Assembly (NCBI RefSeq): GCF_000310185.1
Contig: NZ_AMXD01000015.1
Location: forward strand, 1-44,767
DNA: 44,767 bases
Reading direction: 5' to 3'
Source: Thauera aminoaromatica S2
GTDB taxonomy: Bacteria; Pseudomonadota; Gammaproteobacteria; Burkholderiales; Rhodocyclaceae
Positions 1 to 44,767 of the stretch are shown here, in pieces. The notes beneath the pieces were generated by a model. That model was not told where the DNA came from. It saw nothing but the letters and a program-made list of their open reading frames with translations, and made no database searches. Every line of letters begins with the position of its first letter. The stretch's first letter is position 1. The translations under genes and the position numbers were made by a program.

Positions 1-2
1 AA

Positions 3-1490
3 CATGCGGCGACGCCCGCCGCGCCGCTCGGCGCCGCGAACGCCACCGCGGCCGCAGCGCCTGCCGCACCCGCGGCTGCGGCCGAAGGGGAGCGCAAGAT
101 CCTCTATTACCGCAACCCGATGGGTCTGCCCGACACCTCGCCGGTGCCGAAGAAGGACTCGATGGGCATGGACTACATCCCGGTCTATGCCGACGACAAG
201 CCGGACGACAGCGGCACGGTGGTGGTGAGCCCGGCGCGCATCCAGACCCTGGGCGTGAAGACCGCCGCGGTGGAGCTGCGCGCGGTGGATTCGGCCGTGC
301 GTGCCAGCGGCCGCATCGAGATCGACGAGCGCACCCAGGTCGTGGTGGCGCCGCGCTTCGAGGGCTGGATCGAGCGCCTGCATGTGAATGCGGTCGGCGA
401 CCCGGTGAAGAAGGGGCAGCCGCTCTTTACCGCCTACAGCCCGGAACTGCAATCGACTGGCGAGGAGTTGCGCATCGCCGAGCGTCTTGCCCGCCAGAGC
501 GCCACTGAGGATCCGGTCGCGAGCGAATCCGCGCGGCGTCTGGCCGAGGCGACGCGTGCGCGCCTGCGCAATCTGGAGGTGGCGGGCCAGGCCGGCGCAC
601 GCCAGGTCTTCCACGCACCGGTGAGCGGCGTCGTGCTGGAGAAGGAAGCCATCCAGGGCGGCCGCTTCATGCCCGGCGAGGCGCTGTTCCGCATCGCCGA
701 CCTGTCGAAGGTGTGGATCATCGCCGACGTCTATGAACAGGATCTCGCCCGGGTGCAACCCGGCCAGCGTGCGCAGGTCACGCTCGAGGCGTACCCCGGC
801 CGCAGCTTCGAGGCGCGGGTAGGCTATCTGTATCCGACGCTCGACGCCGCCACCCGCAGTACCCGGGTACGGCTCGAACTGGACAACGCTGAGGGCCTGC
901 TGCGCCCGGGGATGTTCGCCCAGGTCGCCCTGGCGGCGGGCGACCCAGCGCCGAAGGCGGTGGTGCCCAGCTCGGCGATCATCGACGATGGCGCGCGTCG
1001 GGTCGTGCTGCTCGCGCTTGGCGAAGGGCGCTTCAGGCCGCAGCCGGTGAAGCTGGGCGCGCGCGGCCGGGATGTGGTCGAGGTGCTCGAAGGCGTCGCG
1101 GCGGGGGATCGCGTGGTGGTTTCGGCCAACTTCCTGATCGACTCGGAGAGCCAGCTCAAGGCGGCGCTCTCCAATCTGGTCGAACCCGGGGCCGGCGATC
1201 AGGCTCGAGCGAGCCCGACCCGTTACGAAACCCAAGGGACGTTCGATGCCCTCGATGCCGAAACGGGCAGCGTGACGATGACGCATGGCGAGATCCCTGC
1301 CCTGCAGTGGCCGGCGATGACCATGGACTTCAAGCTTGCCGATCCGGCGCTGGTGAAGGACATCGCCCCAGGCACGCTGGTGCGCTTCGTGTTCGAGGCC
1401 GGCGAGCCGGGCGAGTACATCGTCACCGGCATCGAGCCAATTGCGAGCAGCGCGGCGGCACCGGCCGCCGCCGGCCATGCGGGGCACTGA
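3..1490 (+). CDS. cusB: CusB-type RND efflux periplasmic adaptor with C-terminal CusF domain, 5' partial
   Basis: Periplasmic membrane-fusion subunit of a Cu(I)/Ag(I) tripartite efflux pump, linking the inner-membrane RND pump to the outer-membrane channel. The frame is already open at base 3, so the start lies upstream. The first visible part is an Ala-rich linker, followed by a heavy-metal-binding segment (KILYYRNPMGLPDTSP ... DSMGMDYIPVY) typical of CusB. A lipoyl/barrel-sandwich hairpin region and beta-barrel follow (VWIIADVYEQDLARVQPGQ). The last 80 or so residues form a CusF-like copper chaperone domain (VTMTHGEIPALQWPAMTMDF), so adaptor and chaperone are fused. An internal ATG at 120 is not the natural start because the metal-binding segment precedes it. 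cusA starts 1 base after the stop, so the two are an operon. Family assignment is firm; the exact metal is inferred from CusA. Confidence 0.93.
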   Translation, partial: HAATPAAPLGAANATAAAAPAAPAAAAEGERKILYYRNPMGLPDTSPVPKKDSMGMDYIPVYADDKPDDSGTVVVSPARIQTLGVKTAAVELRAVDSAVRASGRIEIDERTQVVVAPRFEGWIERLHVNAVGDPVKKGQPLFTAYSPELQSTGEELRIAERLARQSATEDPVASESARRLAEATRARLRNLEVAGQAGARQVFHAPVSGVVLEKEAIQGGRFMPGEALFRIADLSKVWIIADVYEQDLARVQPGQRAQVTLEAYPGRSFEARVGYLYPTLDAATRSTRVRLELDNAEGLLRPGMFAQVALAAGDPAPKAVVPSSAIIDDGARRVVLLALGEGRFRPQPVKLGARGRDVVEVLEGVAAGDRVVVSANFLIDSESQLKAALSNLVEPGAGDQARASPTRYETQGTFDALDAETGSVTMTHGEIPALQWPAMTMDFKLADPALVKDIAPGTLVRFVFEAGEPGEYIVTGIEPIASSAAAPAAAGHAGH

Positions 1491-1491
1491 G

Positions 1492-4400
1492 ATGCACGCC
1501 CCCGTGATGGAACCTTCAAGCGCTGTGCCCACCGACACGGCCGCCAACCCGACAACGGCCGGCCTGCTCGATCGCGTCATCGACTGGTCGGCACGCAACG
1601 TCTTCCTGGTGCTGCTGGCCACGCTGTTCCTGATCGGTGGTGGCGTGTATGCGGTCAAGCACACGCCGCTCGACGCGCTGCCCGACCTGTCCGACGTGCA
1701 GGTGATCGTCTACACCGACTATCCCGGCCAGGCGCCGCAGGTGGTCGAGGACCAGGTCACCTATCCGCTCACCACCTCCATGCTGGCGGTGCCGCGCGCC
1801 AAGGTGGTGCGCGGCTTCTCGATGTTCGGCGCGTCCTACGTGTATGTGATCTTCGAGGACGGCACCGACATCTACTGGGCGCGCTCGCGCGTGCTCGAGT
1901 ACCTGAGCACCGCTGCCGGCCGCCTGCCGCAGGGCGTGGCGCCGCAGATCGGCCCGGACGCGACCGGCGTGGGCTGGGTGTACCAGTACGCGGTGCTCGG
2001 CAAGGACATGAGCCTGGCCGACACGCGCAGCCTGCAGGACTGGTACGTGCGCTACCAGCTCACCAAGGCGCAGGGCGTGTCGGAGGTCGCCAGCATCGGC
2101 GGCTTCGTGCGCGAGTACCAGGTCACGGTCGATCCGCTGCGCCTGGCGGGCTACGGCATCACGCTCGATGCGGTCACGCAGGCGATCCGCGCCTCCAACC
2201 GCGACGTCGGCGGCCGCGTGGTGGAGCTCGCCGAGAAGGAATACATGGTGCGCGGGCGTGGTTACCTGCGCAGCGTGGACGACATCGCCGGCATCGTGCT
2301 CAAGGCCGAGCGCGGCACCCCGGTGCGGGTGGGCGACGTCGCCCGCGTCGAGCTGGTGCCGGCCGAGCGGCGCGGCATCGCCGAGCTCAACGGCGAGGGC
2401 GAGGTGGCCTCGGGCATCGTGATGGCGCGCTTCGGCCAGAACGCGCTCGACGTGATCGCCAACGTCAAGGCCAAGATCGCCGAGATCACGCCGGGCCTGC
2501 CGGCGGGCGCCGAGATCGTGCCGGTCTACGACCGCTCGGAGCTCATCGAGCGCGCGATCGGCAACCTGAAATGGACGCTGCTCGAGGAGAGCCTGATCGT
2601 CGCCGCGGTGTGCGTGATCTTCCTGCTCCATGTGCGCAGCGCACTGGTGGCGATCATCACGCTGCCGCTGGGCATCCTGTTCGCCTTCATCGCCATGCGC
2701 TCGCTCGGGCTGGGCTCGAACATCATGAGCCTGGGCGGCATCGCGATCGCGATCGGAGCGATGGTGGATGCGGCGATCGTGATGATCGAGAACGCGCACA
2801 AGCACATCGAACGCCTGCCCGAGGGCGCCACCCAGCCGCAGCGCGCGGCGGCGATCGTGCTCGCGTGCAAGGAGGTCGGGCCGGCGCTGTTCTTCTCGCT
2901 GCTGATCATCACCGTGTCCTTCCTGCCGGTGTTCGCGCTCGAAGGCCAGGAGGGCCGGCTGTTCTCGCCGCTCGCCTTCACCAAGACCTTCGCCATGGCC
3001 GGGGCCGCGCTGCTGTCGGTGACCCTGGTGCCGGTGCTGATGCTGTTCTTCGTGCGCGGGCGCATCCTGCCCGAGGCGAAGAACCCGGTGAACCGGCTGC
3101 TGATCTGGCTGTACCGCCCGATCATCCAGGGCGTGCTGCGTTTCAAGGTCCTCACGCTCGTGCTCGCCGTGCTGGCGATGGCCGCGACCGTCGTCCCCGC
3201 GCGCCAGATCGGCTCGGAGTTCATGCCGACCTTGAATGAAGGCACGCTGTTCTACATGCCGGCGGCGCTGCCGGGGATGTCGGTGACCGAGGCCGGGCGC
3301 CTGCTCGCCACGACGAACCGCATCATCAAGACCTTCCCCGAGGTGGAATCCGTCTACGGCAAGGCCGGCCGCGCCAACACCGCGACCGACCCGGCGCCGC
3401 TGGAGATGTTCGAGACGGTGATCAACCTGAAGCCGCAGGATCAGTGGCGGCCTGGGATGACCACCGACAAGCTGATCGCCGAGATGGACGCTGCGCTCAA
3501 GTTCCCGGGGCTGGCCAACTCATGGACCATGCCGATCAAGGCGCGCATCGACATGTTGAGCACCGGCATCCGCACCCCGGTGGGGGTGAAGGTCTTCGGC
3601 AAGGACCTGGAGACGCTGGAGAAGGTGGCGCAGGCGGTGGAGGCGGCCGTGCGCAAGTTGCCGGGCGCGAGCAGCGCCTACGCCGAGCGCGTGGCCGGTG
3701 GCTACTACGTGGACATCGTGCCGCGCCGCGACCAGCTCGCGCGCTACGGGCTCACCATCGACATGGTGCAGGACGTGATCGCCACCGCGCTCGGCGGCGA
3801 GATGGTGACGACCACGGTCGAGGGTCTGGAGCGCTACGGCGTGTCGGTACGCTATGCGCGCGGCTTGCGCGACGACCCGGCGCGGCTCGCGTCCGACGTC
3901 TTCGTGCCGACGATGAACGGCCCGATCCCGCTCGGCCAGGTGGCCGAGGTCAAGCTGACGCGTGGCGCCCCGGGCATCCGCACCGAGAACGCGCTGCTCG
4001 CGGCCTACGTGTATGTCGACACCCGCGAGGCCGACCTCGGCGCCTTCGTCAAGCGCGCGCAGCAGGCGGTGGCCGAGGAAGTCGCGTTCCCGCAGGGCTA
4101 TTACGCCACCTGGAGCGGCCAGTTCGAGAACATGGAGCGCGCCAAGGAGAAGATGAAGATCGTCGTGCCGGTGACGCTGGCGCTGATCTTCGTGCTGCTC
4201 TACCTCAACTTCCGCCGGCTCACCGAGACCCTGATCGTGATGCTGTCGGTGCCCTTCGCGCTGGTGGGCGGGGTGTGGCTGATGTGGTGGCTGGGCTACC
4301 AGATGAGCGTGGCGGTGGCGGTGGGCTTCATCGCGCTCGCCGGGGTGGCGGCGGAGACCGGCGTGATCATGCTGATCTACCTGGACCACGCATGGAAGGC

Positions 4401-4731
4401 AGTCTGCGCGCGCAGGCAGGCCGAGGGCCGCGCGGCCGGCATCGCTGATCTCTACGCGGCGATCATGGAAGGCGCGGTCGAGCGCGTGCGGCCGAAGATG
4501 ATGACCGTGGTGGCGATCATGGCCGGCCTGTTGCCCATCATGTGGAGTACCGGCACCGGCGCCGAGGTGATGAGCCGCATCGCCGCGCCGATGGTGGGCG
4601 GCATGGTGTCCTCGACCTTGCTGACGCTGGCGGTGATCCCGGCGCTCTATGCGCTGGTCAAGCAGTGGGAGCTGCGCCGCAGCGCCAGGCACGCACCCGC
4701 GCAGGCGCTGGCCACGGTGTCGGATCTGTAA
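1492..4731 (+). CDS. cusA: CusA-type Cu(I)/Ag(I) RND efflux pump
   Basis: Inner-membrane heavy-metal RND (HME) proton antiporter, 1079 residues from ATG 1492; an alternative ATG is at 1507. The sequence is CusA-like throughout: an N-terminal membrane segment, then PLDALPDLSDVQVIVYTDYP, GPDATGVGWVYQYA, and the proton-relay motif GAMVDAAIVMIENAHKHIE in the central membrane bundle. Met589 (FYMP), Met639 (APLEM) and Met688 (IDMLSTGI) have exactly the 50- and 49-residue spacing of the copper triad M573/M623/M672 of E. coli CusA, which supports monovalent copper/silver as substrate rather than the zinc/cobalt of CzcA. The C terminus keeps the EVMSRIAAPM motif. It follows cusB directly. No cusC-like outer-membrane gene is visible; it may lie upstream of the window. 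Intact. Confidence 0.96.
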   Translation: MHAPVMEPSSAVPTDTAANPTTAGLLDRVIDWSARNVFLVLLATLFLIGGGVYAVKHTPLDALPDLSDVQVIVYTDYPGQAPQVVEDQVTYPLTTSMLAVPRAKVVRGFSMFGASYVYVIFEDGTDIYWARSRVLEYLSTAAGRLPQGVAPQIGPDATGVGWVYQYAVLGKDMSLADTRSLQDWYVRYQLTKAQGVSEVASIGGFVREYQVTVDPLRLAGYGITLDAVTQAIRASNRDVGGRVVELAEKEYMVRGRGYLRSVDDIAGIVLKAERGTPVRVGDVARVELVPAERRGIAELNGEGEVASGIVMARFGQNALDVIANVKAKIAEITPGLPAGAEIVPVYDRSELIERAIGNLKWTLLEESLIVAAVCVIFLLHVRSALVAIITLPLGILFAFIAMRSLGLGSNIMSLGGIAIAIGAMVDAAIVMIENAHKHIERLPEGATQPQRAAAIVLACKEVGPALFFSLLIITVSFLPVFALEGQEGRLFSPLAFTKTFAMAGAALLSVTLVPVLMLFFVRGRILPEAKNPVNRLLIWLYRPIIQGVLRFKVLTLVLAVLAMAATVVPARQIGSEFMPTLNEGTLFYMPAALPGMSVTEAGRLLATTNRIIKTFPEVESVYGKAGRANTATDPAPLEMFETVINLKPQDQWRPGMTTDKLIAEMDAALKFPGLANSWTMPIKARIDMLSTGIRTPVGVKVFGKDLETLEKVAQAVEAAVRKLPGASSAYAERVAGGYYVDIVPRRDQLARYGLTIDMVQDVIATALGGEMVTTTVEGLERYGVSVRYARGLRDDPARLASDVFVPTMNGPIPLGQVAEVKLTRGAPGIRTENALLAAYVYVDTREADLGAFVKRAQQAVAEEVAFPQGYYATWSGQFENMERAKEKMKIVVPVTLALIFVLLYLNFRRLTETLIVMLSVPFALVGGVWLMWWLGYQMSVAVAVGFIALAGVAAETGVIMLIYLDHAWKAVCARRQAEGRAAGIADLYAAIMEGAVERVRPKMMTVVAIMAGLLPIMWSTGTGAEVMSRIAAPMVGGMVSSTLLTLAVIPALYALVKQWELRRSARHAPAQALATVSDL

Positions 4732-4910
4732 TGCAGCGGTCAGTGGTGCGACCGCATCATGGGCGCAGGCTGTTTCCAAGGCTCCATCGCCGGGTTACCG
4801 CTGAACATCATGAAGACCATGGCGATGCTTGCCCGGCGGAAATCCCTGCGAAGATCCTTCAGTACCCGGTGTCGCCGGACTGCTCGACGCCGCCCGGCCG
4901 TTTCAGTCCC

Positions 4911-5456
4911 GAGCCCGCTTCATAAGGATGCCGATCGACATGAAGACCCTGAAAATCCTCTGGCAGCGACTCGTCACGCCGGAAGGCGACACCTGCGAGC
5001 GCTGCGGCAGCACGCACGATGCCATCGTCCAGGTCATGCCCACGCTGCGGGACGTGCTGCGGCCGTTGGGCATCATGCCCGTCCTGGAGACGCGGGAGAT
5101 CGCGCTCGACGCCTTCAAGGGCATGCCTTCGGAATCGAACCGGATCTGGATCGCCGGGCGCTCGATCGAGGACTGGCTCGACGCGAGCGTCGGCAAGAGC
5201 ACCTGCTGCTCGGCCTGTGGCGGGGCGGAGTGCCGGACGCTGGAGATCGGCAGCGAGACCTTCGAGGCGATTCCCGAACAACTGATCCTGAAGGCCGCGC
5301 TGCTGGCCGCAGCCGCATCCCTCGGCGCTGGCGGCGACGAAGGGTCCGGCTGCTGTGTCCAGCAGCCAGGCTGCCGTCCCGGCGCTTGATCAGCGGACGC
5401 CCGAAATGCGGCGACCCGACCCGCTCGGCAGGTTTCTCTTTGCCCTCATCAGTCTC
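4911..5456 (+). repeat. Direct repeat DR1 (546 bp), left copy
   Basis: This stretch matches 23419-23964 without any insertion or deletion (constant offset 18508), with about ten mismatches by eye. It covers the whole DUF2703 gene, about 30 bases upstream and about 65 bases downstream. Similarity stops abruptly on both sides, so the boundaries are sharp. The repeats are direct and flank the catabolic block. They could be two insertions of one small mobile segment, or the scar of a duplication. Confidence 0.95.
4940..5389 (+). CDS. DUF2703 family cysteine-rich protein, copy 1
   Basis: A 149-residue protein of unknown function that fits the DUF2703 family from memory of its pattern. It has an N-terminal MKTLKILWQRLV strand, a CERC pair at residues 19-22, a central IWIAGRSIEDWLDA segment, a Cys-rich CCSACGGAEC stretch and a C-terminal CCVQQPGC. 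The cysteine pairs suggest metal or thiol chemistry, but no activity should be claimed. ATG 4940 was chosen because AAGGA at 4924-4928 lies 11 bases upstream; an in-frame ATG at 4928 overlaps that site. It lies 208 bp after cusA on the same strand, which hints at a metal-stress link. Copy 2 at 23448 differs at seven bases in the coding part, only two changing residues (Thr to Ala, Ala to Val). Confidence 0.8.
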   Translation: MKTLKILWQRLVTPEGDTCERCGSTHDAIVQVMPTLRDVLRPLGIMPVLETREIALDAFKGMPSESNRIWIAGRSIEDWLDASVGKSTCCSACGGAECRTLEIGSETFEAIPEQLILKAALLAAAASLGAGGDEGSGCCVQQPGCRPGA

Positions 5457-5515
5457 ACGGCCGTGGCGGTGGTGGCGTTGGCGGTGATGTCGGAGTACGC
5501 GCCGGCGCGGTCGCC
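5406..5515 (+). pseudogene. Possible small membrane-protein ORF cut by the IS end
   Basis: After the DUF2703 stop an open frame begins MRRPDPLGRFLFALISL and continues into a hydrophobic stretch (TAVAVVALAVM), like a single membrane segment. The IS terminal repeat starts at 5516, so anything beyond that is IS sequence. In the right-hand repeat the same frame changes after ISL. It may never have been a gene. Confidence 0.2.
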
Positions 5516-7407
5516 CCCGACTTTGACACCACCAAGTCACACGCCCCGCCACATGGCGCGCAGCGCAAGGCGTCCGACGAGGGGCCGGAAACGGGCGTGT
5601 ATCTATGTGGGAGTCGCGCTCAATCGAGCTTGAGGATGGCCGGCGTCGGCATGATCTTCAATGCTTTCAGTCGGTTGGCTGCTTACGTCGTCGGCTCGGT
5701 GATCTGCCAGACGGTGCCGTTGGGGCTGGACAATTGCGCAAGCTGGATGCGCCTGAGATCGTCGCGGATGTTGCGCCAAGTGTCCTGGCAGGCGTGCTCG
5801 ATCACGCGCTCCAGGAGCAATGCCAGCACCGTGATCGCTATATGGGCGTGGATGCGGTGCGGCGCCCAGTTGAACATGGGGCGCATGCGCAGGCCGCCCT
5901 TCATCGTGCGCCAGGCCTCTTCGACTCGCTGCTGCTGCTTGTAGCCGAGCGCCATGTCCTCGGCGGTGAGGGTGTCGTCGTTGCTGTGGACGACGAACTT
6001 GCCGTCGAAACGTTCGAGCTCGGCGATGCCCTGGCGGTCGATCGCCAGGCCGTGCTTGGTCTCTTTCAAGAAGCGCCTGTAGCGCGCATACGCGCTTGCT
6101 GTGTCCGCCCTCGTCCTGATCGGCCAGGCAGGCGAGTTCGGCCTCGAGCTCAAGGATGCGCTCGGCGCGATAGGTGCGCTGTCGATGGGCCTCCTGTGGG
6201 TTGAAGCACACTGCATAGCGCCGCCGCCTACGACGACCTCCTTGACTTCGAGGTTGTCGGCTATCTTGCGGTAGCGGCCCGGGCGCAATAGCACCGCTTC
6301 GGTGACCTCGTCGCCACGGCGCATCGGAATCGCCTCAGGTACTTGCCGCCGCCCTTCGCGAGCGCCTGGAAGTTCGCCTGCGAGACCATCCCGGCGTCAC
6401 CGACGAACAGGCTGCAGGTGAGCTGCCAGCCCTTCAGATCTTCCTTGACCCGGGCCACCGTGGTGACATTGACGGTGTCGCCCTGAAACACCCAGTGGCG
6501 CACCGCAAAGCCGTCGCGCGTGACCGCCAAGCCGACCACGATCTGCGGCGCATCGCCCCGCCCGTTTGCTGTAACCGCGCTTGCGGGGCGCCACGTAGCG
6601 CTTGGCGCCGGCCGCGACGCTACCCTGCATCTGGCCATCAAGGTCGCCCGCATCCTCGTTGTCGATCTCGAAGTGCAATGAGGTGGTGTCGTAGAACACG
6701 ATCTCCACGTCTAGGCTCAACAGGTCGGCGACCTGGAAGAAGATCGCCTGCTCGATGGCGGCCTTGTTCGCCTCGAGGAAGTCCATCGCGCGGTAGAGCT
6801 GGTGCAGCGCCAGGGCCTGCGTGCCTTCGATATGCACCTCCTCCTCGAGCTACTGTTCATGACAGTAGAGTTTGGAGCCCGGCGCACAGGCGCGATTGGC
6901 CACCAGCGCGAACAAGGCCCGCTCCAACTCGAAGCCGAAGCGCCGCCCCTCGGCCTGCGCACGTACGATGGCGTCGATCCCGAGCCGCCGCCAAACTGCC
7001 TCAAGCGCATGCACATCGCCATAGGGCCAGGCGCACACCAGCTGCCAGCCCGGATCGTCGGCAACGATGGTCTCGGGCGAGCATCGGCGCAGGATACTCT
7101 TGGCAAGACGGCGCAGCCGCTCAATGACCTCCGGATCGTCTGCACGGCCGCAGTTGAACACGATCCGGGCCTGTGAGCGCCCCTTCGAGGCATCCCACAC
7201 GTTCTCAGCCAGTTGCAGGTAGGTGATCTCCCGTCCGTCGGCCCGCTTCTGTTTGCTCTGTCTCAGGTACATGTGCAGCACAGTAGCGGCTTCACGGCCG
7301 AAAAATCAACAATCCATGTATCTAGGATTTTGGCGCATCATCGCCCGGAAACCCGCGCCGTTGCTGGAGGTGGGGCGGAAATGTGCCTTGGAAGTGTCAA
7401 AGTCGGG
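5516..7407 (-). mobile_element. IS1634-family-like insertion sequence, decayed
   Basis: The ends are defined by matching terminal inverted repeats. The left end reads CCCGACTTTGACAC from 5516, and the reverse complement of 7394-7407 gives the same 14 bases. Similarity continues beyond (CCAAG-CACA on both sides). The element is 1892 bp, a usual size for this family. It holds one broken transposase gene on the minus strand. The flanks do not form a target duplication: the right flank is inside the aldehyde dehydrogenase gene, while the left flank is sequence next to DR1 that does not continue that gene. This implies a deletion or rearrangement adjacent to the IS after insertion. Confidence 0.85.
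5683..7281 (-). pseudogene. IS1634-family transposase, multiple frameshifts
   Basis: Read on the minus strand, transposase segments appear in order but in changing frames. The N terminus is at 7281-6850 (MYLRQSKQKRADGREITYL, then ARIVFNCGRAD). The DDE-core portion follows at 6837-6560 (VEIVFYDTTSLHFE), then ALAVTRDG-like and LFVGDAGMVS segments at 6600-6330. The C-terminal part is at 6324-5683 (FDGKFVVHSNDD, RVEEAWRTMKGGLRMRP). At least four frame changes and a stop near 6850 break it, so it cannot be active in cis. The VFYDTTS and VGDAGM segments carry what should be the first two catalytic Asp residues, and the late RVEEAWRTMK segment the Glu, by family analogy. Confidence 0.85.
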
Positions 7408-8709
7408 TTCGATCCTGCGGGCGAAAGCGAGTCCACGCGCACTATCCCGTGTCCATACGGAGGAACCCAAGCCGTACTCGCTGTCATTGGCCCAAGCGAG
7501 TACCTGCTCCTCGGAATCGTAAGCAACGACCGGGATGATTGGGCCGAATTGCTCACGTGAGGTGGTCTGCGCTTCGTGCGCCACGTCGCTAACGACGTGG
7601 GGGAGGACGTAGTAGCCATTGTCCCACTGGTCAGGCTCGAGCCTGCGGCCGAGCTCCACCACCTTTGCGGGGCCGGACTTAGCCCCATCGATAAACTTGC
7701 ACACACGCTCGTACTGAGCCTTGTTGTTCAAGGGGCCGAGCGTTGCCTCCGGGTTCAACCCATGTCCCACCTTGTACTCGGATACGCGTTGGCACAAAGC
7801 GTCTACAAACCTGCGGTAGGACGCACGTGGAACATAGATGCGCTTTACCGCGAAACAAATCTGGCCGCTGCGTGTGAAGATCCCCGGCAACATCCGGTCC
7901 AGCGTGGCGTCGAGGTCTGCATCGTCGAGGACGATTGCCGGATCGTTACCACCGAGTTCGAGGGTGATGTTTTTTATCGTGTTGGCTGCGCCGGTCATGA
8001 TGTGACGTGCGGTCGCTGTTCCGCCGGTGAAGGCTACCTTGCGGACAAGGGGGTGGGTTGTCAGCGCTTGGCCCACTTCGACATCCCCTTGGACTACGTT
8101 GATTACGCCTTCGGGGAAAAACATGCTCAATCGCTCGATCAGCAGGGTCAGTGCTCCTGCTGCGAAGGGGGATGGCTTGAGGACCAGCGTGTTTCCTGTC
8201 GCAAGCGCAGGAGCGAGCTTCATCATCGTCAGCACCACCGGCATGTTCCAAGGCACGATGGCTGAGACTACGCCACGCGGATCCTTCTCTATGCTGATGA
8301 AGCTCTGTTCCTCGTCGTGCGTGACAGGGTTGAAGAAGCGCTCCGCGAGATCGGCGGTGTGACTCAGCACTCCGTATCCCAGCGCAAAATCGGCCTGAGC
8401 CTCCCATGACACGCCTCCGTGTTCGCGAACAAGGAGGGGGCCAAGTTCGGCCGAGTTGGCTTGGACAAGCGCAGCAGCCTTCGCAAGTGATGCCGCACGC
8501 TGAGCCACCGGCGTGTCTCGCCAGCCCGGGAAGGCTCGATAGGCCTGTTGGACTGCCAGGTCTACATCTGCCGCCGTACCGATAGCAATTCGCGACGCTA
8601 CCGAGTCCAGGCGGCCCGGGTCATAGTGCGCGCGGTACTGATCTGCAGTGGCTCCACTAAACAGATGGCCTATGGCAGGCGGGGTGAAAGGCTGCATTTT
8701 TGTGTTCAT
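7306..8709 (-). pseudogene. Aldehyde dehydrogenase, C terminus replaced by IS sequence
   Basis: NAD(P)-dependent aldehyde dehydrogenase superfamily, oxidising an aldehyde to the acid. Genuine sequence runs from ATG 8709 (GGAGAG upstream) to about 7408, about 434 codons, where the IS terminal repeat begins. The last 34 codons to the stop at 7306 are IS-derived. Visible motifs are VPWNMPVVLTMMKLAPALATGNT (cofactor site), FTGGTAT, the general-base Glu in LELGGNDPA and the catalytic Cys in RSGQICFAVKR. The usual C-terminal 45-50 residues (the G-G-x-K-x-S-G region) are missing, so a working enzyme is unlikely. It is the last gene of the leftward operon that begins with the Had-like gene, and its start lies 117 bp after the zinc-ribbon gene. 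The native substrate is unknown. Confidence 0.85.
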
Positions 8710-8826
8710 CTCGTGTCTCTCCGTCGATGATTGGGGGCGCTGTTTTGCTGGCGGAGCGCTCCTCTTGCAGCCCGGGTGCGTCGAAGCGTGCGGCAGTGAG
8801 GTTGGACGGGTTCGGTCCCCGTCGCA

Positions 8827-9057
8827 TCAGGGGGCAGAGGGCATGTTATTGGGGCCTAGGCCGGTCTGGACGCCGGCCTTCAGCTCGGCTTTCCGCCTGT
8901 CGCTGAACTCGGCCAAGGCACATGCGAATTCCGTCTGGGCTTCCGCGGAGATCGGTGCTCCACACTCGTAGCATGCGCTCTTGATGCGGTCGACCCAGCG
9001 GCAGCCACAGTTGTCGCAGGCGAGCTCTGGAGCGCCGCGGGGATTGGTGAAGATCAT
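8827..9057 (-). CDS. Small zinc-ribbon-like protein (76 aa)
   Basis: A 76-residue protein with two Cys pairs near its N terminus, LACDNCGCRWVDRI and SACYECGAP, i.e. CxxC-(about 15)-CxxC, the layout of a zinc ribbon or rubredoxin-like knuckle. The rest is a charged helix. Its ATG overlaps the stop of the preceding gene in an ATGA arrangement, so translation is probably coupled, which argues that it is real. Position between a flavoenzyme and an aldehyde dehydrogenase suggests an accessory or scaffold role, or possibly an electron-transfer role. I do not recognise a named family. Confidence 0.7.
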   Translation of the reverse strand: MIFTNPRGAPELACDNCGCRWVDRIKSACYECGAPISAEAQTEFACALAEFSDRRKAELKAGVQTGLGPNNMPSAP

Positions 9058-9461
9058 CGGCAGGCCCCCATGAATGCAAAGCCCAGCGCTTCAAGCAACT
9101 CCTCGTAGCCGAGGGCTTCTAGGTCGCAACGCCTGCGCAGCATGTAGCAAACGACCTCGCCGGAGCGAATTCCAGCACGCAGCACATCGAACAGCCCATT
9201 CCGGGCTACGGCAACGATGTCGCCCAAGGCCGAATCGTTGGCAGCCATTAGCAAGTCCACCCCTGCATTGGCGTACCCGGGAAACGTGGCTAGGCAAGCC
9301 CCAGGGCCGCCTGCAGCAGCCTCCCACACGAGCATCTGCGCCGGTGCCGAGCGCGCGATAAGGCCGATCCGGGCCCCCTCATCCAGGGCCTGGAACAGCT
9401 CTGGTCGAGCCGCTGCGGCAGCCCGCCAAGCCTGCGGATCGGGAAGCGCGGCGCTATTCAT
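9054..9461 (-). CDS. Uncharacterised 135-aa protein of the Had/OYE operon
   Basis: A 135-residue, mostly helical, Ala/Leu-rich protein with no signal peptide and no clear membrane segment. Segments include MLVWEAAAGGPGACLATFPGYANAGVD near the middle and a C-terminal CDLEALGYEELLEALGF. Both ends are coupled by four-base ATGA overlaps, to the upstream OYE-type flavoenzyme (stop 9458-9460) and the downstream zinc-ribbon gene (start 9057). This tight packing says the three products are made together, perhaps in fixed ratio. I do not recognise the family and give no function; a small subunit or chaperone of the flavoenzyme is one possibility. Confidence 0.72.
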   Translation of the reverse strand: MNSAALPDPQAWRAAAAARPELFQALDEGARIGLIARSAPAQMLVWEAAAGGPGACLATFPGYANAGVDLLMAANDSALGDIVAVARNGLFDVLRAGIRSGEVVCYMLRRRCDLEALGYEELLEALGFAFMGACR

Positions 9462-11425
9462 ATCCGTACACCCAACCGGAATCCTTCCTGGATCGCCTGC
9501 TCAAGGCCGCGGGGGACTACTGCATCGCCGATACCGTGGAGTTCATCGACCATCCACTCGAACTCATGGAGTAGATCATGGGCCGGCTTGCGCGATGCGG
9601 CGAGTAGCACGGTATCGGCAGGGACAAAGCTTTCTTCGCCCTTGTCATTGAGGACGGTCACTCCATCGGTCGTAATCCGCGTCGGGCGGCTGCTCGTGAG
9701 GCAACGGATACCCAACTCGTCGACCCAGGAAGCGTGACGCCACTTGAACGACGGTTTGATATCGCCGGCGATACGTTTTTCGCGCTCGACCACGGTGACC
9801 TCTGCCCCGTTCTTGCGGAGGGATTCGCCTACGGTAAGACCTATCTTGCCTCCGCCGACAATCACCACCCTGCTACCGGTCTTTACCCGCCCGTGCGCGA
9901 CATCGAGCGCATCGATCATCAACTCGTGCCCCTCGACCGTGCAATGGCTGTCGTGGTCGATAGTTGCGCCAGCCGCGACGACGCAAACGTCGTACTGATG
10001 CAGGACGCTGCGCATGAACTTTGCGTGGACCTCGGTGTTGAGCCGAATCTCAACCCCGACCCGCTTCGCGACCGCTTCGTAATGCCGGATGATCGAATGA
10101 AGATCGTCCGGGCGAGCGAGATCGTTGGCGGCATACGCATAGAGGTTGCCGCCGATGCGCCCAGTCTTCTCGAACACGGTGACTTCGTGCCCCCGCTTGG
10201 CTGCCGTGATCGCGCACTCCATGCCCGCCGGCCCCGAGCCGATCACCATGATCTTCTTCTTCACAGTGGTGGGCGTGACGTGATATTCGGGCTCCACTTC
10301 GTGCCCAAGAGCCGGATTCATCGTGCAGGTGTAGGGCAAGTCGCGGAACAGACGCGACAGGCAGTTGAGCGAACCGACACAGCGGCGAACCTCGTCCAAG
10401 CGATCCTCGGCGGCCTTGTGGATCAACTCCGGGTCGGCCAGCAGGGGCCGACAGACTTCCCAAAAGTCGAAAACGCCGTCACGAATGCAGTCGTTCGCCA
10501 TGCGAGGATCGGGAAGGCGGTTGCCGAATGTGATCAAGGTATTTGGGAACGTCTTCTTTGCCCGCTCGGACAGATAGTTCCAGTAGCCGGGAGGGATGTC
10601 GCGACCGATGGATGACTCGGGCGCTTCCTGCCAGCCTACCGTGACGCTGATCATGTCGACGCCACAGTCCACGGCCTGCTGCATCAACTCGAAGCATTCG
10701 TCTTCAGTATTTCCACCCCATTTATCCATCAACTCGGCACCGTTGAGGCGCACGATCAGCGGATTGTCGGGAGTCGCCTGCTTGATGCCGTCGATCAACT
10801 CCCGCATGAAGCGGCCTCGATTCTGAATCGAGCCGCCATATTCGTCCGTTCGCTGGTTAGTGAAGCGAGAGTTGAAGTTGGCGAGTAGGTATCCCATGAA
10901 ACTGGTGATCTCGGTACCGTCAAATCCGGCGCGGATACAGCGCTTCGCAGCGTCAGCGTGCTGGCGCACACAGTCTCGGATCTCCTCCGTCGTCATGATC
11001 TTCGGCGGCCTGAAGTGAGGAAGCGTCTGCGGCACGTCGGATGGCTGGACGCAGTAGCCGAGATCGATGCCGCCATAGCGGCCTGCGTGCAGGATCTGTT
11101 GAATGGCCATCGCACCCTGATCCTTGATCATGGCGGCGATCTTCTCGAACTGGGGTAAGAACTTATCGTCGTAGATCGCGACTTGGCGGAAATAAGCCTT
11201 ACCTTCGCCCAGGGGGTCGGGATAGGCACCTTGATTGGTGATGATGCCGCAGCCTGTATCGGCGATTACCTTGACGCGCGCCAACTCACGCTCGGTGATG
11301 AAACCATCTCGCGTGTTGTAGTTCGATACGCAGCATGCACCATACTTGATGCGGTTCTTGATCTTGAAGCGCCCGAATTGTCCGGGCTGGAACAGATGGG
11401 GAAGTTTTTGTTCTCCGGAACGCAT
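9458..11425 (-). CDS. OYE-family NADH:flavin oxidoreductase, FMN barrel plus FAD/NAD domain (2,4-dienoyl-CoA reductase type)
   Basis: A 655-residue flavoenzyme with the 2,4-dienoyl-CoA reductase layout. The N-terminal Old-Yellow-Enzyme barrel covers residues 1-340, with QQILHAGRYGG near 109-119, the AGFDGTEI loop near 166 and TNQRTDEYGGS near 189. A cysteine linker follows, then a C-terminal FAD/NAD domain with VIGSGPAGMECA near 394 and a second nucleotide fold VVIVGGGKIGL. Such enzymes transfer hydride from NAD(P)H through FAD, an iron-sulphur cluster and FMN to enoyl or dienoyl, sometimes aryl, CoA thioesters. The usual four-Cys cluster motif is altered: Cys349, Ser352, Cys355 and Cys367, so one ligand is lacking and spacing is one residue short. 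It starts 10 bp after the Had-like gene. A substrate among reduced ring acyl-CoAs is inferred from the neighbours. Confidence 0.88.
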   Translation of the reverse strand: MRSGEQKLPHLFQPGQFGRFKIKNRIKYGACCVSNYNTRDGFITERELARVKVIADTGCGIITNQGAYPDPLGEGKAYFRQVAIYDDKFLPQFEKIAAMIKDQGAMAIQQILHAGRYGGIDLGYCVQPSDVPQTLPHFRPPKIMTTEEIRDCVRQHADAAKRCIRAGFDGTEITSFMGYLLANFNSRFTNQRTDEYGGSIQNRGRFMRELIDGIKQATPDNPLIVRLNGAELMDKWGGNTEDECFELMQQAVDCGVDMISVTVGWQEAPESSIGRDIPPGYWNYLSERAKKTFPNTLITFGNRLPDPRMANDCIRDGVFDFWEVCRPLLADPELIHKAAEDRLDEVRRCVGSLNCLSRLFRDLPYTCTMNPALGHEVEPEYHVTPTTVKKKIMVIGSGPAGMECAITAAKRGHEVTVFEKTGRIGGNLYAYAANDLARPDDLHSIIRHYEAVAKRVGVEIRLNTEVHAKFMRSVLHQYDVCVVAAGATIDHDSHCTVEGHELMIDALDVAHGRVKTGSRVVIVGGGKIGLTVGESLRKNGAEVTVVEREKRIAGDIKPSFKWRHASWVDELGIRCLTSSRPTRITTDGVTVLNDKGEESFVPADTVLLAASRKPAHDLLHEFEWMVDELHGIGDAVVPRGLEQAIQEGFRLGVRI

Positions 11426-11435
11426 GTGTGCTCTC

Positions 11436-12503
11436 CTAGAAATCGGGGGTCAGGACTACACGCTTCTTCAGTTCGCCGTGATGCGCCAGTTCGAATACCT
11501 GAGCGATCTGGCTCATTGGCCGCTCCTCGACGAATGGAGCGAGTGCAATTCGTCCGTCGAGACACATGCCAAGCACTTCCGGATACTTTTCCGGAGTACA
11601 GCCCCATGTGCCAATGATTTCCGCATCGAAGGCCATCAGTCGCGACAACATGTAGGTGGTCTGATCGGTACCGTAGCCAACCACCACCAAGGTTCCGGTG
11701 TAGGAGAGGAGCGCCAAGGCAAGCTCTTGCCCCGCTTTCGTTCCCGTCACTTCGAATATTTTCCATCCATAACCCGAAGGAAGCCCGCGTTCGACACAAT
11801 ATTCAGTGATCAGCTTCTTCAAGTCCTTCGGGGAGCGCCCCTTGGGATTTATGGTGAGATCCGCACCATAATCCCTCATCATCTGAAGCTTCTCTTCGTT
11901 GATGTCGATCCCCACAACTGCCGCGCAGCCCATGCCTTTTGCCACCTGGGTCATGAACGAGCCCACTCCTCCTGCCGCGCCGATCACGATCGCCCGATCG
12001 CCCGGTTGCAGTCGCGCGCGAAGTCCAGCCTGGTAGGGCGTAGTTACAGCATCAGCGACGACCGCCAGATGTTCGAGCGGAACCCCCCCGCGATCAGGCA
12101 CAACACAAAGGACGTTCGCTGGAACGACGATATGACTCGAGAACCCACCATAAATGCCCATCGAATATCCCGGCATGCGTTGTGACAAGCAGCGATTCCC
12201 CCGCCCACTCCGGCAGAGTTCGCATTCACCGCATGGAATGACGGCAGGGACGATGACTTCCTTGCCGATCACCGCCTCGTCGCCGGCAATCACGACACCG
12301 CTGATTTCATGCCCGAGCGACAGCGGAGGCTGCTGGATGGTGGGGACACCCATGTAGAAGTAAGACAGGTCGGTGTGACAGACGCCGCAACCCGCAATCT
12401 CCACGACTGCATCCCCCGGGCTGAGCTCAGGCATCGGGATCCGAGTGCGCTCCAGAACGCCAGGGGTAGTCATTTGCCATGTATCGATGTGCTTGGGCAG
12501 CAT
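11436..12503 (-). CDS. had: Zinc alcohol dehydrogenase resembling 6-hydroxycyclohex-1-ene-1-carbonyl-CoA dehydrogenase (Had)
   Basis: A 355-residue medium-chain Zn-dependent dehydrogenase. From memory it closely follows Had of the benzoyl-CoA pathway of Thauera: GCGVCHTDLSYFYMGVPT near the N terminus (catalytic Cys), PPLSLGHEISG (Zn-binding His-Glu), the structural-zinc cysteines in IPCGECELCRSGRGNRC, the cofactor loop VIGAAGGVGSF, the line AFDAEIIGTWGC and the ending KKRVVLTPDF. Had oxidises a ring secondary alcohol of an alicyclic CoA ester with NAD+. ATG 12503 has GAGGAG 8 bases upstream and is preferred over an upstream in-frame codon at 12518. It heads the leftward operon and is divergent from the NahR-like gene. 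No benzoyl-CoA reductase genes lie in this window, so it may act on a related intermediate. Confidence 0.85.
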   Translation of the reverse strand: MLPKHIDTWQMTTPGVLERTRIPMPELSPGDAVVEIAGCGVCHTDLSYFYMGVPTIQQPPLSLGHEISGVVIAGDEAVIGKEVIVPAVIPCGECELCRSGRGNRCLSQRMPGYSMGIYGGFSSHIVVPANVLCVVPDRGGVPLEHLAVVADAVTTPYQAGLRARLQPGDRAIVIGAAGGVGSFMTQVAKGMGCAAVVGIDINEEKLQMMRDYGADLTINPKGRSPKDLKKLITEYCVERGLPSGYGWKIFEVTGTKAGQELALALLSYTGTLVVVGYGTDQTTYMLSRLMAFDAEIIGTWGCTPEKYPEVLGMCLDGRIALAPFVEERPMSQIAQVFELAHHGELKKRVVLTPDF

Positions 12504-12690
12504 CGGAAATCTCCTCATACGAACCGGTGAATACGACTATTTCAGGGGCCTTCCGCATGCTACTCGCGGCAGACGCCTGCTCCAAAATATTGCGCAACGT
12601 ATTGTTATTGTTGGATTTTTCTCTCAACAGGGGTGGACCTGACGGCCTCTGTAGCGCATCATTACACCTCTATAAAAATTACAAAACGGG

Positions 12691-12703
12691 CTATCAAAGA
12701 TAG
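12691..12703. promoter_or_regulatory. Palindrome in the had/lysR divergent promoter region
   Basis: The 221-bp gap 12504-12724 between two divergent genes is AT-rich compared with the surroundings and must hold both promoters. CTATCAAAGATAG, a 5-bp inverted repeat with a 3-base centre, ends 21 bases before the LysR start. A second palindrome TTGCGCAA is at 12590-12597. Either could be part of a LysR-type regulator site. No exact NahR consensus was found by eye. Confidence 0.35.
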
Positions 12704-12724
12704 TATGTATTGCTGGAGACAATA

Positions 12725-13636
12725 ATGCAGGAACTTGAACTGAAGGACCTCGACCTGAACCTGTTGGTGATATTTCTCCAGCTGTTCCGGGATCGACGCG
12801 TCACTACTGCCGCTGAGGCGCTTGATCTCTCGCAGCCCGGAGTCAGTAGTGCCCTCAACCGCTTACGTCGACTTCTGGGTGACGAACTGTTCTACCGCAC
12901 GGGAAGGGGGATGCAACCAACGCCTTATGCAGAAGAGCTAGCTGAGCCCATCGAAGAGGCCTTGGCTCTGATCCGGCAGACCGTAAATCAGCGTTCCGCC
13001 TTCGACCCGCTCACGAGCTCCCGCCGGTTCGTGATCGGCATGACGGACGTCGGTGAAATTTACTTTGTTCCTTCCCTGATGCGGATCATCAGCAAGCTGG
13101 CTCCCGGGGTAACAATCAGCACCGTTCGGAACAGCAGGGTGAATCTGAAGGTGGAAATGGAGGATGGTCTGGTGGACTTGGCGATCGGTCTTCTGCCCGA
13201 CTTGAAGAATGATTTTTACCAACGCAGGCTTTTCCGGCAGGGGTACGCATGTCTGTTCCGCGTCGGCCACCCTTTCGACGGTGTTCCTTTCGGCGTCGAT
13301 GAATTCGCTGCTGCCGAACATGTGGTGGTGGTTTCATCCGGTACGGGACACGGGAAAACCGATGAGCTCATCGAACGCTCCGCCGTTCGGCGCAACGTAC
13401 GACTACGAGTACCCCACTTCGTCGCGCTACCTTACATCCTTGAAGAAACCGATCTCGTTGCCACTGTCCCCGAGAGAATTGCAATGCGTTTGGCGTCATC
13501 CTTCCCGCTGCGCTTCGTACCCCATCCGTTGGACCTTCCGGATATCCAGATTAACCTCTTCTGGCACGCCAAATACCATCGTGACGCAGGGAGCCAGTGG
13601 CTACGCACCTTGATTTGCGAAACATTTGGCAATTGA
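12725..13636 (+). CDS. NahR-like LysR-family transcriptional regulator
   Basis: A 303-residue LysR regulator. The winged helix-turn-helix (residues 1-65, DLNLLVIFLQLFRDRRVTTA then LSQPGVSSALNRLRRLLGD) is followed by the effector domain. Many segments match my memory of NahR/DntR, the salicylate-responsive regulators: PTPYAEELAEPIEEAL, FDPLTSSRRFVIGMTDVGEIYF, ISTVRNS, DLAIGLLPDLKNDFYQRRL, SSGTGHG and NLFWHAKYHRDAG. ATG 12725 has GGAG 5 bases upstream; an upstream TTG at 12710 is less likely. It is divergent from the had-like operon and so probably controls it. The effector is inferred to be an aromatic carboxylate such as salicylate or an analogue; this is not proven by sequence. Confidence 0.9.
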   Translation: MQELELKDLDLNLLVIFLQLFRDRRVTTAAEALDLSQPGVSSALNRLRRLLGDELFYRTGRGMQPTPYAEELAEPIEEALALIRQTVNQRSAFDPLTSSRRFVIGMTDVGEIYFVPSLMRIISKLAPGVTISTVRNSRVNLKVEMEDGLVDLAIGLLPDLKNDFYQRRLFRQGYACLFRVGHPFDGVPFGVDEFAAAEHVVVVSSGTGHGKTDELIERSAVRRNVRLRVPHFVALPYILEETDLVATVPERIAMRLASSFPLRFVPHPLDLPDIQINLFWHAKYHRDAGSQWLRTLICETFGN

Positions 13637-14332
13637 GTCTTGGCTAGGAGCTAATCGGCCTTCCGGGGGTATAAATATGACTAGCTTGTTGATACAAGCC
13701 CAGCTACCTTGAAGAGCCCTTTAGCCTGTCATAGGCAGAATACATTATCCTTCGCCAGGCTACGGCTTGGCCGGATGAAACGGGTGGCGCCATCAAGGCC
13801 GTCTTGCTCGCGGGCGACCACCCCGCAAGAAGGCGACTCGTGTTTAGCCCGTTTCCCAGATCGAGTTCCAATCCGCCTTTGCGGCGGTGGCGGCCGATGA
13901 AGTGCAGGTCGCGCATCTGTTGGCAGACATTCCCCAAACAGACGGCAAGCTGATTCGCATCATCGGGCAGGTGCTGGCGAGCTCCACGAAGACACTGATG
14001 GGGCCCTGCTACAAGCTGTGGCAGTTGACCTGCTTCCAGAATATCGGGATCGCAGCCTTCCGGCGCCCAACATGGGCTGAATCTTCGTCATGCGAAGCGA
14101 TTCAAGGCGAAAGCGAGGCCCCAATGTGCCGGTCGGTGACAGCATCTCGCGGTGAAATGCAGAAACTTCGTGAAGAGGCTGAACCAGGTTCGGCGACCGT
14201 CATCACCGTGGGATTCACTGATAACCGCAGGTTATTCGAGGCGCCCGCCTGTCCTTGCAGTTTGTTCGAAGCCCCCCGGGGCCCCCGCGCCACGAGCAGT
14301 GCCGTGGCGCGCGGAAGCTCTTCTTGGCGAAA
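13637..14332. other. 700-bp gap without a convincing gene
   Basis: Between the NahR-like gene and the 3' part of the binding-protein gene I see no gene. GCTTGT-TGAT-ACAAGC at 13684-13699 could be a weak terminator hairpin for the regulator. Short open frames on both strands (13704-13937 minus, 13887-14426 plus) resemble nothing I recognise, and the second runs antisense into the binding-protein gene. The patchwork composition suggests remnants of mobile DNA. Confidence 0.5.
14286..14311 (-). terminator. Hairpin after the binding-protein gene
   Basis: CGCGCCACG and CGTGGCGCG form a perfect 9-bp stem with an 8-base loop, 21 bases beyond the stop of the minus-strand binding-protein gene. There is no U-run on the minus strand, so it may only pause polymerase or protect the 3' end. 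Confidence 0.4.
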
Positions 14333-15065
14333 TCAATTCATGCGGCAACCGCGCGCAGGGTCGGCAAGCTTGGGAACCGCAATCTCCACGATCGTGTTCT
14401 GTTTACCTTCGGCCCTGCGTAGGTAAATATCCTGCACCGGGTTGTTGGCTGCCGACAAATTAAAGCTGCCGCGTGGACTTTCAATCTTCGCCGCGCTCAT
14501 CGCCTTCATAACGGCCTCTTTGTCAAACTTGCCTGAAGGAGAGCCCGCCAGACCCGCCGCCAACAACTGGGCTGCATCATATCCCTGCACGGCGTAGACG
14601 TCAGGCTGCACCTTGTGGGCTGAGACGTACCCGGCTCGGAACGCCTTGTCTACCGGATTTTCGAGGCCGTCAGCGTAGTGCAGCGTGGTCAGTAGTCCTT
14701 CACCCGCGCCACCCATTGCCTCCAGCGTCCCGTCAGTCAGGAAGCCCGTTCCGTAAAGCGGAAGATTTGCCTTGAGTCCTGCGGCTTCATAGTCCTTAAC
14801 AAACTTGGCAGCTCCGCTGCCGGCAAAAAAAACGTACACCGCGTCTGCGCCGAGGCTGCTGATCTGCGTCAGGAAGGGCTGAAACTCCACGCCGGGGAAA
14901 GGCAGGTACAACTCGCTAATCACTTGGCCACCTTCCTTTTCGAAAGCTTCCTTGAAGCCCCGCACATATTGCTCGCCAGCCGCGTATTTCCAGGTCAGGG
15001 TGACCACCTTTTTGTGCCCTCTTGCAGCCATGACTTTGCCCATGGCAAACGCCGGCTGCCAATTT
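14333..15065 (-). pseudogene. ABC solute-binding protein (branched-chain amino-acid/aromatic type), 3' part
   Basis: C-terminal two thirds of a periplasmic type-I binding protein (Peripla_BP_6 kind): NWQPAFAMGKVMAARGHKKVVTL, ADAVYVFFAGSGAAKFVKDYE, PDVYAVQGYDAAQLLAAG. It is separated from its 5' part (16760-17213) by an IS1380-type element inserted at 15061-15065. Joining TCAAATT to GGCAGCC across one target copy restores FRTSFSNWQPAF in frame, giving a 393-residue protein of normal family length with no other lesion. The remaining open frame reads 26 residues of IS sequence before this part and has no signal peptide, so it is unlikely to work. Family members in aromatic degraders bind benzoate-like acids as well as leucine. 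No permease or ATPase genes are adjacent. Confidence 0.9.
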
Positions 15066-15080
15066 CCTGAATCCGTGTTC
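15066..15080 (+). repeat. IS1380-type left terminal inverted repeat
   Basis: CCTGAATCCGTGTTC, identical to the reverse complement of 16745-16759. The bases just outside, AATTT at 15061-15065, are repeated at 16760-16764 as the 5-bp target-site duplication. Confidence 0.95.
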
Positions 15081-15307
15081 TCTACAGCGCATACCCGCTC
15101 CGCGAGCCCCAGCGCATGATTCTTCTGCTGCCTGACTCCCAATCTCAGCTCACCGCAGCCCCGAGCGCCGTCCTTTCATGGCCCGGAGCGCCGGCGAGCC
15201 GGGCTTCCGGCGGGTGCGCTATGTCATTTCCCTTCTCCCGCGCGGCCGTCGCCCTTCCGCCGCAGCGAAATGGCCTCGATTCGGAGAATTCGGCCGCCGG
15301 ATTTGCA

Positions 15308-16669
15308 TCACGGCGAAGCCACCGCGCACAGTCGCGCCTGCACCGTGGTGAACACCTTCACATGCGCGGCCACGCCGCGCCCGAAGTCCAGCACCAGGCG
15401 CCGGGCGTGTTCGACGAACTTCGCCGCGCGGTACATCACCTCCTGCAGCACCGTCTTGATGCGCCGGCGCTTGGCCGGGTGGCGGATCGGCGAGAGCTCG
15501 CCGGCCAGCCCGAGCTGGCCGATCAGGCGCAGGCAGTTGTAGGCGAATGCGGCCAGATGCACGACCGCGTCGTTGGTGTCGAACTTACCCGAGGGCAGGC
15601 GCTCGAGGTCCAGGTCGGTCTTGATCTCGGAGTGGAACTGCTCGTGCGTGCCGTGGTGCTTGTAGAGCTCGATCACCTCGGCCATCGCCCCATCGAGGCT
15701 GGTCCACCAGCCTTCGATCTCGATCTCGGGCGCCAGCAGGTGCTGGCCCTTCTTGTCGATGGTGCGCTCGGTCACCCGCACCACCAGGCGCAGCGTGCGC
15801 TTGGCCTTCTTCCAGGCACGATCGATCTTCAGGTCCAGCAGCCCCACCCGCTTGCCCACGCGCGCTTCTTCGAACGCACCGGCGGCCTCGGCCCGATCCA
15901 CCCAGGCGGTCTTGTCCTGGCGGCGCGGGTTCCACTTGGTGAGGTAATCGAACGAACGCCCGAGTTCGGCCCAGCGATCGCGCTCGTCGGCCAGCGCGAA
16001 CAGCAGCCGCGCGCTATCGAAGCCGCTATCGGCGCGCCACAGCAGCTTCGCATCGGCGGCGCACACCCGGCGCAGGCGCGGGAGCGCGCGCTCGAAGAAA
16101 TACTCCGTCTCCAGCGCCGAGTGGTGCGAACCCGCGCGCAGTTCCAGGCCGAGGTTCCAGCCCTCGTTGCCCAGGTACAGCGCGATCGGCGTGTAGCCGT
16201 CGACACCCTGGTAGGTGCGGCTGACCGCTTCCTTCTTGGTGTCGGAGTTGTCCATCACGAAGGTGTCCAGGTCGGCGCAGACGTAGCCCTTGTGCGCCGT
16301 GATCGGCGCCTCGGTGCGCTCGAGCAGGCGCAGGCTCAGCTCGTCGGTCAGCTCGCGCAGCTCGGCCGCGCGGGCATCGAGCCGTTGGCGCATCCACACG
16401 CTGCCGGGCACCTTGGCGAGCCCGAGCGCTTCCTTGAAGAAGCGGTCGCCGCGAAACGGCTCGATCGCCTCGAAGTCGCTCTTGCCCAGGCTCAGCAGCC
16501 CGACCACCGACTTGACCAGATCCGAGCTCAGCATGCCCTGCGACACTGGCAGCCTCGGGTCGATCACCGCCTGAACCTGTGCCGCCTGGCAGCACTGCCC
16601 GATCAGCGCCAGGCCCGAGTACGAGGTCAGGTTGAGCTTGGCGGATTGCTTGACTTCGAAGCGCGGCAT
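15308..16669 (-). CDS. IS1380-family transposase
   Basis: DDE transposase of the IS1380 group within the IS4-like superfamily; 453 residues from ATG 16669 (MPRFEVKQSAKLNLTSYSG). A longer reading from TTG 16708 adds 13 residues. Catalytic candidates are Asp in VCADLDTFVMDNSDTKKE, Asp in LLWRADSGFDSARLL and Glu in HGTHEQFHSEIKTDLDLERLPSG, the last being the Y-REK-like signature region of IS4 relatives. The C-terminal RLVLDFGRGVAAHVKVF is typical. No frameshift or stop is seen. An A/T-rich TTGTACAATTACAT just upstream may contain its promoter. Confidence 0.93.
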   Translation of the reverse strand: MPRFEVKQSAKLNLTSYSGLALIGQCCQAAQVQAVIDPRLPVSQGMLSSDLVKSVVGLLSLGKSDFEAIEPFRGDRFFKEALGLAKVPGSVWMRQRLDARAAELRELTDELSLRLLERTEAPITAHKGYVCADLDTFVMDNSDTKKEAVSRTYQGVDGYTPIALYLGNEGWNLGLELRAGSHHSALETEYFFERALPRLRRVCAADAKLLWRADSGFDSARLLFALADERDRWAELGRSFDYLTKWNPRRQDKTAWVDRAEAAGAFEEARVGKRVGLLDLKIDRAWKKAKRTLRLVVRVTERTIDKKGQHLLAPEIEIEGWWTSLDGAMAEVIELYKHHGTHEQFHSEIKTDLDLERLPSGKFDTNDAVVHLAAFAYNCLRLIGQLGLAGELSPIRHPAKRRRIKTVLQEVMYRAAKFVEHARRLVLDFGRGVAAHVKVFTTVQARLCAVASP

Positions 16670-16744
16670 GGTCGGTTGGGTGAATGAGTCGGATGCGTAA
16701 TTGTACAATTACATCAATGCGTTAGGCTGGATTTCCGGCTAAAC

Positions 16745-16759
16745 GAACACGGATTCAGG
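16745..16759 (-). repeat. IS1380-type right terminal inverted repeat
   Basis: GAACACGGATTCAGG on the plus strand, the perfect reverse complement of the left end at 15066-15080, followed by the AATTT target copy at 16760-16764. Confidence 0.95.
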
Positions 16760-17213
16760 AATTTGAAAACGAAGTTCGGAAAACGTTCGGGGCGCACAGC
16801 TGGCCAGTGAGTTCGTCGGCGCCCGCATTCGGGATGATGGTCAAGGTCTTGTTGTCGCGGGCTACCTTTGCCATCGCTAGTGCAACACCGGAATGGACTG
16901 TTCCTACCAAGACATCGACTTCGTCCCGCTTGACAAGACGATTAGCATTTTCGGTTGCTTTGGCTGGATCGGACTCGTCATCGACCACGAAATACGTTAC
17001 CTCGCGTCCAGCGAGCTTACCACCATGTTCGTTCACATACTGTCTAAAACCGTTGGTGATTGCGGTGCCGAGTGCGGCATAAGTGCCCGTATACGGAAGC
17101 ATCAAGCCAACTTTGACTTTGTCTTCAGCGTTAGCGCTGCTCAAGGACATTAGCGCCGTCAAGCCAAGACCCAGTGCTGTGGCAGAAAGACGTACCCGTT
17201 TGCGATTGTTCAT
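16760..17213 (-). pseudogene. ABC solute-binding protein, 5' part
   Basis: N-terminal third of the interrupted binding protein. ATG 17213 has AGGAGAC 7 bases upstream. It begins with a clear Sec signal peptide (MNNRKRVRL, hydrophobic ALGLGLTALMSLSS, cleavage after SANA), then mature EDKVKVGLMLPYTGTYAALG and LVGTVHSGVALAMAKVARD, typical of the branched-chain amino-acid binding-protein family. Coding sense stops at the IS end; the frame closes within a few codons. It lies 173 bp downstream of the EntE-like ligase on the same strand, consistent with a shared transcript for uptake and activation of one substrate. Confidence 0.9.
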
Positions 17214-17386
17214 TTTTGTCTCCTCTTGTGCGTGCGAGCGGCTGTTAAGCAAAAGGCGTGAGTGCTTGCAAACTTCACCTGAAAAAATTCGCCGAACTTC
17301 TTCAGGCTCATTAAAATAATCTCATCGTGACAATCGGCCTTCTTGAATTCAATCTCCTTGGCTTTTCTGCGGCGACACTGGATGCT

Positions 17387-19045
17387 TTAATTCTTGGCGG
17401 CGATTTTTTCTGTTGTAATTCTTGCGGCGATAATCTCGCGCAACTGTCGCTTTAGAATTTTACCCACGGGGCTTACAGGAAAAGCTTCAATAATCTCGAG
17501 GCGCTCGGGAAGCTTGAAGCTTGCAATTTTTTTTGATCGAAGAAAATGGATAATCTCCTCGAATCCAAGGGTCTCATCGGCTCGCGGGCGAACGAATGCG
17601 CAAGCCTTCTCACCGAAAGTGTCGTCCGGCATGGCCACCAGCGAAACCTGAAATACCTTTGGGTGCTGCAGAATCAAATTCTCGACTTCCTCGCAACTTA
17701 TTTTTTCGCCGCCGCGGTTGATAAAATCCTTTTTCCGGCCTTCGGCAAAAACAAAACGGCCCTCTTTGCGAACGATATCGCCCATCAGGTAAAAGCCATC
17801 CTTTGTAAAAGCGGCGCTGTTTATTTCCGGTGCATTGAAGTAGCCGCGGATCGTGTAGGGACCACGAGTGGCAAGTTCACCGGCTTCGCCGTCAGGAACT
17901 TCGTCTCCGAATTCGTCAACGACCTTGATCTCGTCGTCCTCGCACACCGGAGAGCCTGAGCTTTCGATAACCGCCCGCTCCGCGTCTCCAAGGCGCGTCA
18001 TGTTGATCAACCCCTCAGCAGTACCGTAGATCTCCTGTGGGAAACAGCCAAGTTGTTGCAAGATTCGCTTACGCAGTTCTGGCGCAAGTCGTGCGCCGCC
18101 ATTCTGAATGATTCGGAGCGAGGACAGGTCATAGCGTTCGTATGTATTCGAGTTCAGCCAAGTTGTAATTAGCGGAACCGCCGCCGCGATGACCGTGACC
18201 TTTTCCCTTTCGATCAAGGAGAACACTTCATTGGCGTCACCGGAGGGAGCAAGCACCACCGTGCCGCCGTAATAGAACGTACCAAGAAAGCCAGGGCAGG
18301 CTAGATTGTAGTTATGGCCCAATGGCAGGATTGCCATGAAAACAGTCTGTTCGTCGAGGCTTGCGGCTTCTCCGCAGAGGCGGGCATTTAGCACGTAGTC
18401 GTTATGCGTGCGTGGGATCAACTTGGAGATTGAGGTGGTGCCGCCCGACAGGAGCATAGTCGCGACGTCGGTCGGATCGACCCTGATTGAACCCAGTGCA
18501 GCCGCGATTTGAGGCGCGGTTCGTTCCTCATTGATCATTTCACTGAGTGAGGCTTGCCCATCTCTCGGGGTGCCAGCGACGAAGATGTACCGAAGGCTAG
18601 AGCACTCTTCGCGTAATGTATCGGCCATCACGCGATAGTCGAAATGATTGACCTGATCGGGGATCACATACGCCACTGCCCCGGAAGCATTTATGAAATG
18701 CCTGATTTCGGTTTCGCGATGTGCCCGCAACGCCATGACGGGAATCGCGCCGATGCGCGTGAGTGCAAGATATGCATAGATGAGTTCAGGCGTATTGGGT
18801 AACTGGAGGATAACCCGATCAAGCGGGCGCAAACCTGCTTCAGTAAATCTACAGGCCAGACGCTCAATGGCCTGATACAAGAATTGGTAGGTAATGCGAT
18901 TTATCCCCGCCACTAGGGCCACTTTATTTGAATGCCGCTCGACCGTGCGCTTGACCATCTCCGTGACGCCGATGTTTTCCCAGTAGCCTTTCTTGCGATA
19001 AAGCTCTGCAAAATCCTGCGGTAGAGGCACATGTCCCGAAAGCAT
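17387..19045 (-). CDS. EntE/DhbE-like aryl-acid AMP or CoA ligase
   Basis: An ANL-superfamily adenylating enzyme, 552 residues. ATG 19045 has GGAG about 10 bases upstream; an open reading to 19099 is not needed. It follows EntE-type 2,3-dihydroxybenzoate/salicylate ligases: FAELYRKKGYWENIG at the N terminus, the P-loop region LSGGTTSISKLIPRTHNDY, EIYGTAEGLINMTRLGD, GPYTIRGYFNAPEINSAAF, KKDFINRGGEKISCEEVENL and the C-terminal Lys in PVSPVGKILKRQLRE. The P-loop reads GGTTSIS where relatives usually have GGTTGTP. No carrier-protein or siderophore genes are near, so a catabolic CoA ligase for salicylate or another aryl acid is more likely than siderophore biosynthesis. Composition is less GC-rich than the backbone, a sign of transfer. 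Confidence 0.87.
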   Translation of the reverse strand: MLSGHVPLPQDFAELYRKKGYWENIGVTEMVKRTVERHSNKVALVAGINRITYQFLYQAIERLACRFTEAGLRPLDRVILQLPNTPELIYAYLALTRIGAIPVMALRAHRETEIRHFINASGAVAYVIPDQVNHFDYRVMADTLREECSSLRYIFVAGTPRDGQASLSEMINEERTAPQIAAALGSIRVDPTDVATMLLSGGTTSISKLIPRTHNDYVLNARLCGEAASLDEQTVFMAILPLGHNYNLACPGFLGTFYYGGTVVLAPSGDANEVFSLIEREKVTVIAAAVPLITTWLNSNTYERYDLSSLRIIQNGGARLAPELRKRILQQLGCFPQEIYGTAEGLINMTRLGDAERAVIESSGSPVCEDDEIKVVDEFGDEVPDGEAGELATRGPYTIRGYFNAPEINSAAFTKDGFYLMGDIVRKEGRFVFAEGRKKDFINRGGEKISCEEVENLILQHPKVFQVSLVAMPDDTFGEKACAFVRPRADETLGFEEIIHFLRSKKIASFKLPERLEIIEAFPVSPVGKILKRQLREIIAARITTEKIAAKN

Positions 19046-19622
19046 ATTTTTTGTCTCCTTCAGTGGCGGCGAAACCGATGGGCTTCGACTAGTGCGCACG
19101 GTAAGAGGCTATGGGAGCTACTTCAACGCGTTGGCTGCATTGTGCGTATTGCGCGCATCAATATCTCGCGTAATTTCTGAGGAACTTGGCAAGCGCTACC
19201 CCAACCCCATCCTCACGTAGCCACAGGGGAGCCCCCATGCTTCGGCTTTCGTTTTTCAGGGCGCGCGAGCATGTCGGAGCGCAGCAGGTGCTGGTTGTCG
19301 CACCTGTCGGCGATCGAAGCCGAGGGCATCACCACAAAGACGTACTCCGAGCGTGATGGGCTGTCGCCGCAAGCACGCAACCGGTGGCGCAAGCGCCTAT
19401 TGGCCGACGGCAGTCGCAGTCGCGCCAAGCTTGCCCTTGGCGGGTTCCTTCTGATCCAGATCGAGCAGGAAGCACGGCATCGGCGCGGGGCATCTGGGAC
19501 AGTTCACGCTGAAATTGCACACGGTTGATGGCCATGGCACACCTTCCAGCAAGAGCATATATATGCACAGCAGATGCCTGTGGCAGCCGCCCGTGACCTT
19601 GGCTGAACATCATTTCTAATTA
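19046..19622. other. 577-bp region of insertion-sequence debris
   Basis: Between the ligase start and the broken LysR gene there is no intact gene. It must contain the ligase promoter near 19050-19200, which is relatively AT-rich. A transposase-accessory fragment lies at 19271-19414. On the minus strand from about 19529 a short MAINRVQFQREL segment recalls the N terminus of IS1595-family transposases, but the match is lost after about 15 residues. Confidence 0.5.
19271..19414 (+). pseudogene. IS66-type TnpA-like fragment
   Basis: The segment MSERSRCWLSHLSAIEAEGITTKTYSERDGLSPQ..RWRKRL has the pattern of the small IS66-family accessory protein, whose helix-turn-helix is usually near its N terminus. 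The frame then goes into unrelated sequence, so only a fragment survives. Confidence 0.45.
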
Positions 19623-20026
19623 GGTTTCGCCTTGGGTCGCCGACTGGCCGGGTGGGCGATGTCGCTCGAGGACAGCCTCCAGGCGGAGCACGCCGTCGTC
19701 AGCACCGAGGGGGGAGCACGCGCGTATCGATAAGATCATCGAAGAGCGGGGCTGGAGGTGGAAGGTGATGCTCAGGGTGCTCAGTCATACGAGCCTGGAG
19801 CACTTGCTGCAGCGCACCAATCTTGTCGCGACCGTCCCTGAAGTGCTTGTTCACCCCAAGGTCCATCCCTTGAACCTCGCATATTCGAAGCATCCAGTCT
19901 GGCGACCGCGGCTGTCGATCAACGAGTTCTGACATGCCTGCTTTCATCGCGATCGGGCGCAACTAGTGGTTGCGCAACCTGATCGCCGACCAGTGCGAGC
20001 CTCCCGAAATCGACAGCATCACGTGA
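19623..20026 (+). pseudogene. NahR-like LysR regulator, C-terminal remnant
   Basis: Effector-domain sequence survives in three frames. From 19623 in frame: GRRLAGWAMSLEDSLQAEHAVVSTEG. After a frame shift near 19713: IDKIIEERGWRWKVMLRV and LLQRTNLVATVPEVL to 19932. A TGA at 19930-19932 then stands where the family has Trp (INEF-stop-HACFHRDRAQ; compare INMFWHAKYHKD of NahR). After another shift comes WLRNLIADQCEPPEIDSIT, ending at 20026. So there are at least two frameshifts and one nonsense change, and the DNA-binding half is missing. It lies on the same strand just upstream of the monooxygenase and probably once regulated it. Confidence 0.8.
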
Positions 20027-20384
20027 GCACTCCGCTCGGCCATCGGCGGGATGATCAGTCCGCGCTGGCGGCGCGGGCTGTTCGCCATGTGCACCGGCCG
20101 CTAGCCAGCAGGCGAAATCGTCGCGTCTCGGGCCGTATTATTACTTTCAGTCATACCAAGTATCTCAAATAGTCCATTGAGTCCTGGTAATCACCTCCCT
20201 AAGCTGTGTTTGTCGGTTTTACGCAGGAATCTCGAGACCAAGGCCGCCTGAGGGCTCATTGACCCTGGCGGTGAAAGTGTCGAGTTCGACTCAATTCTTG
20301 CGATGACGAACTGCTGTGCGCAACGGGCGCTGAATTTCGGATGCCCGTTGCGCACGGTGACCCACGACTGGAAGGAGAACTGGA
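20027..20384. other. Leader region of the monooxygenase gene
   Basis: 358 bp without a gene. The part 20120-20220 is AT-rich (ATTATTACTTTCAGTCATACC ends near 20159) and is the likely promoter area. The last 70 bases hold a strong inverted repeat (20316-20355) and the ribosome site GGAAGGAGAA just before ATG 20385. Confidence 0.5.
20316..20355. promoter_or_regulatory. Perfect 13-bp inverted repeat upstream of the monooxygenase
   Basis: GTGCGCAACGGGC at 20316-20328 and GCCCGTTGCGCAC at 20343-20355 pair perfectly around a 14-base centre. It ends 29 bases before ATG 20385. It could be a dimeric repressor or activator operator, or a hairpin in the mRNA leader. No U-run follows, so it is not a standard intrinsic terminator. 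Confidence 0.7.
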
Positions 20385-21599
20385 ATGACAACGAGTGACT
20401 GGAAGATTGCCGTCGTCGGTGCAGGTATCGGTGGCCTGACCCTCGCCCTTGCCCTGCGCCAGCATGGCATCGAAGTTGAACTCTATGAGCAGACGCCGGA
20501 GTTGAGGGAGGTCGGTGCGGCCGTGGCGCTGTCGGCTAATGCGACACGCTTTTATGACCGGATCGGCTTGCGGAGCCAGTTCGACGAGGTCTGCTACTCC
20601 ATCTCGACCCTGATCTACCGCGATGGACGCGACGGCCGTGTCATCGGCCGCCACAGTGGTGAGCCGGACTACGAGGGCCAGTTCGGCGCCCGCTACTGGG
20701 GCATTCACCGCGCCGACCTGCAAGCCATCCTGTCGCGCGCCGTCGGCATAGAGCACATTCACCTTGGCAAGCGCGTCAGCAACCTCAAGGATGACGGCAA
20801 CGAGGTCGTGCTCGAGTTCGAGGACGGCAGCTCCGTGCGTGCTGACCTGGTAATTGGCGGCGACGGCGCGCGTTCCGTCGTGCGCCGCTGGATGCTCGGG
20901 TATGACGATGCGCTGTATTCCGGGTGCTCGGGCTTTCGCGGCATTGTCCCGCCGGCGATGCTCGACCTGTTGCCCGATCCCGAGGCCATCCAGTTCTGGA
21001 TCGGCCCGGGCGCCCATCTGCTGCATTACCCGATCGGCAACGGCGACCAGAACTTCCTGCTGGTCGAGCGCAGCCCCTCGCCGTGGCCGGTGCGCGAGTG
21101 GGTGACCGGCGCCGAGCAGGGCGAACAGCTGCAGCGCTTCGCCGACTGGCACCCGGCGGTAGTACAGATGATCAGCGCCGTACCCACCAGCCAGCGCTGG
21201 GCCTTGTTCCACCGGCCGCCGCTGGGGCGCTGGACGCGCGGCCGGGTGACCCTGCTCGGCGATGCCGCGCATGCACTGGTGCCGCACCATGGCCAGGGCG
21301 CCAACCAGTCCATCGAGGACTCGGTGGTGCTGGCGGCGCAACTCGCCGAAAAGGGCCCGGCACGCTTCGAGCAGGCGCTGGAGGATTACGAGCACCTGCG
21401 CCGCGGCCGTACCCGCAAGGTGCAGTTCGCCTCGATCTCGACCGCCGATGTCCTGCACCTGCCCGACGGCCCCGCCGCCGACCTGCGCAATGCCCGCTTC
21501 GCGGATCGCGAGGAGATGATGAATCACCTCGGCTGGATCCATGACTTCGATCCGGCCACCCAGATTCCGAGCGAGCGGCAAGGCGGCACCTGGCTGTAA
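20385..21599 (+). CDS. FAD-dependent aromatic monooxygenase (salicylate-hydroxylase-like)
   Basis: Class A flavoprotein monooxygenase, 404 residues, that uses NAD(P)H and O2 to hydroxylate an aromatic acid in the cytoplasm. The FAD Rossmann motif GAGIGG is at residues 12-17 after a short lead, the DG motif is in LVIGGDGARSVVRR, and the second FAD motif is VTLLGDAAHALVPHHGQGANQSIED. HRADLQAIL is a typical substrate-domain line. Best fit by pattern is the salicylate / 3-hydroxybenzoate / 6-hydroxynicotinate hydroxylase group; the exact substrate cannot be read. GGAAGGAGAA gives a strong ribosome site. The AAHS transporter follows at 350 bp, and a broken NahR-like gene precedes. Intact. Confidence 0.88.
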   Translation: MTTSDWKIAVVGAGIGGLTLALALRQHGIEVELYEQTPELREVGAAVALSANATRFYDRIGLRSQFDEVCYSISTLIYRDGRDGRVIGRHSGEPDYEGQFGARYWGIHRADLQAILSRAVGIEHIHLGKRVSNLKDDGNEVVLEFEDGSSVRADLVIGGDGARSVVRRWMLGYDDALYSGCSGFRGIVPPAMLDLLPDPEAIQFWIGPGAHLLHYPIGNGDQNFLLVERSPSPWPVREWVTGAEQGEQLQRFADWHPAVVQMISAVPTSQRWALFHRPPLGRWTRGRVTLLGDAAHALVPHHGQGANQSIEDSVVLAAQLAEKGPARFEQALEDYEHLRRGRTRKVQFASISTADVLHLPDGPAADLRNARFADREEMMNHLGWIHDFDPATQIPSERQGGTWL

Positions 21600-21949
21600 G
21601 CGAAGTGCTGTGTTCGCGCGCTCACCCTCGGGTCGGCGCGCGAACGCGGCCCTTGCCGCGCCAGGCGCGCGCTTCAAACCAACAAGAAGAAGAGAGAGGA
21701 GACAGGCTGGTTGCTTGCGCAACCGAGCTCTCGACCGCTGCTGCGCTGTCGGCGCGCGGGTCCGTCGCCAGCCGCTCGCTGCGGCGCCGCGAATTGCGGG
21801 CCGCACACTCATTCGAGGCGCGTGCAACGGCAGCGAGCCTCTCCGGGCAGCAAGACTTGCCGGCATTCGCGGCCACGGGCGTCGTCCTCCGAGGCGTCGC
21901 ACCGCCGCGTCCGGCCCGACAGACGAATGGCTCACGAGAGATCGATAAA
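21600..21949. other. 350-bp spacer between monooxygenase and transporter
   Basis: A GC-rich spacer in which long frames stay open by composition only. It contains the hairpin at 21612-21645. An open frame in phase with the transporter extends back to 21605 but has Arg/Ala-rich, low-complexity sense and no family resemblance, so I treat it as non-coding. The transporter may have its own promoter here. Confidence 0.5.
21612..21645 (+). terminator. Hairpin after the monooxygenase
   Basis: GTTCGCGCGC and GCGCGCGAAC form a perfect 10-bp stem with a 14-base loop, 12 bases beyond the monooxygenase stop. No U-run follows, so this may be a Rho-type or processing structure that lowers read-through into the transporter gene. 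Confidence 0.45.
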
Positions 21950-23317
21950 ATGCGTCAGTTAGATGTTCACAAGATCGCCGACGAGGCGAAGTTCAATGGT
22001 TTTCATGGCGTCATCCTGGCATGGTGCGCCCTGATCATCATTTTTGACGGCTACGACCTTGCCGTCGCAGGCATTGCGATGCCGGCAATCATGCAGGAGA
22101 TGGGCGTCAGCGCCACCCAGGCCGGATTCATGGCGAGCTCGGCGTTGTTCGGCATGATGTTCGGCGCCATCTTCCTGGGCACGCTTGCCGACCGCATCGG
22201 CCGGCGCCGGGTGATCGCGATCTGCATCGTGCTGTTCAGTGTCTTTACCGCCGCCGCGGGGCTGACCACCGATCCCGTCACATTCGGAGTGCTGCGCTTC
22301 ATCGCCGGACTCGGCATCGGTGGGGTCATGCCGAACGTGGTTGCAGAGATGAGCGAATACGCCCCGCGCCGCATGCGGGCCACGCTCGTGGCGCTGATGT
22401 TCAGCGGCTACGCGGTGGGCGGCATGCTGGCGGCCCTGCTGGGCAAGGCCATGATCGCCAGTTACGGCTGGCAGTCGGTCTTCTACGCGGCGCTGGCGCC
22501 GGTCGTCCTCATCCCCTTCATCCTGCGCTCGCTGCCGGAGTCCATGCCCTTCCTGCTGCGCGTCGGTCGCTTCGAGGAACTGAAGGCGATCGTCGCTCGC
22601 ATCGATCCGAGCTATCGACCGCTCGCGACCGACCGCTTCGCGCTCCCGGCCGAGGATCGCTCGGACAAGGCGCCCGTCCATCATCTGTTCTCCGAGGGCC
22701 GTGGCTTCAGCACCGTGATGCTTTGGCTGGCCTTCTTCATGTGCCTGTTCATGATCTACGCCCTGAGTACCTGGCTCACCAAGCTGATGGCCACGGCTGG
22801 CTACAGCCTGGGGTCGGCGATGAGCTTCGTCTTGGTACTCAATTTCGGCGCGATCGTCGGCGCCCTGGGTGGAGGCTGGCTTGCCGACCGGTTCAGGATC
22901 AAGCGGGTGCTGATCGGCATGTATCTGCTCGCCGCAGCCTCGATCAGCCTGCTCGGCCAGCCGATGCCTGCGCTGTTGCTGTTCATCGTCGTCGGCCTGG
23001 CCGGGGCTAGCACCATCGGCACGCAAATCGTGACCAATGCCTTCACGGCACAGTTCTATCCGCTCGCGATCCGCTCCACCGGCTTGGGTTGGGCGCTCGG
23101 CATCGGGCGCACCGGTGCCATCCTCGCGCCGATCCTGCTTGGCGTCCTCGTCGGCATGGCCCTGCCCCTGGAACTGAACTTCGTGGCGATCGCGCTACCT
23201 GCCCTGTTTGCGGCACTGGCCATCGCACTGGTCGATAATAAGGTGTCCGCATACGAGCACCACGAAGACGTCTCAGCTATTCTTCCGGATAACGCGGAAG
23301 CGCTCAGGAAGGCTTGA
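21950..23317 (+). CDS. AAHS-family MFS aromatic-acid:H+ symporter
   Basis: Inner-membrane major-facilitator carrier of 455 residues with about twelve membrane segments. TM1 has the aromatic-acid symporter signature FDGYDLAVAGIAMPAI (compare DGFD of PcaK and BenK). The loop 2-3 motif is GTLADRIGRRRV, and its partner in the second half is GGWLADRFRIKRV. The family imports benzoate, hydroxybenzoates or related acids with protons. ATG 21950 starts the natural N terminus MRQLDVHKIADEAKFNGFH; the ribosome site is weak (GAGAGATCGATAAA). It pairs with the upstream monooxygenase and suggests uptake of that enzyme's substrate. Intact. Confidence 0.93.
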   Translation: MRQLDVHKIADEAKFNGFHGVILAWCALIIIFDGYDLAVAGIAMPAIMQEMGVSATQAGFMASSALFGMMFGAIFLGTLADRIGRRRVIAICIVLFSVFTAAAGLTTDPVTFGVLRFIAGLGIGGVMPNVVAEMSEYAPRRMRATLVALMFSGYAVGGMLAALLGKAMIASYGWQSVFYAALAPVVLIPFILRSLPESMPFLLRVGRFEELKAIVARIDPSYRPLATDRFALPAEDRSDKAPVHHLFSEGRGFSTVMLWLAFFMCLFMIYALSTWLTKLMATAGYSLGSAMSFVLVLNFGAIVGALGGGWLADRFRIKRVLIGMYLLAAASISLLGQPMPALLLFIVVGLAGASTIGTQIVTNAFTAQFYPLAIRSTGLGWALGIGRTGAILAPILLGVLVGMALPLELNFVAIALPALFAALAIALVDNKVSAYEHHEDVSAILPDNAEALRKA

Positions 23318-23418
23318 GGGCGATCTTTACCTGTTGTGGTCGGTTATTGCCCTTCCTGCCAGCATATTCCCCAGTCAACCCTTCATCGCAAAAGGTCTGA
23401 TCGTCGAGACGCGCTCCG

Positions 23419-23964
23419 GAGCCCGCTTTTTAAGTATGCCGATCGACATGAAGACCCTGAAAATCCTCTGGCAGCGACTCGTCACGCCGGAAGGCGACAC
23501 CTGCGAGCGCTGCGGCAGCGCGCACGATGCCATCGTCCAGGTCATGCCCACGCTGCGGGACGTGCTGCGGCCGCTGGGCATCATGCCCGTCCTGGAGACG
23601 CGGGAGATCGCGCTCGACGCCTTCAAGGGCATGCCTTCGGAATCGAACCGGATCTGGATCGCCGGGCGCTCGATCGAGGACTGGCTCGACGCGAGCGTCG
23701 GCAAGAGCACCTGCTGCTCGGTCTGTGGCGGGGCGGAGTGCCGGACGCTGGAGATCGGCAGCGAGACCTTCGAGGCGATTCCCGAACAACTGATCCTGAA
23801 GGCTGCACTGCTGGCCGCGGCCGCATCCCTCGGCGCTGGCGGCGACGAAGGGTCCGGCTGCTGTGTCCAGCAGCCAGGGTGCCGTCCCGGCGCTTGATCA
23901 GCGGACGCCCGAAATGCGGCGACCCGACCCGCTCGGCAGGTTTCTCTTTGCCCTCATCAGTCTC
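23419..23964 (+). repeat. Direct repeat DR1 (546 bp), right copy
   Basis: Matches 4911-5456 in the same orientation with no gaps. It begins 102 bp after the transporter gene stop and ends 48 bp before the toxin gene end. Differences are few and mostly silent. Confidence 0.95.
23448..23897 (+). CDS. DUF2703 family cysteine-rich protein, copy 2
   Basis: 149 residues, 147 identical to the copy at 4940. The three bases that made the ribosome site in copy 1 have changed (TTTTTAAGT instead of TCATAAGGA before ATGCCGATCGAC), so translation from ATG 23448 may be weaker. The Cys pairs CERC, CCSVCGGAEC and CCVQQPGC are all kept. Of seven base differences in the coding part, five are silent, which suggests that both copies have stayed under selection or that the duplication is young. 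Confidence 0.8.
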   Translation: MKTLKILWQRLVTPEGDTCERCGSAHDAIVQVMPTLRDVLRPLGIMPVLETREIALDAFKGMPSESNRIWIAGRSIEDWLDASVGKSTCCSVCGGAECRTLEIGSETFEAIPEQLILKAALLAAAASLGAGGDEGSGCCVQQPGCRPGA

Positions 23965-24011
23965 CCGTGGCAGCAACGTCTCTTCGTCCTCTGTCCGCGG
24001 GGCCACCGGTC

Positions 24012-24437
24012 TCAATCCGCTCGCCAGGGGTCGATCACGGCCAAGCCCTCGATCTCGGCAAAATCCAGGGTGTTGCGGGTGGCAAGCGCCATCGCGTGCG
24101 TCAACGCGATCGCGGCGATCTGGGCATCCTCGACACTGATTGGCTGGCCGCGCCGGGTGCGGCCAGACACGATCCGTGCGTAGTGGCTGGCAGAGACTTC
24201 GTCGAACGGAAGGCAACGGCCAGCGAAGTCCTCCTCGAACATGGCCTGTGCTGCCATGCTCAGCCCGGCCTGCCGCTTGCCGGGTGGCATCAGGGCCAGA
24301 CCCAGCTCGATCTCGGCACGGCTGATGGCGCTGGTATGCAGCTCGTGGGCGGATTGCTGGTCGAGCCAGGCAACGACTTGACCCGATGGCTGTGGGCGCA
24401 TGAACTCGGAGAGGACATTGGTGTCGAGCAGGATCAT
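24012..24437 (-). CDS. vapC: PIN-domain toxin of a FitAB/VapBC-type pair
   Basis: A 141-residue PIN-domain ribonuclease, the toxin of a type II toxin-antitoxin pair. It starts MILLDTNVLSEFMRP (first acidic residue Asp5), has Glu in ISRAEIELGLALMPPGKRQ, and ends with VEDAQIAAIALTHAMALATRNTLDFAEIEGLAVIDPW, the usual PIN acidic cluster and ATRN..DF line of FitB-like proteins. Its start ATG overlaps the antitoxin stop (ATGA at 24434-24437), the normal coupled arrangement. It sits between the right direct repeat and the housekeeping genes and could stabilise the adjacent accessory DNA. Confidence 0.92.
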   Translation of the reverse strand: MILLDTNVLSEFMRPQPSGQVVAWLDQQSAHELHTSAISRAEIELGLALMPPGKRQAGLSMAAQAMFEEDFAGRCLPFDEVSASHYARIVSGRTRRGQPISVEDAQIAAIALTHAMALATRNTLDFAEIEGLAVIDPWRAD

Positions 24438-24685
24438 GCCCCTGCATCCCAGTCGGGTGGCGTGCGTGGCCGCTGGCGATGCGGTAGCTCGAATTCCGCG
24501 CCGGCCACGCCGGCGAAGCGCTCGAGCAAGCGCTGCCCGAGTGGCGAGGGTGTGCTGGTGCGCGAGAGGGCCTCGCGCAGGATGCGCCGTGCCTCTTCTT
24601 CCATCGACACCCCATGCTGGGCTGCACGGATGCGCAGCGCCGCTTTGGTGGCATCGTCGACATTACGAATCGTCAGTGCGGCCAC
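24434..24685 (-). CDS. FitA-like ribbon-helix-helix antitoxin
   Basis: Antitoxin partner of the PIN toxin, 83 residues. It begins with a ribbon-helix-helix DNA-binding segment (AALTIRNVDDATKAALRIRAAQHGVSMEEEARRILREAL) and ends with a toxin-wrapping tail. GTG 24685 is preferred as start because GGAG lies 8 bases upstream and family members begin with AxLTIRN; the in-frame ATG at 24703 has no ribosome site. TGCAT-N7-ATGCA around 24699-24715 could be the autoregulatory operator. Dimers are expected to bind there and repress the pair. Confidence 0.85.
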   Translation of the reverse strand: MAALTIRNVDDATKAALRIRAAQHGVSMEEEARRILREALSRTSTPSPLGQRLLERFAGVAGAEFELPHRQRPRTPPDWDAGA

Positions 24686-24772
24686 GTCGGACTCCGTTTG
24701 CATGCAATGAATGCAGTGTCAGCAGTGCGTGCAGCCCTGTCAATCCAGTGCGCTCGGCATGGCGGGGTTCGT

Positions 24773-25996
24773 TCAGTCCTTTAGAAACCCCTGCAGCAAC
24801 TCGTTCAGAAACCGCCGACCCTGCAGCGTCGGCCGCAGTTTTCCGTCCGCAGTGTCCAGCAGCCCGCGTTCGCGCGCCCGCGCCAGTTCGTCGGTGATGG
24901 CCTCGATCGGCACCCCCGTGCGCGCCGCGAACAGCTTCGCCGGAACGCCCTCGGTGAGCCGCAGCGCGTTCATCATGAACTCGAAGGGCAACTCGGCCAC
25001 CGACACCTCGCGCGCTTCCTGGATGAAGTCGCTGCGCGCCGCGCCTTCGAGGTAACGCCCCGGGTGCTTGTGGCGCATCTCGCGGCGGATGCCCTCGTGG
25101 CTGGAGAGCTTGCCGTGCGCGCCCGGGCCGAGGCCGAGATAGTCGCCGAAGGTCCAGTAGTTGAGGTTGTGCCGGCTCTGCTCGTGCGGGCGGGCGAAGG
25201 CGGAGGTCTCGTAGTGCGTGAAGCCGGCGGCGGCGAGGCGGGCCTCGATGGCCTCCTGCATGTCGGCGGCGGTGTCGTCGTCGGGCAGCGGCGGCGGGTC
25301 GTGGGCGAAGGGGGTGTTGGGTTCGAGGGTGAGGTGGTAGCACGACAGGTGCTGCACGCCGAAGCCGATCGCGGTCTCCAGGTCGGCGAGCGCCATGTCG
25401 AGGGTCTGGCCGGGCAGGGCATACATGAGATCGAGGTTGACGCGCTCGAAGTGGGTGCGCGCGGCCTCGATCGCGCGCCGCGCCTCCTCGCCGCCGTGGA
25501 TGCGGCCGATCTTCGCCAGCATGGCGTCGTCGAAGCTCTGGATGCCGAGCGACAGGCGATTGACGCCGGCGGCGCGGTAGTCGCGGAAGCGTCCGGCCTC
25601 GACCGTGCCCGGGTTGGCCTCGAGCGTGATCTCGGCGAGCGGGTCGAGCGGCAGCAGCATGCGGATGCCGGTGAGCAGGCCGTCGAGCGTGGTCGCGGAC
25701 ATCAGGCTGGGCGTGCCGCCGCCGATGAAGACGCTATGCACCCGCCGGCCCCAGACCTGGGGCAGGGCGTGCTGCAGGTCGGCGAGCACCGCGCCTAGCC
25801 AGGCCTGCTCGGGGATGCCGCCCTCGCGTGGGGCGTGGGAGTTGAAGTCGCAGTAGGGGCACTTCTTCACGCACCACGGGAAATGCACGTACAGGGAGAG
25901 CGGCGGCGGGGCCTCGAGCTGCGGGCGTTCGGGCAGGGGCAGGGCGCGCGCGGCCCCGGTGGCCGGCGTCAGCGGGATGATGCGGCGGGTGGTCAC
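24773..25996 (-). CDS. hemW: HemW, radical-SAM haem chaperone
   Basis: Radical-SAM protein of 407 residues. The cluster motif is PWCVKKCPYCDFNSH (CxxxCxxC) near residue 41, followed by FIGGGTPSLM, LSLGIQSFDD and YWTFGDYLGLGPGAH, all typical of HemW (formerly called HemN-like oxygen-independent coproporphyrinogen oxidase). HemW binds haem and delivers it to membrane cytochromes. The C-terminal HemN domain (FEFMMNALRLTEGVP) is complete. It ends the leftward housekeeping operon, 34 bp after rdgB. True HemN contains extra residues missing here, so the haem-chaperone name is preferred. Confidence 0.93.
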   Translation of the reverse strand: MTTRRIIPLTPATGAARALPLPERPQLEAPPPLSLYVHFPWCVKKCPYCDFNSHAPREGGIPEQAWLGAVLADLQHALPQVWGRRVHSVFIGGGTPSLMSATTLDGLLTGIRMLLPLDPLAEITLEANPGTVEAGRFRDYRAAGVNRLSLGIQSFDDAMLAKIGRIHGGEEARRAIEAARTHFERVNLDLMYALPGQTLDMALADLETAIGFGVQHLSCYHLTLEPNTPFAHDPPPLPDDDTAADMQEAIEARLAAAGFTHYETSAFARPHEQSRHNLNYWTFGDYLGLGPGAHGKLSSHEGIRREMRHKHPGRYLEGAARSDFIQEAREVSVAELPFEFMMNALRLTEGVPAKLFAARTGVPIEAITDELARARERGLLDTADGKLRPTLQGRRFLNELLQGFLKD

Positions 25997-26030
25997 GGCG
26001 GAATCCGTTCCGTTGCGGCTGCGCTGCAGC

Positions 26031-26636
26031 TCAAAGAGGGTGCTCGGCGAGGCGGTCGAGCAGGTGGCGCATCGCGGCGCCGCGGTGGCTGAGCGTGTTC
26101 TTGAGCGCCGAATCCAGCTCGGCGGCGGTCTGCTCCAGTTCGGGAACCCAGAACAGCGGGTCGTAGCCGAAGCCGCCTTCGCCGCGCGCGGCGGGGAGGA
26201 TCTCGCCGTGCCATTCGCCGTCGGCGATCAGCGGGCGCGGGTCGTCGGCGTGGCGCACCAGCACCACGGCCGAATAGAAATAGGCGCGGCGCTGCGCGGG
26301 CTCTGGGAGGTGGGCGAGCCTTTCCAGCAGCAGGGCGTTGTTGCGCGCGTCGGATCTGGGTTCGCCGGCGAAGCGGGCGGAGATGACCCCCGGCGCGCCG
26401 CCGAGCGCCTCGACGCACAGGCCGGAGTCGTCGGCGACCGCCGGAAGGCCGGTGGCGGCGGAGGCGTGGCGGGCCTTGGCGAGGGCGTTCTCGACGAAGC
26501 TCGGGTGGGGCTCCTCGGCTTCGCCGACGCCGAACACGGACTGCGGGATCACCTCGATGCCGAGCGGGGCGAGCAGGGCCTGCATCTCGGCGGCCTTCTT
26601 GGCGTTGTTGCTGGCGAGGACGAGTCGTTTGCTCAT
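26031..26636 (-). CDS. rdgB: RdgB/HAM1 dITP/XTP pyrophosphatase
   Basis: 201-residue house-cleaning nucleotide pyrophosphatase that removes dITP, ITP and XTP. It starts MSKRLVLASNNAKKAAEM (the SNNxxK motif) and has SFVENALAKARHAS, AVADDSGLCVEALGGAPG and, near the C terminus, SHRGAAMRHL, all HAM1 signatures. It sits between rph and hemW in the same direction, with a 36-bp gap from rph; rph-rdgB-hemW is a common order in proteobacteria. Intact. Confidence 0.95.
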   Translation of the reverse strand: MSKRLVLASNNAKKAAEMQALLAPLGIEVIPQSVFGVGEAEEPHPSFVENALAKARHASAATGLPAVADDSGLCVEALGGAPGVISARFAGEPRSDARNNALLLERLAHLPEPAQRRAYFYSAVVLVRHADDPRPLIADGEWHGEILPAARGEGGFGYDPLFWVPELEQTAAELDSALKNTLSHRGAAMRHLLDRLAEHPL

Positions 26637-26672
26637 GCTTGTTCTCCTGGCGAAGCCTGGCGCGGGCCGGGC

Positions 26673-27404
26673 TCAGGCCGTGAAGATGGCCGAGCGCACC
26701 GCGCCACGCTGCAATTCGAACAGCTGCCGGCCCCCGAGTTCGGCGAGGTCGAGCAGGGCGTCCAGCTCGGCGCGCGAGAACGGGGTGCCCTCGGCCGTGC
26801 CCTGGACCTCGATCAGGCCGCCGCCCTCGGTCATCACCACGTTCATGTCGGTGTCGCAGTCGGAGTCCTCGGCGTAGTCGAGGTCGAGCACCGGCACGCC
26901 CTGGTGGATGCCGACCGACACCGCGGCGACGAACTCGCGCATCGGATTGTGGGCGAGCTTGCCCGCGGCGACCAGGCCGACCAGCGCGTCATGCACGGCG
27001 ACGCAGGCGCCGGTGATGGCGGCGGTGCGCGTGCCGCCGTCGGCCTGCAGCACGTCGCAGTCGACGACGATCTGGCGCTCACCGAGCGCGCCGAGGTCGA
27101 CCACCGCGCGCAGGCTGCGCCCGATCAGGCGCTGGATCTCCTGGGTGCGCCCGCTCTGCTTGCCCTTGGCAGCCTCGCGCGCGCTGCGCGTGTGAGTGGC
27201 GCGCGGCAGCATGCCATATTCGGCGGTCACCCATCCCTGGCCTTTGCCGCGCAGGAAGCCGGGTACCGTCTCCTCGACACTGGCGGTGCACAGCACGCGG
27301 GTGGCGCCGAATTCGACCAGCACCGAGCCTTCGGCATGGCAGGTGAAGCCGCGGGTGAGGCGGATGGCGCGGAGTTGGTCGGGCTGGCGCAGGCTGGGTC
27401 GCAT
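26673..27404 (-). CDS. rph: RNase PH
   Basis: 243-residue phosphorolytic 3'-5' exoribonuclease that trims tRNA 3' ends. Family lines visible are [67 protein letters not shown] and [20 protein letters not shown], with the phosphate-site Arg cluster. Full length. It follows the PP2C gene after 9 bp, so it is in one transcript with the kinase-phosphatase pair. Confidence 0.96.
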
Positions 27405-27413
27405 CGTGAGGTC

Positions 27414-28337
27414 CTAGGAGCGGGAGTCGAATTTGTGGATGGCGGCGTTGATCTCGCGGATGGCGCGCTCGATCTCGTCCTCGTCGAGTTCGGCGACGGC
27501 CGTCGGACCCGGGCCGGAGAGGTCCAGGCGGGACTCGAAGCCGTCCAGTTCCATGGTGCGGGTGGAGATCGATTCGACGGTCGCGGCGCCGACGGCGTTC
27601 TCGTCGTGCCAGCACATCGCCACCATCGACAGGTTGTCGGCGCTGGCGCCGGCCTTGCGCTCGGCGACGTCCATCAGCCGCGGCACCGCCCGGCTGAGCA
27701 CGCCGGCGGTGAGGTTCACCACCAGGCCGTCGTCGTCGATCGGGCCCCACACGCCGTCCGTGCAGAGCGCGAGCAGGTCGCCGTCGCGCAGCGGGGTGCG
27801 CGGAGAATACTCCACCTGCGGGTTGTAGTTGCCGCCGAGGCAGGAATAGATGCGGTTGCGCCCGGGGTGGAGGTGGGCCTCCTCCGGCTTGATCACGCCT
27901 TGGTCGATCATCAGCTGGGTGCGCGAATGGTCGCGCGTGCGCGTGACCAGGTGGCCGCGACGCAGCAGGTAGAGTCGCGAATCGCCGGCGTGCGCCCAGT
28001 ACGCCGCGCCGCGCTGGATCACGCACGCGACCAGGGTGGTGCGCGGCGCCTCCGGCAGCTGGCGGTCGAGCGCATGGTCGAGGATGGCGTGGTGGGCGCG
28101 TTCGATCGCGCGCGCGAGGAACAGCTGGGGGTCGGGCAGCAGCGGCCGCGCCTCCGCCTGGAAGCGCTCGGCGATGCACTGCACCGCGATCTGCGCCGCC
28201 ACCTCGCCGTGCAGGTGGCCGCCCATGCCGTCGGCGACCAGCATCAGCAGGGCGTCGCGCGAGTAGCAGTGGGCGATGCGGTCCTGGTTGTCGCGTCGTT
28301 TGCCGGGGCGGCTTTCCTGGTAGATGGTGAAGCGCAT
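27414..28337 (-). CDS. PP2C-type Ser/Thr protein phosphatase
   Basis: 307-residue metal-dependent protein phosphatase. It has MLVADGMGGHLHGEVA (DGMGG with metal-binding Asp) near residue 36, YWAHAGDSRLYLLRRGHL, LALCTDGVWGPIDDDG and a final DNLSMVAM line, the standard PP2C motifs. The last 50 residues form an acidic tail. It would reverse phosphorylation by the kinase encoded 9 bp upstream. Such a pair before rph is a feature of related Rhodocyclales as I recall. Targets are unknown. Confidence 0.92.
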   Translation of the reverse strand: MRFTIYQESRPGKRRDNQDRIAHCYSRDALLMLVADGMGGHLHGEVAAQIAVQCIAERFQAEARPLLPDPQLFLARAIERAHHAILDHALDRQLPEAPRTTLVACVIQRGAAYWAHAGDSRLYLLRRGHLVTRTRDHSRTQLMIDQGVIKPEEAHLHPGRNRIYSCLGGNYNPQVEYSPRTPLRDGDLLALCTDGVWGPIDDDGLVVNLTAGVLSRAVPRLMDVAERKAGASADNLSMVAMCWHDENAVGAATVESISTRTMELDGFESRLDLSGPGPTAVAELDEDEIERAIREINAAIHKFDSRS

Positions 28338-28346
28338 GGCGGGTCC

Positions 28347-29294
28347 TCAGCTGCGGCCGATGAAGGAGCGCAGCCGGCTGCCCAAGTCCGAGAACCAGTG
28401 TTCCGGACGCTCGGGGGCGTTTTCTTGATGGATCAGCGCCTTCTGCAGCGCATACACGCTGGGCGGGCGCTGCTGCGGGTCGAGGTGAAGGCACCAGTCG
28501 ACGAGCTCGAGCAGCTGCCGGCTGTAGCGCCCGGCCTGGGTCCTCGCCAGGGGCTGGAGCGTGTCTTCCTGCGCGCGTTCGTCCGCGCGCGGCGGCGGGC
28601 TGCCGACGATGCAGGCGTGCAGGCTCGCACCCACGCTGTAGATGTCGGTCCACGGACCGAGCTGGGCGCCCTTCTCGTATTGTTCCGGCGCGGCGTATCC
28701 GGGCGTGTACATCGGCTTGAGCACCGGCTGGTCGCTCATCAGGGTCTGGCGCGCGGCGCCGAAGTCGAGCAGCACCGGGGTGCCGTCGTTGCGCAGGTAG
28801 ATGTTGGACGGCTTGATGTCGAGGTGCATGAGCTTGTGCGCGTGCACCTCGCGCAGGCCATTGAGCATGCGCGCGAACACCGCGCGGATCAGCATCTCCT
28901 TGACCTCGCCGCGGTGCTTGCGGATGTAGTCGTGCAGGGTGCGGCCGCGCTCGAACTGCATGACCATGTACACCGTGCCGTTGGCGCGGAAGAAGTTGAG
29001 CACCCGCACCACGTTCGGATGCATCAGCTTGGCGAGCGAGCGGCCTTCCTCGAAGAAGCACTTCATGCCGTAGCGGAAGGCGAGGCGGTGCTCCTCGCTG
29101 ACCTGCGGTTCGGTCTCGCCTTCCTTGCGCAGGGCGAGCGAGTTGGGCAGGTATTCCTTGATCGCCACGGCCATGCCATGCGCGTCGCGCGCGAGATAGA
29201 CGATCGAGAAGCCGCCCAGCGACAGTTGCCGCTCGATGCGGTACTGGTCGAGCTGAAACCCCGGTGGCAGCGCGCAGTTGGCTTGAGACGGCAT
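28347..29294 (-). CDS. Hanks-type Ser/Thr protein kinase
   Basis: Cytoplasmic eukaryotic-like Ser/Thr kinase, 315 residues from ATG 29294 (MPSQANCALPPGFQLDQYRIE). An upstream ATG at 29399 would overlap the divergent yicC gene and adds no family sequence. The motifs are a glycine loop LSLGGFSIVYLARD, the lysine in VAIKEYLP, the catalytic loop HLDIKPSNIYLRN, DFGAAR, and GYAAPEQYEKG in the activation segment. No transmembrane or PASTA domain is seen. It starts the leftward operon kinase-phosphatase-rph-rdgB-hemW and shares a roughly 91-bp promoter region with yicC. Confidence 0.92.
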   Translation of the reverse strand: MPSQANCALPPGFQLDQYRIERQLSLGGFSIVYLARDAHGMAVAIKEYLPNSLALRKEGETEPQVSEEHRLAFRYGMKCFFEEGRSLAKLMHPNVVRVLNFFRANGTVYMVMQFERGRTLHDYIRKHRGEVKEMLIRAVFARMLNGLREVHAHKLMHLDIKPSNIYLRNDGTPVLLDFGAARQTLMSDQPVLKPMYTPGYAAPEQYEKGAQLGPWTDIYSVGASLHACIVGSPPPRADERAQEDTLQPLARTQAGRYSRQLLELVDWCLHLDPQQRPPSVYALQKALIHQENAPERPEHWFSDLGSRLRSFIGRS

Positions 29295-29385
29295 CTTCGA
29301 GAGCGCTAGAATCGCTGTTTTCGCGGTTTCATTCCTGATCCAGGCGCCCAGTTTATCCGATCGGGCGCGGTCCCCGGAGCGCCCC

Positions 29386-30252
29386 ATGGTCCAGAGCATG
29401 ACAGGTTTCGCGGTTCAGACGCGAGACCTGGGTAGTGTCAGCCTTCATCTCGAGCTGCGCAGCGTCAACTCGCGCTATCTCGATCTCGGTTTCCGCATCG
29501 TCGACGACCTGCGTGCCGCGGAGCCCGCGATCCGCGAGCGCATCTCCGCGCGCCTCGGCCGCGGCAAGGTCGAATGTCGCCTCAACCTGCAGGCCGGCCA
29601 CGCCGCGCCGCGCAGCATGGCGCTCAACGGCGCGCTGCTCGACCAGCTCGCCGCTGCGCAGGACGGCTTGCGTGCGCGCTTCCCCGACGCCGCGCCGCTG
29701 TCGGTCAACGAGCTGCTGCGTTGGCCGGGCATGCTCACCGACGACAGCCTCGGCTTCGACGAGATGCTGCCGGCGATCGTCGAGCTGACCAACACCGCGC
29801 TCGACGAGCTCGTCGCCACCCGCCAGCGCGAGGGCGACAAGCTCGCCGACATGATCCGCGAGCGCGTCGCACGCATGCGCGAGCTCGTCGCCCAGGCGGC
29901 CCCGCGCATGCCGGCGGTGGTGCTCGAGTACCAGGAGCGCCTGACCGCCAAGCTGCGCGACGCCGTCGCCAGCCTGGACGAGGACCGCGTCCGCCAGGAG
30001 GTCGCGCTCTACGCTCAGCGCATCGACGTGGACGAGGAGCTCACCCGCCTGTCCGCCCACCTCGACGAGGTCGAGCGCATCCTCAAGAGTGCCGGCGCCG
30101 CCGGCAAGCGGCTCGACTTCCTCATGCAGGAGCTCAACCGCGAGGCCAACACCCTGGCCTCCAAGTCGCCCGCCACCGACATTACCGCGATCGCGATGGA
30201 GATGAAGGTGCTGATCGAGCAGATGCGCGAGCAGGTGCAGAATATTGAGTAG
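29386..30252 (+). CDS. yicC: YicC-family endoribonuclease/stress protein
   Basis: 288 residues. N-terminal YicC domain MVQSMTGFAVQTRDLGSVSLHLELRSVNSRYLDL, a helical centre, and the C-terminal DUF1732 part ending RLDFLMQELNREANTLASKS..DITAIAMEMKVLIEQMREQVQNIE, an almost invariant family ending. YicC family members are reported to be endoribonucleases that affect small-RNA stability. In relatives gmk follows directly; here about 9.9 kb separate them because of an integrated element and a cytochrome gene. Intact, with a terminator 38 bp after the stop. Confidence 0.95.
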   Translation: MVQSMTGFAVQTRDLGSVSLHLELRSVNSRYLDLGFRIVDDLRAAEPAIRERISARLGRGKVECRLNLQAGHAAPRSMALNGALLDQLAAAQDGLRARFPDAAPLSVNELLRWPGMLTDDSLGFDEMLPAIVELTNTALDELVATRQREGDKLADMIRERVARMRELVAQAAPRMPAVVLEYQERLTAKLRDAVASLDEDRVRQEVALYAQRIDVDEELTRLSAHLDEVERILKSAGAAGKRLDFLMQELNREANTLASKSPATDITAIAMEMKVLIEQMREQVQNIE

Positions 30253-30289
30253 ACTTTCCGCTGAAGTCACTGAGCACCACGTCCCCGAG

Positions 30290-30316
30290 AACCCCGCTGA
30301 ATACGCGGGGTTTTTT
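30290..30316 (+). terminator. Intrinsic terminator of yicC
   Basis: AACCCCGC and GCGGGGTT form an 8-bp stem with a 7-base loop, directly followed by a run of Ts up to 30316. Its 3' part GGGTTTTTTGT (30308-30318) recurs at 38312-38322 near the far end of the integrated element. Confidence 0.9.
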
Positions 30317-30356
30317 GTTTCTTGCGATGTCGTGTCGTATCATCACATCACACTCA

Positions 30357-30412
30357 AGCCGTGCACCTAGCTGTGCACCTTGGGTGCAAGTACGGCGATG
30401 CGCTGAGTGCAC
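30357..30412. repeat. GTGCAC repeat cluster at the left end of the element
   Basis: AGCCGTGCACC at 30357-30367 is followed by GTGCACC at 30373 and GGTGCAAG at 30383, then GTGCAC at 30407, just before the integrase start. The right end has the same words, with AGCCGTGCACC at 38370-38380. They could be attachment-site arms bound by the integrase or AlpA-like protein. Confidence 0.45.
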
Positions 30413-30421
30413 GGGGGTGAT

Positions 30422-31681
30422 ATGGGAAAACTGTCGGACATTCAAATCCGCAACTGGATCAAGAGCGGCGAGCACTTCGAGCAAAAGGGGGACGGTGACG
30501 GCTTGTACATGCGGTTCCGCGCCGCCGACAAGTCGCCGGTCTGGCTGTTTCGGTACCGCATCAAGGGCAAGCAGCGAATCATGCAGATTGGCCGCTACAG
30601 CACCATGTCCCTGGCGGATGCGCGCCAAGAGGCGAAGAACATGTCGGCGCGGGTGCAACTCGGTCACGACGTGGCGGCGGAGAAGCAAGACAGGAAAGCT
30701 GAGGCCGTCGCAAAGATCGAGGCTGAGGCGAACGCTATCACCGTGGCGAAGCTGGCCGACGATTACTTCGAACGCAAGATCATGGGGCGGTGGAAGCACC
30801 CCAACATCGTGCGCAGCAGAATCGAGAAGGACATCAAGCCGCGCATCGGGCGCATGAAGGTGGAGGACGTTCGGCCTGCTGACGTTGATGGCGTGCTTCA
30901 GGCGGTCATCAAACGTGGCGCTCCAACGATAGCCAACGACGTGCTGCGCTGGATGCGGCGCATGTTCGACTTCGCCATCACGCGCCACATCATCCAGCAC
31001 AACCCTGCTGCCGCATTCGATTTGTCAGACGCGGGCGGCAAAGAGCTTGCGCGTGAGCGTGCGCTGTCTCGGTCAGAGTTGGTGCGGTTCTTCGAGGCCA
31101 TGCGCGAGGCTAAGGGCTTCAGCGTGGAAAACGAACTCACGATTAAGCTGCTGCTGGTGCTGGCGGTGCGCAAGCAGGAACTGACGGCGGCGCGGTGGAG
31201 CGAGTTCGATCTAGGCAAGGGTGTGTGGAGCCTGCCAGCCGAGCGCACCAAGACCAACAAATCCATCCGCATACCGCTACCTGCCGTGGCGGTGGGGTGG
31301 CTGACGACGCTGCACCGGCTGGCCTGCGGCTCAGACTATGTGCTGCCTGCCCGGAAGATGCAGGCCAGGATGCTGCCGCACATCAACGAGAGCACGCTCA
31401 ATGTGGCGCTGGGCAAGGTCAAGCATGGGCTGGAATCCTTCACCATCCACGATCTACGACGCACGGCGCGCACTCACCTGGGTGAATTGGGTGCGCCTCC
31501 ACACATTGCGGAAATGTGCCTCAACCATGCCATCAAGGGCGTAGAGGGGCGGTACGACCGCTACGACTACTTCGAGGAGCGGAAGGTCGCACTGGATAAG
31601 TGGGCGGCGCTGCTGATGCAGCTAGAGAACGGCGGCGCTGAAGTAGTGGAGATCCACGAGCGGCGTGGCGGCGCTGCGTGA
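30422..31681 (+). CDS. Tyrosine-recombinase integrase (P4-type with DUF4102 N terminus)
   Basis: 419-residue site-specific recombinase. N-terminal arm-binding domain (DGDGLYMRFRAADKSPVWLFRYRIKGKQRIMQIGRYSTMSLADAR), core-binding helices 105-200, and the catalytic domain with Arg250 (LAVRKQELTAARW), His343-x-x-Arg346 (HDLRRTARTHL), His369 (LNHAIKG) and Tyr378 or Tyr381 (RYDRYDYF). ATG 30422 has GGGGGTG directly upstream; a GTG at 30407 is an alternative. It is the first gene of the element and reads inward from the yicC side, the normal place next to attL. Intact. Confidence 0.95.
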   Translation: MGKLSDIQIRNWIKSGEHFEQKGDGDGLYMRFRAADKSPVWLFRYRIKGKQRIMQIGRYSTMSLADARQEAKNMSARVQLGHDVAAEKQDRKAEAVAKIEAEANAITVAKLADDYFERKIMGRWKHPNIVRSRIEKDIKPRIGRMKVEDVRPADVDGVLQAVIKRGAPTIANDVLRWMRRMFDFAITRHIIQHNPAAAFDLSDAGGKELARERALSRSELVRFFEAMREAKGFSVENELTIKLLLVLAVRKQELTAARWSEFDLGKGVWSLPAERTKTNKSIRIPLPAVAVGWLTTLHRLACGSDYVLPARKMQARMLPHINESTLNVALGKVKHGLESFTIHDLRRTARTHLGELGAPPHIAEMCLNHAIKGVEGRYDRYDYFEERKVALDKWAALLMQLENGGAEVVEIHERRGGAA

Positions 31682-31906
31682 CGGACCCTTCAGATGTGCA
31701 GCGAAAACGTCCAGAAGGCCGTCGCCGTAGGCGCTACGATCCAGCCAGATGCAGCTCGATGCGTAGTGGCGCGACACCTTCGGCGGACGCGGACACACCA
31801 CCGTGCTGCAAGGCGCTGATACGCTGTGACTAGGCAATGCGCCGAATGAGGCGAAATGCTTTAACCCAAAAAATCTAGTCAGTCAATAAAAATTTTTGGG
31901 ACACCC

Positions 31907-31915
31907 TGTGGATAA
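31907..31915 (-). other. Consensus DnaA box
   Basis: TGTGGATAA on the plus strand, i.e. TTATCCACA on the minus strand, a perfect match to the E. coli DnaA box. It lies next to a 30-base AT-rich stretch. A single box can occur by chance, but its place in the non-coding region of a replicating element makes it worth marking. Confidence 0.5.
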
Positions 31916-31978
31916 CTTTCTGCATGTATGGCTAGAATTGACCCCGGATGACCTCTGATGAGGCCGTCCAAAAGGAAA

Positions 31979-32090
31979 GCCCGATGAGAGCGCCAACTCT
32001 CACCGGGCCTGTTTGAAGCAGCAAAACGAAGCAACTCCCAAGTTACAACGTCATCAACAACGCTTCGGCCCCGCTAGGACGGGGGCGTTG
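31979..32090 (+). ncRNA. Candidate structured RNA with two hairpins
   Basis: First hairpin 31979-32008: GCCCGATGAGAG pairs with CTCTCACCGGGC (one mismatch) around CGCCAA. Second hairpin 32058-32090: CAACGC pairs with GCGTTG and CCCCG with CGGGG around CTAGGA, with a bulge TTCGG. Neither is followed by a clear U-run. They lie between integrase and AlpA-like genes. The P4-type satellite makes an immunity RNA from a comparable control region, so a regulatory RNA is possible; strand and ends are not known. Confidence 0.35.
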
Positions 32091-32254
32091 ATCGTCTAGG
32101 AAACGGCCAACGCCATAGGAGTATGTGACACCAACGTACACGACGCAATACCCTTGGGCCGCATCATGGGGGCTTGTTTCGTTGCAAGCAGTGTCAGTAG
32201 CGCCCTCCTACCCTGTCAGACGGAGCCGGGGCATTCCTGCAAGGAATCCCAGCA

Positions 32255-32479
32255 ATGGCTCAACGAGTCACCCCTGAAGCACTCGAAAACTTCAAAGCTG
32301 CTCCCGACGAAGCCTTCGTCAAAATCCCCGTCGTCCAGGCGCTGTTCGCGTGCAGCGCGGCAACGGTCTGGAGGCGCGTCCGCGACGGCAAGTTGCCATC
32401 CCCTGTGAAGCTGTCCGAACGCTCGACCGCATGGCGCGTGGGCGATCTGCGCGCTGCGCTCGCCAGCCTGTCGCAGTGA
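32255..32479 (+). CDS. AlpA-like helix-turn-helix regulator/excisionase
   Basis: 74 residues with a MerR/AlpA-type winged helix: VKIPVVQALFACSAATVWRRVRDGKLPSPVKLSERSTAWRVGDLRAAL. This is the standard AlpA pattern, with the wing residues PSPVKL and AWR. AlpA proteins of P4-like elements activate the integrase or act as excision factors. AAGGA at 32241-32245 gives a ribosome site 9 bases upstream of ATG 32255. It opens the rightward replication operon; the next gene starts 9 bp after its stop. Confidence 0.88.
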   Translation: MAQRVTPEALENFKAAPDEAFVKIPVVQALFACSAATVWRRVRDGKLPSPVKLSERSTAWRVGDLRAALASLSQ

Positions 32480-32488
32480 GGTGCAGCC

Positions 32489-32848
32489 ATGTCGAATATC
32501 GAACATCGCCTGAGCGGCGAGGGTGGCGCTCAACCTGAAAAAGAAAACGCCCCGGCGGGCAACCAGGGCGCAGAGCACAACAATCAGACTGACCACGATT
32601 CTACCGTGGAACATTCGCGTGAAACAGAGCGCGAGCGTGGCGAATATCTGCCGCTGGCCTGGGCACGCCTGGGCGGCGCGGTGGAGCCGCAGCAGTTCAA
32701 AGGCAAGACCAAGCGCAAGTCTCGTCAAGCGGCGATCCAGGCGAAGCGCGGCATGAGCGGCGGCGCGCTGATCGAGGCGCTTGCCTATCTCGCGCTGGGC
32801 GCGTGGGCGGCGGCTGTGGTGCTTTGGCTGCTGGAGGTGCTGCCGTGA
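32489..32848 (+). CDS. Uncharacterised protein with C-terminal membrane segment (119 aa)
   Basis: The first 60 residues are polar and probably disordered (EKENAPAGNQGAEHNNQTDHD), then a basic stretch KGKTKRKSRQAAIQAKRG, then one hydrophobic C-terminal helix ALIEALAYLALGAWAAAVVLWLLEVLP. This suggests a small tail-anchored protein. Its stop overlaps the GTG start of the SSB-like gene (GTGA), so both belong to one operon. No family recognised. Confidence 0.65.
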   Translation: MSNIEHRLSGEGGAQPEKENAPAGNQGAEHNNQTDHDSTVEHSRETERERGEYLPLAWARLGGAVEPQQFKGKTKRKSRQAAIQAKRGMSGGALIEALAYLALGAWAAAVVLWLLEVLP

Positions 32849-33240
32849 TCCGGGCACTTGTCACCGGCGAGCTGCGCGCCGATCCGCAGCAACGCACCGG
32901 CAAGAACGGTAAGCCCTTCGCCCTGGCGCGGCTGTCCGTGCCGATGGGCGATGAAGGCCGCGTGTCCTGCTCGTTGATCGCGTTCGAGGCCGAGGCCGTG
33001 GCGCGGCTGCTGCAACTGCGCACCGGGGCATCGGTGGCGGCGGCGGGCACCCTGAAGGTGGGCATCTTCACCGGCAACGACGGCACCGCACGTCCGAGCC
33101 TCGATCTGGTGGCTGACGAGATCGCCAGCACGACGCCGAGGCCGAAGAAGCCGAAGCCTGCGCCAGCGCACCGAGCGCACCAGGGCGGCGCGGCGGCGGG
33201 TGATCCGTTCGAGGGTGACGTGAGCTGGATGGAGGCGTGA
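32845..33240 (+). CDS. SSB-like OB-fold protein
   Basis: 131 residues from GTG 32845, which overlaps the previous stop. The N-terminal 90 residues have the single-strand-binding-protein layout: IRALVTGELRADPQQRTGKNGKPFALARLSVPM, VSCSLIAFEAEAVARLLQLRTGASVAAAGTLKVGIF, then RPSLDLVADEIAS. A basic Pro/Lys linker follows and the tail is acidic (DPFEGDVSWMEA), as in SSBs that recruit partners. Likely coats single-stranded DNA during replication of the element. It is shorter and more diverged than chromosomal SSB. Confidence 0.8.
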   Translation: MIRALVTGELRADPQQRTGKNGKPFALARLSVPMGDEGRVSCSLIAFEAEAVARLLQLRTGASVAAAGTLKVGIFTGNDGTARPSLDLVADEIASTTPRPKKPKPAPAHRAHQGGAAAGDPFEGDVSWMEA

Positions 33241-33242
33241 CG

Positions 33243-34130
33243 ATGAGCATTCACGACACCATTGACCAGTTCCGCGACGCCATGCGTGACGCGGGCATCA
33301 CGCCGCCTGACGTGATCGAAGCGGACGGGCAACTGCGCCGCTTCCACGTCCAGGGCGACAAGCCCGGTTCCCGCAATGGCTACTTCGTCCTGCACCTCGA
33401 CGGGCGACCCGCTGGCATGTTCGGCAACTGGAAAACCGGCCTGCGCTCGACGTGGGCGGCGGACGGCAAGCGCATGTCTGATGCCGAGCGCGAGACGTTC
33501 TCCAGGCTGATCGAGGCGGCGCGGCTGAAGGCGCAAGCCGAGCGGCGGGCGGAGCACGAAGCGCGGGCAACTGAGGCGCGGGCCGAATGGGCCGCTGCGG
33601 TTCCGGCTGACCCGGCGCACCCGTACCTGATCCGCAAGGGCGTGAGGCCGCACAACCTGCGCCAGCGCGGCGGGCTGCTGATCGTCCCGCTGTTCGACTG
33701 CTACGGGCTGCTGTGGAACGTGCAGCGCATCCAGGCGGACGGCGGCAAGCGGTTCAAGCCGGGCCGGGCCGGTGGCCTGTTCTCCCCGCTTGGCGACCTG
33801 AGAGACCCGGCAACGATCCTGATCTGCGAAGGCTGGGCGACCGGCGCAACGCTGCACGAGGAAGCCGGGCATCCGGTGCTGTGCGCGATGAACGCGGGCA
33901 ACTTGCTGCCGATGGCGACGGCGGCACGCTCCGCCTGGGCTGGTGCTGATCTGGTGATCTGCGCGGACAACGACCGCCACACCGAGGGCAATCCGGGCGT
34001 GACCTACGCGACCGCTGCGGCGAAGGCGACCGGGGCGAAGCTGATCTTGCCGGAGTTCCCCGAGGGCGTACCTGGGAGCGACTTCAACGACGTGGCGATG
34101 CTCCGCCGCAAAGGTGGCCGTCATGAGTGA
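33243..34130 (+). CDS. Toprim-domain primase-like protein
   Basis: 295 residues from ATG 33243, with GGAGG at 33231-33235. The N-terminal half has YFVLHLDGRPAGMFGNWKTG, found in plasmid and satellite primases that precede a Toprim domain. A charged helical linker follows, then PYLIRKGVRPHNLRQRGGLLIVPLFD. The Toprim residues are Glu in ILICEGWATGATLHE and the acidic pair in DLVICADNDRH. It should make primers or otherwise act in replication start, together with the helicase-like gene that overlaps its end by 8 bases. No zinc-binding N-terminal module is seen. Confidence 0.85.
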   Translation: MSIHDTIDQFRDAMRDAGITPPDVIEADGQLRRFHVQGDKPGSRNGYFVLHLDGRPAGMFGNWKTGLRSTWAADGKRMSDAERETFSRLIEAARLKAQAERRAEHEARATEARAEWAAAVPADPAHPYLIRKGVRPHNLRQRGGLLIVPLFDCYGLLWNVQRIQADGGKRFKPGRAGGLFSPLGDLRDPATILICEGWATGATLHEEAGHPVLCAMNAGNLLPMATAARSAWAGADLVICADNDRHTEGNPGVTYATAAAKATGAKLILPEFPEGVPGSDFNDVAMLRRKGGRHE

Positions 34131-36219
34131 CATTCTCGACACCATGACCGCCGATCTTTTCGGCGCAGACGTTGCAGCCGTTCCGGTGATCGAGCCGAAT
34201 CCCGCGCCAATACTGGCCGGAACGGCGGAACGGAACGCACATGAACTCAATAGCTCGCTGAAAAATTTCTCCGACCTGGGGGCGAACCAGGGCGCAGCGG
34301 CGGATTCCTCCCGCCTTCATCCGTTTGGCGACGTTCCAGACGTTCCAGACGTTCCGCCCAATAACGGCGCGGGTTCCAGCGGAACGGCAGGCGGAACGGC
34401 AGACGTTCCAGGCGTTCCGGCGCTGGCCGATCTGATCGAGGCCGCGACCGCTGGCGATGGTGGCGACGCCGAGGAAACGGCGGTTCCGTCCGTGCCAGAG
34501 GATGATCGCCCCTGCTTCAAGGTGTACGACCGCTGGACGCTGCTCGAGACCGGGCGGAAGCTGAGGCCGGGCGTGTGGCTGCACGGCATGAGCAAGCCGA
34601 AGAAGGAGGAAACGCCGGTTCCCGTCGACACCTGGGTATGCGGGCCGCTGCACATCGAGGCGCAGACCTTCGACGGCACGGAGAACAATTTCGGGCGGCT
34701 ACTGCGCTTCAAGAACACGGCGGGCCGCTGGCGTTCGTGGGCAATGCCGATGGAGCTGCTGAAGGGCGACGGCTCCGACCTGCGCGGCGAGCTGCTGGCG
34801 ATGGGGCTGGAGCTTGATCCCCTGGCACGCCAGACGCTCGCACGCTACCTGCAAGAGCGCACGCCGAAGAAGCGCATCCGGTGCGCGTTGCAAGTCGGAT
34901 GGTGCGGCAACGTGTTCGTACTGCCTGATGCGGTGATCGGGCCGAACGCGGCGGGCGTGATTTTCCAGAGCGGCGAACGCTCGCACGACGAGCATGGGCA
35001 GGCCGGAACGCTCGACGGGTGGCAGGCTGAGATCGCGGCGCGGGCGGTGGCGAACCCGCTGTTCCTGCTGGCGCTGTCTGCCGCATTCGCGGGGCCGCTG
35101 CTCAAGCGCACCAATACCGAGGGCGGTGGGCTGCATTTCGTGGGCGATTCCTCGACCGGCAAGACGACGATTCTTGAGGCCGCGTGTTCCGTTTGGGGCG
35201 GGCCTGGGTATCGACGGAGCTGGCGAGCGACCGCGAACGGCATGGAAGGCGCGGCGGCGCTGTTCAACGATTGTCTGTTGGCGCTGGACGAGATCAGCGA
35301 ATGCGATCCCCGCGAGGTGGGCGCAATCGTCTATTCCCTGGGCAACGGGCGCGGCAAGCAACGGGCGAGCCGAACCGGCGCTGCGCGATCCGTGACCCGC
35401 TGGCAGGCGTTCATCGTATCGACGGGCGAGCGCACCATCGGCACGACGATGATGGAAGGCGGGCACCGGACGAAGGCCGGGCAGGCTGTGCGGCTGCTCG
35501 ACATCCCTGCGGCGCGGCACTTCGGCTGCTTCGATGAGCTGCACGGCATGGCGAGCGGCACCGCGCTGTCGGATGCGATCAAACGGGCGGCGACGCAACA
35601 TCATGGCCGGGCCGGGCGGGCGTTCCTCGAACGGCTGACGCGCGACGAGCGCGACATGGCAACACGGCTCGAACTCATCAAGGCGCTGCCTGACTTCAAC
35701 CCGGCAAAAGCGGAAGGGCAAGACAAGCGCGCCGCCTCCCGCTTTGCGCTGCTGGCGCTGGCGGGCGAACTGGCGACCGAGTACGGCATCACCGGCTGGC
35801 CGGAAGGTGCGGCGCTCGACGCTGCGGTGATCGGGTTCCAGGCGTGGCGATCCATGCGCGGCGGCGGCAACGACGAGCGGCGGCAAATCCTCGACAAGCT
35901 GGCCGGGTTCCTCGAACGGCATGGGGATAGCCGGTTCTCCGACTGGACGGCAGACGGCGCGGCGATCCGTGACCGGGCGGGCTGGTGGAAGCCTGACGAC
36001 GCGGGCGGGCGGCTGTTCCTGTTCAACAAGGATGGGCTGCGCGAGGCGCTGAAGGGCTTCGACTTCAAACGGGCGCTCGACGTGCTGGAGGCGGCGGGCG
36101 TAGTCCCCAAAGCGAGCGCGACGGGCGAACGCTCGAAAACGGAGAGCATCGGCGGGCGCAAGGTCCGCGTCTATCCCGTCCGGGCTGATGCGCTGCATGG
36201 GGTGGGCAATGGGGCTTGA
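34123..36219 (+). CDS. DUF927-type replicative helicase-like ATPase
   Basis: 698 residues from ATG 34123. The first 150 residues are low-complexity, rich in VPDVP and GTAGGT repeats encoded by GGAACG/CGTTCC DNA repeats. The DUF927 core begins near residue 150 (RLLRFKNTAGRWRSWAMPMELLKGDG). Walker A GDSSTGKTT is at residues 341-349, the acidic Walker B-like LLALDEISECDPREVG follows, and a sensor-like line is FIVSTGERTIGT. The C terminus holds a helical winged-like part (WWKPDDAGGRLFLFNKDGLREALKGFD). Such proteins serve as helicases of satellites and integrative elements beside a Toprim gene. ATG 34123 overlaps the Toprim stop. Confidence 0.87.
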   Translation: MSDILDTMTADLFGADVAAVPVIEPNPAPILAGTAERNAHELNSSLKNFSDLGANQGAAADSSRLHPFGDVPDVPDVPPNNGAGSSGTAGGTADVPGVPALADLIEAATAGDGGDAEETAVPSVPEDDRPCFKVYDRWTLLETGRKLRPGVWLHGMSKPKKEETPVPVDTWVCGPLHIEAQTFDGTENNFGRLLRFKNTAGRWRSWAMPMELLKGDGSDLRGELLAMGLELDPLARQTLARYLQERTPKKRIRCALQVGWCGNVFVLPDAVIGPNAAGVIFQSGERSHDEHGQAGTLDGWQAEIAARAVANPLFLLALSAAFAGPLLKRTNTEGGGLHFVGDSSTGKTTILEAACSVWGGPGYRRSWRATANGMEGAAALFNDCLLALDEISECDPREVGAIVYSLGNGRGKQRASRTGAARSVTRWQAFIVSTGERTIGTTMMEGGHRTKAGQAVRLLDIPAARHFGCFDELHGMASGTALSDAIKRAATQHHGRAGRAFLERLTRDERDMATRLELIKALPDFNPAKAEGQDKRAASRFALLALAGELATEYGITGWPEGAALDAAVIGFQAWRSMRGGGNDERRQILDKLAGFLERHGDSRFSDWTADGAAIRDRAGWWKPDDAGGRLFLFNKDGLREALKGFDFKRALDVLEAAGVVPKASATGERSKTESIGGRKVRVYPVRADALHGVGNGA
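34176..34415. repeat. GGAACG/CGTTCC repeat cluster 1
   Basis: The hexamer GGAACG or its complement CGTTCC occurs about ten times in 240 bases, in both orientations, often as GACGTTCCA or GGAACGGCA. It lies in the 5' part of the helicase-like gene, where it encodes VPDVP- and GTA-type low-complexity residues. Confidence 0.75.
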
Positions 36220-36775
36220 TGACCTGCTTGCCAGACGTAGCCGGGCCGCTGGAACGGCTGGAACGGCAGACGTTCCGGCAGACGTTCCAGCGAATCCCTT
36301 GCAAACACTGGCTGGAACGGCTGGAACGGCTGGAACGGCAGAAAAAGGCAAAGACGGGAGCGATTCCGCTGAAACGCTGCCGACCGACACCGCGCCGCCG
36401 ATCCAGGCGACCCGGTGGCTGCTGCACTACGCCGACCGCGATCCGCTGGAGGCGTGGTTCTCGCCTGCCGTAGACCACGACGAGGCGCTGGCCGCGTGCC
36501 CCGATGCGGTTGCGGCGGAACCGCTGCTCGACCAAGCCTGTGCGCGTCAAAGTGCACGCGAAAGCGCACATCCTTGTGCACACAAATCGGCCAGCGAATC
36601 GGCGGTGCTGGGCTGCTCGACGTGTCGGCACCGCAAGAGGCCGGGCCTGTCGGCGGGCTACTGCGGCGGTGGGCGCGAGGATCTTCCTGGGGCGTATGGA
36701 GCGCATCACCCGCTGCGCCGCCTGCCTGACGACATGGGCGCGACCTGCGCCTGCTATCACCCCTTCGAGGAATGA
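36209..36775 (+). CDS. Uncharacterised protein with C-terminal Cys/His cluster (188 aa)
   Basis: ATG 36209 (MGLDDLLARRSRAAGT) overlaps the end of the helicase-like gene by 11 bases. Residues 12-45 are a GTA/DVPA low-complexity stretch encoded by the second GGAACG cluster. A middle part (PPIQATRWLLHYADRDPLEAWFSPAVDHDEALAACPDA) may be folded. The C-terminal CSTCRHRKRPGLSAGYCGG ... CACYHPFEE has Cys and His residues spaced like a zinc-binding site; similar short ends occur in element-encoded proteins. Function unknown. Confidence 0.65.
   Translation: MGLDDLLARRSRAAGTAGTADVPADVPANPLQTLAGTAGTAGTAEKGKDGSDSAETLPTDTAPPIQATRWLLHYADRDPLEAWFSPAVDHDEALAACPDAVAAEPLLDQACARQSARESAHPCAHKSASESAVLGCSTCRHRKRPGLSAGYCGGGREDLPGAYGAHHPLRRLPDDMGATCACYHPFEE
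36248..36337 (+). repeat. GCTGGAACG iteron-like cluster 2
   Basis: Five copies of the 9-mer GCTGGAACG, at 36248, 36257, 36311, 36320 and 36329, stand head to tail in groups of two and three. Between them are two copies of GCAGACGTTCC (36266, 36278), which carry the complementary hexamer. Tandem 9-bp units with regular phase resemble replication iterons or a partner binding array. Confidence 0.8.
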
Positions 36776-36778
36776 CCC

Positions 36779-37144
36779 ATGAGCAAGACCTTTCCCCCTG
36801 AGTTCTCCGCGCTGAAGGCGCAGTACCGCGACACGTCGGCGGGCCTGGGCGACGATCATCCGATCACGCGGCGGCTGTGGCTGCTGGCGGTAGCGACCGC
36901 GCCTGACTGGTTCCTGGCTGAGATGCACGACATGGCGAGAACCATGAGCCTGATCCCCGAGCCGACCGCCTGCGACGACAGCGGGCAGAGGTTCTACAGC
37001 CTCGATGCGCTGGCGGCGAAGCTGGGCATGGACGCGGACGCGGTGGTGCGGCAGATGGCAATGCTCCAGGCCGATGCGGCGACGGCAGGACTGCGTGACG
37101 TACTCCAGACGAAGGATGTGCGCGACCTGCATCGCCTGCACTGA
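36779..37144 (+). CDS. Uncharacterised element protein (121 aa)
   Basis: A soluble, mostly helical 121-residue protein (MSKTFPPEFSALKAQYRDTSAGLG ... FYSLDALAAKLGMDADAVVRQMAMLQADAA). The central SLDALAAKLGMDADAVVRQM could be a helix-turn-helix, but I cannot confirm it. It starts 3 bases after the previous stop and lies 14 bases before the next gene, so it is part of the operon. I do not recognise the family. Confidence 0.65.
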   Translation: MSKTFPPEFSALKAQYRDTSAGLGDDHPITRRLWLLAVATAPDWFLAEMHDMARTMSLIPEPTACDDSGQRFYSLDALAAKLGMDADAVVRQMAMLQADAATAGLRDVLQTKDVRDLHRLH

Positions 37145-37158
37145 TCGAGGACCGCACC

Positions 37159-37809
37159 ATGACCAAGAAAAAAGACGCGCCGACGATGCCGAAGCCTCGG
37201 AAGGAAATCCAAGTGGTCGTATCGGAGGACCCCGCCGAGTCGCGCCGGAACTACGCGAAGGCGATGGTCGCGCCCGAGGTGAGCACGTTCCGCGTCATGT
37301 CTGCTTGCGAACAACCAGGACTGAAGGATCAACTCGACACCCCGAGCATGATCCGGCTGCTGAAAGACCAGGGCGAGGCCATCAACAAGGGCGACATGGC
37401 GCACGCCGAACAGATGCTCGCGGCGCAGGCGACGGCGCTGCAAACCTTGTTCGCACGGCTGACCGAACGGGCGATGGAGCAATCACACATGCCGAACGTG
37501 GAAGCCTTCATGCGGCTGGCGCTGCGTGCGCAGTCGCAATGCCGGGCAACATTGCAGGCGCTCGCCGAAATCAAGAACCCGCCTGTGATCTACGCCGCCA
37601 AGCAGATCAACCAGACGACCGGGCCGCAGCAGATCAACAACGGGGCGGTGGCAACATCGCGCAAGCGGGAAATCGAAGGTGAGCAAAACAAACTATCAGG
37701 ACACAAAGCGGATGAGCTACTTCAGGACACCCGAGCATCGTGCTCGACAGGCGGCGGCGATCCGGCAATGGCGACCGTGGGAGAACTCAACGGGGCCGCG
37801 CACGGATGA
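37159..37809 (+). CDS. Uncharacterised element protein (216 aa)
   Basis: Residues 1-30 are basic (MTKKKDAPTMPKPRKE), then VVVSEDPAESRRNYAKAMVAPEVSTFRV and a long helical part with MLAAQATALQTLFARLTERAM and MRLALRAQSQCRATLQALAEIKNPPVIYAAKQINQT. Similar lines occur in hypothetical proteins of betaproteobacterial islands, as I recall. The C-terminal 43 codons are shared, in another frame, with the next gene. Function unknown. ATG 37159 is preceded by GAGGACCGC, a weak ribosome site. Confidence 0.68.
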   Translation: MTKKKDAPTMPKPRKEIQVVVSEDPAESRRNYAKAMVAPEVSTFRVMSACEQPGLKDQLDTPSMIRLLKDQGEAINKGDMAHAEQMLAAQATALQTLFARLTERAMEQSHMPNVEAFMRLALRAQSQCRATLQALAEIKNPPVIYAAKQINQTTGPQQINNGAVATSRKREIEGEQNKLSGHKADELLQDTRASCSTGGGDPAMATVGELNGAAHG

Positions 37810-37918
37810 AGGTAAGTTGATCGTCAGTCGCAACGCAGACAAGGGCGGCACGAGGGCCATGCTGCGTGATCTACGTCGGGCGCTGCGAGAGCAGGAAGCG
37901 GCGCTGAAGATGATCTGA
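37679..37918 (+). CDS. Small basic element protein (79 aa), overlapping frame
   Basis: 79 residues from GTG 37679, or 68 from ATG 37712 (MSYFRTPEHRARQAAAIRQW). The line RQAAAIRQWRPWENSTGPRTDEGKLIVSRNADKGGTRAMLRDLRRALREQEAAL is a pattern I know from many small island genes of unknown function, so this is real coding sequence although the first 131 bases are shared with the preceding gene in a different frame. It is the last gene of the element. The shared segment constrains both proteins. Confidence 0.7.
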   Translation: MSKTNYQDTKRMSYFRTPEHRARQAAAIRQWRPWENSTGPRTDEGKLIVSRNADKGGTRAMLRDLRRALREQEAALKMI

Positions 37919-38353
37919 GCCGATGACCGCCAGCCCGGGCTTCAAATCCCGATGGGTGGCGCACTGCTGCGGTTACAGCGTAACCGACTGACCAAGATCA
38001 GCGCCAGCAACAAGACCCCCCGCGTGGCGGGTTTGTCGTTTCTGGTGGCGACTGACCAGGGGGCGGGCTGAATCTCTCGACGACACCGGCCTGGGTACCG
38101 CGCCCCTGCTCGGATTTTCACGCCCGCGAAATTGAAAGCCGCAGCAGGGGGGGGCCGGAAACTTCTGAGATCGCGGACGGCGGAAACCGCGCCCCACCTC
38201 ATTCGGAGAAAAAATCCAGGTTCAGGGGCGGTTCAGTCCGAGCCGGGCGACCTCGACGCGCTGGGGCCGCGATGGCGATCCGATCCGGGCCGCGAGAATC
38301 GCCAGCAAGATGGGTTTTTTGTATGGCTGCTGCTGCGTACAATTCGCCTTCAA

Positions 38354-38392
38354 GGTGCAAGAGGCCGGTAGCCGTGCACCCTAGAGTGCACC
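38354..38392. repeat. GTGCAC repeat cluster at the right end of the element
   Basis: GGTGCAAG (38354), AGCCGTGCACC (38370-38380) and AGTGCACCC repeat the words found next to the integrase at 30357-30412. They support an element boundary here, but a clean crossover core cannot be fixed. Confidence 0.45.
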
Positions 38393-38509
38393 CAAAAGAG
38401 CAGAAAGCCGCAGGCAACCAGTATCGGCAAGGCTTCTAGGCTGCACTGAATATACAGGTGCAGAACCTCGAGTGAGGAATGACCGCCCCCGGGAGCGGGG
38501 AGGTGGAAG

Positions 38510-38585
38510 GGCCGGGTGCCGGTCTATCGAGCACGTGCCGTTCATGGTAACAAGAGGGCCTCCACCCGGCCGCTTCAGGTTTTTT
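38510..38585 (+). promoter_or_regulatory. Structured leader with U-run before the cytochrome gene
   Basis: GGCCGGGTG (38510-38518) pairs with CACCCGGCC (38563-38571), a 9-bp closing stem around 44 bases that contain the palindrome GCACGTGC. Eight bases later six Ts follow (38580-38585). It lies about 105 bp before the cytochrome start, like an attenuator or riboswitch leader, or a terminator of older read-through. No known riboswitch class was recognised. Confidence 0.45.
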
Positions 38586-38688
38586 CCGGCTGGCCTGGAG
38601 ACCCTTGTGCGGGCGGGCACGGCAGCGCTGCAATCGCCAGCGCCCGGCAGCCTCCGCGCATGTTTGTCCCCGGATCAGACGGAGAGAA

Positions 38689-40020
38689 ATGATGACTACA
38701 TCGACATGGAGTGCTTCCGGCGCCGCAGCATTCGCCGCTTGTGTGGCTGCTGCAGCGACACCGGCCTTCGCCGCGGCTCCCGCTGACTGGGCAGCCATCC
38801 CGGTGCAGACGGTGACGCTGTTCTATCCCGGGCAGGTCGATTACGGCTGGCTGCGCAGCGCGGAGCACAAGCGTGCCAATGCCAAGGTCAAGGCGGGCGA
38901 AGCCTGTCTGTCCTGCCACGAGGGCGAGGAGGCCGAACTCGGCGCCACCCTCGTCAAGGGCGGGCGGCACGAACCGGTCCCGATCGCCGGCAAGGTCGGT
39001 GCGATCGCGCTCCAGGTCCAGGCCGCCCATGACGACGCCAATCTGTACCTCCGCTTCCAGTGGAAGACGCAGATGGCGCGGGCCGGGCAGATGCACGACT
39101 ACATGATGTACGACGGCGAGAAGTGGGCCTTCATCGGCGGGCCGCGCTCGAAGGAAGCCGTGCGCAGCGGCGCCCAGCCGCCGCTCTACGAGGATCGCCT
39201 GTCGGTGATGATCGACGACGGCAAGGTGCCGATGTTCGCCAACCAGGGCTGCTGGCTGACCTGCCACACCGGCATGCGCGACATGCCCGGAGAGCCGACC
39301 AAGGAGCAGGTCCAGGCTCATCCGCTGATCGGCCAGACGCACAAGGAAAGCGACGTGCGCAAGTATCTGCCGGCCACGCGCACGGACGAGGCGGCGAGCT
39401 GGGGCAAGACCCGCGCGCCGGAGGAGATCGCCCGCCTCAAGGAGGCGGGCGCCTTCGTCGAGCTGATGCAGTGGCGCGGTCATCGCAGCAATCCGGTGGG
39501 CATGGCCGACGATGGCTACGTGCTCGACTATCGCCTCGTCGACGCCGGCAAGGGCCCGTTCGGCTGGAACGTCGACCGCAAGACCATGACGCCGAAGTTC
39601 ATGTTCGACCCTGCGAAAGTCGGTGTGAAGGCGCTTGCGCTCGCGGATGTCGGCAACGCGTCGAAGCCGCACGCGCTGATCCGGGAAGACAACGCCGTGG
39701 CCTACGATCCGGCCGCGGGCTGGAAGAAGGGCGACGTCCTTCCCGGGCGCCTGCTCTCACGCGCCGACGCAAGCGGTTCGGCGGCGGACAATGCCGACGT
39801 CCGCGGCGAGTGGGCGGACGGCCAGTGGACGGTGCTGTGGACGCGCAAGCTCGACACCGGGCATGCCGACGATGACAAGGCCCTGAAGCCGGGCGGCGTC
39901 GTCAACGTGGGCTTTGCCGTTCATGACGACAACGTCACAACGCGTTTCCATCATGTGTCCTTCCCGCTGACCCTGGGGATCGGCACGAAAGCCACCATCT
40001 CCTCGGTCGCGCTCGAGTGA
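38689..40020 (+). CDS. Periplasmic c-type cytochrome with ethylbenzene-dehydrogenase-type haem domain
   Basis: 443 residues. ATG 38689 or 38692 with GGAGAG close upstream. A Sec signal peptide (AAAFAACVAAAATPAFA, cleavage near residue 29) is followed by CLSCHEG, a CxxCH haem-c site. A second cysteine-histidine site, GCWLTCHTG, has CxxxCH spacing. The long middle (LQVQAAHDDANLYLRFQW, DRLSVMIDD, FGWNVDRKT, WTVLWTRKL, NVGFAVHDDN) fits the EB_dh haem-binding domain found in gamma subunits of DMSO-reductase-family enzymes and related electron carriers. It should carry electrons in the periplasm. No molybdoenzyme catalytic gene lies nearby. It stands alone between the element and gmk. Confidence 0.85.
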   Translation: MMTTSTWSASGAAAFAACVAAAATPAFAAAPADWAAIPVQTVTLFYPGQVDYGWLRSAEHKRANAKVKAGEACLSCHEGEEAELGATLVKGGRHEPVPIAGKVGAIALQVQAAHDDANLYLRFQWKTQMARAGQMHDYMMYDGEKWAFIGGPRSKEAVRSGAQPPLYEDRLSVMIDDGKVPMFANQGCWLTCHTGMRDMPGEPTKEQVQAHPLIGQTHKESDVRKYLPATRTDEAASWGKTRAPEEIARLKEAGAFVELMQWRGHRSNPVGMADDGYVLDYRLVDAGKGPFGWNVDRKTMTPKFMFDPAKVGVKALALADVGNASKPHALIREDNAVAYDPAAGWKKGDVLPGRLLSRADASGSAADNADVRGEWADGQWTVLWTRKLDTGHADDDKALKPGGVVNVGFAVHDDNVTTRFHHVSFPLTLGIGTKATISSVALE

Positions 40021-40152
40021 GCGCCTTCCGGCAACGCTTGCGGTTGCAGCACGCTGCCGCCCGCCCGGCGGCTCCCCTCGGCGGCCGTTCTGCTGCGTCG
40101 GCCGCCTCCCATCCCTCTGCCGGTGCGCTGCACCGGCCCTGAGACAACGACC

Positions 40153-40767
40153 ATGGCCGGAACCCTTTTCATCGTCACCGCGCCCTCGGGCGCCGGCAAG
40201 ACCACCCTGGTGCGCGGGCTGCTGCAGCGCGACCCGCGCGTGCAGCTGTCGATCTCCTACACCACGCGCGCGCCGCGCCCCGGCGAGCAGGACGGGCGCG
40301 AGTACAACTTCGTCGACGTGCCCACCTTCCGTGCCTTGCGCGACCGCGGTGAGTTCCTCGAATGGGCCGAGGTGCACGGCAACTACTACGCCACCTCGCG
40401 CGTGTGGCTCAAGCAGCAGGTCGAGGCCGGGCGCGATACCCTGCTCGAGATCGACTGGCAGGGCGCGCAGCAGGTGCGCAAGCACTTCCCGGACGCGGTC
40501 GGGGTCTTCATCCTGCCGCCCTCGATGGATGAACTCGAGGCCCGCCTGCGCGGTCGCAATACCGACAGCGACGAGGTCATCAGCCGCAGGTTGCTCGGCG
40601 CGCGCGGGGAAATGCGCCATGTCGCGGAATTCGACTACGTTATAATCAACGACGAAATCGATGCCGCACTCGACGACCTCGTCGCCGTGGTGCGCGCCGC
40701 GCGTTTGCGCTGCGCCAAGCAGCACCAGCGGCATCCCGAGTACTTCGCCTTTCTCGAACAGGATTGA
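40153..40767 (+). CDS. gmk: Guanylate kinase
   Basis: 204 residues, phosphorylating GMP to GDP. P-loop APSGAGKTT at residues 10-18, then [39 protein letters not shown] and [26 protein letters not shown], all standard GMP-binding and lid lines. rpoZ follows after 2 bases and spoT after rpoZ, the conserved gmk-rpoZ-spoT order. Full length, no oddity except its separation from yicC. Confidence 0.97.
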
Positions 40768-40769
40768 AC

Positions 40770-40985
40770 ATGGCCCGCATCACCGTAGAAGACTGCCTCA
40801 AGAGGATCCCGAACCGCTTCCAGCTCACCCTGGCGGCGACCTATCGTGCCCGCCAGCTCACCGCTGGCGGCACGCCGCAGATCGACGTCGATCCGCTCGA
40901 CCGGGACAAGCCGACCGTGATCGCGCTGCGCGAGATCGAAGCGGGCAAGGTCGGCCTCGAGATGCTCAACCGCGGCCAGGCCTGA
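40770..40985 (+). CDS. rpoZ: RNA polymerase omega subunit
   Basis: 71 residues: [30 protein letters not shown], then [23 protein letters not shown], the typical betaproteobacterial omega subunit that binds the beta' subunit, helps RNA polymerase assembly and forms one ppGpp site. ATG 40770 starts 2 bases after the gmk stop, suggesting translational coupling, and spoT follows after 17 bases, linking ppGpp synthesis with its target. Confidence 0.96.
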
Positions 40986-41002
40986 AATCGCCCGGGGGTT
41001 GC

Positions 41003-43210
41003 ATGAAAGCCGCCGAAGCAGGCCCAGCCCCCGAAGTCTTCCGCCCGCCGGTGTCGAGCGTGCTCGCGCTCGACTTCCAGCAGCTCAAGACCAAGCTGCA
41101 GACCTACCTCCGGCCCGAGGACGTGGGCCGCGTCGAGGCGGCCTACCACTTCTCCGCCGATGCCCACGCCGGCCAGTTCCGCGTCAGCGGCGAGCCCTAT
41201 GTCAGCCACCCGGTGGCGGTGTGTTCGCTGGTCGCCGACTGGCACCTCGACCCGCAGGCGCTGATCGCCGCGCTCCTCCACGACGTGATGGAGGACACCC
41301 ACATCACAAAGGCGGAGATCGCCGAGCGCTTCGGCAAGGTCTCCGCCGAACTCGTCGACGGCCTCTCCAAGCTCGACAAGATCGAGTTCCGCTCGCAGGA
41401 AGAGGCGCAGGCGGAGAACTTCCGCAAGATGCTGCTGGCGATGGCGAGCGACCTGCGCGTCATCCTCATCAAGCTCGCCGACCGTCTGCACAACATGCGC
41501 ACGCTGGACCACATGCGTCCGGCCAAGCGCCGCCGCATCGCCAACGAGACGCTCGAGATCTACGCGCCGATCGCCAACCGGCTCGGGCTCAACGACCTCT
41601 TCCGCGAGCTGCAGGAGCTGTCCTTCCGCAACAAGTACCCGCTGCGCTTCGAGGTGCTCGCCAAGGCGATCCGCTCGGCGCGCGGCAACCGCCGCGAGGT
41701 GGTCGGCAAGATCCTCGCCAGCATCGAGGAGCGCCTGCCGCAGTGGGGCATCGCCGCCGAGGTGCAGGGGCGCGAGAAGCACCTCTACGGCATCTACCGC
41801 AAGATGGTCGAGAAGCACCTGTCCTTCTCGCAGGTGCTCGACATCTACGGCTTCCGCGTCATCGTCAAGGACGTGCCGAGCTGCTACCTCGCGCTCGGTG
41901 CGTTGCACTCGATGTACAAGCCGGTGCCGGGCAAGTTCAAGGACTATCTGGCCATCCCCAAGGCCAACGGCTACCAGAGCCTGCACACCACCCTGATCGG
42001 TCCCTTCGGCATGCCGGTCGAGGTGCAGATCCGCACCCGCGAGATGCACCACATCGCCGAGACCGGCGTGGCCTCGCACTGGCTGTACAAGGAAGACGAG
42101 AAGACCCTCACCGAGCTGCAGCAGAAGACGCACTCCTGGCTGCAGTCCCTGCTCGAGCTGCAGTCGGCCTCGGGCGAGGCCACCGAGTTCCTCGAGCACG
42201 TCAAGATCGACCTCTTCCCCGGCGAGGTCTACGTGTTCTCGCCCAAGGGCAAGATCTTCTCCATGCCCAAGGGCTCGACCCCGGTCGACTTCGCCTACGC
42301 GGTGCATACCGACGTCGGCAATCGCTGCGTTGCCTGCCGCATCAACGGCGACCTGATGCCGCTGCGCAGCGAGCTGCGCAATGGCGACCAGGTCGAGATC
42401 ATCACCGCGGCCCACGCCAACCCCAATCCGGCCTGGCTGTCCTACGCGCGCACCGGCAAGGCGCGCGCGCAGATCCGCCACTTCATGAAGAACGCGCAGC
42501 AGGACGAGTCGGTCACGCTCGGCGAGCGCCTGCTCAACCAGGCGCTGCGCCCGCACGGGCTCACCCTCGGGCAGATCTCCAGCTTCGCCTGGGACCGCTT
42601 CCTGCGCGACCGCGGCGTGCGCCACAAGAAGGAGGTCTTCTCCGACCTCGGGCTCGGCAAGCGCCTGCCGGTCATCGTCGCGCGCCGCCTCGCCGAGGCA
42701 CAGGACCTCGAGTCCGGTCGCCCGGACGTGGTCAAGCCCAAGCCGGCGGGGGCGATCAGCATCCGCGGCTCGGAAGGTGTGGCGGTGCAGCTCGCACGCT
42801 GCTGCCATCCCATCCCGGGGGACCCGATCATCGGCACCCTGCGCAAGGGCCAGGGCCTCGAAGTCCACACCCACGACTGCCCCAACGTGGCCAAGCTGCG
42901 CGGCGACCGCGGGCGCTGGGTGGATGTCGAGTGGGAGCACATGGTCGACGACCGCCTGTTCGACGTCGGCATCCGCGTGCTCAGCCACAACGCCTGCGGC
43001 GTGCTGGCGCGGGTGGCGAGTGCGATCGCCGAGGAGGACAGCAACATCCAGAGCGTCAGCATGGATGGCGGACAGGGCGAATACACCGCGCTCAACTTCA
43101 CCGTGCAGGTGCACGACCGCATGCACCTGGCGCGCGTGATGCGCGGCGTGCGCAGGGTGCAGGAAGTGGTGCGCATCGGACGCGTCAAGGCCGACGGCCG
43201 CGTCGGCTGA
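41003..43210 (+). CDS. spoT: Bifunctional (p)ppGpp synthase/hydrolase SpoT
   Basis: 735 residues from ATG 41003. N-terminal HD hydrolase domain with His70 (YVSHP) and the HDxxED motif at His93-Asp94-Glu97-Asp98 (LLHDVMEDTH), intact. Synthetase domain: VLDIYGFRVIVKD, KFKDYLAIPKANGYQSLHTTLIGPFGMPVEVQIRT, AETGVASHWLYK. TGS domain: VYVFSPKGKIFSMPKGSTPVDFAYAVHTDVGNRC. The C-terminal conserved-cysteine region ARCCHPIPGDPIIG and an ACT domain complete the length. Presence of the HDxxED residues indicates hydrolase function, unlike RelA. It sits downstream of rpoZ in the standard operon. Confidence 0.96.
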   Translation: MKAAEAGPAPEVFRPPVSSVLALDFQQLKTKLQTYLRPEDVGRVEAAYHFSADAHAGQFRVSGEPYVSHPVAVCSLVADWHLDPQALIAALLHDVMEDTHITKAEIAERFGKVSAELVDGLSKLDKIEFRSQEEAQAENFRKMLLAMASDLRVILIKLADRLHNMRTLDHMRPAKRRRIANETLEIYAPIANRLGLNDLFRELQELSFRNKYPLRFEVLAKAIRSARGNRREVVGKILASIEERLPQWGIAAEVQGREKHLYGIYRKMVEKHLSFSQVLDIYGFRVIVKDVPSCYLALGALHSMYKPVPGKFKDYLAIPKANGYQSLHTTLIGPFGMPVEVQIRTREMHHIAETGVASHWLYKEDEKTLTELQQKTHSWLQSLLELQSASGEATEFLEHVKIDLFPGEVYVFSPKGKIFSMPKGSTPVDFAYAVHTDVGNRCVACRINGDLMPLRSELRNGDQVEIITAAHANPNPAWLSYARTGKARAQIRHFMKNAQQDESVTLGERLLNQALRPHGLTLGQISSFAWDRFLRDRGVRHKKEVFSDLGLGKRLPVIVARRLAEAQDLESGRPDVVKPKPAGAISIRGSEGVAVQLARCCHPIPGDPIIGTLRKGQGLEVHTHDCPNVAKLRGDRGRWVDVEWEHMVDDRLFDVGIRVLSHNACGVLARVASAIAEEDSNIQSVSMDGGQGEYTALNFTVQVHDRMHLARVMRGVRRVQEVVRIGRVKADGRVG

Positions 43211-43297
43211 GGACCCCGCCGTCCGCCGACGCTGCTAGAATGCGCGCCGACCGCGACGCCTCTGTGGCGCCGCACGTGAACCCACGGGGGACCCGAC

Positions 43298-43486
43298 ATG
43301 GCGATGTACGAATCCGATCACACCAAGTTCATGCGCGAGTGGATGGAGAAGCACCCGGAGCAGCGCGACGAGCAGAAAGAGGGCCGTGCCCTGTGGTGGG
43401 ACAAGCCGCAGAGCGTCGAGGAGCAGAAGCGCGTCGCCGCCGCCCGCGTGCCGGTCAAGCCCTACTACTACGACATCAACAACTGA
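43298..43486 (+). CDS. DUF3460 family protein
   Basis: 62 residues: MAMYESDHTKFMREWMEKHPEQRDEQKEGRALWWDK, ending VPVKPYYYDINN, the whole of a small betaproteobacterial family of unknown function. The double-Met start has GGGGGA upstream. It lies 87 bp after spoT on the same strand. Confidence 0.9.
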   Translation: MAMYESDHTKFMREWMEKHPEQRDEQKEGRALWWDKPQSVEEQKRVAAARVPVKPYYYDINN

Positions 43487-43598
43487 TCCGGCATGACGCG
43501 CCGGGGGTGACGCGGCTGTGCTCGCGCCGCCGCCCGCTCCGGCCGCGGCGCCTCGTCCCTCCGTTGCAAGCTCGCCTCCGGCATCGCGTCAGGCCGAC

Positions 43599-44767
43599 AT
43601 GAGCCTGCCGAGTCGTCTCGCCTTCATCGATGTCGAGAGCACCGGCGCGCACCCGGTGCGCGACCGCATCACCGAGATCGCCATCCTGCGCGTCGAGGAC
43701 GGCGAGGTCGTCGCGCGCTGGGAGAGTCTGGTCGCGCCCGGCCAGCCCATCCCGCCGCTGATCGAGGAGGTCACCGGCATCTCCGACGCCATGGTGGCCG
43801 AGGCGCCCGCCTTCGAGGTGTTGGCCGATACGGTCGCCGCGCTGCTCGAGGGCTGCGTCTTCGTCGCCCACAGCGCGCGCTTCGACTACGGCTTCATCCG
43901 CAACGCCTTCACCCGCATCGGTCGCGAGTTCGAGGCGCCGGTGCTGTGCACCGTCAAGCTGTCGCGCGCCCTCTACCCCGAACACCACCGCCATGGACTG
44001 GATGCGCTGATCGAGCGCCACGGCCTCGTCTGCGCCGCGCGCCACCGCGCGATGGGCGACGTCGAGGTGTTGTGGCAGTTCGTGCGCGGGCTGGAGGCCG
44101 GCTTCGCGCCCGAGGTGCTGGCGCGCGCAGCCGCACGCGCGATGAAGGCGCCGACGCAGCCGCCCGGCTTGCCCGAAGGCATGCTCGAGGCCCTGCCCGA
44201 CGCCCCCGGACTCTATCTTTTCCACGCCCAGCCCGAGCCACCGCCTGCGGGCGCGCGCGACCCGGCGCTCTTCGTCGGGCGCGCGCAGAGTCTGCGCGCG
44301 CGGGTGCGCGAGCATTTCGGCGCGGGTGCGCGCAAGGGGCGCGACGCCGAGCTGGCGGCGCGGGTGAAGCGGGTGGAGTGGATCGAGACCGCCGGCGAGC
44401 TCGACACCTCGCTGCGCGAGAACGCCCTGCTGCGTGCGCTGGCACCGCCGTACAACCGTCCGCAGGAGCCCGCCGAGGCCGCCTTCGCGCTGCGCCTGCT
44501 GCCCAGGCGGCGGCGCGCGCCGATCTACGAGACGGTGGCGATCGCCGGCACCGACCCGGCGGACTGGCACGACCTCCATGGCGTGTTCCGCAACCGCCGC
44601 GAGGCCGACAACCTGCTGCGCGAGCTGGCGATGCTGTACCGGCTGTGCCCGCGCAGGCTTGGCCTGGAGGGCGGCAACGGCGCCTGCACCGCGTACGCCG
44701 CGCGGCGCTGCGCGGGCGTGTGCGCGCGGCGCGAGACGCCCGAGGAGCACGACGCCCGCCTCGCCGG
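43599..44767 (+). CDS. DnaQ-like exonuclease fused to GIY-YIG/UvrC-like domain, 3' partial
   Basis: 390 codons are visible with no stop before the window ends. N-terminal DEDDh 3'-5' exonuclease: Asp11 and Glu13 (FIDVESTG), Asp in VAHSARFDYGFI, and His/Asp in ARHRAMGDVEVLWQF. From about residue 195 a GIY-YIG-type nuclease fold follows: LPDAPGLYLFHAQ and ALFVGRAQSLRARVREHFG, as in UvrC and Cho, but with GLY and FVG in place of the GIY and YIG triplets. The Cys-rich RLCPRRLGLEGG..ACTAYAARRCAGVC is the UvrC-like C-terminal region. This fusion is known in betaproteobacteria and is probably a DNA-repair nuclease. ATG 43599 begins at the family N terminus; no strong ribosome site is seen. Confidence 0.88.
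   Translation, partial: MSLPSRLAFIDVESTGAHPVRDRITEIAILRVEDGEVVARWESLVAPGQPIPPLIEEVTGISDAMVAEAPAFEVLADTVAALLEGCVFVAHSARFDYGFIRNAFTRIGREFEAPVLCTVKLSRALYPEHHRHGLDALIERHGLVCAARHRAMGDVEVLWQFVRGLEAGFAPEVLARAAARAMKAPTQPPGLPEGMLEALPDAPGLYLFHAQPEPPPAGARDPALFVGRAQSLRARVREHFGAGARKGRDAELAARVKRVEWIETAGELDTSLRENALLRALAPPYNRPQEPAEAAFALRLLPRRRRAPIYETVAIAGTDPADWHDLHGVFRNRREADNLLRELAMLYRLCPRRLGLEGGNGACTAYAARRCAGVCARRETPEEHDARLA

Follow-up and report, generated by a model that had tools for sequence, protein, structure and literature searches.

An OYE-type flavoenzyme locus in Thauera aminoaromatica S2 as a candidate system for ATP-independent ring reduction of ortho-substituted benzoyl-CoA esters

Background

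Monocyclic benzoyl-CoA is dearomatised by benzoyl-CoA reductases (BCR), and the OYE-type aryl-CoA reductases that we met in the literature act on naphthoyl- and phenanthroyl-CoA. A locus in Thauera aminoaromatica S2 raises the question of whether an OYE-type flavoenzyme might reduce a monocyclic aryl-CoA ester without ATP. The window analysed here is the whole stretch of 44,767 nucleotides at positions 1 to 44,767 of contig NZ_AMXD01000015.1. Judged from sequence, its gene set looks like one that breaks the ring of salicylate, or in relatives of anthranilate, without oxygen or an ATP-driven benzoyl-CoA reductase, and we put at about even odds that they represent, in damaged form, a conserved system for ATP-free ring reduction of ortho-substituted benzoyl-CoA esters. 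If this is true, an ortho hydroxyl or amino group would make ring reduction cheap via tautomerisation. The loci would also offer candidate genes, with Aromatoleum species as cultivated hosts, for a reaction whose genes are barely known, as an excerpt of PMC8388817 says of anaerobic 2-aminobenzoate degradation.

Gene content and conservation of the locus

The features of the window, with the evidence for each, are as follows.

7306..8709, minus strand: aldehyde dehydrogenase, 3'-truncated (Aldedh match; non-conservation)
8827..9057, minus strand: zinc-ribbon-like small protein, 76 aa, five conserved Cys (ATGA-coupled)
9054..9461, minus strand: small protein, 135 aa, SCP2-like fold predicted (ATGA-coupled; AlphaFold, Foldseek)
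9458..11425, minus strand: three-domain OYE flavoenzyme, 655 aa, proposed ATP-independent salicyloyl-/anthraniloyl-CoA reductase (Pfam, PDB, tree, residues)
11436..12518, minus strand: Had-like dehydrogenase, 360 aa (TIGR03201, PDB, tree)
12710..13636, plus strand: divergent LysR-type regulator (profile matches; orthologues in A. diolicum and A. buckelii)
14333..17252, minus strand: ABC-transporter substrate-binding protein (SBP) gene, in halves 14333-15142 and 16755-17252 (profile matches)
15060..16765, minus strand: ISAzo40-like element (IS1380 family) in the SBP gene (inverted repeats, DDE transposase)
17387..19099, minus strand: EntE/DhbE-type aryl-acid ligase (best PDB match 5wm2; 41/80 loci)
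21950..23317, plus strand: MFS transporter (MFS_1, 164 bits; relatives beside the ligase)

All five minus-strand genes and the opposing LysR gene lie where a sequence-only reading had placed them, and the two small genes that it called coupled each overlap their upstream neighbour by ATGA and are translationally coupled. The five-gene unit that it proposed is not supported as such, because membership of the aldehyde dehydrogenase, the one part without conservation, is not supported. Across 80 related flavoenzyme loci there is no relative of the aldehyde dehydrogenase at >=35% identity over >=40% of its length (best 33.6%), its Aldedh (Pfam) match ends at position 416 of 461 with the last 33 residues outside the match, and it is followed by transposase-like fragments (recognised by eye, one of them without a Pfam match); it is probably a passenger. 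By contrast, the same 80 loci contain the small protein in 64, the ribbon protein in 62 and a related EntE-like ligase in 41, a context that supports the suggestion that the ligase is part of the route. The grouping of flavoenzyme, small protein and ribbon protein is more than chance, since it is found again in loci labelled Betaproteobacteria, Alphaproteobacteria and Bacillota.

The fullest counterparts are in Aromatoleum diolicum and A. buckelii, whose loci carry the ligase, regulator, Had, flavoenzyme, both small proteins, Oah (538.3 bits against a cut-off of 464.45 in L019), a second Had and a Rid-family gene, with no Dch or BCR gene. Six of the 80 loci (L019, L020, L033, L067, L075, L079) contain OAH and/or HAD but neither Dch nor BCR genes, the gene content of the last three being limited by contig or locus ends, and Dch accompanies Oah and the OYE gene in 5 (L031, L034, L059, L061, L080), 4 of which have BCR too. 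Ligases, Oah, Had, PadI and cyclase are all missing from 8 of the 56 loci that extend 4 kb to each side. At the genome level, 60 of 78 carriers (42/49 plus 18/29) have an Oah that exceeds the cut-off, compared with 4 of 300 order genomes (own included), in sets unmatched by lineage; at E<=1e-100 Oah is absent from 18 of the 78 carriers, including 5 of the 6 labelled Bacillota or Desulfosporosinus. No BCR subunit or Dch was seen in the gene neighbourhood in the window, and the strain's own genome encodes Oah outside the window. The window copy is damaged in this respect and in its transporter gene, which an ISAzo40-like element interrupts.

The flavoenzyme

The sequence-only reading had called this enzyme dienoyl-CoA-reductase-type. 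Its three-domain OYE architecture (Oxidored_FMN and Pyr_redox_2 in Pfam) agrees with that, but a 17-row tree places it as sister of 2-naphthoyl-CoA reductase (NCR), apart from the dienoyl-CoA reductases (support 100/99), with NCR as the single type III reference; this join is less safe because the branches are long, and they were flagged as such. NCR is also its best PDB match (6qkg, 408.7 bits), at 35.3% identity against 31.7% to the E. coli dienoyl-CoA reductase (DCR).

Residues point the same way. In an alignment of 81 rows, the NCR residues Y82, Y197, N247, T280, W340, E341 and C343 are conserved in all 79 readable rows, the window among them. The full set (Tyr197, Tyr82, Asn247, Thr280, Trp340-Glu341-x-Cys343) occurs in 0 of 8 comparison OYEs (DCR and 7 controls), and Glu341 and Trp340 are missing from DCR and 7/7 controls; Glu341 of NCR helps lower the FMN potential. 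The clade departs from NCR in lacking, together with a one-residue deletion, the second Fe-S cysteine (NCR Cys370) in 79/79 readable rows including the window, whereas all 7 control OYEs keep four [4Fe-4S] Cys ligands. It further differs by His284 to Gln, Val38 to Cys and Arg155 to His. The enzyme thus resembles NCR and the other ATP-independent type III aryl-CoA reductases in its three-domain FMN/Fe-S/FAD architecture and catalytic residue set, but is only 35% identical, without the second Fe-S Cys, and has neighbours that point to a monocyclic, ortho-substituted benzoyl-CoA. We found no literature description of this clade.

The Had-like dehydrogenase and the ligase

The Had-like assignment was confirmed by a curated profile (TIGR03201, 537.9 bits against a cut-off of 338.65) and by the top PDB match, Had 7qul. 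In the Had tree the window protein groups with the Aromatoleum module Hads (97/99) in a 15-row clade, separate from the Had of its own genome's bcr cluster and still among the Hads of Dch/BCR clusters, so that the tree leads to the benzoyl-CoA clusters rather than to a described pathway without CoA esters.

The ligase matches salicylate-AMP ligase 5wm2 (504.9 bits), a 2,3-dihydroxybenzoate ligase (489.3) and the salicylate ligase PchD (422.7), a narrow lead for salicylate. All 42 readable ligase rows have the HN(Y/F) pocket motif of the EntE/DhbE-type family, and pocket position 240 is Cys in 6 of them, window included, and Ser in 36; we take Cys here to be a salicylate code. We propose that this is the salicylate-CoA ligase of the same system. 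Another type of ligase has anthranilate-CoA ligase as its nearest match (312.7 bits, whereas benzoate ligases reach no more than 235.7) and is tied to Rid (PF01042; p=3.5e-8), and 25 of 29 Rid loci have an anthranilate-CoA-ligase-like gene or the PadI/cyclase set.

Proposed route and alternatives

In our main reading, the one held at about even odds, the EntE-like ligase would form salicyloyl-CoA, and a low-potential donor would feed the OYE enzyme through its FAD and Fe-S site. Hydride would then pass to the ring, probably at the para position, with a tyrosine giving the proton. Benzoyl-CoA reductase would be by-passed because tautomerisation makes the product, salicyloyl-CoA plus 2 H, directly usable by the ring hydrolase Oah, which would yield 3-hydroxypimeloyl-CoA; in the window strain, Oah would be supplied by the separate bcr cluster. 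With anthranilate, the same OYE step would give a dienamine/imine that a Rid-family protein could hydrolyse to the same ketone. Had would interconvert the 6-hydroxy and 6-oxo levels, and it would be obligatory if the OYE enzyme took two 2-electron steps. The sequences establish family placement, gene context, conservation of residues and the association with Oah; the substrate, the point of hydride attack, the product, the electron donor and the roles of Had and the small proteins are proposals. A more far-reaching reading, to which we give a probability of about 0.38, is that a widespread OYE clade with a three-Cys Fe-S site dearomatises monocyclic salicyloyl-CoA and anthraniloyl-CoA without ATP, with benzoyl-CoA reductase by-passed. 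The earlier proposal of an OYE-type, ATP-independent aryl-CoA route served by the nearby EntE-like ligase is thus favoured by context, and as an interpretation overall partly supported. The route would share with the benzoyl-CoA pathway of Thauera, Azoarcus and Aromatoleum the Had and Oah families, over curated cut-offs; it differs in that the closest operons pair Had/Oah with OYE, without Dch or an ATP-dependent reductase.

The main rival is reductive dehydroxylation or deamination: hydride would attack C2 (ipso), water or ammonia would leave, and the resulting benzoyl-CoA would go to the ATP-dependent benzoyl-CoA reductase. Benzoyl-CoA could be the product because a PF06050 gene, from a family of BCR-type plus other enzymes, is present in 73 of the 78 carriers. 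The window strain has a full bcr cluster elsewhere, in which Had, Oah, Dch and BcrA-D each exceed their cut-offs. An excerpt of PMC4539516 has A. evansii converting anthranilate anaerobically to benzoyl-CoA over 2-aminobenzoyl-CoA, with a 2-aminobenzoyl-CoA reductase, and an excerpt of PMC6502838 has NCR defluorinating 6-fluoro-2-naphthoyl-CoA, consistent with hydride transfer to C6. We nevertheless consider this rather unlikely. It leaves unexplained both Rid and the presence of Oah and Had next to modules that lack Dch and BCR; moreover, the genome behind locus L072, a MAG that may be incomplete, has a single Oah and a single Had above the cut-offs, adjacent on the module's contig, and no PF06050 gene.

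The position of Had suggests another course. In the window, as in A. diolicum and A. buckelii, the OYE gene comes immediately after Had, and to judge from its title PMC13101529 describes two consecutive 2-electron steps by the related reductase AprC. A route costing two more electrons would likewise by-pass benzoyl-CoA reductase and would give Had a necessary role. Against it stand that extra cost and the better fit of an imine than an amine to Rid, and we hold it to be distinctly less probable than deamination or dehydroxylation. A strict two-electron scheme has no essential job for Had, which counts against the main reading.

An oxygen-dependent hybrid is still more doubtful. Here a flavin monooxygenase would hydroxylate the CoA ester to give a product that the OYE enzyme then reduces, as a split version of 2-aminobenzoyl-CoA monooxygenase/reductase, for which we take the salicylyl-CoA 5-hydroxylase/oxidoreductase model to stand. 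A monooxygenase does occur in 27 of the 80 loci, tied to the ligase (p=1.1e-6), and matches positions 1-385 of that 768-position model (405 bits; whole-model cut-off 1078). However, it was not found in the other 53, including A. diolicum, A. buckelii and two loci labelled Desulfosporosinus, and the window OYE scores only 123 bits against the OYE half of the model. In P. caucaseum (L075), the ligase and OYE genes lie near the salicylyl-CoA 5-hydroxylase half, a 4HBT thioesterase, a gentisate-dioxygenase-like gene and an isomerase over the maiA cut-off, neighbours that would make up a gentisate-type route needing no OYE and that point, in favour of the main reading, to salicyloyl-CoA as a shared intermediate. 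The aerobic salicylate route runs via salicylyl-CoA and gentisate and has the same kind of ligase, with the 5-hydroxylase half in those 27 loci; to our knowledge OYE, Had and Oah are no part of it. Under the more far-reaching reading, some bacteria would keep the anaerobic branch together with an aerobic gentisyl-CoA branch, both served by one shared ligase. As described in the excerpt of PMC4539516, the A. evansii enzyme likewise takes an ortho-substituted benzoyl-CoA and joins flavin monooxygenase and reductase functions, but it is oxygen-dependent, and the model is one fused protein with another OYE type.

Least probable by far is an ordinary 2,4-dienoyl-CoA reductase with functionally unrelated neighbours: FadH shares the three-domain architecture, but tree and residues set FadH-type enzymes apart and the gene-context and genome-level associations are strong.

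Small proteins, regulator and transport genes

The SCP2-like and ribbon proteins may be accessory, in ligand or electron handling. The sole Pfam match of the 135-aa protein is below cut-off (19.6 against 27), and its 62 aligned rows touch two Pfam families, one row each. Its AlphaFold model (pLDDT 88.8) has SCP2 (sterol carrier protein 2) structures as its top three Foldseek matches (E 6.5e-4 to 1.2e-3, one of the three below 0.001; TM 0.38-0.50). The ribbon protein has only sub-cut-off Pfam matches, with FYDLN_acid touched by 7 of 32 rows (best E 4e-4), and its model (pLDDT 86.4) has no fold match at E<=0.001. C14, C17, C19, C29 and C32 are unchanged in all 32 chosen rows; in the raw set of 63, the first three are present in 55 and the last two in 63. 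The fifth, extra Cys is possibly a fourth Fe-S ligand or a redox partner.

For the LysR-type regulator, which the sequence-only reading had called NahR-like and salicylate-type, the best models are BsrA and LeuO, both below cut-off (BsrA 236.6, cut-off 480; LeuO 144.9, cut-off 262). Orthologues in the same divergent position are 89% identical in A. diolicum and 84% in A. buckelii, and the start region and intergenic DNA can be aligned. The SBP gene, with relatives in 11 of the 80 loci, is split in two by the ISAzo40-like element, which has 21-nt terminal inverted repeats and a DDE transposase and is 93.5% identical over 15060-16761 to an element on an A. aromaticum EbN1 plasmid. The MFS transporter probably belongs to the island, its relatives adjoining the ligase being 76% identical in A. 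diolicum and 74% in A. buckelii.

Organization of the locus

The locus in the window contains the following genes, with ATGA overlaps linking the flavoenzyme gene to the 135-aa gene and the latter to the 76-aa gene.

Genes of the locus (position, strand, product)
7306-8709, minus, aldehyde dehydrogenase, truncated gene
8827-9057, minus, ribbon protein, 76 aa
9054-9461, minus, small protein, 135 aa
9458-11425, minus, flavoenzyme, 655 aa
11436-12518, minus, Had-like dehydrogenase
12710-13636, divergent to the minus-strand genes, LysR gene
17387-19099, EntE-like ligase, nearest to salicylate-AMP ligase

The sequence-only reading had placed a dehydrogenase resembling 6-hydroxycyclohex-1-ene-1-carbonyl-CoA dehydrogenase (Had) and an OYE-type flavoenzyme in one operon, and both assignments held, the first by a TIGR03201 score of 537.9 bits (cut-off 338.65), the second by the OYE and pyridine-nucleotide-disulphide domains and by 2-naphthoyl-CoA reductase (NCR) as the best solved relative (408.7 bits; 247.6 for E. 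coli dienoyl-CoA reductase). The aldehyde dehydrogenase, listed there as a further operon member, is missing its C-terminal part and shows no conservation across related loci; having weighed it as a pathway enzyme, we dropped it. The genome's own bcr cluster holds its one ring hydrolase (Oah) gene over cut-off together with Had, Dch and BcrA-D genes, all likewise over cut-off. In our tree the window Had clusters with Had proteins of Aromatoleum modules (97/99), apart from that of the bcr cluster (Had and Oah trees exclude loci L008, L010, L017, L102 and L128, as well as four Oah rows cut to <250 aa: L067, L075, L122, L123).

The flavoenzyme and the two small proteins

The flavoenzyme shares 35.3% identity with NCR and 31.7% with dienoyl-CoA reductase. 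Using NCR reference residues from PMC6502838 and an alignment of 81 rows (the badly cut L088 and L089 counted as gaps), we found Tyr82, Tyr197, Arg245, Asn247, Thr280, Trp340, Glu341 and Cys343 of NCR kept by the module enzymes in 79/79 readable rows. The module enzymes differ from NCR in His284 to Gln, Arg155 to His and Tyr156 to Phe and in the absence of the second Fe-S cysteine (each 79/79 rows), and in Val38 to Cys (78/78 readable rows). In seven control OYEs four cysteines are present and Trp340 and Glu341 absent. A 17-row tree places the module clade beside NCR (100/99), a position that carries a long-branch warning. NAD(P)H does not serve as donor to NCR, according to PMC6502838.

The 135-aa protein (62 alignment rows) has a predicted structure with pLDDT 88.8, whose best fold matches are to sterol carrier protein 2 (E 6.5e-4, TM about 0.4-0.5). 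A fold search with the ribbon protein had no hit at E<=0.001; five cysteines are invariant in 32/32 chosen rows, comprising the window protein and 31 of 59 listed relatives.

Conservation in related genomes

A scan of the genome collection with the flavoenzyme gave 121 relatives, the best 80 of which were retained for context counts. Because our home-made gene caller missed or shortened low-scoring genes, counts were taken from tblastn at fixed thresholds; they are lower bounds because contigs often stop close by (only 56/80 loci extend 4 kb to either side of the flavoenzyme gene). The small protein occurs in at least 64 of the 80 loci, the ribbon protein in at least 62, an EntE-like ligase in at least 41, a Rid-family gene in at least 29, a flavin monooxygenase in at least 27, a benzoate-CoA-ligase-type gene in at least 17, Oah in at least 10, Had in at least 8 and a PadI-like subunit in at least 7, and 16 loci have none of five marker groups (FMO/GDO, OAH/HAD, Rid, EntE, PadI/cyclase). 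The earlier suggestion that the nearby EntE-like ligase is part of the system is supported by this recurrence of related ligases, on which account we assign the window ligase to it despite the genes that now intervene.

Intact arrangements occur in Aromatoleum diolicum (L019) and A. buckelii (L020). In both, one strand carries, in order, MFS, ligase and LysR genes, and the opposite strand carries Had, flavoenzyme, small protein, ribbon protein, Oah, second Had and Rid genes; the small protein is also encoded a second time. Their flavoenzymes are 93% and 92% identical, respectively, to that of the window; in L019 the cut-offs are exceeded by Oah (TIGR03200, 538.3 vs 464.45) and by the second Had (TIGR03201, 508.6 vs 338.65). 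At the tblastn thresholds neither locus has Dch or BCR (ATP-dependent benzoyl-CoA reductase) genes, and no Oah, second Had or Rid of the A. diolicum type was seen beside the window copy. In the Aromatoleum genomes behind L019, L037 and L041 (L111, L115, L117), Oah genes occur with no Had or Dch within the stretch examined.

Together these data support a clade of NCR-like OYEs whose genes lie in a conserved operon alongside those for an aryl-acid ligase and for enzymes of the lower benzoyl-CoA pathway. Among the titles and abstract openings listed in literature searches, mainly of open-access papers, we found no description of the operon or of an OYE-type salicyloyl- or anthraniloyl-CoA reductase. 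In plasmid searches the flavoenzyme matched 33 records, none at >=60% identity (27-32% for the 30 among the matches listed), and Had matched no record at E<=1e-40.

Two ligase types

The first ligase type is nearest to salicylate-AMP ligase, and half of a salicylyl-CoA 5-hydroxylase accompanies it in 24/41 loci, vs 3/39 loci without it (p=1.1e-6). The second scores highest against anthranilate-CoA ligase (312.7 bits, with <=235.7 for benzoate ligases), and Rid (PF01042, confirmed in two members) is present in 16/17 of its loci vs 13/63 others (p=3.5e-8). An anthranilate-type ligase or a PadI/cyclase set occurs in 25 of the 29 Rid loci, the exceptions being L019, L020, L025 and L061; all seven loci with PadI-like genes (839.6 bits in L046, cut-off 700) also have Rid, and for these we would guess at a route from isatinate to anthraniloyl-CoA. 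A cysteine in the ligase pocket, which we take to be a code for salicylate, fits the window but fails in most relatives and is therefore not used as proof of substrate.

In Paramagnetospirillum caucaseum (L075) the module is flanked on one side by Had, Had and part of Oah, and on the other by the 5-hydroxylase half, a 4HBT thioesterase, a maleylacetoacetate/maleylpyruvate-isomerase-type gene over cut-off, and fumarylacetoacetate-hydrolase-family and gentisate-dioxygenase-like genes below cut-off (272 vs 442 for the latter). We interpret this as two branches, one aerobic and one independent of oxygen, with salicyloyl-CoA in common.

Proposed reaction and its alternative

The module enzyme likely acts on salicyloyl-CoA or anthraniloyl-CoA. 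Hydride transfer to C4 and protonation at C3 would yield a dienol or dienamine, whose tautomer would be a 6-oxo or 6-imino compound; Rid could hydrolyse the imine, and Oah (reaction as in PMC5742626) would open the ring. Alternatively, hydride could enter at C2 and water or ammonia leave, giving benzoyl-CoA, a route that has biochemical support (PMC4539516) and for which NCR defluorination (PMC6502838) is a chemical precedent. We favour C4 hydride transfer followed by Oah because Oah and Had copies adjoin the module and because of Rid, but, with BCR-type genes near-universal in the 78 carrier genomes behind the 80 loci (PF06050, a family that takes in other enzymes as well, in 73/78), the benzoyl-CoA route may apply instead.

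Oah over cut-off is found in 60/78 carriers (42/49 + 18/29) and in 4/300 genomes of the window's order, its own genome among the four. Fisher's p of 2e-49 (60/78 vs 3/299) should be taken as descriptive and not as a true probability, because the genomes are related, the carriers come from several phyla (by title) and the sample is unmatched. The 18 carriers without Oah at the threshold used include five of the six titled Bacillota or Desulfosporosinus. No PF06050 gene was found in the genome behind L072, a MAG that may be incomplete; its single Had (544.5 bits) and its single Oah, both over cut-off, are neighbours on a contig that fits that of L072 in length and number. Dch and Oah genes accompany the flavoenzyme in five loci (L031, L034, L059, L061, L080; tblastn), four of which have BCR genes as well; in L031 subunits N and O exceed the bzd cut-offs and the Dch-type gene falls below its own (173 vs 292.5).

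In L031, L034 and L061 Dch-Had-Oah and then the flavoenzyme gene lie beside bzd-type BCR genes in a single cluster, so that genes for benzoyl-CoA reductase and the OYE enzyme stand side by side. In L085 and L088 (contigs titled Bacillota, Desulfosporosinus) molybdopterin-oxidoreductase-like genes, identified by eye, lie upstream of the flavoenzyme gene.

Surroundings of the island

A 550-bp direct repeat (4907-5456 and 23415-23964, 98% identical) bounds the whole ~18-kb catabolic island and may be the trace of an insertion or a duplication; each copy contains a 153-aa gene, the left one DUF2703. Transposase-like, frame-broken fragments (5683-7281, by eye; no Pfam match for 6850-7281) directly adjoin the aldehyde dehydrogenase gene at its truncated end, and the SBP gene of a transporter in the window is interrupted by an ISAzo40-like element. 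The sole match in a search for a target-site duplication of this insertion sequence was 5 nt, within its repeat ends. Adjoining the left repeat, 120-4731 encodes an efflux adaptor (CusB-type and CusF domains) and an RND-type pump (by eye). A flavin monooxygenase gene lies at 20385-21599; its type is 3-hydroxybenzoate 6-hydroxylase/salicylate hydroxylase (score under both cut-offs) and not salicylyl-CoA 5-hydroxylase, and across most of its length its DNA is 74% identical to plasmid genes of Caballeronia.
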